DNA from: Gautieria morchelliformis
Lineage: Eukaryota; Basidiomycota; Agaricomycetes; Gomphales; Gomphaceae
Direction of reading: 5' to 3'
NCBI GenBank assembly: GCA_015179125.1
Contig: WHVA01000451.1
Coordinates: 29,775 to 93,774 of the forward strand
Length of the DNA stretch: 64,000 bases
Of this stretch, positions 1 through 64,000 are shown one piece after another; the first letter of the stretch is position 1; every line of letters starts with the position of its first letter. The notes below the pieces were generated by a model that saw only the letters and a list, made by a program, of their open reading frames with translations, was not told where the DNA came from and did no database searches. A program made the translations under genes and the position numbers.

Positions 1-740
1 TAATGCATATTTGAAATGGATGACCCACATGTACCACCACTGCCAGATATGCCGTTGCGGCCCTGCAGCGTGATGTGACTTACACAGACAATTGGTTGAG
101 AAACAAGGGCTCACATGGGCAGCATCGCGCTGATCATGGACACTTGAAATAGACACAGCATCGTGCTTGGTGTCTCATTGTACCTCCCGGTATAGAATCT
201 ACACAAACGTCACTCTCACTATCTTATACAATGTCAAATAGCATCTCACAAAAGTTCTGGTGGAATTGTAGCCATCGTCCACACTATACAAAGATTGATA
301 ACAGTAGGATTGCAGCGCGCAATGCGTTTGTAAAAAAGGAGCGTGGTGATGAGGATGGGCAGGGTCACCTGGCCTGCCAGCTGTAGCCTGATCCAGGCAG
401 TGCGCATGCGCATGCTTTGTGCAGTCTGCGTTGGCGTTTCGGGGCTGGTGTCATTGGCAGCAAGTATCCCTCTCGCCATGTACGATGCATTGGGATGAGA
501 ATAAGACTCTCGGTCAACAAGCAACGTGATAATGTCCCTCGCTTGCGAGGATCCTGCGCATGTGAAAGCGAAAAGGAGAAGATGGAATAATAAAGAGTAC
601 TGTAGGTGAGCTAAACCACTGAAGTGGCCATCCTGCCGACGTTGAGCGGGAGAAAGCAGCAGCGTGTATCTAAACGCGCGAATGGCCAGCTGTCCACTCT
701 TTCTAGAAATGAATCTGAACGGGAAGCTGATGCCATCCAT
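1..740 (-). CDS. Multi-pass membrane protein, Agaricomycete family of unknown function (5' part, runs off left edge)
   Basis: Three exons can be joined in one open frame on the minus strand: about 740-250, 198-115 and 62-1 (gene continues beyond base 1). Introns 249-199 and 114-63 have GT..AG ends and are 51-52 nt. The first exon holds a signal-like hydrophobic stretch (SLLFHLLLFAFTCAGSSQA), then a luminal-looking segment and a membrane helix (LAGQVTLPILITTLLFYKRI). It then continues into a second hydrophobic run across the first splice (PELL joined to FYTGRYNETPS) and a third across the second splice. This pattern (short hydrophobic segments joined by RCNPTVIN- and YNETPSTM-type loops) resembles a family of 6-7 helix proteins often seen in Agaricomycete genomes. 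No function is known to me. The start is uncertain: the Met at 740 precedes about 60 unremarkable residues, and the real start may be an upstream exon or nearer the signal-like segment. Confidence 0.6.
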
Positions 741-1489
741 CTCCGACTGCGTAGCATCTGCGTGAGATATCTGTAAATCTTAATCGCACACTGCACTGAG
801 AGGTCGACCTAGCTTCAGGCAGATCTCAAGTGGAGTATAGCTACACAGCATTGGCACTATATGCTAAAGCAACTTATTATGAGTCAGGGTCAGCTGTAGT
901 GAACGTTACTCACTAAGTAATAGCTGTGTGAGTGCTAAGTAAGGTTGGACGTAGGAGTTGAGTGGATCAACGAACATTGTCAAGGCTGCACGCATGTCAA
1001 TGGATTTAATTGGGTGCACGTCTGATAGGGAGTTACGAATTTCTCCCCATATTAATATTTTCTGGCGTGTTGAACATCTTAATTTCTTATGGCGGTTGGT
1101 TGCATTCTACTCATAACAAAAGGGAAACCCGGTGGCAAACGCATACACGTACCCCAGTGAGTGGAAATTTCTCGTGCGTTTGATGATCTCTCGCTTCAGC
1201 TCCAATCCGCAGCGGGTATAGCGGCGGGCACACGGGGCTCAACGAAAAGCGTGGGGAAAGGGCGGCCGTTGCCCACGACGATGCAGTTGGCGACGATATC
1301 CGGGCACGTCGTGTACTTATACGTTGTCCTCGATAGTCCTGCGCAACACATATGTTAGTCAATCAGCAACTCAAGAACGACATCGCACCATTCACCTGGT
1401 ATCGAGACGTTCGCACCACTGGCTTTTGATCCAGTCGTCGTTGTTAGCAACTTGGGGTTATGGCAGGGAAGGTTCGGTAGAGTTCTTAG
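741..1489. other. No supported gene
   Basis: Short frames exist on both strands but none shows a recognisable motif, a splice-joined extension or codon texture that I can defend. It probably contains the promoter of the leftward membrane-protein gene. Confidence 0.4.
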
Positions 1490-1650
1490 AAAGCTAGAAT
1501 CAAATACACTCTCTCAGTGAATTTATTGTCACTGTTATATTAATACAATACCTAGAATCAAATACACTACATGATTTTCAGTCAACATGCTATGTAAATA
1601 TGAAAGATACTACTCACCTCTCTCAGTGAATTTATTGTCACTGGGAGAGG
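1490..1650. repeat. Two direct repeats with CAGTGA..TCACTG hairpin
   Basis: The segment CTCTCAGTGAATTTATTGTC with following ACTG occurs at 1513-1534 and again at 1619-1642. A second short repeat, TAGAATCAAATACACT, lies at about 1494-1510 and 1553-1569, so the unit is duplicated as a block. The second copy (1617-1650) folds as a 13-bp stem with one G-T pair and a loop ATTTATTG. A similar CAGTGA hairpin recurs in the Copia leader at 4.7-4.86 kb. Origin unknown; a small mobile-element footprint is the simplest reading. Confidence 0.55.
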
Positions 1651-1839
1651 AGTACTACTCTGTCTCAGGATGCATATACATGCACCCGGCCCTTTAGCGC
1701 CCAAGGGCTCGCGCGTCGAAGTCATTTCAAACTCCGCTGGGTGCAGCCGCCTGTGAAAATAGAGATAACAAAGTGAAATGGAGAGATAGGGAGTGACTGG
1801 AAATTTTCGAAAATAATCAGAGAAATGAATGCATGGTAC

Positions 1840-2115
1840 AAGAACAATGTGAGAAGAGATTGAAACACCATACAATAAATCGAACATATTATGCTTGATT
1901 TTGGTGCAGGAGCATAAATGCACCCAACAGTCGTCACAGCCGCAGAAGAGATACTTTCCGGGCTCAGGCTCTTCGAATAGGTCTCCGCTGCACCAGCCGC
2001 CATCGGGTGTATGCAGGGCGTGGTAAGTGGTGCTACTACTGTCTGGCTGATAGTTGAGCTCGACAAACCTGTTTCATAGACGCCAGGACGGTGGCAGGGC
2101 TTTATCAACGAGCAT
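1840..2115 (-). pseudogene. Fragment of an adenylate-forming enzyme (AMP-dependent synthetase-like)
   Basis: In one minus-strand frame the sequence reads FVELNYQPDSSSTTYHALHT, PDGGWCSGDLFEEPEPGKYL, FCGCDDCWVHL. This resembles the region around the conserved GDLF...G.Y.F.GR.DDW motif of fungal AMP-binding (ANL superfamily) ligases. The Arg of GRxDD and the following acidic residue are Cys, and a TGA interrupts the frame just upstream (about 2073). No N-terminal AMP-binding motif was found nearby. I read it as a short, decayed exon rather than a working gene. Homology is judged by eye only. Confidence 0.35.
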
Positions 2116-2784
2116 GAGCAGATGTCATGTGCCTTCAAAGTTGCTACCATGATCCCCACCTTCTAGGCAAGCCGACACCTTCATCAGTATCACGGCCGTT
2201 ACACTATGGCCATGTGTTGAAAAAGCAAGATAGTACGGTCTGACCTTTGCGTGTCTAATAGTTGTGCATTTATGCAATACGACACATCCATTCTCCTTGA
2301 AATACTTGCTGAGAGGGCAAGCTACAAAGAAGGCTTGTAGGATTCATTACTGTAAAAATAACTCCACGTACGATTACTTCCTGCCGTCTCAAACACCTTC
2401 ACATGTTCCTCAACCGCGGCCCTGGCGAACCCTTCATAATCGGGGGATTTATGGCGGGAAGGATTGTTATGTTCACTCCCAAGGGCTTGTCTATCAGCTT
2501 CCACGTCTAACAAATTGCTTGTTGAAGGGATACGATGTGACTCCTATAGTGCGCAGAATGGCTTGGAAGACAAAATGAGCGAAAGGATATGCCTAGAAGT
2601 GTCCATGCTTAGCTTTATTGATGCAACAGGACACATGCCGGATCTAATATGCCTTTGGAAAATTTGTAATTGCCTGTAGACATACCGTATGGCGGTCTGT
2701 GTGGTGTTAGCACCTTATATTGGATAGAAGCACCCAGGAGCCGGTACTTGCGAGAGAGTCTACACAATTATTGAGCTGTATGAT
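2116..2784. other. No supported gene
   Basis: Frames of 60-100 codons are present on both strands (for example minus 2322-2513) but carry no motif I recognise and no convincing splice partners. Confidence 0.35.
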
Positions 2785-2879
2785 CTAGTGGAAATTCAAT
2801 AGAATGACTTGCATTGTTTGACATAGTGAGTTTGCACAGAGCGCGGAGTCAAATTGCAAAATCGAAGCACAACCAATTG

Positions 2880-3705
2880 GCCTACGATACTCACCCCCTC
2901 GGTCAGTTTGCAGCTGTTTGACCTTAGCGTCATGCTGGGTCTCCACCCAGGCCTCGTATTGCTGGTAGCGACCAAAGGTGTCACTCTTCCTTGCTATGGT
3001 CTCCAGGTAGGTCCACCTACTATAATCATCGCTGAGACTTACAAAATACTCCTTCCCATCGTAGCTCTGGGGGTTCGCGGGCCCCCATACGTCCGAATGG
3101 ATTTTTTCGCCGAAGGAGGTGGCACACGGTCCCTCCCGCTTCTGCGGGACGGGCTTGCGTGTAGGCTTTGCCTGCGCACATGCAGAGCAAAAGCCGGGCC
3201 GGCTCGACATATCGACGTCGACCCCAGTTATAGTGCCATCCTGGACTAGCTTCTGGGCAGCTTGGAGGGAAATGTGCCCCATCCGGTGGTGCAGATCATC
3301 CAGCATAAGTGGCTTTCACCGCGCATTCGCCGTAGCCGCTGTTGACCCGTGTTCAACCTTGTAGAGCCCGTTCGAGAGCGGAACCTGCCCAAGCAGCGTT
3401 CCTTGCGCGTCTCAAATCAGGCATTTCTGGTCCTTCAGCAGGACCGAGAAGCCAGCCGCATCGCAGCGCATTAGGGAAATTAAGGTGAAGGCAAGGTCTG
3501 GACAGTATAGCACATTTTTTAGGGTGACGTGTGTGCTTGTCTTGCCGTTGGGTATACTGATTTTCATATTCCAGATACCTGTAGCTTGAAAAACAGTCTT
3601 GTCCGTGGCGTTGATCTTGCACGGCGCGATCTATTGAAAGGTGAGGAAGTGGTGCCTGCTCGGCGACATATGCCCTGACGCGCCTGAGTCGTAGATGTTG
3701 ACTTC
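2880..3705 (-). pseudogene. pol: Copia protease, GAG-pre-integrase and partial integrase, with stops
   Basis: Downstream of gag the protease active site appears as IYDSGASGHMSP (about 3690-3655). It is followed by a stop, the segment PNGKTSTHVTLKNVLYCPDL, a second stop, and then DDLHHRMGHISLQAAQKLV (GAG-pre-integrase; H..H of the zinc-binding part). CSACAQAKPTRKP follows, then HSDVWGPANPQSYDGKEYFV with the first integrase Asp, and LQTDRGGEY with the second. The reading ends there. At least two stop codons and one missing half of the enzyme mean no function. Confidence 0.8.
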
Positions 3706-4685
3706 TCATCCCATCAGCGTACTCGTTCCCAGCGCGAGGGCAGTCCCAGCGAATGTCGTGGTGAACGCAAACTCCTCGTTCTCTGTCGCCACGTTCGCTG
3801 ACCCGCCTCCTTTCTTATCCTCGTCCTTTTTGTCCTTCTTCTTAGCTTTAGAACGGCAATCCGCCTTCATGTGGCCCTTTTTGCCACACTTCCAGCATTC
3901 CACGTCGGTCTTCGTGGTGCTGGATGTGCTGCCGCGTGTCTGAGGCTTCCCGCAGGCTTTAGCTGCGACAAGCACGTTCTCACTCGCCTTAAGTTGGCAC
4001 TCCTCAATGGTAAGTCGTTCGAACTCGTTGATCAGCGTACTAACCATCTGGTCAGGCTCCAGCGTGGCCTTCGCATGCACCGGGGACATCGTTATTACGT
4101 TGATGAGTGGGCGGTACGACTTGGGGAGCGAGCCGAGGATGATAGTGACCAGATCATCGTTGGTGAGTCCGGCGTTCATTCCCGCAAGTTGCTCCTGCAT
4201 TTTCATGATAGACTCCAGGTGTGTGCGGACGTTTGACTCGTCTTCACACTTCAATTCATACATGCGACGCCACATGTCGACCTTAACGGTAAGTGCTTTT
4301 GACTCGTGCTTGATGCACACAGCCTTCCAGACCTCCTTCGTGGTGCTTAGGTTCCGGACTTCGATGAGGACACTGTCCGGGACCGTGGTGAAGATCTGGG
4401 CCATTATCGTGGCCTCACATTGGTTGAAGTCATCCCATCGCTTTTCTATCGCATCCATCTCCTCCTCCTCCTTGTCCGACAGTATGTGACTGCTGGGATA
4501 CGTAGGGATCGGGGGGGGGGGACCCTGGCTGTCCCTTCGAGGTGCCGTTTTGCTCCCCGGGTCGACGCCAGTGTGACTAACGTCTGACTCTTCCAGGTGA
4601 CCCAGTTCAAGCCATCTCGGGCGAGCTTGGGGACGGCGAATGACTTTGAGGTGGAGGTGGATGTAACGGGCTCTGCAGGGCCCAT
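3706..4685 (-). pseudogene. gag: Copia gag (UBN2-type) with CCHC zinc knuckle, frameshifted
   Basis: The N-terminal part (4685 to about 4515) reads MGPAEPVTSTSTSKSFAVPK, then a Copia gag opening with the usual NWVTWKSQTL motif. After a run of about ten G (plus strand, 4509-4520) the frame changes and continues as DAIEKRWDDFNQCEATIMAQ, the UBN2-like helical domain, to the zinc knuckle CWKCGKKGHMKADC near 3870. A Lys-rich tail follows. Gag would form the particle and bind RNA. The frameshift sits exactly in the homopolymer, so it could be real or a sequencing slip. Because the pol part downstream is also broken, I call the gene dead. Confidence 0.8.
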
Positions 4686-4725
4686 AACCTGTAGATATAT
4701 ACACGCAGTAGTCTAAAGTAAGAGA

Positions 4726-4862
4726 ACTCAGTGAACGGGTGCTTCACTAAGTGTATGTGTATATCTACCTAAAGTAAGAGAACTATACACAATGATAAGC
4801 ATGCTGTAGCCTCGAGCATAATACGATACGTACCTCAGTGAACGGGTGCTTCACTGAGGTAC
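4726..4862. repeat. Paired stem-loops in Copia leader/LTR end
   Basis: Bases 4830-4862 form a perfect 13-bp stem (GTACCTCAGTGAA with TTCACTGAGGTAC) around the loop CGGGTGC. A sister copy at 4726-4752 has a 10-bp stem with one mismatch and the same loop. The sequence CTAAAGTAAGAGAACT is also duplicated (about 4712 and 4770). The arrangement lies just upstream of gag. Confidence 0.65.
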
Positions 4863-5004
4863 ACCTAACTACGGGTCTGATCTATATACTTGCTTCGGTC
4901 ATTCAAGACCAAAGCTATTATCATTCTCCCTACTCTGATTGTCCGGTCGCGCCGTGCGCGGCCCTGCTGCGTTCTACGCTTACCCGTCATATCCTAACTC
5001 CAAC

Positions 5005-5500
5005 AGTTCGGTTCGTTTGTGCAAAAAGGTCGTTTGGAGTTTTTTGCAACGAACCGAGCTGTAAGAATTGAGGCACTCAGTTCGGTTCGGTTCGTTCGGC
5101 AACCTCTGGCCGGACTTGAAGACTTCACCTTTTTTAGTGCTACGCTCCTTCGTTACCAACAACGAATCAGGAATATTATCTAGGTCATTTAACACGTCAA
5201 GTCCAAGTCGAGAACCCGCAGTTGAGCCCATGCTAGTAATCCCTTTGTTTTTTTAAATCCATTTTTGTGGTTTTCCTTCTTGCTCCTCAGGCCTCAAGGC
5301 CTCATACACTCGCGAACGAAGTGGCCAGTCGATAATTATCCTGTAAGTCGCTTGGCCGAGCAGCCGAGGGAAACGCTGTTCAAAACGAACTGAGCGAACT
5401 GCCCCAGGAGCAGTTCGTCCAGTTCGTTTGCTCAACGTCTGTTTCAGCTCGCTTGTGGTCGAACTCGAAAATTTCGACGCGCGACGAGACGAACCGAACT
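5005..5500. mobile_element. Small element with AGTTCGGTTCGT terminal inverted repeats
   Basis: AGTTCGGTTCGT at 5005-5016 is mirrored by ACGAACCGAACT at 5489-5500. Related AGTTCGGTTCG copies sit inside (about 5084). The interior has no credible coding frame. A non-autonomous DNA transposon of about 496 bp is likely, but I see no clear target duplication, so the ends may be off. Confidence 0.4.
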
Positions 5501-5619
5501 AAGAATTGAGCAGCCCTTATGCAAATCATGAGATGAACTTGAAGGGGCTACAAGCCGAGTGCGATGTCTATGGGATCGTCGGCGACCCTGACACAGGCAA
5601 CAGATAATATGATGGGATC

Positions 5620-6068
5620 CTACGCCTGGAACTTCAAGTGGAAGGTGGGTGGCGCTGGACACCGTGAGCCTTGAAGCTTGAAGCTTGGGCGCTGAGGGCT
5701 GCCATAGATGATCGGATTGGTGGCCTTACTGTAAGTCCGATCGGAGTCACCAAGTAAGCACCCGTACTTACTTTCATCATACGCCACAGTTTGCCAAGTG
5801 GCAAGAGATGACAAAGTATTTGGATGTGGAAGCCGGGCCCGAGCCTGGAAAACACTAGCAACTTATATATATATATATATTCTGCAGCAACGACCGTTTG
5901 GATAAAGCAGTTGAGCTCATACATAAATTTGTTGAGCGCTATCCGCCTCAGATTGTCAAACATTCCTTCGCCTCTCGACCCAAGGCAGTCGACTAAGAAC
6001 ATCTGGAAAGGCCAATCGGCCGCTTGACGGAGCGCTCCACTATCCCGGAAGATCGTATTCTTCCTCAC
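5620..6068 (-). pseudogene. Coding-like remnant, family not recognised
   Basis: The minus frame VRKNTIFRDSGALRQAADWP, FQMFLVDCLGSRGEGMFDNL, RRIALNKFMYELNCFIQTVV has protein-like texture. It ends at an (AT)n tract (5863-5881), and lower down another frame reads SLATWQTVAYDESKYGCLL. I could not join the parts with good splice sites nor name the family. It may be an old exon pair of a lost gene. Confidence 0.25.
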
Positions 6069-6384
6069 CGAGTCCCTGACATGCGTAATGGATTTAAACT
6101 CCGATGGGCGTAATTAGTCCCTTCCTAGCCGAGCTCGGCAGGGGACAAAACGCGCGTTCATGAGATGTTATGTAATTCTAGGTTAGCGCTGGACAGTGGA
6201 GACTGGTGTTGCCGCGGCGGTGAGGTGCGGAGGGAAACTCCAACATCCTGCCCGTCATTATATAAACCAGTTTACCAGTTTTATTCAGGTTTTCCACCCT
6301 GTGCCCAAGTCGGAGTGCCGTGCGGCGCCTCACGTCGTCTTTTTCCGACGTTCCGTCTACCACCCACCTCGAGCACTGCGCACG

Positions 6385-9300
6385 ATGAACACCGTTGAGG
6401 GCACTGTGACAGCACCGTAAGCCCACGATCGCTTCTCTAGAGCCTAACTGTTCACTCCACCCCGAAGTATTCCTGCAGGAATCAAAGTTGCTGGAAAGAC
6501 TCTTTCGTTTTGCGCTGCCTATTGCATGCTAACTCTTGCCGATCGACAACAGGCCTGCAATGCAATCACCTTCCCAATGTCACGCTGTTCGGAAAGCGTC
6601 CTAGTCAGTTCTTCGTGAAACTCGTCGTCGATAAGGAGCCCCCCCAGAAGACTGCGTTTTCTGCGAGAGGCAATGCTGCCTCGTGGAACGAGCCATTCTA
6701 TTTGTCCGTGAATTCCTGCGTTAGTGTCTCAATGTGATCTTAAATCCATCCACAGCTTCAACTTGACTCGGTCTTCTGTGTTGGAAATTGAAGTATATGC
6801 GCATCACACCATCCGACCTGATGATTTCATAGGCGGCACAAAGGAAAGCATTGAGTTTCTGCTTGCAGAAGGAGCAACTGGAGGTCAGCCTTTTTCGCTC
6901 ATCGACGGAATGCATGCGTAATCATCGAACACAGCCGCCGTTGCTCGCAAACTGCAAAAACCAGATAAGGCAGGGAGGACGCATGAGGTTCAGACTGTCC
7001 TAGAGTTCACCATTTCGTCTTTCGCGACGTCAGACGAGACGCGGGACACCCAGTTGGACGAAGCAGTTGGGGGAACGGAAGAGGCCGATAATACGAACAC
7101 GGTGCCGTCCCCATTTGTTGTTGGAGGGCCTGGAGCCGATGCCGCCACTTCCACCCTCAATGCCCTCGAAACAATATCGGTGGCTTGGGATCCACTCCTG
7201 GACAAGGTCAAGCTGTTTACCGAGATCGTGGATAAGGCCTCAGAGGTATAGTTCAAACGCCGGGGATCTCCCAGGTTATCTCATGGGCACGGTTTGTTTT
7301 ATTCTAGGTCTATCCTTATGCAAAAATGGCATGGTCTATCCTGGCTATTGCGCACAAGGTAGACATATCACATGCACCAGCTGGATAGATATATCTGACG
7401 TCTGGGCAGACGATCATTGCTCAGAAGGACCGGGACGATAGCATCAATGAGCTTGTGAAAACCGTTGGAGACACCTATACGTTCGTCCACTCGGCAGAGG
7501 CATTGAAGATAATTGATTTGCAAAAGCGAATTATCGTGTCTTTGACAACTGGCACGATACAGTGTAGTTACTTTATCCGTGACTATGCCAGAAACAAGGA
7601 CTTCTGTATGTTTGTTCCCACGCTGTCAGGTGGCGATAGCCTTTGTTGACCGTCATTCAGGGAAAAGAACCGTAAAAAATCTAGTGTCGGATGTCGACTA
7701 CAAGGTCAAACAATACCAGGAATCTTTCAGAAAACTCAAGCTGGAGTTACAACAGCATGCCGTGATTCACACTGAAATCACCGTACTACGTGTTCTAAAT
7801 GTTGTCGAGGAAATCGGCGAGTTTTCTGATTCGGGGCCTTTCCCCAGGCTAATACACTTTGCAACCAGCCGGGGAAGTTCAACTGAATGACATGCCCCAC
7901 GCACAGGGAGCTCGTTTCAATCCTAAAAAGGGATGCCTGCGGGGTACTCGGGAGAAAGTTATCGCGGAGATATGTGGGTGGGTCAACAAGGAGGATAGCG
8001 ACGACACCCCCCGGATATTCTTCTTGCACGATGTGGCGGGTGCCGGCAAGTCGGCGATTGCTCACGAGGTCGCTAAACGATTTGATGGGCTCAAACGTCT
8101 CGGAACGTCGTATTGTTTTGATCGCGCTCGTCAGGCAGAATGCTCCCCCAGCAATGTCTTTAGCACAATTGCTCGTGGTCTAGCTGATCTGGATCCAGAA
8201 CGCAAGGCAGCTTTATTAAACGTGATTCGGGGGAATCGAGAACTTCGGACCACAATCGTGCCTAGTGAGCAGTTCAAGAGATTCATTCTAGGTCCCGCCC
8301 AGGGCCTAACCACCGTTGGACCGACGGTGATCGTCATTGATGCATTAGATGAGAGCGGTGACAGGGAATCTCGTCAGGCTCTCTTGTCTGTCCTTGGCAA
8401 CGAAGCTGCAGAACTGCCGCCTAACTTCCGCGTCCTCATCACCTCCCGTGCCGAAGAAGACATCCAGGGCGCCCTTCTTGGGAAGAAGCATGTGCTTTCC
8501 ATGTCCCTGAAGGATATTGACCCGAACCCTGCCGATGACGTCGCCCGCTTTGTGGAAGATCAACTAAGTAACATTACGGACCTCGAACGCGAATGGCCCA
8601 ACGATGGCTGGTGTCGATTATTAGCCGAGAAATCTGAAGGTCACTTTCAATGGGCGTTCACCGCTTGTCGATTTGTCAAAGGAGATGGGAAGGGTGGTCG
8701 GGATCCTGTTCAGCAGCTGCAGAAACTTTTGGTCAAGAACCTCAGTGGGATGGATAACCTGTATCTCGGTATCCTCAAGCAGATATTCGGCGATGACGAT
8801 GAATTGACGGACGATGTCAAGGATCGCTTTTGCTTGGTGATGGGCTGCATCCTGACTGCCAGAGAACCGCTCTCGATGTCTGCCCTGCAGAAATTGTGCA
8901 AGGAAGGCAACTCGGGTACCGAGGTTCAACGTATCGTTGGACCTATGGGTGCTCTGTTGAGCCTTCCTTCTCAAGAATCTGGCACAATCAGTCTGCTTCA
9001 CGCGTCTTTTCGTGACTTCTTGACAGATAGCGACCGGAGTCGACCATACGACATCAATCTATCTTCACACCGCGACGACCTTGCACTCTCATGCTTGCGC
9101 GTGATGAAGGATGAACTTCGTTTCAACATTTGTCAGCTTGAAACTTCACATCTGCTCAACGAGGATGTCGTCGACTTGGGGACACGGACCAAGAAGTATA
9201 TATCCCCACAACTTTCCTACTCTTGCCGTTTTTGGGCGGACCATGTTCGCGCCACCACCTTTACGCCGGGTATAAGTGCAAAGGTCAAGGAGTTCTTCGA

Positions 9301-11484
9301 GACTAGGCTACTCTACTGGCTGGAAGTTTTGAGTCTGATCAAGCAGGTACCCGATGCTTCAGCAGCGCTCTCGTCAATAATGGATTGGAGTCAGGTGAGT
9401 GCCCGAGTTGTTATGACCTCCGACGTGAGTCTAATGAACTTCAGGATAATGACACTACAGCATTCGTACGGGATACCCGCGAGTTTGTACGTGCGTTTGG
9501 GAGTGTAATCTCTCAAAGTGCTCCCCATCTCTATTTGTCGGCACTCCCGTTTGCACCTGAACGGTCGAAACTATGCGAGACTTACCTCTCACAATTTCCA
9601 AAGCTGCTGCGCGTCGAGACCGGGAAGGCGACGACGTGGCCACTGATTCAAACCGTTCTGGTAGGCCACACGTACGCCGTGACGTCGGTGGCGTTCTCGC
9701 AGGACGGCAAGCGCATCGTCTCCGGGTCTGATGACAACACGATCCGTTTGTGGAATGCAGACACCGGAGAGGTCATTTCAGCACCATTCGAAGGGAACAC
9801 CCGCCGCGTCACGTCAGTGGCGTTCTCGCACGACGGCAAGCGCATCGTCTCCGGGTCTTATGACAAGATGATCCGTGTGTGGAATGCAGACACTGGGGAG
9901 GCCATTTCAGCACCATTCGAAGGCCACACCCACATCGTCACGTCGGTGGCGTTCTCGCATGACTGCAAGCGCATCGTCTCCGGGTCTTATGACAAGACGA
10001 TCCATGTATGGAATGCAGACACCGGGGAGGCCATTTCAGCACCATTCGAAGGCCACACCCACATCGTCACATCGGTGGCGTTCTCGCAAGACGGCAAGCG
10101 CATCGTCTCTGGGTCTCGTGACAAGACGATCCGTGTGTGGGATGCAGACACTGGGGAGGCTATTTCAGCACCATTCGAAGGCCATACCGACTGCGTCACG
10201 TCGGTGGCGTTCTCACACGATGGCAAGCGCATCAGCTCTGGGTCTTATGACAAGACGATCCGTGTGTGGAATGCAGACACCGGGGAGGCCATTTCAGAAC
10301 CATTCCAACGCCACACTCACATCATCACGTCGGTGGCGTTCTCTCACGACGGCAAGCGCATCGTCTCCGGGTCTTATGACAAGACGATCCGTGTGTGGAA
10401 TGCAGACACCGGGGAGGCCATTTCAGCACCATTCGAAGGCCACACCGACTGCGTCACGTCGGTGGTGTTCTCGCACGACGGCAAGCGCATTGTCTCCGGG
10501 TCTCGTGACAAGACGATCCGTGTGTGGAATGCAGACATCGGGGAAGCCTCAGCACCATTCGAAGGCCACACCGACTGCGTCACGTCGGTGGCGTTCTCGC
10601 ATGACTGCAAGCGCATCGTCTCCGGGTCTTGTGACAAGACGATCCATGTATGGAATGCAGACACCGGGGAGGCCATTTCAGCACCATTCGAAGGCCACAC
10701 CCACATCGTCACATCGGTGGCGTTCTCGCAAGACGGCAAGTGCATCGTCTCCGGGTCTTATGACAAGACGATCCGTGTGTGGAATGCAGATACAGGGGAG
10801 GCCATTTCAGCACCTTTCGAAGGCCACACCGACAGCGTCACGTCGGTGGCGTTCTCACATGACTGCAAGCGCATCGTCTCCGGGTCTTATGACAAGACGA
10901 TCCGTGTGTGGAATGCAGACACCGGGGAGGCCATTTCAGCACCATTCGAAGGCCACACCAGCCGCGTCACGTCAGTGGCGTTCTCGCACGATGGCGAGCG
11001 CATTGTCTCCGGGTCTCGTGACAACACGATCCGTGTGTGGAATGCAGACACCGAGGAGGCCATTTCAGCACCATTCGAAGGCCACACCAGCCGCGTCACG
11101 TCAGTGGCGTTCTCGCACGATGGCAAGCGCATCGTCTCTGGGTCTCGTGACAAGACGATCCGTGTGTGGAATGCAGACACCGGGGAGACCATTTCAGCAC
11201 CTTTCGAAGGCCACACCCACATCGTCACATCGGTGGCGTTCTCGCAAGACGGCAAGTGCATCGTCTCCGGGTCTTATGACAAGACGATCCGTGTGTGGAA
11301 TGCAGATACAGGGGAGGCCATTTCAGCACCTTTCGAAGGCCACACCGACAGCGTCACGTCGGTGGCGTTCTCGCACGACGGCAAGTGCATCGTCTCCGGG
11401 TCTGAAGACAAGATGATCCGTGTGTGGAAAGCCGACACTGGGGAGCTCATTTCAGCACCATTCGCAGGTCAGGCTAGTCAGTAG
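6385..11484 (+). CDS. NOD-like receptor (STAND protein): C2-like N-terminus, NACHT, 14 WD40 repeats
   Basis: Supported exons: up to 6703, 6756-6883, 6935-7245, 7308-7358, 7410-7605, 7661 to about 7800, 7869-9394 and 9445-11484. Most introns are 50-62 nt and phase-consistent. The first splices after the ATG at 6385 and the join near 7800-7869 are unresolved. Domains in order: a C2-like beta sandwich (NVTLFGKRPSQFFVKLVVD ... VLEIEVYAHHTIRPDDFIGG); a helical spacer typical of basidiomycete NLRs (VYPYAKMAWSILAIAHK, then a segment ending CSYFIRDYARNKDFW); a NACHT domain with Walker A VAGAGKS (about 8035-8055) and Walker B VIVIDALDE (about 8329-8355); and 14 WD40 repeats from 9658 to 11463. By analogy with HET-E/HET-D of Podospora, the WD40 array senses a partner and NACHT drives oligomerisation. 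The signalling outcome here is inference. The frame is open through all repeats, so the gene is probably functional. Confidence 0.85.
9658..11463 (+). repeat. 14 tandem 129-bp units encoding WD40 repeats
   Basis: 1806 bp equals 14 units of 43 codons (unit 7 is one codon short). Each unit reads GHTxxVTSVAFSxDGKRIVS then GSxDKTIRVWNADTGEAISA with little variation. Differences cluster at the two residues after GHT (HI, DC, DS, SR, RR, YA), at S[HQ]D, D[GC]K, K[RC]I, GS[RYDCE]D and I[RH]VW. Units 9-10 and 13-14 share the same two-unit pattern, as do 3-4 and 8-9, which points to block duplication or conversion. Confidence 0.95.
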
Positions 11485-12392
11485 CTATTATCTTTATTTG
11501 TCGGAACACGACGACAATGGCTAATATCCTTTGCACAGCTACACGGCCTGGGTTTCGACAGGACTCATGGCTAGAAAATGGCTGGTCACTCAACTCGCCC
11601 TCAGAACTTTTATTCTGGGTCCCACCCTGGTCTCAGTTAGGTTTGTGGTGGCCAGCGAATACTGCTGTCATTGGGAAGGGGTCCACAAGGCTTGATCTCA
11701 GCCGGTTTGAGCATGGGACTTCATGGATGCAGTGCAGAGAGGCCCCATAGGTTTCCCAGGGCAAATACTCATTGACACATATATTGCACCTCCTGCTATC
11801 ATAGTAATTTAACTTCTGGCATATTGTACACACATCAAAAGGGGCTTTCCTGCAACTTTGATTGCCCTTATTGCTGCAGGAATGCTTCAGGGTGGAGAGT
11901 CAAGGATTGGGTTACTAGAGAAGTGATTGTGGACTTACACTATGGTGCCCTTACAGTTGTTCAGCCTGCCCCCTGCAGTGGTCTTTGATATGGAAGGTAC
12001 ATGATGTGGAAGGTACATGATCAGGAGAAAGACAGACTTGCTGAAGTATGAGGGTGTTTTACCTTAGGCCCATGGGATTACCAGGCCCTCCCATCCACAT
12101 ACTATTGTTAGTTAGCATGCTGTAGCAGCATATGCAGGGGGTGATTAGATAATTTGGCTGAGCGACTTGGAAGTTGATAGAAAAGGAAATAGCCAATTAT
12201 GCAATCAGAGATGGGTGGAGATCTGCTCACATAGGGTGGATGGTGGGAATGGAACTTTGGTCCATCAGGCAAGTTGTAGATGCATGAGCATCTGAGTATT
12301 GATTATTGTATAAGATTTAGTGTGCATGGTAACTCAACTGTTCACCAGTGGATGAAGTGTGGATGAAGTGGTGAGGAACAGGTTGGGCATCA
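11485..12392. other. No supported gene (3' flank of receptor gene)
   Basis: No domain motif on either strand. The region may include retroelement debris, because a clear gag remnant follows immediately. Confidence 0.35.
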
Positions 12393-12441
12393 AATGCTTG
12401 CAGCTTTGGAAAAGCTCGCCGACAATGGACTTGGTGGTGGA
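12393..12441 (+). mobile_element. 49-bp Gypsy gag remnant
   Basis: The stretch encoding LEKLADNGLGGGG is nearly identical to the gag of the Gypsy element at 51.63-51.68 kb. It is followed at once by unrelated T-rich sequence, so only this scrap survives. Confidence 0.6.
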
Positions 12442-12564
12442 GGAAGTTTTTTGCACTTTTTCTTTTTTTTTCCAATTTTATCACACTTTTTTTGGATTGA
12501 GAAAGTTTTAAAAAACACTAAAAAATTTTGGAAAATCTTTACAGTTTTTTGAACAGTATTTCAG

Positions 12565-13082
12565 ATGAGAAAATTCTTCTATGCCTCCATCCAGTGTAAG
12601 GGAACACCTCCCAATGAGCATAGCGGCCCCCAAGGATTGTTGCAAGAGCACCCTCTTACATCGCTGGTGCAAGGTTTGGTCTCAATCCCCTTGCCATCAA
12701 AACATATCCAAGGTGGACTCGACAATGCCAAACTGGAAGGTCTACAGGATGCTTAGCTCCTTATCGTGCCGCGCCACCAGCATTATCGTCCAACTGCGTA
12801 CAGGACATGTCTCCCTTGACCTCTTCCTAAAAAAGATTAACGCAGTACTGGACTCAGCCCTATGCAAGCGTTGCCGGCAACCCGAAACAGTAGCGCATTA
12901 CCTGAAACTCTGTAAGCGGTTCGCTAACCAGCGAGATTGACTTCGCTGCAAGGCTAGCTGGCAAGGCCAGCCACTCAATCCCGCGTCTGCTGGGAGACCC
13001 CAAAGTTATTCCTGCGACCCTACGGTACATACAAGACACCGGACGCTTCGAAAAGTATACCGACATAGACCCCCCATCATAA
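12565..13082 (+). pseudogene. 3' end of a LINE-type (non-LTR) reverse transcriptase/RNase H ORF
   Basis: The frame from 12581 reads SCRATSIIVQLRTGHVSLDL, FLKKINAVLDSALCKRCRQP and ETVAHYLKLCKRFANQRD, then stops. This is the C-terminal Cys-His region (LRTGH..L...L......C..C..PET..H.L..C) of Tad/I-clade fungal LINE ORF2 proteins. After the stop a second frame gives SIPRLLGDPKVIPATLRYIQ and DTGRFEKYTDIDPP, the usual end of such ORFs. 5' truncation is typical for LINEs. A T-rich tract precedes it (12440-12560). Confidence 0.65.
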
Positions 13083-13129
13083 GCCCTCCTCGAGTCCCTG
13101 GATTGCCCACTACACTTGACTACACTGCA

Positions 13130-13375
13130 GTAACTCAGGGCACTTAATATAAGTACATTACACACCAATTTTTCAGTGCCCAAGTTACTGATAATAAGTA
13201 CCCGGGGAGCAGATTTTTGATGCTTCCTCTCGACAAGCTGGGTACCGAAATCTAGTAGCTAGAATGTCCGCTTTCAGCATCCTAGAACACTGATTTTCGG
13301 CTCTTAAGTTACTTATAAATGCCGCTTTAGAACACAATAAAACAGTGCTTTCTATTACTGAAAAGACACTTGGAG
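13130..13375. repeat. Copy 1 of a dispersed short repeat (GGTACCGAAATYTA core)
   Basis: Contains GGGTACCGAAATCTAGTAGC and GAACACTGATTTTCGGCTC. The same two cores, in either orientation, are found at 15.19-15.34 kb and 38.40-38.54 kb. No coding capacity. Probably a MITE-like family. Confidence 0.4.
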
Positions 13376-13454
13376 ATACATAGATTGAAAGCTATGTCCC
13401 AACCAACCCAACCTCAATGCTCTCGGTGCAATACAAACTCGTCTCCCTCCGCCG

Positions 13455-14250
13455 CTAACTGCCCGTCTTCCGACCCAGGACACGTATAATGATGTCGCCT
13501 GCCTCCCAGTCCGGGATCTCGTTGCCCTCGCCCTCAAACACGAACTCGCTGCCCTTGGCAAGGCCCACAGAGACGTTGAGCGTGTAGTACTGCGTGTGCA
13601 GAACGAGCACGTGGGATACGTCTGGAGTGCGAGTTGGAGGCGGCTGCTGAGCCGCGGAAGTGGTCGCAGAGGATTCGTTGATTATGAATTGGATACCGAG
13701 TCGCAGGATCACAAGAAAGGGAGATGAAAGCCGAAGGAAGGATCGGAATGGGCATCGAAAGCGTAATCATCAGAGCAGAAATCACGCAAAGATGATGTAT
13801 GGAACCTATGTTGATCTCCGCACCCTTGTACCTATCCTCGAGGTTCACTTCAAAGTCGCTTGTCATTGTGGGCCCGTGGCAGGCTCCCTGTTGTTGGGCT
13901 GCAGTGTCACGGGATCACAAGTGCCATGAATGATATGGCACATGAGTATGAGGAGTTATTATACGGTAAAGTATCATATTGAGTGTGCAGAACGATAAAT
14001 TAACAATGAGTTGGACTCACGTCTGCCACCACCGAAGGATGAAACATGTCGAAGGGGGGCATGCTGGCCGCCTTCATGGCTCAGGCCTTCCTGGATGAGG
14101 GGAAGGGTAATATTTGTCAGTTCACGTCCAGGAAAGTATAAGTCGATAAGTGACAGAGAAAGTAAAGGAAAGGGAGCGCGAAGAACAATGGCAAGTGCGA
14201 ATTGCAACACGTATCCCCATGTGGATCATAAATGCCGTGTTTCTGTCCAA
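13455..14250 (-). pseudogene. DnaJ/Hsp40 (ER-type, Scj1/ERdj3-like) pseudogene
   Basis: Reading leftward: end of a J domain (KHGIYDPHG, about 14246-14220), an intron-like gap, EGLSHEGGQHA with a Gly-Phe-like segment SSFGGG, then MTSDFEVNLEDRYKGAEIN. This matches the TDFEV.L...Y.GA opening of the Hsp40 C-terminal part. The zinc-finger region keeps only NQRILCDHFRGSAAASNSHS, so the repeated CxxCxGxG motifs are lost. The C-terminal domain is well kept (VGLAKGSEFVFEGEGNEIPD, WEAGDIIIRVLGRKTGS). The N-terminal J domain with its HPD motif was not found. Missing zinc finger and shifting frames argue for a pseudogene. Confidence 0.6.
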
Positions 14251-16470
14251 AAAAAGAAATACGGTGTTGAGTTAAGGAATAGTAGAGATGCTCATGGGCG
14301 CACCTGGGGACCTGACAGGACTTCGCATGGTGGAAGGATCGGAATGTGAGCATGCGAGCGAGGCAGGTAGCGTGGTTCCCGATACTTGGGACAGCCCAGC
14401 CCCCACACTCACCTCTCACAACCTCCACATGAGTGCGAGAGCGGGAGCATTGCAAGAGCAAGGGCAGCTGAGGGGTCATATCGGCGAGAGCGAGGGTGGG
14501 AGTGGTCTATTGCGTACGAGCAGCCGAGGGGACATATTGCGAGAGCAAGACCCTGAGCGCAAGAGTGAGAGTTGAGTTGAGTGCGAGAACGAGAGCGGCA
14601 AAGGGACATATAGCAGTAATATTATTGAGTATATGCATATTATTTTCAATCAAAGAGTACTTTACCGGGAGGCACCCTCTGAACCGCCACGGTTTTATCC
14701 AATCTCGCGAACAACTCCCCGCACCAGGGTCCTGCGCCAGCTGTGGCTATTTCTAATAAACTGTAGATAATTAGTATAATGGAATAAAAAAGAATCAAGA
14801 CTCACTATCATTGTAAGAAGAGCTTCTTGAGGCGGGTGGTGAGCGGCGATCACGCGAAAACATCACGATTATTCACATACTCTTCTTCCTGGCACCCTCC
14901 AACATAACCTTATTACGCGTGGACACGATCGAAAATTTGATGAGGGTAAGTGTTAGTTTGTTTTCCTTTGGTCGTGATCATGGTGGGAGGAAAGGAGTTG
15001 TAATTCAGTTGGGTCGGCGATTGAAATCACTTGTGAAAATTTGGACACGACACCTCCCTGTTGTCACGCGACAGCTCATGCTCGCGTTTGCCCCACCACT
15101 CGCACGATCACTCAGCTCGCACGCCACAAACATCCTTGTGCATGGACATGCAAGCTTTTTTTTTTTTTTTTTTTCATGTACTTGCATGTTTTTAGTAGCT
15201 GAAAATCAGTGCTCAAAAACACTTATTATCAGTTATATTCAAAATGACGTTTGAACACTTATTTGTCAGTGCTCAAAGGTACTGATTATTGCCGCTTGTG
15301 TAAAAGGTACCGAAATTTAATGTCGGAGTTTTCTACAGTGACTAGCGCACTAGACTCTATCGCAGAACATACCCCACGTCGAACTCGGCTTTCTTTACGC
15401 CGAGCTTTCATCATGAGGGATTGGCCCTCTCGTGCCTCCCCGGACAATATTTACACCCCAGTCATTCTGATATCTTCCCCCTCTCTACCACATATTCACC
15501 CCGCCATTCCCTCCCTGTATCCACTTGCACCCGCAGGCCACATGCACCGGAGATATAGTAAGTTTGGACCACCACTGGGGACATTGGTGGCACTGGTGAG
15601 ATCCCTACGCGGCAAGAGACAACCGGAGATACAACCATCTTCATAAGCGCGATAGGTTTAGATCTATGTCTCCAGCTCAGTTTGGATTAATTTCATAATT
15701 ACACTACTTAACTTAAGGGATGCTACTGTACTCATACGTAGTTAGAGACTTAGAGTGCACCATAAGCGCTTCGAGCACTATAATTGAACGTCTCTCTCTC
15801 TCTCTCTTATCCGAACGCAGTGTCTCATTATCAGTATGCACCAGGATCTAAGTTGACCACAGCCACTCACATGCTGAAAGTGCGATTCCACTTTGGTCAG
15901 ATCACGCGTCACGACGACTTACCCCTGTGGAGTACAAGTGGCCTGCAGCGTTGTAAGCTGTCACTGGTTGCCAACTATTAGCAAATCCTGTACGGGATCG
16001 AGGAGGTAGCTAGCGGAAGGGCAAAATAGTTAAGGCTTGCGTTAGAAGCTTCAACCAGGTCCGACTCGAGTCAAATACAAACAACCTCGTGGATCATGTC
16101 CGATAGGCAAGCTCAGCTCGGCACACGCTGGCGCCAATCCATGATTCAATCATCTTTTCAGCGAACAGCATTAGTGGATGAGCGTTAATTCACTCCGGCC
16201 ACAGTGCCAAATGGAGAGGACGACCATGTCTGCACAGGCACACAGAACACGCTGAGCTCAAAAATCCACAATATCGAACTTTGTGGGAGGACGTGGTCGC
16301 GTTTGATTGTGTATTTGGCCCTGTACTCATACCAACTGAAGAGGATGACTGTCTCGGCTCTGTGCCAGAACACCAGTTCAAAAATCCACAATTTGGGCGA
16401 ACGCGTGGTCGCGTTTGGCGATCACGATGTGCCGTTGGATTTTAGGACACCCGCAGTCCTAGACTCTCCG
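14251..16470. other. No supported gene; low-complexity and repeat tracts
   Basis: Contains a purine-rich GCGAGAGC-type stretch (14.41-14.60 kb), a run of about 18 T (15155-15173), a second copy of the short repeat family (15.19-15.34 kb) and a (CT)n tract (15791-15807). Frames are short and lack motifs. Confidence 0.4.
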
Positions 16471-16476
16471 CGATGG

Positions 16477-16698
16477 GACGATTTGCCGCTGGGAATTCAC
16501 CTCAGCTCGGAGCGCTCTGGAGAAAGTGGTCGATATGGCTGAGGAGGGTCTGGTGACCAGCGCCGGACAGTTCGTCAGACAGCAAGAAATATATCCGCAA
16601 TGTGACGATTTGCCCCTGGGCATTCACCTCAGCTCGGAGCTCTGGAGAAAGCGGTGGATATGGCTGAGGAGGGTCTGGTGATCAGCGCCGGACAGTTC
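16477..16698 (+). repeat. Tandem duplication (about 97 bp, offset 127) upstream of the calpain gene
   Basis: GACGATTTGCCGCTGGGAAT at 16477 recurs as GACGATTTGCCCCTGGGCAT at 16604. Both copies run to CAGCGCCGGACAGTTC (16573 and 16698). A smaller pair, TCAAAAATCCACAAT with GTGGTCGCGTTTG nearby, lies at 16258 and 16378. The second large copy ends 50 bp before the calpain ATG, so the duplication is inside the promoter or 5' UTR. Confidence 0.8.
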
Positions 16699-16747
16699 AA
16701 AATACTCATAAAAAGCCACTAACGGTTACCTTTTCGCCTATCATACC

Positions 16748-19700
16748 ATGTCCTCGATCCTCGACCTCGTCCGGAACTTTCAAATCGGCATCCCAACAAC
16801 CGCATCCCCTGCCCCGAACAATGCAGCGGAAGTTTCCAAGAGCGCCGCACGTACATTTCAGCAGGATGCATCTCGTGCTGGACTTTTTGTAACAAAGGAG
16901 CTCGAGAAAGCGATTTCGCGATGCAAAGCTAAGGTTGAGAATATTGCAGCGGAGTGTCGCCGCAGGAATTGCAAATTTAGGTTGGTGGCTGTCCTTGCCT
17001 TTCACGACGATGATATACTCATATAAATGCACAGAGATATCGAATTTGATTTAGAAAATGACTCGCACCGATGCCTTCATTCATTATCGGGGTAAATTCT
17101 CTTAATGATCACAAACCCTTCATATGGGCACTGAATTATGTCGTCTATGGTTCCAGTCCAGATGCCGATGCAGTGGGTCCAGCAGATGTCCTCAGAGTGT
17201 CAGAGATCTTTGAAAATCCCCAATTCATTGTGGACGGCATGAGGTCCGGAGACATTGCTCAGGGTGACGTAGGCGACTGTTGGTTCTTGAGCGGCATCGC
17301 CACCATGTCCTCGAAGCCTGAATTGATCGAGAAAATATGCGTCGTGGTGCGTTGCGGTGACGAGTGTCAAATGAGAAAACTCACGGCGGTTCCGTCGCAG
17401 AGAGATGAGCAGGTTGGAATATATGGCTTCATCTTCTGTAGAGACGGAGAGTGGAGTGATGTCATTATTGATGAGTGAGATTACATCTTCAACTTGGTCG
17501 TCTATCATCCTCACGATGTCTCTAGTCGATTGTTCACGAATGTTCCCAGATTTGAGCAAGCGGATGCGCAGGTGGGCTAACATTAATATATAGGGTCACT
17601 CTACCGAGAGACTTGCCAACAGGGCCGTAACTTGTACCATAACGACAGAGATCTATACGACAAAGTAGCAAGGAAGGGCGGCAAGACGCTACATTTTGCT
17701 CGCTCTACCCAGGAGAATGAAACATGGGTGTAAGCTACCTTGGCCAAGTACATATTCAAGATTCGCTCATACTTCCAGGTATACAGACCGCTCATGGAAA
17801 AGGCATATGCCAAATTCCATGGTGATTACGCTTCTCTGGATGGTGGGTTTACTGAAGAAGCCCTCGAGGACCTAACTGGGTAAGCGGATTCTGCTGCATA
17901 TGACAATTATGTTTTTAAGACGGCTACCAGAGGAGTCTCACAAACAATTCACCCTCAGGTAAGTTCTGAGTACAGTGGAACCTAACCCCAATTTACAGGT
18001 CACAATTCTTAGGACATTCTTGATAAGGATGTGTTTTGGCGCGACTTTCTAACGCATGCTACGAAGGACAAACTGTTTGGGTGTTCATTTAATACGGGGG
18101 AAGATGACGATGGGCAGCTTACAAACGGTCCGTCAAACTGACATAACGGCATGGATACCCGATAACATTTTGCTCAGGTCTTCTCAGTCCTCACGCTTAC
18201 AGCATTCTCCGCACTGCCGAATATAACAGCAAGCGCTTTTTAAAGATTCGAAATCCCTGGGCGGAGTCAGAGTGGACTGGACGTTGGAGTGACGGCAGCA
18301 AAGAATGGACCAAAGAATGGCATGGGGCTTTAGAAGCATTGGACCATACATTCGGGAACGATGGCGAGTTTATAATGGAATATGAAGACTTCCTCCATGT
18401 TTGGACCACCATCGAATGCACCCAGATATTTGATACGTCATGGATACAATCATCCCATTGGCTAAGCGTCACGTCCCGTCACTATCCCTGCGCCTGGCAG
18501 TATGGGGACGTATCTTGTACGTACTTCTCTTTCATCTTAGTAAACCTTGCCTTACCTGCACGGATAGATACTTTCGCTTTGCCGAAAGAGTCGCCGATCA
18601 TACTCGTTCTCTCGCAGGCCGACACGCGATTTTGGTCGGATTTGTCAGGACCCTACGAATGGTCATTAGATTTCCTCCTCTTTCGAAAAGGATCCAAACA
18701 AGTCCTTGGTCGATCTGAAAACTCCGAATTCTTGAGACGCAGCACCACCCTGCATACCAACCTTGAGGCTGGTGATTATGTCCTCCATGTGAGTGTGCGT
18801 GCCACTCAAGGAGGCCAATCTCTTACTGTTTGCATATGGCTAGGTACGATTGGATCGTCGGGAATGCAAGGTATGTGCGTCGTGCGGTGCTTATCCATGG
18901 CAGAAGTTTTACCAGCCGCAGGTAGAGGGATGGAATAAACGTAAATTGGCCCGAGTGCAAGCCGAGAAGGCCTCTAGTATGTCTATGGCTGCAAATTTTG
19001 AAGCAGAGTAAGCGATTCGTGAGGTATATCAGTGATGCAATTACTAATAATCATGATAGCATGTGGCGGCACAAAATGGTCATTTCTCCTGAAACATTCG
19101 CCGGTGACGACCTACTGAGAATCGAGATGGCCAACTTCGAGATTTCGACACAAGAGCGACAGCGCTTGAAGGCACGGTTCTCGCAGAGTACTGAGCCAAC
19201 TCTCCAATCGGGAAATAACATATCGGATAATGCCAACAGCGGCGTTCCCGGAGAGGACGTGACCGCACAAGAGGGGCCTCCGACTGTCATAGATATGACC
19301 ACAGTGGCGTCTTCCCTCGTTCAACAAACTCCCACAGCTGCAATGTCTCCCGTCATCGAAGGTGCGATCAGAGTCCCAGTCCTCACGAATGGAGGCTCAC
19401 GTTACACACAGGTGTACATCGTGATATATCTTGCGATGGTTGCCAGGTGCCCTCTATCCCCGGAGTGCGCTGGAAATGTTTGGTCTGCAAGAGCCACGAC
19501 CGTTGTGATAAGTGTCATTCAGCGGGAATATATATGCACCCACACAAACCTGAACACCCGGAGGTCACGATACAGGCACCCCAGAATCCAGATATTGTCC
19601 TTCACGACGTGCCCTGCCGTGGGTGCAAGGAGGACCAAATTCGCGGCACCCGGTGGAAATGCTTACAATGCAAGGACTATGATCTCTGCGACTCTTGTCA

Positions 19701-19950
19701 TTCATCCAAGGTACATCCGCCTGAACATGAGATGCTCAAACTAGAACATCCAGAGCAAGCTGAAAGTGTCTTTGATGAGGATGAGGTACATTCCCATTGG
19801 CATATTTGACTTCCTGGGCCACTAACCCAAACTACATAGCAATCTGAAGGAGAGGACGATGCAGTATTGCTCGGACTTCGAGTCTACACACAATCCGAGG
19901 CGCCAGTGACGATCAGCGGTCAGTTGAGACATGGAAGAATGCTATATTGA
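16748..19950 (+). CDS. Calpain-type cysteine protease with two C-terminal ZZ zinc fingers
   Basis: Fifteen exons give an uninterrupted 817-aa protein: 16748-16980, 17035-17091, 17157-17346, 17401-17474, 17526-17571, 17623-17729, 17787-17879, 17931-17958, 18013-18127, 18178-18516, 18568-18788, 18844-19007, 19060-19361, 19412-19785, 19840-19950. Introns are 50-65 nt and every phase agrees. The catalytic core has Cys in [11 protein letters not shown] (17278-17280), His in [10 protein letters not shown] (18192-18194) and Asn in [10 protein letters not shown] (18252-18254), so the triad is intact. The usual Gly before His and after NPW are Pro and Ala. A calpain C2-like domain follows ([20 protein letters not shown]), then a disordered linker. 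Two ZZ fingers come next ([20 protein letters not shown] and [20 protein letters not shown], each followed by a DxCDxCH-type half), and then the conserved tail [20 protein letters not shown]. Probably a cytosolic, calcium-linked regulatory protease. The ZZ fingers suggest protein docking. Substrates unknown. Confidence 0.92.
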
Positions 19951-20141
19951 TTTCAAGTTTAGAGCTATGCTTTTATTTATAATGTTGTGGTATCCAACCA
20001 ACGACAAACGTAGATATATATAAACCTGAAAACAGAGAAGGCATAGTAATAATAGTCGCGTATCTACGCTTAACATTAGGCAAGCCATCGCGTCGTGGAT
20101 GTCGTCTGAGTGTCATATCATTGTTGTAACTATGATTACTT

Positions 20142-20749
20142 TTTTTTCCCCTGCAGGCAAATGCATCAGGCCTTCTGATCGGACGCAGAACACTTGCCTG
20201 CCACACTCGTGAGAGCCAATAGTAAATATATTCCGTGACCGTAGTCATAAAGATGTCACGTTTCCGACGAAGTGCAGAGCAATACAGGGTTTCACATCAA
20301 AGTAGTGTGCTCAGTTATCCACACTCACGCCCGTTCTTGCCAATTACTGGCCAGCCATGGCTCCACTAGGACCAACGGTTGGTTTAGTATCAGCAGGAGC
20401 CACGGGCGCCGCAGTTGCAACTTGCACGCGGGTAAACTGTTCTCACCTTATGATGAATCAACCTTTTTCTTCCCTGCATCAGCCTTTCTGATTGGACGCA
20501 GAACACTTGCCTGCCACGCTCGTGAGAAGCCATTATATTGCGTGACAGCCATAACCGGATGTCACGTTTCTGAATGTAGAGCAATAAAAGGTCGCACATC
20601 GAAGCAGTGTGCTCAGTTCTCCGCACTCACGCTCGTTCTCGCTAGCCATGGCTCCACTAGGACCAACGATCGGTTTAGTATCAGCAGGAGCCATGGGCGC
20701 CGCAGTGGCACGCCGTCTCACATCATATGGGTACACTGTTCTTACCTCG
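20142..20749 (+). repeat. Tandem duplication of promoter plus gene start (about 300 bp units)
   Basis: The block from about 20142 to 20430 is repeated at about 20457 to 20749 with scattered differences. Shared stretches include GCAGAACACTTGCCTGCCAC (20185 and 20498) and ATGGCTCCACTAGGACCAAC (20357 and 20648). The upstream copy of the start is broken, the downstream copy opens the oxidoreductase gene. Confidence 0.9.
20357..20434 (+). pseudogene. Truncated duplicate of the oxidoreductase N-terminus
   Basis: Encodes MAPLGPTVGLVSAGATGAAV, nearly the same as the start of the gene at 20648, then diverges after a deletion (ATCTRVNCSHL) and has no catalytic part. It retains its own upstream sequence, so it may still be transcribed as an alternative 5' leader of the intact gene. 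Confidence 0.7.
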
Positions 20750-21841
20750 CTTGAAGGCCGTTCTGCAACAAGCAAAGAGAGGGCACGAATGGCAGGCATG
20801 CAGGATGCTTGTCTAGAAGGTATTTCACGCCGTAAATATGCGGCAAGCCTGAGCGAGACTCATGCGATGTGGTGTAGAAATCGCCAAACGGGCACGCTGT
20901 GTGTTGTCCATTATTCCGCCCTCAAGTGCCGTCAACTTCGCACACCAATTTGTCCATGCTATCGGCACACAGCTTTCTGCTGGTGAAACGGGCACATTCG
21001 ATTTGGGCCCGGGGGACAGGCCGGCTGGAATGCGGCTCGTATTCGCAGACTGCAACGCGGTGGCACCTGCTACTGTGTGCGAGATTGCAGGGTACTTCAC
21101 AGGCGGTAATGTCGACTTCGTAGATGCATGCATCATTGGCGGCCCGCCTTCTAGGCCATCTGAGACGCCTGTGTATGACCCTATATTCTACGCTTCAGGT
21201 CCGGAAACCGCTGTATCGCGCTTTGCTAAGATGCTGAGCCCAGGTGGCTTGAAGATAAGCACACTGAAAGCTGCAGTTGGTCAAGCCAGCGCATTAAAGA
21301 TGGGTTATGCGGTGCGTACTACTTGTCTCGTGTTATTTACGAGAAAGCTGCAATGTCCTACAACTTGAAGGGTATCAATAAAGGGTTGACCGGGTTGACC
21401 GCTGCTATGATACTTGGTGATGATCCAAGTCTGTTAAGCAATTGCAGTATATCTGATGCCGAGAATTTAGCTACACACGCAGCTTCTCCTGCAACTTCAT
21501 CGGCCTTGATGCATGAACTCTCGATTTCTCAGCCAGCTCTTCTGGAGAGAACCACCCGAATGATCCCAGACATGCTTCCCAAAGCATATCGGTATGCAGA
21601 ATTCCCTCACGCCTTGATTTCGGATGTTCACGCCAGACTCTGAAGCTTTGTCGGGGAGATGGAGGAAATTGGCGACTTCGTGGATGCAGGGATGCCTGGC
21701 GGAACAGCGGATTTGTGGAAGGGTCTAGCCGCGTTGTTTAAGCGTGTTGCAGGAGACATGAAGACTGGTGCTGGAGATGTAGAGGTGCTGCAAGATTTCG
21801 TCGCAGACGCGAAAGCGACATTACAAGACGCGAAGAAATAG
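20648..21841 (+). CDS. 6-phosphogluconate dehydrogenase-like NAD(P) oxidoreductase (DUF1932 C-terminus)
   Basis: Five exons, all phases consistent: 20648-20819, 20878-21311, 21371-21416, 21471-21591, 21646-21841, giving 322 aa. The N-terminal Rossmann fold starts GPTIGLVSAGAMGAAVARRL, a beta-hydroxyacid dehydrogenase-type dinucleotide loop. It continues with CVLSIIPPSSAVNFA, and DACIIGGPPSRPSETP at the substrate-side motif. The second half (SALKMGYAGINKGLTGL, then AASPATSSALMHELSISQPA) is the all-helical dimerisation domain known as DUF1932. Enzymes of this family reduce or oxidise small hydroxyacids. The substrate here cannot be told from sequence. The ATG is fixed by the duplicated promoter-start block and sits 10 bp after the end of strong similarity to nothing else upstream. 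Confidence 0.9.
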
Positions 21842-23069
21842 AAACAGTAACAACGGATGGTTAGCTGATTATATTAGATGAGTTCCCATAGGACCCTCTG
21901 ATGAGACAATATGCATCTGGACGTAGGGATGCTTTATTACAGGGCATAGGGTTGTGATTCCTTCGAAGCCGATCCATGTGAAATTTGAACGTTGAACACT
22001 CTTAGCCTCTGAAATTTTCGGATCAACAACCCAATCAACTTATTGTTCGAGCGGTATTTCCTCCACATATCCACTGAGCTGCCAAGGTCTTGTTGTTTCA
22101 CTCTCACCCGGTTGAGCGCACTCGTGGTCGACCATGGTCGACGAAACCGCACCACATCATCCGTCACCGACAGAGCTGTCCATATTCACGACCATACTAC
22201 GCGCCCAGGCAACACTCGACCACCTGAAAACATTCAGTCAAGTGGATCTACGCATATTAATTACTTGTTCCCCTCATACAGGCGGATCTATGCCTATTTG
22301 GCATAATCGTCACCAGCCTCGCAGACGCGAGTAATTCTCGCTGCGTCAGAAGCAAGTATCTTCACCCCCTCACACGATTTCCCATCGCCTATAATGTGCG
22401 TGGAGCGAGCCACTCACTAACCTCGATGGCCGTGTTCCTGATAAACCGAATCACGAGCAGTATAGCGGAAATCATCATATACACCAGTCCAGAAGGCATA
22501 CACATTTCAGAGATTCCCGACCAGGTAATGGTTAGTGACGATGAGGAATATGAAGGGATGTGGACAACACTGAGATACCTTGAGTGGTCGCAATGCCTTA
22601 GTTCCGTACAGCCCTTTTCTTTGGGCATCCACGGACACCGTCTTCTAAATCATAGCTGCCTTTTGTTATGACTATGGCTTCTGTAAGATAATTTCCCCTA
22701 GCCGGTCTAAAGGGAGGGAGGATTTGGTGCGTCTGAAATATGCACGTGTCTTTACTGATGTTTCTTAAGTCACGTCTTTTGAGCGCATCATGTAATTCGT
22801 TTTCTTACCTTTTCCGAGTTCGCCTTTGGCCGGGCGTTGTCTGTATAAAAATTCGCGTTTGCTTAGCGAGGGGTGTCCGCCGCCGCTCAATTCTGTGCTC
22901 TCTATTTTCACTAATACACACCCGGTGTCGGGGACTGGCGGACTAGTGTCGCTACAGGATTGAATCACAATGGTGAATCCTGGCGAACATCACCTGTATG
23001 CTTCCCGGGTTCATGAGGGTGCCCGGAAGCAGTAGTGCTAGATAAGCTAGAAGGATGAACGGGGACGCG
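21842..23069. other. No supported gene; one possible membrane-helix exon
   Basis: On the minus strand near 22420-22510 the frame MPSGLVYMMISAILLVIRFI followed by RNTAIE and a GTTAGT donor looks like a membrane-protein exon, but I could not connect it to neighbours. The remainder shows nothing I can support. Confidence 0.25.
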
Positions 23070-23984
23070 TCACAAAGGTCGTCGTGGATTAAGCTGGGTC
23101 TGAGTAAGTATTATCGGAGGACTGCGCCAGAGGCGGCCAGACCCCATATTTTTTGACGAATCTAACACTATGTCCGCAGCCTTAGGGAGATGGGGAAGGT
23201 TTCCAACCCGGGGTAATCTCGAGGGGTCTAGTGATATAAAATCTGGACGATTGTCGGAGCCATAAAGATCCCCCTCCTCGGATTCATCGTTCCCTGACCA
23301 GCCCAACATCTCCTCCGTAGACCGCCTCCACTCGTCTACCGGCATACCCGAGACATGTTCTGGAGCTCTCCTACTCTTTGAAATGAGAGCATATTCGTCC
23401 GTGTCTACGTAAGGCAAGGGCAAATCTCGTCTGGAACGATCATCGAAGTATTCTTCAAGACTGTCATCACGAGCATAAATGGATTGAGGATGACGTGACT
23501 GGCGCGAGTAACGAGAGCCTGAAGGCTGCTGCGCATCCTCGGAAGGACTGGTCATGGATGTATTTGGAATGGGGACGAAGCGTTTCGCTCGCCGAGTATA
23601 ATCGGTTCTGGCAGGTGGTGGAGGTAACCCATTAGTGAGCGAGGGAAGAAGATCCCTAGCGATGTCTCGCCTAACACCCCATGAGGACTTTGCCATCGTT
23701 AATGCGCCAGACATGGCTGTGGTCCTGGGTTTGGCAGGCTTTGGGGGACGCCAAGGGGGTGGTTCTGACTTTTCTTCATTCGATAAACGGCTCCCTTCCA
23801 CATCTGTCTGTTCCGCCTGTTCCATCTCCCTTTCCCGCCTTCTCTGTCGCTTCCTGTCCCGCTCATCCTCACCAAATGTGGCTTGCATTACGTTCATCCA
23901 CGGTTGGTGTTTGACATTTTTGAGGTCAACTGACAGCCAGCCTACGGACTGGTAGGGAAGGAGAGTGCGTTGCGTGTCACCCAT
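23070..23984 (-). CDS. Hypothetical disordered protein
   Basis: An open frame of 304 codons from the Met at 23984 (MGDTQRTLLPYQSVGWLSVD) to a stop at 23070. After a short ordered start (LKNVKHQPWMNVMQATFG) it becomes highly charged (ERDRKRQRRREREMEQAEQT). Pro- and Ser-rich stretches follow, then acidic parts and a tail with SPPIILTQTQLNPRRPL. No known domain. The frame stays open 31 codons further upstream, and an alternative frame there (ALALSMCTSLLDLDLRHDLS) looks like part of an earlier exon. The real protein may therefore be the cytoplasmic tail of something longer. Function unknown. Confidence 0.5.
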   Translation of the reverse strand: MGDTQRTLLPYQSVGWLSVDLKNVKHQPWMNVMQATFGEDERDRKRQRRREREMEQAEQTDVEGSRLSNEEKSEPPPWRPPKPAKPRTTAMSGALTMAKSSWGVRRDIARDLLPSLTNGLPPPPARTDYTRRAKRFVPIPNTSMTSPSEDAQQPSGSRYSRQSRHPQSIYARDDSLEEYFDDRSRRDLPLPYVDTDEYALISKSRRAPEHVSGMPVDEWRRSTEEMLGWSGNDESEEGDLYGSDNRPDFISLDPSRLPRVGNLPHLPKAADIVLDSSKNMGSGRLWRSPPIILTQTQLNPRRPL

Positions 23985-24324
23985 TGACGGCCTGCAAGTA
24001 CTGAATGCTTGACAAGTCGTGGCGGAGGTCAAGGTCCAGGAGCGATGTGCACATCGAGAGAGCGAGTGCATGACCACGGGATGGTGCCCACCTTCCCTTC
24101 TCTGGACGAATTATAGATATGAGCTAAACCGGCCGGGTATTCAAGACTCTTACCTGTGTTTCACTCCTCAGAAAATAGTTTGTCTGTGGTAGGACCTTCG
24201 GTAGTGCGAAGTTAAATGTCACTGTGACATGTCACGTAACCAAATCCGTAAACCCATTTTGGCAGCGCTGAATGGAGCCATGCACAAAAATTATTGGATT
24301 CTGACCACGCTGCTACTAGGACAA

Positions 24325-26349
24325 CTACATATCCTCTCTCTTGTCGTAGATGTCGTAAGCGGGCTGTACTCCTTCACTCTGCATTCTTAGTGCCACAGCC
24401 TCTACCCCCTTCCAAACACGAATTAAATTGCCCCCCGCGAGCCCCACCAAGTCCGCTTTGGACCAACCACGGGACCGCAGTTCAGCAAACTGCGCGGTGC
24501 ATCTAAGATCGAAAAGTACTTTAATAAGAAACGACATTGAAAACGCACGAGATCGGGATATTTGGACACGTCTTCCAAACCGCGAGGAACAGACCCTATG
24601 CCATCAAAATCACTTCCCAAGCCAACGCTGGGAATGGGTAAGTATGCACAGCATAAAGCTAACGTAGCGGAGTATTCACTGTTTGCGTCCGGAAACTGCT
24701 CCAATATGTTCAACGTGATCCGCGACCGCTTGGAGGGTGGCATTTCCATCCGCTGCTACGAATTGCGGAGCAAAATTTACCTGATATGGTAGAAAACAGT
24801 AAGCGGGAATATATACTGGTGGCCTTGGGGGTAGAAATGTGGTAATGGACGAATATACAAACCATGACAACAGCATCCTTCTGCCCCTTTTCAAGGCCAA
24901 TCTGTCGCAATATGTAGTCTGGTAGGTTTCGAGGAACGTCCCAGACGGCCCGAGCAGACGAATGACTCCAGATTACGGGTGCCTCGCTCAGTGCCAATGC
25001 TTGAAGTGCAGTTGAATCCGCAGTGTGCGAGAGATCAACAAGGATTCCCAACCGGTTCAACTCCCGTACAAGCGATCGACCGAGTAGACTTTAAAATAAA
25101 TGAAACAGTAATAAGAGAGCAATAGCCTACGAGATCGGAAGTGTAGATTGTACCTAAGCCCCCCGTGCTTGGGTTTGGGTGAAACGAGAATACCAGCAGA
25201 ATCGGCAAATGCATTGTGGCAAGAGTGTGTTAAAGTGAGATATCTAACGCCCAGGGCATGGTAAGCACGTAAAGCACCGATGGAATTCTCCAACTGATGC
25301 CCGCTATTGATAAAGGGATACAGTGTCAGACGATGTGCATGTGATCATTAACAAGCTATTTGGCAGCATCTTTCTAGCAATAAATTAGCGAACGCACCCT
25401 TCGACCCCCAACATGCTTGCAATTTTTCCATTGGCGATGGCTTTCTGCAGCCCGGTGACATCGGTAGCCAATTGGAAAACCTTACCCACGTTCATCATGC
25501 GCCAGGGGAGGCAATGAATAGTCAGCACGCAAGCAGAAGCATAGTGAGGTGAGAAAATACAAACATCATTATACTTATCAATCATCAATCGAGCAACATC
25601 AATCTGCTCCAGGGTATCTCTTTAATGAAACAAGCGCGGGATGCGTCAATTTAATCCTGACTATCGCGACACCACGCTGCAACATGCCCACCTGGCGCTA
25701 CTCATAGGCGTCATGAAATCCGGGCCGTCGGGTTGGCACGACGTGTAGACAGACCTAGATAAGTTCGTCGTTTCATCGAGTTTTCCATTTGATTAGGCAA
25801 ATATATGGTTTACCAAAAGAAGCCTCCAACTCTCCCTTTACGCAAACGGGGTATATCGACGTGCCCAGGCATCTCGTTGCGTAAATCCACGGCAGTAACG
25901 TTATTTCTGTAGAAGGCTCGCACCAGCCAGGGAAGATCTGGGGTGCATCAACGACTATATCCATGGTTCTGATGGCGACTATTATCCCAACCTATGTGTC
26001 CGTCCTACATAAGCCAAGTGAACTTAAGTGAGCTTGGATCTTATCAGAGGCTACCATTACGTATTGTTGAACTCACGATCACTGGCGCTTTCTCCAAAAT
26101 GCTCAATGCCGCCTTATGCGGATCCCGTGAGAGGCTCTCATTCCAGACAGTGAAGGACACGACAACCGCCGCGATAAATAGGAATGTTAAGAGCACGCTC
26201 ACGATACTCCGCTTGCGCGCTTCCCGCTGCTGCGACTCTGATAAGGCCGCCGCACCAACATTGGTACCAGCGACGACTGGCTCTTGTGCTTCGTCTTGAA
26301 GAAGGGGAGTGCGATCACTGGTTACTTCAGACATCATCTCGCAACTCAA
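24325..26349 (-). CDS. Membrane-anchored dipeptidase (peptidase family M19)
   Basis: Eleven exons on the minus strand: 26349-26077, 26004-25992, 25937-25814, 25754-25692, 25619-25565, 25480-25398, 25303-25154, 25088-24863, 24780-24680, 24627-24549, 24489-24325. All phases agree and give 443 aa. A cytosolic tail is followed by one membrane anchor ([19 protein letters not shown]), so it is probably type II. Zinc-site motifs are all present: DGHID (split across the 13-nt exon), [28 protein letters not shown] and [11 protein letters not shown]19 enzymes are binuclear zinc hydrolases that cleave dipeptides. The active site would face the vacuole, secretory lumen or cell surface. Two other in-frame Met codons (26337, 26334) could serve as start. 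No sign of decay. Confidence 0.93.
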
Positions 26350-26963
26350 GGCAGCGAGAGAGTCTGAGAGTGGCTTGTGGACGCGGTTGCTAATTATGGA
26401 AAACTTACCAAATCTATGGATCCCCGCTGATGAAACTTAGTATTTTTTACTTGGCGTGATAACAACAAACCAAACAAGTACTGTGTCTATAGCGTAGAAA
26501 TAATTTATAATTAGAAGCACCAAAAACTCGTATAAATCTTTGAACTCTTAGCGCGTGAGCCGGTGTGTGTACCAGCCGGTACAAGAGGAGGATACTTGTT
26601 CAAACAAGCAAGGACATAACTGAACTTCGTCATAATAGAGAGTACAGTAGCCTGTCGGCGCGCGTGACATAAGTATCGTAAATTTGAACAAAACTTGGGA
26701 TACATAGTGAAGGGATACGGAAATCGGGAGGGGAAAGACTTATTTAATATAATCGGCGTTTCCATAAATAATGCAAGGCACCAGAGAAGTCGATGTAGGA
26801 TGCATGGTGAATAGTGATAGGACAGGAATGATACAGTCAGATTTCCCGATTTCCCGGGGGCGGAGGTTGAGTTGGTTTATAAGTTATGCCAGATAATAAA
26901 AGGGGAATTCAACCAAGGAATGGCCACTGATTGGGATGTTTTTTGACATTTGAGAGCCTGAAA
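26350..26963. other. No supported gene (shared intergenic region)
   Basis: Lies between the 5' end of the dipeptidase gene and the 3' end of the zinc-finger gene, both on the minus strand. No motif or splice-joined frame seen. It should hold the dipeptidase promoter. Confidence 0.4.
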
Positions 26964-27920
26964 CTAATGCCGAGCATGTGAGGCGCACTGTTTTTGATGG
27001 AGGTTCCGATTGTACTTCCTCGTGAAATATCGGTGACTGTAGAAAATGTTAAGACGATCCTACCAGCGGACCGCAGGTCTTACCACACGTCACACGAGAA
27101 CGAGGGTATTTGTGCATCGCAATGTCTCTTGACTGCCGCTCGCGAGCTGAACTGCTGGCCACTGGATAACAGTCAACAATGTTGCACCAGCCACATCAAT
27201 TCACACACCAGGTGCACTCGAAGAGCTTAACTTGTAGGTGCATGAGCACGTGGGTACGAGCCCTCAGCCTGCGCTCGAAGGGCTCTTTGGCGCAGCCTTC
27301 CCACAGGCATTCATATCCCCTCTTGCCGTTGACTTTGCATGGCCTCAGCCACTTGTCGGTAGACCTTAGTTCAGTCGGGAGGGACCGGTAATAGTGACCG
27401 CAGCCCGAGTGGCAGGGTTGTTGTGCGGATGATGCTGAGGAAAGGAACGACGTGTGCTGGGGGCATGATAGCTTTGGTGAAAAGAATTACACTTACAGTA
27501 AGTGAAACGGTACCTTCTCTACTCCATCCATATCCTGGGATAGATACGGAGGCTCATGTTCGTTGAAACCGGGACCCAGGTCTGGTTGCAAATGATACAC
27601 GTGAGAAAATCTAGATGCAAAATAAGCGATGAGACAGCACCTGTTCCTTGTGGCGTTCCTTGTGGTAGGTCAAAGATCTCTTGGTAAGAGATCCCGAGAT
27701 TGTCGTACCCTACAGCAGCATCTGTGAGTGGTTGCTAGGCATCCGCTGGATGTGTATAAGAACACGACAGACCGAGGTTAGTTAACGGGGACTCGTCAGA
27801 ACACATATTGAGTTCATCGGGGATAAATGATGCTGGAAACATATATTTTTCTATGTCGGAGGACCATGCAGATGTTAAAGGGGAGACGCGGATCTGTGTT
27901 ACATTTGACGAGTGAGACAT
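26964..27920 (-). CDS. C2H2-type zinc-finger protein (three fingers), putative transcription factor
   Basis: Six exons: 27920-27773, 27721-27641, 27581-27514, 27456-27205, 27154-27084, 27036-26964. All phases agree, giving 230 aa. The N-terminal half is acidic and Ser-rich (activation-domain-like). Fingers: YECLWEGCAKEPFERR..HVLMH; FECTWCQQFSSRAAVKRHC; and FSCDVCHRYFTRKYNRNLHQ followed by KQC (C2HC). The splice choice at 27204/27155 was made because it keeps C-x2-C in finger 2. The alternative pair 27208/27162 also keeps the frame but shortens it to C-x1-C. Likely nuclear. DNA targets unknown. Confidence 0.8.
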
Positions 27921-29897
27921 GCTGAGGCCCGCTGGTTAATAGGAATGTAGTTTCAGATCAAACCAGGGTAATACCTACAACGCCCTTAAGTCCACTAGGT
28001 TACCTGGCTCCTTCCCGAGGTGTCCCTCCATTCGTTTGAATTGAAAGGCTCGGTATATAGTGACGAGCTATTGAACCCTCGACTTTTATACGGTGTGAGA
28101 GGTGCGCTATAAACTCAGTGCGGCAACCTCGCGGCCAGCCTCGCGATCAACTTCAATTTCTTGAGTTCCTCCCAGAGGCTATATCAATTGCTATAGTAAT
28201 ATCACATACCAGGCCGAGCGCTAGTAGTTCCCTGCGTTTCAAGTTGCCAAAAAACATTATACAGTACCACAATAACCAGGTAAGTTCCTCTGGTTGAAAA
28301 TACAATTAGTGGGATACACTAGGGTTTGCCTAGCCATTCTCATGAATTTTAGCAGTACTCCGGATAGCGAACGTCACGGCGCAGCTGTGGCAGCCAAGCC
28401 CCTGACTGGCACAGAGTCCAGATTGCCACGGAGCATAGGCCTAAGGCCACAGGATCCGAGGTTTCCGAAGAGCTGAGATGACAAGTTTACAGGAAAGTTA
28501 CAGTACACCAAAGTAGAAGGGGCGTCGGACGCCCGCGGGCGTCTCTGGGGCTGTAAATGGGCTGTTGTCATCGAAGCTATTGTCATATCGTTGACTGGTG
28601 ACTATCGTCGTCATGCCCATTCTGGTTTAGCACCGGACACCCCCTCAGCTCTCCAGCTCTGAAAAGCTCTCTCAGGCTGGTGTTCACTCATGGTTCGGGT
28701 CACGCACACCGCATCCAATCGCCAGAAATCAGACGCGTGATCCAGACAGTGCGCCTCCGACCAGTGCCCGATATGGAATGATTTCCAGTGGCGCTGCGCC
28801 TCACATCCGTAGTGCAGCTACGGAGGTCCGAGACTCCGAGTCTGTGCTACACAGGGTTCAAAAGCACTGGCAAGACAAAAGGCTTTATCCCCACGACTTG
28901 ACTTTGATTGTGCTTGATAGGAGGGCCAGTGGTTCACTTAATCTGATCCCGTCGTTCTGATTTGATGAGCCTTCTCTGAAACGCCCACTGGTGATGCGGA
29001 CGGCGTTAGAACGGGGCATTTTCCAGTACGGCCACGCATCGACGGCCTTAAGGTTTATCCTCCAACTCATAAATTCAGATCATTGATCCTTCGACGCACG
29101 AGCTGATTTAGAGGCGGATGCAAGCTGTACGAGATCAGAAGTCATGACCGGGGGATAAGTACATCAATTGAGGTACATTAGAATCAGGAAAACAAGGCCG
29201 TGCGATATTCTTAAACTTATCTATTCTATTGTAAAAAAAGGTACAGAATGCAGAAAAGGTCAACTGTAATCATGCAGTGGCCTGGGGCGCGGCAGGAAAC
29301 AAGGAACCGTTGGTGGCTCTGCTCGTCACTCATATACGTCGTGCCATAACTGCCGTCACTGCTGCAGTAGCTGTCGACCAATTGTGTATCAGCTTGTCTA
29401 GTAACCGTCGTATCGTTCGTAGCACAGCATTTCAGTGATACCCGACATAGAAGACGCATATAGTATTCAGAGAGGATCAGTCCCATCTAAAATAATCTCC
29501 GTGTCTTGTTGTCCACGTGGCTATAGTACAGGCAGGGTCCGCTGCCACGCCGTCCAGTATGCCGGTGGGCATCGAGTTCGCAGCAACCAACGGTCAACAT
29601 GGCTCGAGGAGCGTTACGGCTGAGTCCCACCGCTTGGCACTGTCCGCCACCGTAGTCTCAATAATTCTGGCTCCGCATTGTATTGTACGTTGACCCCGAC
29701 GCCCGAGCCACGTATACGCTGATACCACCTTTCGACGATTAGCTCGTCACCTATCCCTGCTTCCTTTTTGCCATAGATATATAATAATAATATATATCTA
29801 ACTTGATCGCTGTGAGTATGCGTAATCGACCAATCCTTTATCATCGCCACTGCTCACGAACGATTCTCCATCCCAGATCCGAGGCAATTACGAGACA
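27921..29897. other. No supported gene
   Basis: Nearly 2 kb without a frame I can defend on either strand. An (AT)-rich microsatellite-like tract (TATATAATAATAATATATAT) lies at about 29776-29798. Small exons of a fast-evolving gene could be missed here. Confidence 0.35.
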
Positions 29898-30825
29898 ATG
29901 TCTTATTGTGATCGTTGCGATAGAAATTTCCCGCACCAAAGGGCCCTCTGGCAGCATGAGGAGGACTCGGCCAGACACCATGTATGCAGATCATGCTATG
30001 AGGACTTCACCACCTGGGCGGATTTGAAGGAGCATTACGTTCAGAGCCACTATTATTGCCAATTTTGCAACAAACTTTTTGACTCAGAAGAAATTTTGGA
30101 GGAGCATGATGACGATGTTCATTATCCCTGTTCTTTCTGTGGCACCGTATGTATTCAGCATCCTGATGCGTTTCGTTACTAGAAATTGAGATACCACGTG
30201 GGGACAGACATTCAACTCCGAGAGGGGACTTCACAATCATAACCGTCACAGACACTGGTATTGCATCGATTGCCGTCGCGTCTTTCAAAGCGAGAACAAC
30301 CTCGATGCACACCGCAACTCCTCCCTGCATAAGTCCAAGGATGTACACTGCCCCGGCGCGAATTGCGGAAGGGCGTTTGTATCCTCGTCTGCACTGGTTC
30401 TCCACTTCGAGGCTGGGACGTGTCCCTCTGGTCTCACACGCGACCAGCTGAATCGCATGGTCACACGCATGGATCGCAACCATGTTATCACTAATCCGGC
30501 GAGGCTCATCACTGGGCCAGATGGATATACTCCCCCGACTGTCACCAACTGGGCCACTAACCGGTCATGGAACGGCGATGCATACGAGTGCTTCCTTTGC
30601 CATAAAACGTTTAATACACTTCAAGCGCTCAATGCTCACTTGCAGAGTCCGCGTCATCAGGCAAAGATCTACAGGTGTCCGAACCCCTCCTGCGGCACGG
30701 AGTTCCGGGTTCTGAGTGCACTGACGCAACATGTGGAGAGTGGCAGGTGTGGGGTAAACAGGTTTAGAGAAGTGCAGAATGCATTGGACTCGCTGACCAG
30801 CGGTATACGGAGACTCAAGGTATAA
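29898..30825 (+). CDS. C2H2 zinc-finger protein with eight fingers
   Basis: Two exons, 29898-30146 and 30208-30825 (intron 61 nt, phase 0), give 288 aa. It is built almost entirely of C2H2-like fingers. The first six are in a row: CDRCDRNFPHQRALWQH, CRSCYEDFTTWADLKEH, CQFCNKLFDSEEILEEH, CSFCGTTFNSERGLHNH (spliced across the intron), CIDCRRVFQSENNLDAH and CPGANCGRAFVSSSALVLH. After a 55-residue spacer come CFLCHKTFNTLQALNAH and CPNPSCGTEFRVLSALTQH. Close spacing without TGEKP linkers resembles the U1/JAZ-like fungal finger proteins that may bind RNA, double-stranded nucleic acid or protein. The last codons (RLKV, stop) abut a possible GTATAA donor, so a small further exon is possible. Confidence 0.85.
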
Positions 30826-31133
30826 ACCTTATTCTTTTGATTTTTCTTTAAGATCTAAATTTTGTCTTTTTTTGGGACGTTGTAAGATGGGTCAATCTCG
30901 TTAAAAATTCATGCTATTCACAACCAGTCGCTCATCTTAATGTTTGGCCATCAAAGCTTAAAATTTCTCCCTCCGTCAGAAATCACTACGTGCCTTTTTA
31001 TGTTGTTCAAATCGTTCCCTTAGAATGGTGCTGAAACTTGTACATTTGTAACTTCATTGTTTACAATGTAACAGATACACTAACATGGCTATTTGATATA
31101 ACTAAAAAGTTCCATGGCAGGTGATTGTTGCAC
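30826..31133. other. Intergenic, convergent 3' ends
   Basis: AT-rich spacer between two converging genes. No feature recognised beyond probable 3' UTRs. Confidence 0.4.
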
Positions 31134-31841
31134 TCAAGCTCGCTTTTCCGCAGCCACTCTGGTGTTCTCCGCTTGCCTTGCCACACTTTTTGCCGTGTCA
31201 TCCTTGGTTTCCTCAGCTTTGTCCTTTCCCCACGCGAACCAGCCACTCCCTGCTGCCTTCGCCCTTTCTGCTTCCCTCTCCGCCTCTCTCTTCGCATCCT
31301 CAGCTGTGCCGATAATAGTGTCTCGCGTAGCTGCTGCGCGCTGCTCTGCAGACAACTTGATGTCGTGGGCCGCAGTCTTTGTCCGATCTATCGCAGAATC
31401 TTTCGTTGCCCGTGCGCGGTCGACCTCCTCTTGTACTCTCGACTTCACAGCACCCATGAGCATTGAGTTATGAACGCCAACGGATGCCTACCTTAGCCTG
31501 TTGCACCTCGGTGTCGCTCTTCGCCTTGGTGGCGTCTCGAAGCTCTCTAGCCTGCTGCTTTATGTCTTCGCTCGAGGGTGGTTTTTCGTCCTTGCGTGTC
31601 ATGTAATACCCTATCGCAGCCAACAAAGTCACGCCTCCAACAAGGAGGGCCGTGTTGCCGCCGTATGCAACAGCAGCAGCCTTCCTGTCTGGGTTGTTCT
31701 GAGGGGGCGCTGTGGCAAGCAATCGTCGCTGAACGCGAGTTAGACTTGGACGTCGAAACGATGTCAAGGACGAGAAACTATTACCTGCGAGACTACAGCG
31801 GTGCTACGGGCAGCGAGACGAGATGCGGCTACTCGATACAT
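31134..31841 (-). CDS. Small mitochondrial-type protein with one membrane segment and amphipathic helical tail
   Basis: Three exons: 31841-31785, 31728-31492, 31442-31134; 200 aa, phases agree. The N-terminus (MYRVAASRLAARSTAVVSQR, then RLLATA) is Arg/Ser/Ala-rich without acidic residues, a textbook mitochondrial presequence. One membrane segment follows (GNTALLVGGVTLLAAIGYYM). The rest is a long charged helix with LEA-like spacing (EEVDRARATKDSAIDRTKTA, AEQRAAATRDTIIGTAEDAK). Similar basidiomycete proteins are often labelled calcofluor-white-hypersensitive proteins, but I would not transfer that function. Probably in the inner membrane with a soluble helical domain. Confidence 0.82.
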
Positions 31842-32215
31842 GATGGACGGTAAAACGAAAGACTAGTATTATTTTACTTCGCTTTTTCTAATGGGCTCAA
31901 CCCATGACGACACTGATGTCATGGTGGCTTTCACACTCAGGCCGTCTCCGACTAATTGAATCTATCTCCGACCTCTTTTGTAGATTTACTGTGATCATAG
32001 GTAGTTTGTCCTTGCATTTCTAACATCGATACGGCATTGTATTGTGAGCGGTAATATTGGCCCCTGATGTCACCGCTACGCCGAACATCCGAAGAGGTAA
32101 TTTTGCAAATCTCACTTCATCAAGCTCTGATCCCAACTCACCGATGTTCCCGGGCAGTGTGTATTGCAATTGTGAATGGGATATCCAACCACATGGATAA
32201 ATTCCTGTGCATACA

Positions 32216-33945
32216 TCACATGACCCATTCTTGCCACTCTCGCACTTCTTCCTTGCGCTTCTCTACCGCACGCGCAACCCCGTCACCCCACACTACAGTT
32301 GGGTCCTTTACACCCTCTTTGAACTTCTTCCAGTGCATCTCTGCGTCTTTGAGCTCCATCACCACACAATTGCTCAGACTGAGGGGCTCGTTTAGATCCC
32401 ATCGTGTGAGCGTTGAGCGTGTCATTACGCTATGGGGTGGGATTATAGATCTACCGCCCCTGTGGAGGTCTTCGTAGATAAAGGCAACGTCGTCTTCGTC
32501 TAGAGGAAGTTTGCTGTGCAGAAAGAGGTTAGTACTGACCAAATTGAAAAGCGCATTGTCACCTACGTTTGATAATGGTCATTGCCAGAGAGCTTTGCCT
32601 CGTTCGCTGTGAGATCACGTAGCAGGCGATCGTACGTTTTGTATCGATTCTTGATGGGTAGTGGATTTACGATTGGTTTTCCGGCTAGCTCGCACACAAT
32701 GTATGTTGCAATGTTAAGACCAAAGATAGAGGGTAATGGGCCTGACAGCACAATAGTCAGATATCCACACTCCACAAGTGAAACACGCACCTATCACAGG
32801 CAAGATCCGCACTCGGAAGTCATCGAGCGCGCTTAGTTCGTTAACTTTACCTTTCTTGAATTCGTCCTCCGGAAGGGGTAGAAGCTTGACATCACTCGGC
32901 GTTTCAGTGGAATAGACAACGGGAATACCCGTTGTCACCCCTAATGAACGCAACCTACGGCGTACCGAGCGTGCAAGAGGGTCATACACCGTGTAGGAAA
33001 TATCGCTAAAACGTTATTTGTATCAGCAGTCTATCGAAAGCAAAGGAGAGCGCGTGTGAGGCCGCAGTTTTGACTCGACATTGCCCCATCCACACGCACC
33101 TAATCTGAACACGGGTCGGGTCAGATTTTGCGCCAGCGCCCATGGCAGCGAAAACCTGGCCAGTCATTATTAGCATTTCGGGGGTTCAAGATGAGATGGA
33201 GGCTGACCTTAATTTTGTTATCGTGGCAGTATTTCAGCAGTTCGACTTTCGTAGCGATGTTGTCTATCGCATCTAAGATTTCTTTGGATTTAATCTAAGC
33301 CGTTTCACAACGGTCATATAGCTCACCAACCACCCAGTCAGCGCCTTCAAGCAATTGTTCACCGCCCTCATCCTTCCGCCAAATCTCTATTCTCGCGTCA
33401 ACCTGCACCCATTTCGCAACTTGTCTGATGGTTCTTTCCACGCACGTCACCTTCGGAGTCCCGACGTCTGACAACAGAGCAGTTGCATGTCGGTTGAGAG
33501 ACGATAGCGTAACGTAGTCAAAGTCGATCAATCTGATTTTGGAGACACCAGAGCGTGCCAGCATCAACGCTGCGTATGACCCCACTCCTCCGCAGCCCAC
33601 CACCACCACATGACCTCCCCGAACACGGGACATGGCCTCCTCACCGAAGAAAGCATAGTTACGCGCCAACTGCTCTCGGATGAGACCTTCGTCATAACCA
33701 TTCGACACTTGCGAGCTCGGGAGACTAGAGCTGCCTCCCTTCCATTTTTCAATTTGATCTTCAAGCTGGACAGATTGGAGTAAGGCTTCGGACTTGGCTA
33801 GCGACCTGGCTGCATCTAAGTCGAGTTCTCGTCGTTTCTGGCGACGTGACATTGTTTGGTAGGCAGTCACTACACCGAACGTTGCCAGAGAGGCTGATAC
33901 AGCCGTAATAACCAGTCTCCACCGCTGTGACTCCATGGTCGCCAT
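32216..33945 (-). CDS. tRNA threonylcarbamoyladenosine dehydratase, TcdA/Tcd1-Tcd2 family
   Basis: Six exons: 33945-33327, 33272-33208, 33155-33100, 33005-32791, 32741-32567, 32513-32216; 475 aa with consistent phases. An N-terminal hydrophobic segment (WRLVITAVSASLATFGVVTA) is followed by the E1-like adenylation fold. Recognisable parts are GHVVVVGCGGVGSYAALMLA (nucleotide loop), IRLIDFDYVTLSSLNRHATA, then VVDAIDNIATKVELLKYCHD across a splice and VFAAMGAGAKSDPTRVQISD. The fungal C-terminal extension ends VEKRKEEVREWQEWVM. In yeast, Tcd1 and Tcd2 sit at the mitochondrial outer membrane and dehydrate t6A to its cyclic form at position 37 of ANN-decoding tRNAs using ATP. The membrane segment here fits that location. 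All expected motifs are present, so it is likely active. Confidence 0.92.
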
Positions 33946-36900
33946 CCCGTATGCCGCGTGCCTCTGATGTCACACCCCTCGTCACGGCGTCTAACGACCA
34001 CTGCCTAGAATCCATTACGGTAAAATAATACTCTAAGTATATGTTCTGATTCGTCGAGGTTACTGCCAGGAATTCAAAGCCTTTGGCTCGACTACCAGTA
34101 CATGTTGGAAGGCGGAGCGTTTCTCCACAACAGAAGGCACAAACAGAATTCCAAACCTGAAAAGTATAAAATTGTATGAGGTGGATATACTAATTGCAGA
34201 CAAGAAACCAGAAGTATCGGTGTACGATAGAGCCAAGTCACGACAAGAGCGCACGCTCCGCACAGCTGCTCCTAACCCCACGTTACTTGGAGTAAAATCT
34301 AGGCTGCTGTGCTCACCAGGACGTACCTTCAATCTGCAAGTTGCAGACACAGTATCCTGACACGGCGGAGCAGTGAGTACGCCCAGACAAACGTATATAC
34401 GACGAAGGACCGGCGAAACGAGGCAAAGTACGGCACTTGCCTGAAATTGCTGGCCATCGGGCAGGTGAAACGAACAGACGAGCTCGGGAGAAGACGTTTA
34501 ACACAGAGAGCGACGCGAAGGTGATGTAGCTTTCACCACTATCTAGAAGATCCATCATCGCCCGTAAAAGAGCATAGAGCTGCTAGCGAAAGCGAAGCTA
34601 TATCTTTTTCTACGCCATGAATAGATAATGCCTCCAATGCCTTGGGAAACTAGGCAAGGGAGGGATAAGGTCCTGGCGGTTGTTAAGAAAAGAAAAGACG
34701 CCCACTGCAAACAAAGCCATATATTGGTGTGGAATCGGAGATGGAATCCGCTCCGAGTCTGCCTCCCTCCCTCCAGTTACTCTGCAAACAGTGTAAAAAA
34801 TGCTAGGATCGTAGTAAAGAACGGTAGCGTGCACATGTTTAACCGTGATATGTTGCAGTAATGTGAATTGATTCTCATGCTAAGTGTTGCATCGGTCAGT
34901 AAAGCTCGATCGGCCGCACGGCTCGCTCTACTTAGGTGTCACTATATCGACCACAGAATATGATTCTTTTTCTAAGTTTTCGATTCTCAAGTGGAAATTG
35001 GCTATTTTATAGCCTTTGCTCCACTCGAAAGGCTCGGGCGACGGAGACACGGCATGCATAGTTCAACCAACAACGAACAAACTGCACTAGGAATAATAAG
35101 GTAAAACACAACGTCGAATCTTCTGTGGCTTTACTTCTCGAACACCTCGGCAGTCCTTGGGTGTTTGAGATTAGCAAGACGGCCTTCACGTATCGAGCCG
35201 AAGCATCGCCCTACATTTCCATCCCAACGTGAGATAGGACAAACGTTAAGTCGTCACTCCAACTCTTTACAGAAATGGTCTATGATACTCATACACGGAC
35301 TAATGGGCCAACAACCCCACAGATAACTGACAAATCCCCGTGAAAAATGTCTACTGAAGACTTGTCCAATTGAGCGAGGCGGAAGGTTGACCGCCTCGGT
35401 ACGGTTATATATTTTCCAGTCCTCTCACATGCCTTCGGGTTCACATCACGATAGGTAGACGATGGATACGTTTATGGCTTCGCCCATCGCGAATCCTCCT
35501 GGTGCATCTCTAACATGATTCATTCATAAAACTGGATGCGGCCGGACAACGTAGCTGGGAACGTTCTAAGAGAAAGGTTCCAATAAGTACACCATCAATC
35601 TCATCGCCGATTCGAAAGGAGGAACATCGGGACTTTACAACATCCGGCCACATACTGGACACTGCTCATGGGCACTTGAAACTTGAATGCAAACAGGTAC
35701 GCTGTGGAGATTGTGCCACTATTACACGTCTTGTTTTCAGCATCCCCGGGTGTCCTCAACAGTTAGGACGAAAGTGCTTGCTTATCACCAGATCAAAATT
35801 AACAAATTTTTACAACGTCAGAGATATACCGCTGCGGCAAAGTAAAGAAGAAACGGAAGGCAAGGAGCGATTGAGAAAGCAGGCGTAAAGTTGGAGCCCC
35901 ACCATGAGACAGTTGCGATTTGCATGGGTTTACTTAGAGAGCTGAGACGGTATAAAACGGCGTGTGGCCTCGGCCTTTGGCTCTGCGTTTGACCCTCACC
36001 AGGCTGTATTCATGTTGAGTGTTTGGATGGCCTAGCCCACACGTCCCATGCGAGGCGATGCATTTGGGTTGATGAAGCGGAACCTCTTCAGGTGTCCGTG
36101 TCAGGGCCTCGACAAATCCGTCAAAACATGGCAGAGGGACGTGAGCGGTGGATATGGCTCTACCCGTAATGGTGGCTCCTCTACCACCGTCTAGAACTCT
36201 CCTCGCTGGGAGATCAATGAGCGGGACCATACACTGCAAGAGAGTTAGAGATGGACGCACACGTTGTTTTTGCTGACCAGGCTGCTTGGCGAATGACTCA
36301 CTCGTTGTGAGCCATTTTTTTATTGTCTGTTACAAAGTTATCAGCGTATTAAAGATCGATAGATTTCATTTAAATCAGCGCAAGCAGCGCCAAATCAGGA
36401 CATGATACACCCAGGCAGCAGAGAAATAGGAGGATCGGGCTAGTGAGCAGAACCAGGCAAACTTACTTTATGTGCGGCTGTGAGTTTGACTTCGAATATG
36501 ATCCTGATTGCCTCCAGGATATCGCCGAGCTGGAGTCGCCATGACGGCGGTCCTAAGATCGCCGCAGTTATGATAACTTCTAATGAGTCTGCGGATGACA
36601 GGCTGGCGGATTTCTTCAGGCTGTCCATCCTCACAGATTTTCGCTGGCGCAGTGCACGGGCTAATGTGGTCAGCTGTGGTCACCGAGCTAATGAGATGAC
36701 AATTACTCACTGTTGTTTTGCCTACGGCGGAACTCCTCAGCAAGATCTTCCGCCGGGTAGTACTCATGGTACATCCGACGCGGCGTCGCGATTGTGCATA
36801 ACGACTCGAAGTCTTGACCAAGTCAATAGTCAAGGGCTTCCCTAAGCACTACACCGATTGGCGGTAAGGAGGTGGAGGTGGCAGGTGGTTCCATCTGTAG

Positions 36901-38880
36901 ATGTGAGATGTGCTGTGAGTGGAAGGAAGCGATTCAAAGCACACAAGAGTCAACAACAGGGATGAAGAGCAGCGAGGATCAGGAGTAGTTTGAGTGGAGG
37001 ATGGTATAACCATAATGCGCACGCCATTCCCGAGCGCATGGCCACCAGCGACGCGTGTGCACATATAATTTGTAAAGGTCGGCGCATCCTCAACTGCCAC
37101 ACCAGTGAAGGTATTGACATCAGATTGATATAAGAACTGGTGGAGGGGGAACAGGCGGTGCTAGGAGAGAAGATACAAGTACCGTCCTTATATTCTCCAA
37201 TGGGGACGGATGGCGCATGGCGTGGCAATTCAAGAAGTTGGCCAAATAAATTAAAGCCAAATGAGGAAAATTAATACACAATCACGTAGCCGAACCTTGC
37301 CAATGCCGCGCCAGGAGAACAATGGGCAGGGCCATACACTGTGAGACGGTTAAATATGAACGTAACGCTATAGCCATACATCATAAATGGTTTGTGGGGC
37401 TGTCTTCTGTACTTGCAAAAGAGCTACCGGTTCGGAATTGCAGCGAATGCGCTCACAGGAAATGTAGATTTGATCCTAACCACATAATAGCACAGAACAC
37501 GGCTACTCGACTGGGAATCCTGCTCCATGGAAGAGTATAGTCGATGGTCCTGTATTCATTCGCTGGGCGCTGATCTCGTAAGTGTATTTGTACGCTCGGA
37601 GGCTGGGAGGAAAGAGGCTCGATCTCTAGTATCGGAAGAAATGGATCACAGCAAAGCTAAAGCACGATCCGGCAAGGGGAAAGACCCGCCCATGCCAAGG
37701 AGACACCTCGGAACGCAAATACTATTCCAGCTCCAAATTCACAGCCTCCTTCTCCCAAACTTGTCGTACAAGGGGGAAGCCCCGCACCAAACCCATTCGG
37801 AATAGAGCTGTAATGACCCAGAACAGTTTGACTGGAATATCGGTAGCGAGGAGGACACTCACGCAGACTGTAGGTCGCTATTCCCAACTTAGAGATAACA
37901 CGATAGGAAGTCCAGAGTCACCTGGCGTCACGTGACATTTTTGAGCGGTACGCAAAGAGGCGCATCCACAGCGGGGAGAAAAAAAGTGGCTACCTGGGGC
38001 TCGAACGCCCATCCTCGCACACGAGGTGTCACGCGCAGGACTGAGTTCGAAGGGAAAAGTGATTAGATTACTATCTACTCGGTGAGTACCTAGCACTACG
38101 CACCTGAGTTCGAAGGGAAAAGTGATACGAACTCAGACTACCATATTGGGTGACTGCATCACGTGATCTCGCGCGAGTAGCACGCGAGTAACAGCGCGAG
38201 TAGCACGCGAGTAACACGAGGGTGACGCTGCTTGAATCCGAGCCGTACCCAGTATCTTCACCTAGCAGGGCAGCCATGACACTTTGTCCAACATGGTCTA
38301 TATATGTGCTCGGCCTCCCGCATGCAAACACAGCGACCGCGCTCTGGTGTCACTTCGGTCTTCTGCACACTGTAGGAAGAATAAGCGCTATATTTCAGTT
38401 CCGCTTGCACTACAGCTAAATTACAGTACCGACTTGTACTGAAATTTAGTCCCCAAAAAATAATTTCACAGAGCACTAAAAATCAGTACTATACAAGTAC
38501 TGAAATTTAAGTACAGGACAAAATGCAAAGTCAAACAGTACAGTACCAATGACCAATGAATTATCTTTTCTACCTAATCATGATCAATCTCCGGGTCCAC
38601 AAACACCGTCTTCGAAATCGCCGCTTCTGTCCACTGCAGACGGCTGCTTGTGTACGCGTCACTGCTTTTTTTCCGCAAGTCTTTTGATTCTCCGCTTTAA
38701 TAGCCTTCCTTCCTCAACCCCATTGCAAGCGCATACATCTGCTGCCTTGGGTGGATCAACACACCGGTGCTGAGACACGCGGAATCCGCCATCGACGCTA
38801 AACTATTCTCTGACTCTGACAGACGTCCTCGACAACTTTAGCACGACACCTCGGGAGTGACGTGGATGAGGGAGGTCGAT
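33946..38880. other. Nearly 5 kb without a gene I can name
   Basis: Some minus-strand frames look exon-like: 34072-34169 (FGILFVPSVVEKRSAFQHVL), 34430-34555 (DLLDSGESYITFASLSVLNV), 35934-36260 (CMVPLIDLPARRVLDGGRGA, HVPLPCFDGFVEALTRTPEE) and 36440-36640 (SADSLEVIITAAILGPPSWR). I could not join them or match them to a family. The rest of the stretch holds short repeats described separately. Confidence 0.3.
38041..38126 (+). repeat. 23-bp direct repeat pair
   Basis: CTGAGTTCGAAGGGAAAAGT followed by GAT occurs at 38041-38063 and 38104-38126. Next to it (37978-38030) lies a sequence that on the minus strand reads GGGCGTTCGAGCCCCAGG, then TAGCCAC and seven T, resembling the 3' half of a tRNA with a Pol III terminator. 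Confidence 0.6.
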
Positions 38881-39040
38881 CTTGGAAGATTTGGGTGGGT
38901 ACATCTTTGTCCCCTTTTTGATTATTCGGGGCATTGGGGTGCTGACCGGCCTTTGCATTCTCCACTCGACACCCATCACTTTCTTTTCTCGTCACTTTCT
39001 TTTCTCTTTCTCATACTCTACACATTCTCTTAGCTCAAAC
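38881..39040 (+). promoter_or_regulatory. Pyrimidine-rich leader before xylulokinase exon
   Basis: A CT-rich tract (38975-39035, with TTTCTTTTCTCGTCACTTTC) ends at AAACATG, a layout common for fungal core promoters and 5' UTRs. The exon it serves is truncated, so this is probably a relic. Confidence 0.4.
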
Positions 39041-39192
39041 ATGCTTTCCAAGACGCCCCCAGCTGGTAAACCCACCCATTTTCTTGGTCTCGAGTTGGCA
39101 ACCGAGCAGCTGTGCGCTGTTGTCGCCGACGAGCAGCTCGACCTTGTCGCCGCTGAGGCGGTCTATTTTGACACTGACTTATCAGAGTATCA
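39041..39192 (+). pseudogene. First exon of a D-xylulose kinase (FGGY family)
   Basis: Encodes MLSKTPPAGKPTHFLGLELA, TEQLCAVVADEQLDLVAAEA and VYFDTDLSEY, the phosphate-1 strand-loop of FGGY sugar kinases as found in fungal xylulokinases. It ends at a good donor (CA|GTAAGT). No following exon with xylulokinase sequence appears in the next kilobase; tandem repeats follow instead. I conclude that only exon 1 survived. Confidence 0.65.
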
Positions 39193-39439
39193 GTAAGTAG
39201 GACACCTCTCCGGGATCGCGCGAGCGTTGACTCTATCGGACTCGTCAGAACCCACGGTTTGATCCTTATCATTCTACGCACCTTCCACGTTGTGTGTTCG
39301 CAGTGGGCGCCCCTCTGCGGTCGCTACCAAACCATCGCGTACGAACTGTGACCTCTTATGTTTTTCTCTTCTTTCACTGATGGACATGACATTGTACTTA
39401 TAATCTTCGCAGCGACTGGTTGTGTCAGGGTTCACGCAT

Positions 39440-39625
39440 TTCCTTCCACAAGTTTCTATTTCCTTCCATGAGTTTCCGTTACCTTCCGTCAGTTTCCATA
39501 ACCTTCCGTCACATTCCGTCACATGTCACATTCTGTCACCTTCTGTCACATGTCACATTCTGTCACATTCTGTCACATGTCACATTCCGTCACCTTCCGT
39601 AACCTTCTACAAGTTTCCGTCTCCC
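39440..39625 (+). repeat. Minisatellite of TTCYGTCAC / CACATGTCA type
   Basis: Short imperfect units built from TTCCGTCA, TTCTGTCAC and ATGTCACA run for about 185 bp. A separate 20-bp repeat, TGAGGATACCCACTACACAG, follows at 39697-39716 and 39756-39775, and a (TTG)n tract at 39961-39977. Confidence 0.75.
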
Positions 39626-40379
39626 CTATTATGTAAGCCTTGCCAGCGCTATAAGACTGTAGCCCGTGTGGTGGCGTTTCCTCAGCTTGATCTCTGAGGA
39701 TACCCACTACACAGGCAAGTCCCCATGTATCTATCGTTGGTAGAGTTATAAACTGAGGATACCCACTACACAGTTGGTCATTGTCCTAGTATCGGCTCTT
39801 ATCTCCTTGAGTATCTTTGGTTGTGGCTTCGTCATTAGTGTTGCCCTCACAGGTTGTGACCCGCCCTATGGATGCTTCCTGTAGATGTACGGGCCATGGC
39901 CAATGAGTGGTATGTCATCTGTTCACCCCAGTGATAGCTTACTCAGCTTGTGTCCGGATTTTTGTTGTTGTTGTTGTTGCCGCTGTGTGTTCAGTCTCGG
40001 AGTCACCCACGCGGGCGTCGAGCAGGTGTGTCGTCTCCCCCATCCCCTGTCATCACGGACGCTGACCCCGCAGACCATGCTGCCACTCAGCTCATCCAAC
40101 ACGCCGACGTCGTGTTCTTCTCGTAAGCCACCGCGTCCCCCTGCGCCTGTGCCTGTGCATGTGCATCACCATGTACTTTGTACTGACCGCCGCGCAGGAA
40201 GCCCTACGCCCACACCATCGCCCCCGCCGCCTCCCCGCGCGCCTTCCTCAGCTCCATGTCCGCCCACGCTGCGCTGCACGCCCTCCTCGTCGCCGACTGG
40301 GGCACCCAGGGCGCCGTGCTCCTCAGCGTCCCCACGCGCAAGTACCTCCAGAGCTCCGGGTGGGTCGAGCCGTCCGGCC

Positions 40380-41869
40380 CCGCGTGTTTTGGAACCCGTT
40401 GAACTAAACGTAAAACTGTGGTGTTAAACACAGTTCTAAAGTTCAATCAGAGATTTGACTTTACAAGCACACGCAAGCTTCGAAACTATTTTAACGGAGA
40501 ACCCAATTAAGAAATTATACTCCGGTGAACAATCAGAATCAGTATTGGTACAGGAAGTGTAGCAATAGAGATTTAACTGAACATGTGTAGTTCTTAGATT
40601 GTGCAATACTTTGTGAGGTCAAAGAATGTTTATAGGCGTCCAAGGGTCCAGATACTTTAAGGGGGAAAGCTACCTAGAGTCTTAGGACCGCGGGTCGAGT
40701 GAATTAAAGACAACAATAATCCCCAAGACGTGAAAAGATAGTTCTGCGCTTGAACTCTTCCTCAGTTCAAGTATGTCACTATTCTTGTGGCTTTTCTGGT
40801 TTTCCAACTCAACAAACGTAGGATATTAACTCACTTACCCTGAGTTAGGTTAATATCTGCAGTGCGTTGATTGATCAAGAAAGATCAATTACTCAAAAGG
40901 CTATTAACCCACTTAACTCAGAGTTAAGTTAATAATCTATTGTGTGAATTGAATAACTAATAACCAAGTCTATTAGATCACTGCTCAGAGTGGCGTCTAA
41001 TGGTACAGGATTACTAATCAGTTACTCTTAGTAATGTTGCTGTTCACAGCGCGATTAGTCAGAGCCTGCTGCAATTAAAATAGAGCACTCTTGTACTTCT
41101 CAGAGCCAATCAGAGTTGCTGCAATCTTAGACTGTGGCCAAGTCAGTGAGCCAGTACTTTGGTACAAGGCTGTGTTGAAGTCACACTTCAGTTACTCAAG
41201 GTATGAGTGGTTTGGGTGAAAGATGATTGATTGCTTCACTGCTAAAACTGCAGGCTATTTATACTGCATCTATCTAGCTTATGTAACTACTGCCAGGAAC
41301 CTTGTAGAGGCTTCTACTACTGTGAAGAACCTTGTGGAAGCTTAGAGAAGCTTCAGGAAAGGTTTGGAAACTATTGGAAGGCTGTGGAAGGTTCTATTGC
41401 TATATTGGGTTAAAGTCACAGCTCTGTGACAGTAAAGCTAAGAGTATGTAAGAAACTCCCACGCTCATGTGATTATCATGTGACGAAGGAAAGTCATGTG
41501 ACTTCATGCTGGATTGAGGTCATGTGACTGTGTCACGTGATTGTCAGGTGACCGTAGATAATCAAGTGACTTTGAGGTCAGGTGATTGTCAGGTGACTGT
41601 AGATAATCAGGTGACTTTGAGGTCATGTGATTGTCAGGTGACTGTGGATGATCAGGTGACTTTGAGCTGTTTTGAGGTCATGTGATAGTCATGTGACCGT
41701 GGGGGATTCTTAGCTAAACTATCAAGAGATTGTTGTATCTTGTGGACCCAATGTGAGTGTAGCATAGAAATATTAATACAACCTTCCTTGAGGACATTTG
41801 AAACTAATTAACTACCTAGTAAATGTTCATAAATAGGTAGCTACTTTGTGGACGATCCCTAACACCGCG
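40380..41869 (-). mobile_element. Solo LTR with 5-bp target duplication CCGCG
   Basis: The LTR spans 40385-41864. On the plus strand it begins TGTTTTGGAACCC and ends CCCTAACA, with TGTT/AACA termini. It is flanked by CCGCG at 40380-40384 and 41865-41869. Its left end is the reverse complement of the GGGTYCCAAAACA end of the LTRs at 45.67 and 52.82 kb, so it belongs to the same superfamily in reverse orientation. Removing LTR and one CCGCG restores the host kinase frame. No internal retroviral genes, hence a solo LTR. Confidence 0.9.
41468..41700. promoter_or_regulatory. Array of about 15 TCANGTGA motifs inside the solo LTR
   Basis: Within about 235 bp I count fifteen octamers of the form TCA-N-GTGA (TCATGTGA, TCAGGTGA, one TCACGTGA, one TCAAGTGA). 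They are spaced 10-30 bp apart and carried by an imperfect repeat with GATAATCAGGTGACTTTGAG. The palindrome core CACGTG-like E-box is a classic fungal bHLH site; only one copy is exact. Confidence 0.7.
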
Positions 41870-42059
41870 TGGGACGCCGCCGTGGGCATGGGCGCGCTTG
41901 CGAGCGTGCCAACGGGCAGCGGCTTCTGGGAGGATGGCCGCCCGCGGAGCGGTGTCACTCTCACGGGGAGCGACACGTTGCAATGGACCGTGGGCGCCGT
42001 GCCCACGCAGGAGGCCCCAGCGACGCCTACACCTACGCGACAGTGGCACAGACGAATGA

Positions 42060-42900
42060 CGCCGCGATGTGGGCCCGCAAGATCACGGTGACGAGGGACA
42101 ACAGGAACGAGATGGGAACAAGGGGGCACGAGGGAAGAGTGAACGGGACAAGGGAGAGCGTGACGAGGCAGAGAGGGGAGACGGCAGAGGCGGCAAAGAC
42201 ACAGGACGAAGCTACACAGACGGTCCAGAGCATGACTCAGTCCCACACGGCATCCCCACACAACCCCGTGACGAATACTCACGAGCGCACGATGCGCATG
42301 AACGACGCGGCGACGGGGACACGCGAGGACGCGTCACAGAGACGCAACGCAGGGCAGGGAACACCCAAGAACACGCTGACGCGGGGGACAGCGGCACAGA
42401 CGAATGACGTTGCAGCACAGACCCACGAGATGATGGGGACAAAGGAGACAGGGACCAGGCAGAGGGATAGGGACAGAAAAGGGACAGAAGCGGCCAGAAA
42501 GACCAACGAGGACGCGACAGGGACACGCGAGATCACGGAGCCGGAGAGCCAGAGTGCCATCCACACAGCACCCCTAGATGACCCCGCAAAGCACACCCTT
42601 ATCGCCATGACCGCCACGACGACTCGCGAGCCCACAGCACTGACGAAAAACGCCGTGAAGCAGGCCCAGGAAACAAGGAACAAGGGGCCGAGGGAAAGGG
42701 AGACGAGGGGGATGGGAATGAGTGGCAGAGAGATGGTGAGGAGGGGGACAGCGGCGGCACAGGCGTTGAGGACTCAAGACGCAGCCACATGGACACCTGA
42801 TGACATGACAGGGCCCACAGCAACACCACACGACCCCATGACGAATACTCACGAGCGCACGACACGCACGAATGGCGCGGGTGCGGAGGGGGAGCCCCAG
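42060..42900. repeat. Purine-rich degenerate repeat block
   Basis: Roughly 800 bp of GACG/GGGACA/GAGA-rich sequence. A long plus frame (to 42969) rich in Thr, Arg, Glu and Asn passes through it, but it is low-complexity. The unit ATGACGAATACTCACGAGCG with following CACGA occurs at about 42272 and 42838 with similar flanks, which shows old tandem expansion. It sits where the C-terminal part of the kinase pseudogene should be. Confidence 0.55.
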
Positions 42901-43004
42901 TGCGCGCCGTCGGACGGCGACGCGGACTCGCAGCGCACCATCGCTCAAGACGGAGCGCTCGGCTTGTAGTGTCGTGTGTGTGGATGTCCCTTCCTATACG
43001 ATGC

Positions 43005-43785
43005 CAACCCCATTGGGTGTTCGTATGGCCAAAGTGTGATTGCAGGACATCCCTTCCATAGGCCGTGCGGGATCAACCCAGTAAACGAAGAGCCCGTGCA
43101 GGGTAGCATGTATGCGGGTCCCAAGACATGGTTTTGTCCATAAGTGCCTTCGCCCCCTTTACTCTCCGTCATTTCATGTTTGCATTCTCCCCTCACTCTA
43201 TTGTATGTTTATTCCATCTACTTAGTATCATGACTGCGCACCCCTATCCAACCCTGACTCATGACGGCCTCTTTCCTATTCGCTGACACCTTATGAGCAT
43301 TCGATATAAGTAGTTTACATTCGCATGTATATTCCCCAGTTCAATTATCATATGTCATTCATCTTGTGCAAATTTGACCTCGCTGTGGCCATCGTCTTAA
43401 GCCTTCTCTTGGAGATTTCTATCTTCGACTAGCAGAGGACTTGGGCGCTACTGGTGAGTTCTCACACTTCACCTTCGTTACCTTAGCCTTCGAACCATTT
43501 TCTGTGCTGTTGGCGAAGGGCTCCGAAGGAGCACCTTCGCCAGCGAAGGGATTGTCAAGACTTAGACAGCCCTTCCGTGAGACCTTGCACGATACATCGT
43601 CAAGAGCCACGGGTTATTTCGCTACGACGGTAGATAGGGTGAACCCCGTTTAGGCAAACCCTCTTACCTTGTGAACATTCATTGGTTCACCTATTCGCCA
43701 AACGGCATACTTATTCGCACAAGTTATTCGGGCATTCGCTGTGTTCACTAATACACGATATTAACGCCTGAAAACCAATCTTGAC
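43005..43785 (+). mobile_element. 5'-truncated LTR, family E
   Basis: Matches 57.02-57.80 kb over about 780 bp (for example GATCAACCCAG..., TATCATGACTGCGCACCCCT, ATTCGCATGTATATTCCCCA) and ends ACCAATCTTGACA. The first 240 bp of the LTR are missing. A strong hairpin GGCGAAGGGCTCC-GAA-GGAGCACCTTCGCC lies at about 43514-43543. Confidence 0.85.
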
Positions 43786-44160
43786 ACCCCCATATACACT
43801 GCCCTGCATGGGTTCTTCATCTACTGGGTTGATCCCACACGACCTACGGGTAGGATGTCCCACAAACGCACCCTGCTCATATGAACACCAAAAGGGGGTT
43901 GGATAGAGAAGATGATGGAGTTACTGATGAGCCATCATGCCGGATAGGGATGTCGATCATGATTTGATGGTGTGCCTGTTGGTGAATGATGCAAGCAGCG
44001 AATGGTTGTTCGGCGAAATGCGAGGGAGGGCGAACAGAGGTGACATAGAGGACTCTATGGGAGAGGTCGAGGTGGAGGGCGAAGCCGAGCGAACACTGGG
44101 GAGGAGTAGCGAAAGGGGAAATGGGGATAACAAGGTGCAGGAAATACACAGGTCATGACA
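43786..44160 (-). mobile_element. Inverted 5' part of LTR family E
   Basis: This is the reverse complement of the first about 360 bp of the LTR at 56.78 kb. It contains GGGTTGATCCCACACGACCT and ends GGTCATGACA, the mirror of the TGTCATGAC start. It abuts the 3' end of the preceding plus-strand copy directly, so the two form a head-to-tail inverted pair. Confidence 0.8.
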
Positions 44161-44345
44161 ATCCAATTACCAGAACACCATCAGAAGAGGGTCGAGCAGA
44201 GGAGGTGGTAGACCCAGCGATGACTGCCAAGTCAGTCCAAAGATGTTGATCATGCGTTTGACGGCGTGGGTATGGTAATTGGCGCGAACAGCGAGAATCG
44301 GTTGCCGAACATGATAATGGTGATCGGAACGAACACGAAAATGGG

Positions 44346-45671
44346 GTGAGAAATGGCAGGACAGAGCACCTGAGTATGATAAATAAACACGTCATGACAG
44401 GCCCGTCAGGGCATACAACGGCCTGCCCCATGTGGCGTCACAGCCGGGTGAGCGATCCATGGCCCCAATGGAAGGCCAGGGAATCCCTGACCAGGCCGAC
44501 GTCGTACCAAAGGAGCCGTACGACGGGATCAACATGGATGATCCGCGTGGCGTTAGCAGACGCCGCAGACACAGACCCGGAGAAGTCTGTGCTAGCGAAA
44601 GCCGGCGTGAAATTGGCTCACCCCGAGCCATACGCCGGGGGATCTGACCTCGAAGAGTTTGAAATCTTCGTGGCGGCCATCCTACGATGGCTGAAAATGA
44701 ATTGCCTCCTAGGGCCAACCAGCATAGACATGCAGGTTGGCTACGTGGGCACCCGCCTCACCGGCGAAGCCCAGGAGTGGTTCCTTCAAAACATAGAACA
44801 CTTCGATCGCCAGGTCCGCAACTGGATGCTGGAAACGGTGATGCAAGGCCTTCAGAAAAGGTTTCTGCACACACTGACGTACCATCATGCATCGAATAAA
44901 TTCGACGCGGTCATGCAGGGCTTGAAAACCGTTCAGGAGATGCTGAACGAGCTCACGAAATACGCGGGACGTATGATACAGCCGCCAGACGATTACACGT
45001 TCCGGAGACGGTTCGTGTCGGCGCTGCGCGAAACACTGCGCAACAAAGTCCTAAAAAAGGGCTACAATGCCGAGAGCAGCTCAATAGAGCAACTCTTCAA
45101 GACGGCCCGAATGATTGAGGAGGCATCCCGATACAACATGGGGATGCGCCATGCAGAAAGTGCAGCAGTGGCAAGTGCTGCCTGGCTCACAGGGAGCAAG
45201 CCATTGACACAAATGGGCCTGACCAGGCCCAGCCTGTTCTCAAGGAGCGGAACAGGACAACGGTTGCCGCCCCCACGCCCAGCACAAGCTGGACGCCCGC
45301 CTGAAGCTAAACAGCCTCAAGCATCAGGGTCGTCCCCGCGACCTGCACAACCGGCGAAAGCGCCGGGCCGACCTAACGATCGGCCCAGCGGCGGCCAAAA
45401 CAGCACCACATGCTTTGAATGTGGCCAACCTGGCCACAAGAGGGCGGAATGCCCCCGGCTTAAGTCCAGTATCAGGACAGCGGCCGCGAGGCATGAGGAG
45501 GAGACCAAAGATCCAGAGACGGATCTCGGTCAGAATTCTCTCCATCAAATTGATGAAGAGGGGGAGGGTAATCCCCAACCTAACGACACTCTGGACAATG
45601 GAGACGTGCCCGCTGAAGAATGGGACCCCGAGCCATCCCAATACTATGAATGGGATGAGGAGGTGGAAGAC
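44346..45671 (+). CDS. gag: Gypsy-type gag with CCHC knuckle (element C), cut by an LTR
   Basis: After an N-terminal part of uncertain frame the retro-gag capsid domain reads AGVKLAHPEPYAGGSDLEEF, EIFVAAILRWLKMN, TGEAQEWFLQNIEHFDRQVR and LQKRFLHTLTYHHASNKFDA. A Pro-rich linker and the zinc knuckle CFECGQPGHKRAECP follow (about 45415-45457). The frame runs without stop into the LTR that begins at 45672, so protease and pol are absent. Gag would assemble particles and bind RNA. Codon texture is undamaged, unlike the neighbouring minus-strand element. The start Met is not certain. Confidence 0.8.
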
Positions 45672-47303
45672 TGTTGGGGAATCAGCTGTTCAACCAGCTA
45701 CAAAGGGCTCATACTGGTGTATTTCCGCTTTTTCACAAGTTATAGCATATACACGAAGCTATAAGAAATTGTGGGAGTATTTCAAACATCCCTCCATCGT
45801 TCCCCCATTTTTCCATATTTTTCCGCAATTTATTTGGCCCAAACTGCCTTATTTCTGCTATTGCAGAGTTGTGTGTCCATTTGCACCCACAACTCTGTCA
45901 CGGACTTTCCATTTCAAACTCCGCCGGCCACCTCGGCGGTACCTTAATTTCGGACTTACCGGTCACTCAAGCGCCCACAAGTCCGGCAGGATGGCTCTCC
46001 CAGTAATTCCAGCTGAGCCTCAATCTGTTGCTATATGCAGCCATAGCAACTATGCAGCCTGTTTGGCTGAACCAAACAGTGGGGATCTTGGTCAGTCATG
46101 ACAACAAGGCTGTATCAGGCTGTGCAAGGCAGTGATAAGCAGTGCCCTTGGTTATTGTGGCTACAGAGCACTAATTGGCTCAGGTTTGCTTACTAAGCCT
46201 CTGAGTGCCAAAGTCATAACTGAAGGTACAGCCTCAGTGACTCAACCAAACCAGGCACATCTTGGAGAGTCAGGAGTACATAACTCAACCAAGCTGTGCC
46301 AAGTCACATGACTCTGGTCAGTGAGTCATTCCTGACAAATCAAGCTGTGGTTGGTAGGAAACACTGTGAGTCATCTGGAACCACCCAGAACCTTCCTATA
46401 CTTTCTTCCAGCTTCCACAAGCTGCTCCCCCCATTCCATTAATAGATAGAAGGTTCTACCTGCTTACTAAGCCCATGTACATTACAATATAAAAGGAGGT
46501 CCTTTTGCCTGCCTTTTCATCAGCCAATACAGTATCTTCTATCTGGCCAAAGCCTGTGCGCCAGTCACAGCTGCTAATCCCAGCTAGGGGGTTAGTAATC
46601 CAAAGCCTGTGCAGCTAGCACAGCTACTAACTCGAGCAAGTGTTAGTACAATCAGCCTTCTATCCAGCCAAAGCCTGTGCGCCAGTCACAGCTGCTAATC
46701 CCAGCTAAGGGGTTAGTAATCCAAAGCCTGTGCAGCTAGCACAGCTACTAACTCGAGCAAGTGTTAGTAAAATCAGCCAATCTACCATCTTCTATCCAAC
46801 GCACCTTGCGTGACTTGCCAAGCTTGCACAGCTTACCAGGCTGCTAACCCCAGCTAGGGTTATTACACTTGCTTAGTGTATTAATTCTCAGTTAAGTAGT
46901 TGCTTTTCTACTTAGCCACCCAGACTAACCCTCTAGGTGAAATTCTGCAGAATGAGGTTGTCAATCGATTTTCTTGCCAATTAGCACTCCAATACCCGAG
47001 ACGATCTGATCAGTCGATTTTCCTGTTCAGAGACTTTCACAAGTCACTACCCAAAAACCAGTCACTCGTTTATTGCAGTGCGTTGACGTTAATCAGGTCA
47101 GCCCACTTGCAAACTCTCCTGTGAAAGCCATTCCTCTCTTTTGGGAATACTTGGACCCCGATAGTCGTCCTCGAACCTACAAACTAATAGTTTGTTATTC
47201 ATTATGCCAGTAGTGTCTAATATTCTTGCAGTTTCGTATACGACACGTTCTGATAGACCAAGGCGTTAGCTCTAACACCAAAGTCTTAAAGGGTTCCAAA
47301 ACA
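45672..47303 (+). mobile_element. LTR (copy 1) without target duplication
   Basis: Begins TGTTGGGGAATCAGCTG and ends GGGTTCCAAAACA; 1632 bp. Very similar to the 1379-bp LTR at 52824-54202 apart from an extra about 253 bp. Left flank AAGAC and right flank GTCAA differ, and the two sides belong to unrelated elements (plus-strand gag left, minus-strand pol right). Apparent long frames inside are shared by both LTR copies and are unlikely to be genes. Confidence 0.85.
46529..46781 (+). repeat. Two 121-bp tandem units unique to LTR copy 1
   Basis: CCAAAGCCTGTGCGCCAGTC starts at 46547 and again at 46668. Each unit also contains CTAATCCCAGCTA and AACTCGAGCAAGTGTTAGTA. LTR copy 2 has a simple join CAGCCAATCTACC at this place. 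Confidence 0.8.
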
Positions 47304-47439
47304 GTCAAGGATGATGGCACGAATGAGTTGCCTGGTCTTAAACATCGACAGGAAGTTGTGAGGATTCGCTAATGCATAAGCACCATCCCCCCATTTGGGG
47401 TACATGTCGCCCCAACGGGTCAATGCATCAGGCTTCGTG

Positions 47440-48940
47440 CCGAGTTGCCCAGCTCAGTAGCGAATGATGTAGTTGAAACCTGACAGGTGTTCAGACCATC
47501 GAACCTGGCATTGGGTCAGCTGCTTCGTAGTTGCGAAGCACTCAAGGTTTTTGTGGTCGGAGAGGATGAGGACCACATGGGATGCTCCTTTGAGGTAGTT
47601 CCACAATTGCTTGAAGGTGCAGAAGATGGCAAGGAGCTCCTTGTCATAGATCTCATAGTTCCTCTCGGCCGGTGCCATTCCTCACGAATAGAAGGTGATT
47701 GGATGGATATCACCATCGGAGGGCGTGATCTGGGAGATGATGGCGGCGATGGCATAGTCCGAGGCGTCCGTTTCGATGACAATGGGGTTACTAGGGTCGA
47801 AGTGGATGAGGACAGGAGCTTTTGTGAATGCAGCTTTGAGTGCTTTGAAGGCATCCTGCTGCTTTGCTTCCCAGACAAACGGAGTATCCTTTCTGGTCAA
47901 GCGAGTGAGTGGCAGGACAATGTCTGAGAATGAAATGATGAATCTTCTGTAGAAGTTCACAAAGCCCAGGAACAATTGGACTTCACGAATGTTTGCTGGT
48001 ACAGGCCACTTTGTGATAGCAGCTGTCTTTTCGACGTCCATGGAGACCCCAGCAGGAGAGATGATGAATCCGAGGAATTTGACCCAGTCAGAATGGAAGA
48101 GGCATTTCTCAGGCTTTATGAAGAGGTTGTGCTTCCGAAGACGGGTGAGGACCATTCTGACATGCTCTAAATGATCCTTCCTGTTTTTGGATAAGATGAG
48201 GATGTTGTCAAGGTAGACTACAACGAAGAGGTCAGGCATGTCTTGGAAGATATCATTCATGAAGTGCTGGAAAGTAGCTGGGGCATTCGTCAACCCAAAT
48301 GGCATGACAAGATACTCGAAAGACCCATATCGAGTTTGGAAGGCTGTCTTCCACTCTTGGCCAGAGGTGATCCGAACATTGTTGAACCTGGTGCGAAGGT
48401 CGAATTTGGTATAAACATTTGCACTTTTGAGTGGGTCAATAAAGCGCGGAATCAGTGGGATAGGGTACTTGTTTTTTCACGTGATACAATTCAACCCTCG
48501 GTAGTCCACACACATTTGCAGTGTACCATCCTTCTTGTTCGCGAACTCAACAGGGGCACCACCAGGCGACTGGGAGGAGCAGATGAATCCCTTGCCAAGC
48601 ATATCTTTGAGATAGTCACGGAGCACTTCTCATTCAGTGTTCGAGAGTGGGTATATGGGACCATGAGGTGGTGTGCCATCGTTCTTGATCTCGATGGTGT
48701 GGTCGTAAGGGCAATGTGGGGGTAGGTCCTTGTCTTTAGCACACGAGAAGATATCAAAGAAGTCGTGGTACTCCTCTGGTACCACAGTCCTGAACATCTC
48801 TAACTCATCCTTCGGTAGGGGGCTTTCGTGAAAGAGTGTAGTCGGGGCTCGTGCGTTGCCTACAGCATGAAGCGAAGTGGGTTCGGGGATGGTTGGGTGC
48901 ATGTTTAACATGAATGTTTCTTCTTTGCCGAGTTTCATGA
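47440..48940 (-). pseudogene. pol: Gypsy reverse transcriptase-RNase H with TGA stops and YLDN active site
   Basis: Order: MKLGKEETFMLNMHPTIPEP, DLPPHCPYDHTIEIKNDGTP (RT entry), [83 protein letters not shown] (RNase H) and [20 protein letters not shown]. The catalytic YxDD is YLDN (48204-48215). Stops occur after NTE, after LNCIT, after ITFYS and after NYIIRY. The last three fall at TGA where related proteins have Arg (CGA). Not functional. Confidence 0.85.
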
Positions 48941-49900
48941 TCAGCTCGAAGGCGGATCAGGAGGTGAATAATGGAATGGGAGGTGGTCATCGGCCAGCGA
49001 TTCTGTACATGGTGTACACATAGGTTCAGTTTCTATTATGCTTTCTTTTGTGGCTGAAAATGGATGGATGAGAGTATTGGGAAGCGATATGGAGGACTCA
49101 GAGGAGTGAGTCTCAATAGGCTTGGCTGAGGGAAGTAATGGTTCGCCATCCACATCGAACGTCTGTTCATAACCAGAAACATTTGGAATAGGAGCGGGCG
49201 AGGAAGTGACATCTGGTAGAAGGACCGGGATGTAAGAGAGTGGTCCAATCGCCGCGTTTGGGACGCAACCCAAGGATGGCAGGGACAAGTTTGAACCAGG
49301 AACTGACAGTGGCGAAAGCATCGAGGCAGTTCAGGAATACTGTCGAAGATAGCCGGAGGGGAAATCATCATGCAGGCCATAGTGACTGTCATACATGGAA
49401 GCATGGAATCGGTGCTGGAGAGAAAGGTAATTGAGAGAGAGCCCCAATTGATGGTGGGTTTCATAGAGCGAAGCCACAGAAGCCCGAGAATGATTGCGGC
49501 CGACGGATGTAACCTTGTGACTAGTAGCAAAATGTCCTTCGAAGAGGAGTGGCTGAAGGTGAGACTAGTATCTAGATACTCATGAATGAAACCAGCAGTG
49601 GCTGGCTTCCCGTCGAAAAGAGAGAGAGCAATGGAAGAACGGAGCGATGTACATATGCAACCAGGATGAGAGGAAAATGAGCTATCAATAAAATTCGAAG
49701 TGGCACCATAACCGACGAGAGTAGGAACAGAGTTAGAGAGACCAGGAAGGTGTACATGGATGATGAAGGACGAATTGGAATGGGAGCTAATGGAGGCGAA
49801 CAAGTACACAGGTGGTACAGAGTAGATAAGGTTGTTGTCCGAAGAAACAGAGCAGTTGTGGGTAAGAGTTGTGAAGGATGGTTCGGAATTCAGTTGGAGA
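48941..49900 (-). pseudogene. Gypsy protease region, altered active site
   Basis: The retropepsin-like segment reads VPTLVGYGATSNFIDSSF where DSGAT is expected (near 49700), so the catalytic Asp is lost. It is followed by IILGLLWLRSMKPTINWGSL, the usual LGxxWL..HNP.IDW motif of Gypsy proteases. The frame then drifts and a parallel frame (48941-49321) takes over. Confidence 0.75.
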
Positions 49901-50400
49901 GAAGACCCAGGCCCGCCAGGTGGGGCAGGAATCTGTGTGGAAGATTGTTGCGGAGGAAGGTGACCCGCGAAGGGGTGAGGTTGCCCCACGAATAGAAGTG
50001 GCGCAGGCCTGCCAGGTGGGGCAGGAATCTGTGCCAAAGATTGTTGCGGGGGAGGGTGACCCACGAATATAAGTGGCGCAGGCCTGCCTGGTGGGGCGGG
50101 AATCTGTGCGAAGGATTGTTGCGGGTGAGGTTGCCCCGTGAATAGAAGTGGCGCAGGCCTGCCAGGTGGGGCAGGAATCTGTGCGAAAGATTGTTGTGGG
50201 GTTGGGTGACCCAGGAATAGAAGTGGCGGAGGCCCGCCAGGTGGGGTGGGAATCTGTGCAAAGGATTGTTGCAGGGGAGGTTGTCCCACAAATAGAAGTG
50301 GCGCAGGCCCGCCATGTGGGGCAGGAATCTGTGCGAAGGATTGTTGCAGGGGAGGCTGTCCTGCGAAGGGGTGAGGTTGTCCCACGAATGGAAGTGGTGC
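49898..50400 (-). repeat. Six 75-bp units coding a Pro-rich repeat (QQSFAQIPAPPGRPAPLLF)
   Basis: Six copies of a 25-residue unit with core QQSFAQIPAPPG, some with an extra HPFAG, form the N-terminal part of the element D frame. Units differ by a few bases, so expansion is old or has been diverging. Confidence 0.85.
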
Positions 50401-50402
50401 AG

Positions 50403-51228
50403 TGTTATGACCCGTTCCTGGATCTGGACCGAAGCTTGGCTTCGGCTCTTGTTCGGGAACCTCGGGTACATCTTGGCTTCCTTCGGGTTTCCCTTTGCAC
50501 TTCCCATCACCCCTGATTCCCTTATTAGTTAGTTCCCCGTTTGTCTGCCCCTTGTTTCCCTGACTGTTGATCCGATCACATCCTCTTAGCAACCCTGCAC
50601 GCTACTTCACTATATAGACTTCCAGTCCATGTACAGTAGCTCCCCAGTTCAGATATCAAATTAGCTTATTGTACTTTCAGCGCTTTGCAGTACGTAAGGC
50701 AGGCGCTGATTTTGTGCGTGCTTTAGCTGCAAGAGTTAAAACAGCGATAACTCAGGGAATACTGCTCTGATTTCTTCGAAATTTTGTATATAGCTTTATG
50801 TAGATCATATGCAGGGCACAGAGCAATAATATCCAGCAAAGTCATCCACTTTGCAATTCACACAAAAATTGGGTCTTTCAAATTGCTTGATTTTTAGTGA
50901 GGTTATTACTCTGTGCCCTGCCTATGCTCTACATAAAGCTATATACAAAATTTCGAACCAATCGGAGCAGTATTACCTGAGTTATTGCTGTTTTAAGTCT
51001 TGCAGCTAAAGCACGCGCAAAATCAGCGCCTGCCTTACATACTGCAAAGCGCTGTAAGACCTTTGCTTGCTATTGAAACCCGTACCTCGGCTTATAGCCA
51101 AGACTGCTCCTGAAATTAGGGCAGAACACAGAGTGGGCGCAACCCTAGAGGTTGAAGCCAAGCCCTCCGACCCGAGACCCGAGTTCGGCTTAGTATAGCC
51201 AAACTGCGGTATGAACACGACCTTAACA
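50403..51228 (+). mobile_element. LTR A (5' LTR of element A) carrying a foldback insertion
   Basis: Starts TGTTATGACCCGTTCC and ends GACCTTAACA. Layout matches LTR B (TGTTACGACCG...CGTAACA), including GGGCGCAACC..AG.TTGAAGCC near the end. The upstream end interrupts the minus-strand element D. The gag of element A follows 30 bp later, so this is its 5' LTR. Confidence 0.75.
50678..51054. mobile_element. Foldback (long inverted repeat) element inside LTR A
   Basis: CAGCGCTTTGCAGTACGTAA at 50678 is mirrored at 51054, and the arms pair with few mismatches for about 150 bp on each side (TTTTGTATATAGCTTTATGT and its complement near 50790 and 50930). A short unpaired centre lies at about 50835-50895. 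No coding frame. Target duplication not clear. Confidence 0.8.
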
Positions 51229-51260
51229 GTATATCTGAACTCTCCACACTCTTTGTTCAG

Positions 51261-52629
51261 AATGCCGATCACCCGATCTTACACCCATGCCGAAGGCAAC
51301 CACGTAACGCTGACGATCGAAACTCAGCGTGCACGAGGTGCCTCGAGCATCCCAGAAAACCCCCCGTTCCGTCACTGATATTCCAACCCCCCGTCAGTAC
51401 AACCCGCACCCAGGCACTGAGTAATTGGTGCTGGCCGAGGGCGTGTCAGCGAAGTTCCCGAAGAACTGAACGCTGAACCCCCCGAGCCAAGTGACCCTGG
51501 TGATGGTGGTGGAGGTGGCGATAATTCCAATTCCAGTTCCGAGCATAATTCCGATCCCAAAGTAGCAGACCCGAGACCTAATCCCAACCTGAATGCAGCG
51601 GCAAATGGCGAGGAACAGGTGGGGTGACTGCTCACAGCTTTGGAAAAGCTTGCAGACAATGGGCTTGGTGGTGGTGGAGACCGAAGTGACTCAAAAGCTA
51701 AACTCCAGGAACCCGACCAGTTCGATGGCTCAGACCCGAAAAAGCTCCGAGGATTTCTTCTCCAATGCACGTTGAATTTCCGTGCCAAACCGCAGGCATT
51801 CCGAGATGGTTCTACGAAAGTGAACTACATTTTGTCCTTCCTCAAGGGAACAGCTCTGGATTATTTTGAGCCCTACCTTGCAGACGACCCTGCCGACGAA
51901 CCCGCATGGGCTTCGGATTATACAGCATTCACGGAAGAGCTCTACCTAAATTTCGGCCCCTACAATCAAGTTGCGGATGCTGAAATTGAGCTCGAGAATC
52001 TGGTCATGAAGGATAACCACAAGGCAACTCAGTTTTTCGTTGAATTCTACAGACTCACATCCGTCCTTCAGTATAACGATTCGGCTTTGCATCACCGAGC
52101 CTACTTGGCTCTGCCGAAGCGAATCAAGGACGAAATGGTGCATTTCGACAAACCCCAAACCCTTGACAACCTCCGGGACCTTGTTCAGAAGATCGACCAG
52201 AGGTCTTGGGAACGTCGTGGTGAGCTCTCTTGCGAGACTCATTTTGCCCCCCAAACCTGAGGCCAAGAACACAGGTCAGCCAACCAAAACCGAGGCTCCC
52301 AGAACAACAACCGACGTCAAGGTCAAGGTTCCGGCAACTCCAACGCTAATGCCAGTAATAATCAAGGCAAAGGCAAGGACAAGCCAAAAGTGAATAATCA
52401 GTCCGAGGGTCAGAAAAAACCCGAACCGGACAGACTTGGCAAGGACAGAAAACTCACTCCCGCAGAACGCCAACATTTCATGGATAACAACCTCTGCTTA
52501 GTATGTGTGCAGAGTGGCCACCGTGTGAAAGAGTGTCCGAGAGCCATGTCGGCCTGGGCAGCCGCGGCTTCTGACGGGAAGACGTCTGACGAGAAAGCCG
52601 ATAGCTCGGCTTTGGGCGCAAAAAAATAG
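51261..52629 (+). pseudogene. gag: Gypsy gag, element A, with stops and a frameshift
   Basis: From MPITRSYTHAEGNHVTLTIE the frame meets three TGA codons before the capsid domain (LEKLADNGLGGGG, EPDQFDGSDPKKLRGFLLQC, YFEPYLADDPADEPAWASDY, KRIKDEMVHFDKPQTLDNLR). After 52258 the frame shifts, and the zinc knuckle CLVCVQSGHRVKECP appears in another frame at about 52495. Element B is inserted right after (52659), which removed the pol region from this copy. Confidence 0.8.
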
Positions 52630-52658
52630 TCAGTGGCCCTACAGCCTCCGCACATACT

Positions 52659-54706
52659 TGTTACGACCGTTCATTTCCGACTTCCGACCTCCAGTTCCGC
52701 AACACTTTCTGCCCCTCCGATATTTCCGCCATTCTGCCCCTTGTCCATTTCCCTTGTTCTTTCGACTCTATTACTTGGACCCACCAGACCCACCTCACCG
52801 TCCATCAAGATCATACGTCCGGCTGTTGGGGAATCAGCTGTTCAACCAGCTACAAAGGGCTCATACTGGTGTGTTTCCGCTTTTTCACAAGTTATAGCAT
52901 ATACACGAAGCTATAAGAAATTGTGGGAGTATTTCAAACATCCCTCCATCGTTCCCCCATTTTTCCATATTTTTCCGCAATTTATTTGGCCCAAACTGCC
53001 TTATTTCTGCTATTGCAGAGTTGTGTGTCCATTTGCACCCACAACTCTGTCACGGACTTTCCATTTCAAACTCCGCCGGCCACCTCGGCGGTACCTTAAT
53101 TTCGGACTTACCGGTCACTCAAGCGCCCACAAGTCCGGCAGGATGGCTCTCCCAGTAATTCCAGCTGAGCCTCAATCTGTTGCTATATGCAGCCATAGCA
53201 ACTATGCAGCCTGTTTGGCTGAACCAAACAGTGGGGATCTTGGTCAGTCATGACAACAAGGCTGTATCAGGCTATGCAAGGCAGTGCTAAGCAGTGCCCT
53301 TGGTTATTGCGGCTACAGAGCACTAATTGGCTCAGGTTTGCTTACTAAGCCTCTAAGTGCCAAAGTCATAACTGAAGGTACAGCCTCAGTGACTCAACCA
53401 AACCAGGCACTACTTGGAGAGTCAGGAGTACATAACTCAACCAAGCTGTGCCAAGTCACATGACTCTGATCAGTGAGTCATTCCTGACAAATCAAGCTGT
53501 GATTGGTAGGAAACACTGTGAGTCATCTGGAAACATCCAGAACCTTCCTATACTTTCTTCCAGCTTCCACAAGCTGCTCCCCCCATTCCATTAATAGATA
53601 GAAGGTTCTACCTGCTTACTAAGCCCATGTACATTACAATATAAAAGGAGGCCCTTTTGCCTGCCTTTTCATCAGCCAATCTACCATCTTCTATCCAACG
53701 CACCTTGCGTGACTTGCCAAGCTTGCACAGCTTACCAGGCTGCTAACCCCAGCTAGGGTTATTACACTTGCTTAGTGTATTAATTCTCAGTTAAGTAGTT
53801 GCTTTTCTACTTAGCCACCCAGACTAACCCTCTAGGTGAAATTCTGCAGAGTGAGGTTGTCAATCGATTTTCTTGCCAATTAGCACTCCAATACCCGAGA
53901 CGATCTGATCAGTCGATTTTCCTGTTCAGAGACTTTCACAAGTCACTACCCAAAAACCAGTCACTCGTTTATTGCAGTGCGTTGACATTAATCGGGTCAG
54001 CCCACTTACAAACTCTCCTGCGAAAGCCATTCCTCTCTTTTTGGAATACTTGGACCCCGATAGTCGTCCTCGAACCTACAAACTAATAGTTTGTTATTCA
54101 TTACGCCAGTAGTGTCTAATATTCTTGCAGTTTTGTATACGACACGTTCTGATAGACCAAGGCGTTAGCTCTAACACCAAAGTCTTGAAGGGTCCCAAAA
54201 CACCGGCCCTCCTTGTGTTTTCGTTGTCAGATATGTTTTCCCGACCCCTTGTTCTTTGCCATTGTTCTACCTTACCCTGAACCCCCCTTGTAGTCCCATT
54301 GTTCCCAATTAGTTAGTTCCCACGCATTGTCTACTCGACTTCCGCTTCCCCCGGAATTTGCTTAGTACTACCCCATTACTTGTTGTCTCAGCTCTTTGTA
54401 TAAAAGCCTGTCTTGTATGTCTCTTATTCTGCAATCAGATAATCGCCTTCGATACTTGATTTCCTTCGCTCCATCTCCTGTTCTTAGTACAGCGAGTCTA
54501 GCAAGATCTCAGTCTCTCTCCGCCTTCCGTCTTCCGCCTTCCGCCTCAGTTCCGACTCAAGTTCCGACCAACCTTTGGTTCAGTACTTTCCGACTTCTGA
54601 CTCAGTTCCGAAATACTTAGGACGATAGTTCATTGGGCGCGCAACCTATAAGTTGAAGCCGCTGTCCTTTCCAGTTCCGACTTAGCGGAAATCACGATAC
54701 GTAACA
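52659..54706 (+). mobile_element. LTR B (5' LTR of element B), interrupted
   Basis: Starts TGTTACGACCG and ends GATACGTAACA. About 664 bp once the inserted LTR (52824-54202) is removed, close to the 692-bp inverted copy at 58076-58767. I count 13 TTCCG and 2 CGGAA in it. The gag of element B begins just after its 3' end. Confidence 0.85.
52819..54207 (+). mobile_element. Solo LTR (copy 2) with 5-bp target duplication CCGGC
   Basis: LTR 52824-54202 (TGTTGGGGAATCAGC ... GGGTCCCAAAACA) flanked by CCGGC at 52819-52823 and 54203-54207. It sits inside LTR B, whose two halves can be aligned with the uninterrupted copy at 58.1-58.8 kb. Almost identical to LTR copy 1 at 45.67 kb, so transposition was recent. 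Confidence 0.93.
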
Positions 54707-54739
54707 GTATTATCTGATTCCCACCCGACAACTATCACT

Positions 54740-56124
54740 ATGCCTCCTCGTACCACAGCTACTTCAGCTCGAGCAGGAGCTGTCGAAGCTCTCTCTTATT
54801 TTGGCTTAGATCCGCAGCACCAAGGCACACGGAACCCTCCGGCAGCCCTCGTGCCGATGATGAGCTCTCCGATGCTATTCCGCAACGATTCGAAGAAGTT
54901 CCCGACGCTAATCCCGATGACAATCCCGACTATGACGGAAACTCGATGAGTAGCAGTGGCGAACAAACAGCAGCGTCATTCCGACGCCCAGCTCCACCAC
55001 CACCACCTCCACGAGGACCACCTCCAGGCGGCCCTCTTGGCGGCCCACCCGGCGGTCCCCCAGGCGGTCCTCCCGGCGGTCCTCCACCTCCAATTCCACC
55101 TCAGATTCCCACCAACCCAGTTCCGCCCGCGCCAGTTCCGGATCTTGCACAAGCCATCGCCATGCTAGCCGGACAACTTCAGCGCCCGGCCCAAGCACCA
55201 CCATGCCCCAAGACAAAGGTCCGCGAACCAGATCAGTTCGACGGTTCCGACCCCAAGAAGCTCCAGCCTTTTCTGGTCCAGCTTCAACTCAACTTCCGCG
55301 ATCGTCCCGATGCCTTTCCCGATGACGAACGAAAGGTCAATTACGCCCTTTCCTATCTCCGAGGCATGGCACTCGACTACTTCGAACCCGCCCTCATGGA
55401 TCCGTTCGCTCTCGTGGACTGGTCCGACGATTACCACAACTTCGTTTCCGAACTCCGCAGCAACTTCGGACCATTTGACATGGAAGCCGATGCGGAAAAT
55501 GAACTCGATAAGCTTCGTATGAAAGACACTCATAAGATAGCTGAATATATTGTCACATTCCAGCAGCTCGTTCCTCGAGTCCAATGGGGAGAAGCCACAC
55601 TCCGACACCAGTTTTACATGGGCTTGCCATCCCGGATCAAGGATGAAATTGCCCGCATCGGAAAACCCGCCACCCTTACCGACCTTCGCAACCTTGCCCA
55701 ATCCATCGATTCGCGCTACTGGGAAAGACATTCCGAGATCGCTCGTGAAACTTCCGCCCAGAGCAAGAACGACAAGTCTTCCGACAAGAAGTCTGACAAA
55801 GACAAGAAGAAGACTAATTCCGGAAACAACAACAACAACAGTTCCGGATCCAATTCCGGCAACCGGAACAACAACTCCACCCCTCGCAATAACCATCGTC
55901 GACGAAATCGGCATCCATGCAGCCATCGCAGGACTCGACCAAACCAAGTATGGCGCGTTCACCTCATCCCTACTCCTGATCAGCACACTCGATCGTACCA
56001 CCGTCTCCACTGCCTTCAGGAACGAGGACATGAAGTGCCAAGCAAGCCTAGCATCATGAAGAACGGATATAACAAGGGGCAGGATTGTCAGAAGTATCGG
56101 AATGTCAGAAAGGAATGGAACTGA
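54740..56124 (+). CDS. gag: Gypsy gag, element B
   Basis: An opening segment (MPPRTTATSARAGAVEALSY, from 54740) is in one frame, and the main frame from about 54930 continues MSSSGEQTAASFRRPAPPPP, a Gly-Pro repeat (GGPPGGPPGGPPGGP). The retro-gag domain follows: VREPDQFDGSDPKKLQPFLV, YALSYLRGMALDYFEPALMD, LRSNFGPFDMEADAENELDK, LPSRIKDEIARIGKPATLTD. A Lys/Asn/Ser-rich low-complexity tract follows, then the frame degrades before a zinc knuckle can be seen. Close relative of element A gag. Pol is not present in this copy. Confidence 0.8.
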
Positions 56125-56774
56125 GTGTCGGAAGTTGGAAATGCATGGTTGTGACAAATACCAATTCAATGAAGCAATATCCACCAAGGTCTTCAGTTTT
56201 ACGTGTACAGTTGGGAAATGGCTGAAGGACTTGACAAAGACTCCCCCCTAAAACCAGACCTTGTTGGTTGTCAGTCTGTTGATGAGAGCCGAGGCTCTCA
56301 TGGAACGAGGCTGAAATTTGTGTAGAGGTGAAGAATAACTGGCCTGGTTTGATCGTGCAGTCAAGCATGTACACGCGCTGTATGTTCGCACACCGATTGG
56401 ATAGACTCTTCGTCACTGTTATCCATTCCAACCACGCAACAATGGGGGTGTGCTTTGGATTTTATTCTCGCAAGGGTCTGGTTGTTACACCGGAACTTGA
56501 CCTCTCGCAGGAGGCAGGCTTTAAAGTATTTGTCCATGGAGTACTTGGGATTAATTCTTGGACTGACGAAAACCATGCTGGAAGTGATACTACTCGTACC
56601 ATCACAGACATTGGGATTCCCAAGAGGGGTATATTCAAGATTTCGAAAACACTTTGTGACCGATGTTGCATTCGCAGATGAGCAACGCGTGTGTATCTTT
56701 TGGTCAAGAGGGGTGTGTTTTGACATTTAGAGATCTGGGCCAGTAGTTAACAATTGGGTTTGAAGGTGCAACCA
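56125..56774. other. Unassigned sequence between elements
   Basis: Frames of 80-120 codons on both strands but no motif that I can assign. It and 57806-58075 are the two sides of the solo LTR E insertion and may be parts of one older sequence. Confidence 0.3.
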
Positions 56775-57805
56775 TGTCATGACTTGTCTATTTCCCTTAC
56801 CCTGCTGCGTCTACGTTCCCCCTTGTCACTCCCTAGCATCTTCGCCAGAGTTCGCCCCACCCTTCAACCACTCTTCCTCTACATTCGCTCCGTTTGCTGT
56901 TCGCCCCATTCTCCAAACTGCTATTCGCTGCTTGCACATTTGCCAGCAGGCACACCATCAAATATGATCGATACCATTTACCTGGCATGATGGTCCATCA
57001 CTAGCCCCATCATCTTCTCGATCCAACCCCCTTTAGGTGTTCATATGGTCGGGATGCATTCACGGGATGTCCTACCTGTAGGTCGTGTGGGATCAACCCA
57101 GCAGACGAAGAGTCCGTGCAGGGTGGTGTATATGCGGGTCCCAAGACATGGTTTTGTACATAGGTGCCTTCGCCACCTTTACTCTCTGTCATTTCATGTT
57201 TGCCCTCTTCTCTCACTCTATTGTATGTTTATTTGATCTATGTTGTATCATGACTGCGCACCCCTATCCAACCCTGACTCGTCATGGCCTCTTTCCTATT
57301 CGCTGTTACATTACGAGCATTCAATATAAGTAGTTTACATTCGCATGTATATTCCCCAGTTCAATTATCATACGTCGTCCATCTTGTGCAAACTTGACCT
57401 CACTGTGATCATCGCCTTGAGCCTTCTCCTGTAGATTTCTATCTTCGACCAGAAGAGGACTTAGGCATCACTGGTGAGTTCCCATACTTCACCTTCGTTA
57501 CCTTAGCCTTCGAACTATTTTCTATGCTGTCGGTGAAGGGCTCCGAAGGAGCACCTTCGCCAGCGAAGGGATTGTCGCTACTTAGACAACCCTTCCGTAA
57601 CACCTTGCATGTTACATTGTCAAGTGCCACAGGATATTTTGCTACGACTGTAGATAGGGCGAGCTCTGTCCGGGCAGCCTTCTTATCTTGCGAACATTTG
57701 TTGGTTCACCTATTCGCCGAACGGCATACTTATTTGCACAAGTTATTTGGGCATTCGCTGTGTTCACTAATACATGATATTAACACCTAAAAACCAATCT
57801 TGACA
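56775..57805 (+). mobile_element. LTR family E, complete, probably solo
   Basis: Begins TGTCATGACTTG and ends AATCTTGACA (TGTCA/TGACA ends), 1031 bp. Flanks AACCA and AACCG differ by one base, consistent with an aged 5-bp target duplication. The hairpin GGTGAAGGGCTCC-GAA-GGAGCACCTTCGCC lies at about 57533-57562. Confidence 0.75.
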
Positions 57806-58075
57806 AACCGCCACCAATGGTTCTCCTGCTCAACCTCCATCCACTCACCAGTATAACTTATGAAGTCACCAACACCTGCATTCTCAGCCTGGAAAAGAGA
57901 CTGACGGTTGAGAACCCTTGAGGTGGGAAGGAGATATATCTTTTCCCTTGCCGGACACTGTCATTCTGAAAGATTCATGGCCATCGAAAACCCATAACAA
58001 AGAAGGCACAATGTTTCGAGCGTTATTGGGTGCATTTGGACTGCGAGACATCCTTGACTCATACCCTGTCAAGGT
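57806..58075. other. Unassigned sequence
   Basis: No motif recognised on either strand; see 56125-56774. Confidence 0.3.
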
Positions 58076-58767
58076 GTTACGTATCGAGATTTCCACTAAG
58101 TCGGAACTGGAAAGGACAGCGGCTTCAACTTATAGGTTGCGCCCCCAATGAACTATCGTCCTAGGTATTTCGGAAATGAGCCGGAAGTCGGAAAGTATTG
58201 GACCAGAGGTTTGGTCGGAACTTGAGTCGGAACTGAGGCGGAAGGCGGAAGACGGAAGGCAGAGAGAGAGACTGAGATCTTGCTAGACTCGCTGTGCTAA
58301 GAACAGGAGATGGAGCGAAGGAAATCAAGTATCGAAGGTGATTATCTGATTGCAGAATAACAGACATACATGAGGGGGTTTTTATACAAAGCGCAGAGCA
58401 ACAAGTAATGGTGTTGTACTAAGCAAATTCCGGAGGAAGCGGAAGTTGAGTACAATGTGTGGGAACTAACTAATTGGGAACAATGGGACTACAAGGGGGG
58501 TTCAGGGTAAGGTAGAACAATGGCAAAGAACAAGGGGTCGGGAAAACATATCTGACAACGAACTCCAAGGGTGACCGGATATATGGTTTTGATGGATGGC
58601 GAGGTGGGTCCGGTGGGTCCGAGTAATAGAGTCGAAAGAACAAGGGAAATGTACAAGGGGCGGAATGTCGGAAATGTCGGAGGGGCGGAACGTTGTGCGG
58701 AACTATTGGAGGGGCGGAAGGAGTGGCGGAACTGAGGGTCGGAAGTCGGAAATGAACGGTCGTAACA
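58076..58767 (-). mobile_element. LTR B, inverted copy: 3' LTR of chromovirus G
   Basis: TGTTACGTATCG ... GGTCGTAACA, the reverse complement of LTR B without its insertion. I count 18 CGGAA and 1 TTCCG on the plus strand over 692 bp. A purine tract AGAAGGGAGA (minus sense, 58780-58771) lies 3 bp outside its inner end, as expected for a polypurine tract next to a 3' LTR. No direct match between the outer flank CAAGG and the inner flank, so it is part of a longer element. Confidence 0.85.
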
Positions 58768-58889
58768 GTATCTCCCTTCTAAGGTTGAGCCCCGCGAGAC
58801 CACAAGTCGGAATCACGTGACCTGTGAACAAACGCGTCGGAGTTTGAAATATAGGCGGGAAACAAGACGCGTCTTCTGTTTACTCCATC
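58768..58889 (+). promoter_or_regulatory. Putative promoter of the antisense gene
   Basis: Between the LTR and the ATG at 58890 lie an exact TCACGTGA palindrome (58814-58821) and an AATATAGG box about 40 bp before the ATG. On the opposite strand the same stretch contains the polypurine tract of the element. Start-site use is inferred. Confidence 0.4.
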
Positions 58890-60095
58890 ATGAGCTCTTC
58901 AGTTGATTTCTCTAAAATGTCCAGTGCCGAGATGAAGCAGCACTTTGCTGATATTCTTGCGCAGAAGGAACTGGCCGAGAAGCGCGAGGCCGAGGAAGCC
59001 GCGCGGAAAGAGAGGGAGCGGCTGGAGGAGGAGCGCAAGGAACTGGAGCGTCGGGAGCAGGAACGGAAGGAGAAGGAGGAGCGTGACCGTAAGCGTCGCG
59101 AGGATGAGTCGCGCGCCCGTGAAGAACAACGGAAACGGGATGCGGCCGAAAAGGCTGCGGAAGAAAAGGCCGTGGCGGAAAGGGCAGGGAAGTTCCGGGT
59201 GAGTCGGAAATGTCGTGGGGAGGTTCCGGAGCTCACAGAGAACTGCCAGAGAGTTGCCGATTCCGAGGGGGAGTCGGAAGCGGAAAGCACGCCGACTCCA
59301 GAGGGCAAGGGGAAGCAAAAAGAAAGTGCTCCCATGCCGAACGTAGTTGAGGAGCGGAAACGGAGGGCGGACGAGTTCCAGCAGGCTCGGAAAGAGAAGC
59401 TGGCTCGGATACTGGAGTTGCGAGAGCTGGGGCCGGAAAATCCTGCGACCCGGAAAAGGAAGACCAGGGACGGTGAGGAGGAGAAGGCTCCTTGCGATAC
59501 GTGCGAGGTCAAGGGCCTGGAGTGCGTGTGGTCGGAGAATCCGCGGGAGACGGCCTGCGAACGGTGCTGGGACAAGAAGTGCCGTTGCGTGGTGGATGGG
59601 TGTGCCGCGAGGGTGGAGCGGAAACGGCGCAGGGTTGAGACCGAGGGGCCTGAAACCCCCAAGTCAAAACCGGGACCAAGCGGGAAGAAGGCGGAGGGGT
59701 TTCCGGTGACCGGAACATCGGAGACAGCGGTGCTGAACCGCTTCAGCATGGCATCTCCGCTGCTAGACATCGCGGAGTCGCTGAGGGGGATCCGGAAAAC
59801 CCAACGTGGGATCCGGAAACTGCTGACGGATATGGCGGTGGTTCAGGAACAGCAGTTGCTGTCGTTCCAGAACCAGATGACCGTCATGTCGGCGGTCCTG
59901 GAGCAGTTCAAGCGCGAGTACCGGTGGCGGAACGAGATGGTCCGGGAAAGGATGGAACCACGGGTGCAGGAGGAGAACGAGGCGGAAACGAGGGAACGGG
60001 TAGACACGGAGTTGATGGTCGTCGAGGTAGGAGGGTCGGAAAAGGATCCGGAAGCGGAAAGGGAGGTCGAGGCGGAGACCATGAGGGAGGAGTAG
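58890..60095 (+). CDS. Antisense retroelement gene: coiled-coil protein with a Zn(II)2Cys6-type cluster
   Basis: An intact single-exon frame of 401 codons, opposite to the pol of the element that carries it. Residues about 20-100 are a highly charged coiled coil (LEEERKELERREQERKEKEE). An acidic linker and Arg-rich stretch follow. Eight Cys lie at residues 202, 205, 212, 223, 226, 231, 233 and 238. Six of them fit C-x2-C-x6-C-x10-C-x2-C-x6-C, the fungal binuclear zinc cluster, in PCDTCEVKGLECVW and ACERCWDKKCRCVV. Basic residues follow (VERKRRRVE), then predicted helices (LLDIAESLRGIRKTQRGIRK, then a second coil) and an acidic tail. It stops 128 bp before the end of the integrase frame, tail to tail. 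It could be a DNA-binding protein in the nucleus. Intactness next to a truncated pol suggests a young insertion or selection. Not a standard gag or pol product. Confidence 0.75.
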   Translation: MSSSVDFSKMSSAEMKQHFADILAQKELAEKREAEEAARKERERLEEERKELERREQERKEKEERDRKRREDESRAREEQRKRDAAEKAAEEKAVAERAGKFRVSRKCRGEVPELTENCQRVADSEGESEAESTPTPEGKGKQKESAPMPNVVEERKRRADEFQQARKEKLARILELRELGPENPATRKRKTRDGEEEKAPCDTCEVKGLECVWSENPRETACERCWDKKCRCVVDGCAARVERKRRRVETEGPETPKSKPGPSGKKAEGFPVTGTSETAVLNRFSMASPLLDIAESLRGIRKTQRGIRKLLTDMAVVQEQQLLSFQNQMTVMSAVLEQFKREYRWRNEMVRERMEPRVQEENEAETRERVDTELMVVEVGGSEKDPEAEREVEAETMREE

Positions 60096-60223
60096 GGTGT
60101 CGAGGTGACTTGTAGTATTTTTCTTGAAGTGTCGGAAATTAGCATATCGGAATAATAATCGGTTTTTGATAAATGTCCTGAGAACTGTGAAAGCAATGGT
60201 GTCGGAAATGAGGTCGGAAATGA

Positions 60224-61168
60224 CTAGGGCGCGGAAATGGGGCCAGGCTTGTCAGGATATGACTTGTGGAAATCAGAGACGAGATCAGAGGCGTGGTCAA
60301 GTTCCGTGGCGGAAATCCACGAAGTCTCTTCGTCAGTGTTTTCATAGCCTGCCCACTTGACTAGGTACTGGAGTTGGCAGCGGTATCTTCTGTCGAGCTT
60401 GGAGTTGAGAATTTCCGAAATCTCATATTCCGGTTCTCCGTCGATGACGACTGGCGGAGGCGGAGGTTGTTCTCGATTCGGAATTGTATTCGGAACTGCT
60501 GGCTCAAGCATAGAGACATGGAATACCGGATGTACTGCGCGCATATTGTCAGGAAGTCTGAGGGTGAAAGAACGACTGCCGGCCTTAGCGATGATCTCGT
60601 AAGGACCGAGGTATTTCTCAGAGAGCTTCTTCGAGGGGCGAGTGGTGCGGAAGTTTTCCGCTTTGACAAAGGCTTTGTCGCCTATCTCGAATGCCGGTTG
60701 CGGAAGGCGTTTCCGATCGGCGGAAGTTTGGTATCTCTTCTGGGCAGCTGTAATGTTCTCTCGGAGGTGCTGGTGAAGGTCGTCAAGTTCCACAACGAAA
60801 TCTCGGGCTCTTGCAGAGGCGAGGTCGCGTTCGGGGTGGATGGCGAGATTCGGGTGGTAGCCCTTGTTGGCGTAAAAGGGTGAAATTCCGGTGGTAGCGG
60901 AAGGCGCGTTGTTGTAGGCAAATTCCGCGAGCGGAAGAAGGTCGGACCAGTTGCTATGTTGGTAGTTGCAATAGACGCGGAGATACTGCTCAAGGGTCTG
61001 ATTAGTACGTTCCGTCTGTCCGTCTCCTTCGGGGTGATAACCGGAGGTGAAGTGGAGTTTCATGTCGAGAGCCTTGCCGAGTGTGCGGAAAAAGGAGGAC
61101 ACAAATTCGGATCCACGGTCGGAAGTCACATGGGAAGGTATTCCGTGCTTGGAAAAGACGTGGAGCAC
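60224..61168 (-). CDS. pol: Chromovirus integrase C-terminal part with chromodomain
   Basis: Frame of 314 codons beginning inside the integrase core: VFSKHGIPSHVTSDRGSEFV (second Asp), SGYHPEGDGQTERTNQTLEQ (Glu of the DDE triad), then GISPFYANKGYHPNL and the GPY/F module (KKLSEKYLGPYEIIAKAGSR, VHPVFHVSMLEPAVP). It ends in a chromodomain (YEISEILNSKLDRRYRCQLQ, YLVKWAGYENTDEETSWISA). A chromodomain at the integrase C-terminus defines chromoviruses, which use it to target histone-marked chromatin. The N-terminal zinc-binding part and first Asp are missing: above about 61170 the frame breaks. This is therefore a 5'-truncated but otherwise clean 3' half. Confidence 0.9.
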   Translation of the reverse strand: MLHVFSKHGIPSHVTSDRGSEFVSSFFRTLGKALDMKLHFTSGYHPEGDGQTERTNQTLEQYLRVYCNYQHSNWSDLLPLAEFAYNNAPSATTGISPFYANKGYHPNLAIHPERDLASARARDFVVELDDLHQHLRENITAAQKRYQTSADRKRLPQPAFEIGDKAFVKAENFRTTRPSKKLSEKYLGPYEIIAKAGSRSFTLRLPDNMRAVHPVFHVSMLEPAVPNTIPNREQPPPPPVVIDGEPEYEISEILNSKLDRRYRCQLQYLVKWAGYENTDEETSWISATELDHASDLVSDFHKSYPDKPGPISAP

Positions 61169-61645
61169 AAAGAGCTGTCAGGGGACACCCTGTTTTCCAT
61201 TTCCAGTTCCGACACCACACCCAGTTCCGACTCCATTTCCGACTCCGCTTCCGGTTCCGATTCCATCTCCGCCTCCGCTCTCGGAAATGATTCCGCTTCT
61301 GGGAGAACTTCCACCAGTTCTGTTCGCCTTCCCAGTTCCACTCCAATTTCCGAGTTCCACCCTCGGAACAGTGTCGGAAATCAAGCGACTCACGTAATAG
61401 GTGACATCAAGGGTCGATCAAGGGTCAGGGAGGTGCAGGGTTGATGGCGGGTGCCAAGTGTTGTCCCTGGCTGCGCAGCGTAGTATAATACGGGCTCGCT
61501 GACATTGGGGGTCCTTAGACTTTTCTCTTTGGATTTCCCCTTGTCAGGTGAGAATCCCCTCTCTTGTATGCTCTGTTCATTTATACAGACTTTGGATTTC
61601 CCCTTGTCAGTTGTGTGGTAGTTTGATCTCCACAACTAGCCAGGG
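61169..61645. mobile_element. Junction of chromovirus G and element H; TTCCGA-rich tract and leader
   Basis: 61196-61385 is full of TTCCGA/TTCCACC units and overlaps the broken start of the integrase. 61440-61645 looks like the end of an LTR plus leader: CTTTGGATTTCCCCTTGTCA with a final G is repeated at 61527-61547 and 61590-61610. I could not fix LTR ends. Confidence 0.4.
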
Positions 61646-63019
61646 TTGCCCTTACAGCAGAAAAGTCTCTCCCATAGAGGACCGGCGGTCGTACTGCGTG
61701 TCGCAGCCGCCATAGGTGCGTTCGGAATCGGAGACAGCGACTCGGAGATCGCAACCTCTTCCGCACACACAGCGTATGACAGCCCTTCTTCTTACGTCGA
61801 GCTCCCAACCCCGGAAATCCCATCCCACATTTCTCCTTCCGACATGGATCCGGACGATCGTCTTCAGAATATGGAGGAGGAATTGACGCGGAACCGGATG
61901 AAGACCGACGCGATTGAAACAGCCTTACAAGCGATTTTGGCTAAGTTAGATATTCCACAAGGTGGTGGAAATGAAATGTTGGATGATCCGGATTTCGGAA
62001 AAGCGGAACTAGCGGAGGAGAGAAAGTCCGCGAAGTTAGCAAAGGTCAAACCCGCAACTCCGGCGGACTTTGACGGAGATCGGGAGAAGGGACGCGCATT
62101 CTTCAACACATGCAGCATCTACTTCGCAATTGTCGGAGACCTCTTTCCGAACGACCAGGCTCGGATTCACTGGGCATTGTCCTTTTTCAAGTCGGACCGC
62201 GCAGCCCGTTTTGCAAACAAGGTGATCCGACATGAAGCAAAGGGCAAGGGGAACTACTTCCGGGACTGGGACGCCTTCGAGAAAACATTTTCCGACCAGT
62301 TCTGCCCAAAAAATGAGCAGCTCACAGCCCTTACGAAGCTCGAGGGGACCAGCTGGTACCAGGCCAAGGATCCGGTCGATGACTATATCGATCGCTTCCA
62401 GGAGCTCATCGACCTTGCGGAGTATGATGACGACAAGACGATCGTCATCAAATTCCGACGAGGACTTGATCCGACACTCCAGAACCAAGTTGCGCTGCTT
62501 GGGGATGGAGCTCCGGACTTTGATGACCCGGAAGGGTGGTACCAAGCTGCACAGAGGGTGTCCCGGAACAGGGAAGCAAATGAGGCCTTCGTGGAGACGA
62601 GCCGGAATATGACGCGCAGTTCCACTCGTCCTACTCCACCTGTGCCAAAACCCGGAAGCGCATTCATTCCCATGCGGAAAGTATTTCCGACGCTTGCTCC
62701 GCCCGCTCCTATTAGGAACCATAGCCCTCCTCCCTCGAAGAGTGGCCCTGCCCCGATGGATGTTGACCGCATGCGCGGAAAAGGCCGCGGAACTATCACC
62801 TGCTTCCGATGTCAACAACCAGGCCACTATGCCCGCGAGTGCCCCCAAGCATTTGACATCCGGCTTATGACCACAGAGGAGAAACTCGAGCTCCTTCCAG
62901 AGTTCCTCGCACTTGCGGACATAAGCGGAGTGCCTACTGCGGAAGGAACTTCCGAAAATGCGGAACATGGCGCATCGGAAGCGGAAGATGCGTCGGATTT
63001 TGTGACGCGCAGCGGGTGA
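61646..63019 (+). CDS. gag: Gypsy gag with CCHC knuckle, element H
   Basis: A 457-codon frame. An acidic N-terminus and coil (RLQNMEEELTRNRMKTDAIE) precede the capsid domain (KPATPADFDGDREKGRAFFN, ALSFFKSDRAARFANKVIRH, FRDWDAFEKTFSDQFCPKNE, DYIDRFQELIDLAEYDDDKT). A Pro-rich linker and the zinc knuckle CFRCQQPGHYARECP (about 62803-62847) follow. It ends at TGA 63017. The protease lies downstream in the same register after further stops, with a short linking frame (63040-63230, NRFACLEVENEKPR) in another register. Confidence 0.85.
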   Translation: MPLQQKSLSHRGPAVVLRVAAAIGAFGIGDSDSEIATSSAHTAYDSPSSYVELPTPEIPSHISPSDMDPDDRLQNMEEELTRNRMKTDAIETALQAILAKLDIPQGGGNEMLDDPDFGKAELAEERKSAKLAKVKPATPADFDGDREKGRAFFNTCSIYFAIVGDLFPNDQARIHWALSFFKSDRAARFANKVIRHEAKGKGNYFRDWDAFEKTFSDQFCPKNEQLTALTKLEGTSWYQAKDPVDDYIDRFQELIDLAEYDDDKTIVIKFRRGLDPTLQNQVALLGDGAPDFDDPEGWYQAAQRVSRNREANEAFVETSRNMTRSSTRPTPPVPKPGSAFIPMRKVFPTLAPPAPIRNHSPPPSKSGPAPMDVDRMRGKGRGTITCFRCQQPGHYARECPQAFDIRLMTTEEKLELLPEFLALADISGVPTAEGTSENAEHGASEAEDASDFVTRSG

Positions 63020-64000
63020 GATGTGTGCCCCTGCTGCCTGTACATAACCGGTTTGCCTGTCTTGAAGTAGAGAATGAAAAGCCCCGACTCCCCTCACTTC
63101 ATACAGACCCACCGGATAAAGTCACACAAAAGCCAAATCCGACACCCCGTCTATCCCGCATCCGCCCTTGGGAGAGACGCCTTCCGAAGCGCTATGTTGT
63201 TGCTGCCACCCTGGCCCAAGTCACTAGTCATTAAGGTAGAGATCCAGACGACTGATACGGCGGAAGTCAAATCCGGACCCGCCCTTGTCGATTGCGGGGC
63301 CACTGGTCAGTTTATGGACCGGGACTATGTGGAACGGAACCGACTGACGACGCGGAAGTTGCAACGTGCAATCCCGGTGTTCAATGTAGATGGAAGCCCC
63401 AATGAGGCAGGGTCCATCACGGAGATAGTGGACACAATTCTCCGCTACGATGGACACTCGGAACGCACTTCCTTCGCTGTCACCAGCCTGGGGAAGCAAG
63501 ACATCATCCTCGGGTTTACCTGGCTTCAAGAGCACAACCTGGAGATCAATTGGCAGACTCGGAAGGTACTGATGAGTCGATGTCCAGCCAAGTGTCACAT
63601 GTGCGGTCGGAAGTGCGGAAGGAGCGCCAAGAGCAGCGGAAGACCGAACGGCTCATACAGACATGTCGTTCCGGCCCCCATCCACTGCTTGCAGAAGAAG
63701 ACTCGGAAGCGGAATTTGACCCGGATCCCCCTTCCAATTCCGATTCCGACGTCATCCGACTCGGCCTGGAAGACACTCTGACGGAAGGGGAGCGCTTGCT
63801 GTACGTAAACCTTCCGCCGGAGGCGGAACACATCCACGCCACCGGAAATATTTCGCAACGCCTTGCTGAAGCCTCTAAGAGGTATGATAGAGTGGAGGCG
63901 GAAATTCCGGAGTACCTGCGGGAGTTTGAGGACGTCTTCTCCAAGGAGTCGTTTGATGCCCTGCCTCCGCGGAAACTGTGGACCATGCCATCGAGTTGGA
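63020..64000 (+). pseudogene. pol: Gypsy protease and start of reverse transcriptase, element H (runs off right edge)
   Basis: The frame from about 63226 reads VIKVEIQTTDTAEVKSGPAL, VDCGATGQFMDRDYVERNRL (protease DxGAT with Cys instead of Ser, still possible), NVDGSPNEAGSITEIVDTIL, DIILGFTWLQEHNLEINWQT. Near 63640 it shifts. A later frame gives EIPEYLREFEDVFSKESFDA and LPPRK, the usual lead into reverse transcriptase, with a probable one-base loss at about 63975. The rest lies outside the window. Confidence 0.75.

Follow-up and report, generated by a model that had tools for sequence, protein, structure and literature searches.

What is a gene running antisense to pol doing in a retrotransposon whose own DNA is crowded with one short CGG-containing word? 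The question is raised by a stretch of 64 kb from Gautieria morchelliformis (the window), where the initial annotation had proposed that an antisense-encoded Zn2Cys6 protein binds CGGAA arrays on its own element, for anti-silencing, copy control or targeting. Besides the gene-bearing copy A, the window contains further retroelement pieces (Table 1). The families discussed here, denoted A, C, E and H, are chromoviruses, i.e. Ty3/Gypsy elements with a chromodomain at the C terminus of the integrase (PF00385, cut-off 25.1 bits: 32.8 bits in A, 57.2 in C, 35.8 and 36.4 in E, 42.8 in H).

Table 1. Retroelement features of the window.
Feature	Position	Strand	Remarks
Further LTR pieces of H type	43004..44160		TTCGC/GCGAA enrichment
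Piece D, old gag and LTR piece	51628..52822	+	LTR related to that of A; motif density weaker
LTR of copy B (second A-family copy)	54220..54705	+	sequence comparison
Copy B gag	54718..55900	+	CGGAA/TTCCG 16 per kb
Family H-related LTR	56775..57812	+	85% to L068; TTCGC/GCGAA-rich
Copy A LTR	58075..58767	-	ends TGTTACG...CGTAACA, from sequence; adjoins 5' end of antisense gene
Copy A antisense gene, 401 aa	58890..60095	+	open reading frame
Cys cluster within copy A antisense gene	59493..59588	+	Cys spacing and basic D-K-K stretch in second half
Copy A integrase C-terminal part, SH3_Tf2-1 and chromodomain	60224..61177	-	cut off where element C begins
Element C: LTR (61176 to about 61656), gag with CCHC knuckle, protease start	61176..63999	+	

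The antisense gene and the CGGAA word of family A

The antisense frame of copy A, whose LTR is matched by the inverted copy B LTR at 93.5%, is indeed intact over 401 codons, lies between the chromodomain integrase and the 3' LTR and is read opposite to pol; its Cys cluster, CDTCEVKGLECVWSENPRETACERCWDKKCRC, has the spacing C-x2-C-x6-C-x10-C-x2-C-x6-C. All of this agrees with the initial annotation, and the same placement is found for the gene in family A. The protein consists of a charged N-terminal part, a zinc-cluster-like domain and a long C-terminal helix. More than 100 copies of the gene are present in the 122 Mb genome; since only the best candidates were scored, copy numbers are lower bounds that favour good matches. 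The A-type Cys spacing was present in 35 of the 38 loci examined, and in the remaining 3 the best frame was only a fragment. The gene is under purifying selection: dN/dS was 0.13-0.41 in 45 pairs of 10 genes that had been picked for long open frames out of the 38 loci, i.e. well below the value near 1 that had been named as refuting the proposal.

The Zn_clus profile (PF00172) matched 4 of the 6 antisense proteins scanned, below the Pfam cut-off (best 18.6 of 21 bits) and with the halves in exchanged register: in L087 it is the basic second half of the A cluster that falls on profile positions 1-13, while in L002, L082 and L084 the first half falls on the later part of the profile. There was no Zn_clus match for L086 or for the E antisense protein, and none at E 1 for the window copy. 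In a single-sequence structure model of the window piece (mean pLDDT 62.3) the C-terminal helix is the only confident part and the cluster is not resolved. A PDB sequence search gave four matches with E values of 0.14-5.4, all on the charged N-terminal part. Protein searches for relatives outside this genome returned two gene models of Gautieria morchelliformis that share 7% and 20% of the queries, and none for residues 165-401 alone; two IMG/VR scans confirmed no relative.

The word itself is conspicuously frequent. Positions 58076-60095 contain 40 CGGAA and 5 TTCCG, where base composition predicts 4.1 and 0.7, respectively, and the comparison stretch 24325-26349 contains 2 and 0. The earlier figures of 5 TTCCG, of 2 words in the comparison stretch and of about 4 expected at random are thus reproduced, and that of 38 CGGAA is replaced by 40. 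CGGAA/TTCCG is the top enriched pentamer of pieces A, B and C pooled, at 13.9 times the rate of window positions 1-50000 (1.44 per kb). Its density is 22 per kb in the A integrase, 16-22 in copy B and 20 in element C up to the end of the window; therefore the enrichment is not special to the gene-bearing stretch. At the LTR end of 29 A-family loci it drops from 23.3 per kb (outermost 800 bp) to 1.84 per kb. Against synonymous-codon shuffles, the z values of CGGAA in the gag, pol, integrase and antisense gene of family A are 7.8, 9.0, 7.4 and 5.9, and among eight copies of the gene, with a pairwise dS of about 0.2-1.3, the density is maintained (17-25 words, z 3.6-6.0). The orientation is biased, with 39 words in sense and 121 in antisense.

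Words and antisense genes in related families

The gene and the word are not inseparable. Family C breaks the simple rule that word enrichment is tied to an antisense gene in the same element: its integrase runs directly into the LTR in 4 of the 4 copies read at the 3' end, with no antisense gene there, and this direct junction was matched over its full length at 40 or more genome places, while CGGAA reaches z values of 7.6 and 12.1 in its gag and pol. Equal enrichment in gene-less elements is what the initial annotation had named as refuting its proposal, and family C shows it. The expectation that the enrichment goes with the gene survives in part, in that families E and H, which have other genes, carry other words. 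The pol sequences of A and C, 42-43% identical, have 43 and 41 CGGAA in 912 aligned codons, only 6 of them at a shared place, and the word is lacking in L094 and L095, 57% relatives of C, which points to a largely independent gain. In C the words are found in both orientations (57/41). A gene-less but word-bearing family is compatible with the use of the A protein in trans.

The element-wide words are CGGAA in A and C, CGAGG in E and GCGAA in H, and A, E and H each hold a different antisense gene between the integrase and the 3' LTR. In A and E the product is a zinc-cluster-like protein. The E cluster has x15 between the third and fourth Cys (x10 in A), and its second half reads R-T-R-S-L-G, without the lysine pair of A; in other words, the A cluster retains the CGG-type basic residues and the E cluster does not, which fits the presence of CGG in the word of A and its absence from that of E. 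Among the 139 listed matches of the E antisense gene, the best 17 cover the query without a stop. The H antisense gene shows purifying selection (pN/pS 0.24 and 0.33 in its exon frames); a zinc cluster was not found in the H exons read, the third of which gave no clear frame.

The E and H words were picked on the initial loci and tested on others afterwards, and the top words of the 5' parts had been forecast before the count was seen: CCTCG/CGAGG is the top pentamer in E (29 vs 5.0) and GCGAA/TTCGC in H (21 vs 4.2). In synonymous-codon shuffles CGAGG had z values of 4.2, 3.1 and 3.5 in E, where CGGAA had 1.1, -0.3 and -0.4 in pol, integrase and antisense gene, respectively; GCGAA had 6.3, 5.3 and 2.1 in H, where CGGAA had -0.5 and -1.1 in two pol pieces. 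Of the frames compared, 2 of 4 in E and 2 of 5 in H have the family word in first place; when the H piece L077 was ranked against host frequencies, GCGAA came only fourth. The H sample consists of related copies, L036 and L075 being 94% identical over 160 aligned codons. The orientation counts are 11 sense and 38 antisense in E, and 26/42, i.e. both orientations, in H. The pol sequences of A and E are 67-69% identical, and their own words coincide at 0 places in 525 aligned codons. Taken together, the words are a DNA-level feature: they occur on both strands and in all frames, and they exceed synonymous shuffles, by a wide margin in A and C and by a smaller one in E and H. The H-related LTR pieces of the window follow the pattern, with 15 TTCGC/GCGAA vs 3.1 over 56300-57800 and 14 vs 2.1 over 43501-44500.

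The words were absent from all 7 copia loci sampled in the same genome and from all 4 additional Gypsy loci, which belong to three families. In family I, whose integrase is 68% identical to that of H, the integrase piece is free of words and the sequence covered leaves no space for an antisense gene; here the position of the integrase end near the LTR is deduced from the spacing in H, bases 35001-35599 of C251 lying outside the sequence covered. The association between word and gene is thus drawn from few families: A, E and H have both, C has only the word, and I probably has neither.

Several simple causes were weighed. Codon usage or amino-acid content is insufficient according to the synonymous shuffles, as A and C show most clearly. 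A mutational bias acting genome-wide is rejected, given that the words are missing from the sampled copia and other Gypsy loci and that they differ from one related family to another. Fixed-spacing dimer sites are rejected as no spacing is dominant; among the direct spacings, 12 and 18 occur in both A and C, 7 in A and 6 in C, and these may stem from short duplications. As a possible signature of CpG depletion or methylation, the CpG observed/expected ratio (A 1.21, E 1.03, H 0.92, copia 0.92, C 0.81) does not separate the families from copia. As to the background of the shuffles, unrelated pentamers reach z values of 5.0 and 4.2 in two of the seven copia frames, and internal repeats appear to be present in the high-z host frames at 9307-11484.

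Possible readers of the words

We lean towards the explanation that each antisense protein binds the word of its own family for element-specific activation or anti-silencing, and that family C uses the protein of A. On this view, arrays of a short word containing CpG would have come to fill whole elements in several chromovirus families. Transcription of the antisense gene in A, E and H could start from the side of the LTR, and its product would bind the family word as single sites, with no fixed spacing, along the whole of its own element, thereby activating that element or lifting silencing from its kin. Word-richer copies would respond better, and sites would accumulate even within coding sequence; family C, with the word of A and no antisense gene, would probably borrow the protein of A in trans. 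What speaks for this is that the related families A and E differ in the word and in its putative reader at once, and the broader pattern of words differing between chromovirus families strengthens the idea of self-recognition. Against it we count the gene-less family C, the lack of a zinc cluster in the H exons read, the weaker enrichment in E and H, the Zn_clus scores below the cut-off, the CpG ratio that fails to set these families apart from copia, the small number of families behind the word-gene association, and a certain excess of CGAGG in the A antisense gene as well (z 2.5). A complete self-recognition code, in which every chromovirus family has a private five-base word spread over the entire element, coding parts too, and its own antisense-encoded reader and C forges the word of A, is a tentative proposal to which we give slightly less than an even chance.

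The readers could also be host transcription factors, e.g. host zinc-cluster activators, with the families exploiting different factors and the antisense genes acting otherwise. The word-bearing but gene-less family C and the H exons would suit this, and so would family I, where a TGACTC site array limited to the LTR (L097:696-950) indicates that LTRs in this genome do carry arrays resembling host-factor sites. The words of the other families, however, extend beyond the LTRs into the coding sequence of gag, pol and the antisense gene; moreover A and E have different words and different zinc proteins in spite of 67% identity in pol, and the CGG-type residues are kept in just that cluster whose word contains CGG. 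We consider the host-factor explanation unlikely. A neutral spread of words without selection, by family-specific reverse-transcription errors, slippage or gene conversion, seems to us quite improbable: the spacings hint at short duplications and the orientation is biased in A and E, but C and H have both orientations, A and C share the word mostly at different places, the relatives of C lack it, and its density is preserved across divergent gene copies.

There is finally the idea that the words mark landing sites for integration and that an element protein reads them, directing new copies to their own kind or to a safe haven. Chromodomain integrases are known as targeting proteins, and element C begins within 1-2 bp of the copy A cut point in the window. 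This is a single junction with no statistic, however, and the integrase type is common to A and E, whose words are different, which makes landing marks a very improbable explanation.

If the antisense proteins do bind the words, they would constitute a self-recognition system of the VANC kind, here in LTR retrotransposons and in a fungus, and this would be a case of selection on DNA words reshaping synonymous sites over whole elements; a search of the open-access literature listed no such system. With several families having different words and proteins in one genome, protein-site co-evolution and gene-less cheating would then be directly testable. Element-wide, family-specific words in coding DNA demand an explanation even without the link to a protein.

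Comparison with known systems

VANDALs are DNA transposons. In Arabidopsis, their VANC is an element-encoded anti-silencing protein with proven binding, and related VANDAL families have different words, YAGTATTAY for VANC21 and AGTTGTCC/AGTTGTAC for VANC6, which are situated in non-coding regions as tandem repeats; AT9TSD1, unrelated to VANDAL, shares the word of VANC6 (PMC5735166, PMC10398659). The families described here resemble this system in that an accessory gene under selection (A and H) goes with short family-specific words accumulated in the element, and family C, sharing the word of A, is comparable to AT9TSD1. The analogy is with LTR retrotransposons, in which the words also run throughout the gag, pol and antisense coding sequence instead of being confined to non-coding DNA, the genes are antisense to pol, two of them with zinc-cluster-like domains, and the binding is putative.

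The plant Retand LTR retrotransposons have antisense TRP28 ORFs between pol and the 3' LTR, with a predicted DNA-binding domain and a suspected regulatory role, as well as family-specific tandem repeats; the accessible text mentions HTLV/STLV antisense genes alongside them and reports no element-wide word (PMC11963269). The position of the ORF is the same in A, E and H, but Retand is a non-chromovirus plant lineage with another domain, whereas A, E and H have chromodomains.

HBZ of HTLV-1, a bZIP factor, is encoded by an antisense regulatory gene near the 3' LTR, as is the putative regulatory protein of the present families; we know of no saturation of the HTLV-1 provirus by HBZ sites. Maize En/Spm, a DNA transposon, encodes TnpA, which affects methylation and binds its own element at many short sites. 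The putative readers would likewise have many short sites in their own element, but these elements are LTR retrotransposons, and in place of the subterminal sites of TnpA their words are spread along the whole element.

Retroelement pieces and the distribution of CGGAA

Several LTR retrotransposons are represented by pieces between 50 and 64 kb of the window (Table). The Ty3/Gypsy families are denoted by letters; the Pfam chromodomain cut-off is passed by all four of A, C, E and H. The LTR of C starts where the integrase frame of A is interrupted, which may mean that C is inserted in A; the far side of C lies beyond the window.

Table. Retroelement pieces near the end of the window
Feature	Position	Strand	Remark
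Copy A, integrase end	60224-61177	minus	with SH3_Tf2-1 and chromodomain
Copy A, antisense gene	58890-60095	plus	
Copy A, LTR	58075-58767		copy A itself on minus strand
Copy B, LTR	54220-54705		same family as A
Copy B, gag	from 54718 on		
Old piece D	51628-52822		LTR part related to that of A
H-type LTR	56775-57812		
Element C, LTR	from 61176		with CCHC gag, protease start

Nearby, a 75-bp tandem repeat (50000-50374) adjoins a segment, 49352-50067, sharing 78% identity with the 5' part of H (L089), and 50674-51058 is a large inverted repeat (183-nt arms, 87%, 19 nt between them). By eye, 7853-11484 contains frames resembling a NACHT/WD-repeat protein whose WD units are almost identical, and 2785-6000 is a Copia-like element on the minus strand, the 5' stretch of which is rich in CGAAC/GTTCG (15 vs 1.9 in 1-kb windows starting at 4501 and 5001).

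The CGGAA/TTCCG counts of the initial annotation at copy A were reproduced to within two. The word is not limited to the gene-bearing stretch: its density is 22/kb in the A integrase, 16-22/kb in B and 20/kb in C. Around D (51000-53300) it is 5.6/kb and in window 1-50000 it is 1.44/kb. CGGAA/TTCCG is the most enriched pentamer of A, B and C pooled (13.9 times the host rate). Genome-wide, the 30 best-scoring RVT_1 loci have 7.8-18.4/kb, except for two of family H (L035 and L036) with 2.0/kb; the 7 copia loci sampled show no enrichment (1-5 per 2 kb each). At 29 loci the density is 23.3/kb inside the outer LTR end (540 in 23.2 kb) and 1.84/kb outside it (37 in 20.1 kb, 15 of them at L010).

Family-specific words

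Other families carry other words. E, the pol of which is 67% identical to that of A over 535 residues, has CCTCG/CGAGG as top pentamer (34 vs 5.2 in L069, 18 vs 3.4 in L071, 41 vs 6.5 in L072), again so in a new 5' piece (L088, 29 vs 5.0). The word of H is GCGAA/TTCGC (24 vs 7.3 in L035, 29 vs 8.4 in L068, 16 vs 3.1 in L075, 15 vs 3.6 in L076, 13 vs 3.8 in L078, 12 vs 3.2 in L080, and 21 vs 4.2 in the new 5' piece L089); in L077 it ranks fourth (11 vs 3.4). The E and H results come from few loci each.

Synonymous codons were shuffled 1000 times within each frame, leaving protein and codon usage unchanged. The excess (z) of CGGAA is 7.8 in gag, 9.0 in pol, 7.4 in the integrase and 5.9 in the antisense gene of A, and 7.6 in gag and 12.1 in pol of C. 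CGAGG in E gives 4.2 (pol), 3.1 (integrase) and 3.5 (antisense gene), and GCGAA in H 6.3, 5.3 and 2.1. Words of other families score low (-1.9 to 1.2), with CGAGG as the exception, at 2.5 in the A antisense gene and 1.8 in copia L064. When all pentamers are ranked, the family word comes first in 4/4 frames of A and 2/2 of C. In E it leads two of four frames and takes third place in the remaining two; the five frames of H have it first twice, third once and twice below the top five. Two of seven copia frames contain unrelated pentamers with z of 5.0 and 4.2. An E or H frame would therefore not convince by itself; the recurrence across pieces does. In A and C the words lie on both strands and in all three reading frames. 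Adenine is avoided before CGGAA (0.09 in family A, 0.05 in family C), and no fixed distance between CGGAA words dominates.

The pol of A and that of C are 43% identical. Over 912 aligned codons A has 43 CGGAA and C has 41, and just 6 share a place, which suggests that the word was for the most part gained independently; the own words of A and E never coincide in 525 aligned codons. Eight A antisense genes at pairwise dS of about 0.2-1.3 keep 17-25 words (z 3.6-6.0). In aligned comparisons the retention of CGGAA/TTCCG is 0.59 vs 0.35 for other CpG pentamers; among 336 pentamers CGGAA ranks 14th and TTCCG 110th, so retention is raised, not extreme.

Antisense genes and the zinc cluster

The genome search with the 401-residue A antisense protein gave at least 105 match rows from 103 scored candidates; 38 of the 105 cover residues 1-401 without a stop (identity 71-100%). 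dN/dS is 0.13-0.41 (10 genes, 45 pairs; 0.15-0.27 in 41 of them). The Cys cluster was found in 35 of 38 loci examined, the best frame being only a fragment in the other three. In an alignment of nine sequences, seven Cys do not vary. The second cluster half is C-E-R-C-R-D-K-K-x-R-C in most copies. Six antisense proteins (five A, one E) were scanned with Pfam Zn_clus; four A copies match at 12.6-18.6 bits, below the 21-bit cut-off. In Gal4-type clusters the first half is basic and reads CGG. The halves of the A cluster look exchanged relative to this type, because the profile alignments fall in swapped register: the second half aligns to positions 1-13 in L087, and the first half to the later part in L002, L082 and L084. 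The only confident part of a single-sequence structure model is a long C-terminal helix. Searches elsewhere turned up relatives as fragments within two gene models from Gautieria morchelliformis. One A-type element (L033/L081, G000:C265) has a pol 95.7% identical to A (969 residues) and an antisense protein just 65% identical, with stops; the gene may be faster-evolving or have been swapped between subfamilies.

E has an antisense gene of its own, for which 133 candidates were scored; the best 17 cover the query without a stop (97-100%). The frame is 295 codons long, the start codon not being fixed, and its cluster is C-x2-C-x6-C-x15-C-x2-C-x6-C, with C-R-T-R-S-L-G-C as second half. H has a third kind of antisense gene, probably with introns, in which no zinc cluster was found. 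pN/pS is 0.24 in the exon 1 frame (one of five copies has a stop) and 0.33 in that of exon 2, vs 0.85-1.71 in the remaining frames; a third exon, in two copies only, gives 0.55-0.99 over its three frames, with none standing out.

Words without a gene and a possible reading

All 30 antisense-gene loci are rich in the word (14.8-20.5/kb), but so is C, the integrase frame of which continues into the LTR in 4/4 copies read. A 401-bp query across this junction has at least 41 matches, 40 full-length (96-100%) and one covering 202-401 only. The direct junction is thus common in C, and gene-bearing copies are compatible with these counts. At 97-100% identity, at least 92 matches to C gag were scored, which marks C as a recent and successful family. 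The 57% relatives of C (family K, L094 and L095, mutually 97.5% identical) each have 2 CGGAA/TTCCG in 1.1 kb. The counts in two other Gypsy loci are 0 for L093 (family I) and 1 for L096 (family M). By codon shuffle no pentamer stands out in any of the four (top z 3.5-3.6).

Within the one genome sampled (families A, C, E, H, I, K and M, and copia), the simplest account would be element-specific DNA-binding proteins: each antisense protein would bind the word of its family throughout its own element, and C, without a gene, would use the protein of A. The different words of A and E alongside the lack of the lysine pair in the E cluster agree with this, as does the presence of A's word in C and its absence from C's sampled relatives. 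According to PMC5735166, VANC6 words are present in AT9TSD1, an element not related to VANDAL that is demethylated in Arabidopsis VANC6 plants, a precedent for C sharing the word of A. Among the roles that could follow binding, activation or anti-silencing would be favoured over copy control or targeting, as the words mark the element in all its parts.

Gene and word occur in A, E and H, the word without the gene in C, and probably neither in I (L093/L097). The family I integrase is 68% identical to that of H over 252 residues, and this piece has no word. Its LTR start (L097:89) is close to the integrase end predicted from the spacing in H, which makes an antisense gene improbable; the two pieces read are separated by 599 bp. 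In the parts read, the LTR, and only the LTR, has a dense array of 18 TGACTC (15 being TGACTCA) at L097:696-950 (G000:C251). We take TGACTC to be a Gcn4/AP-1-type factor site; in contrast to the element-wide words, the array looks like ordinary host-factor sites.
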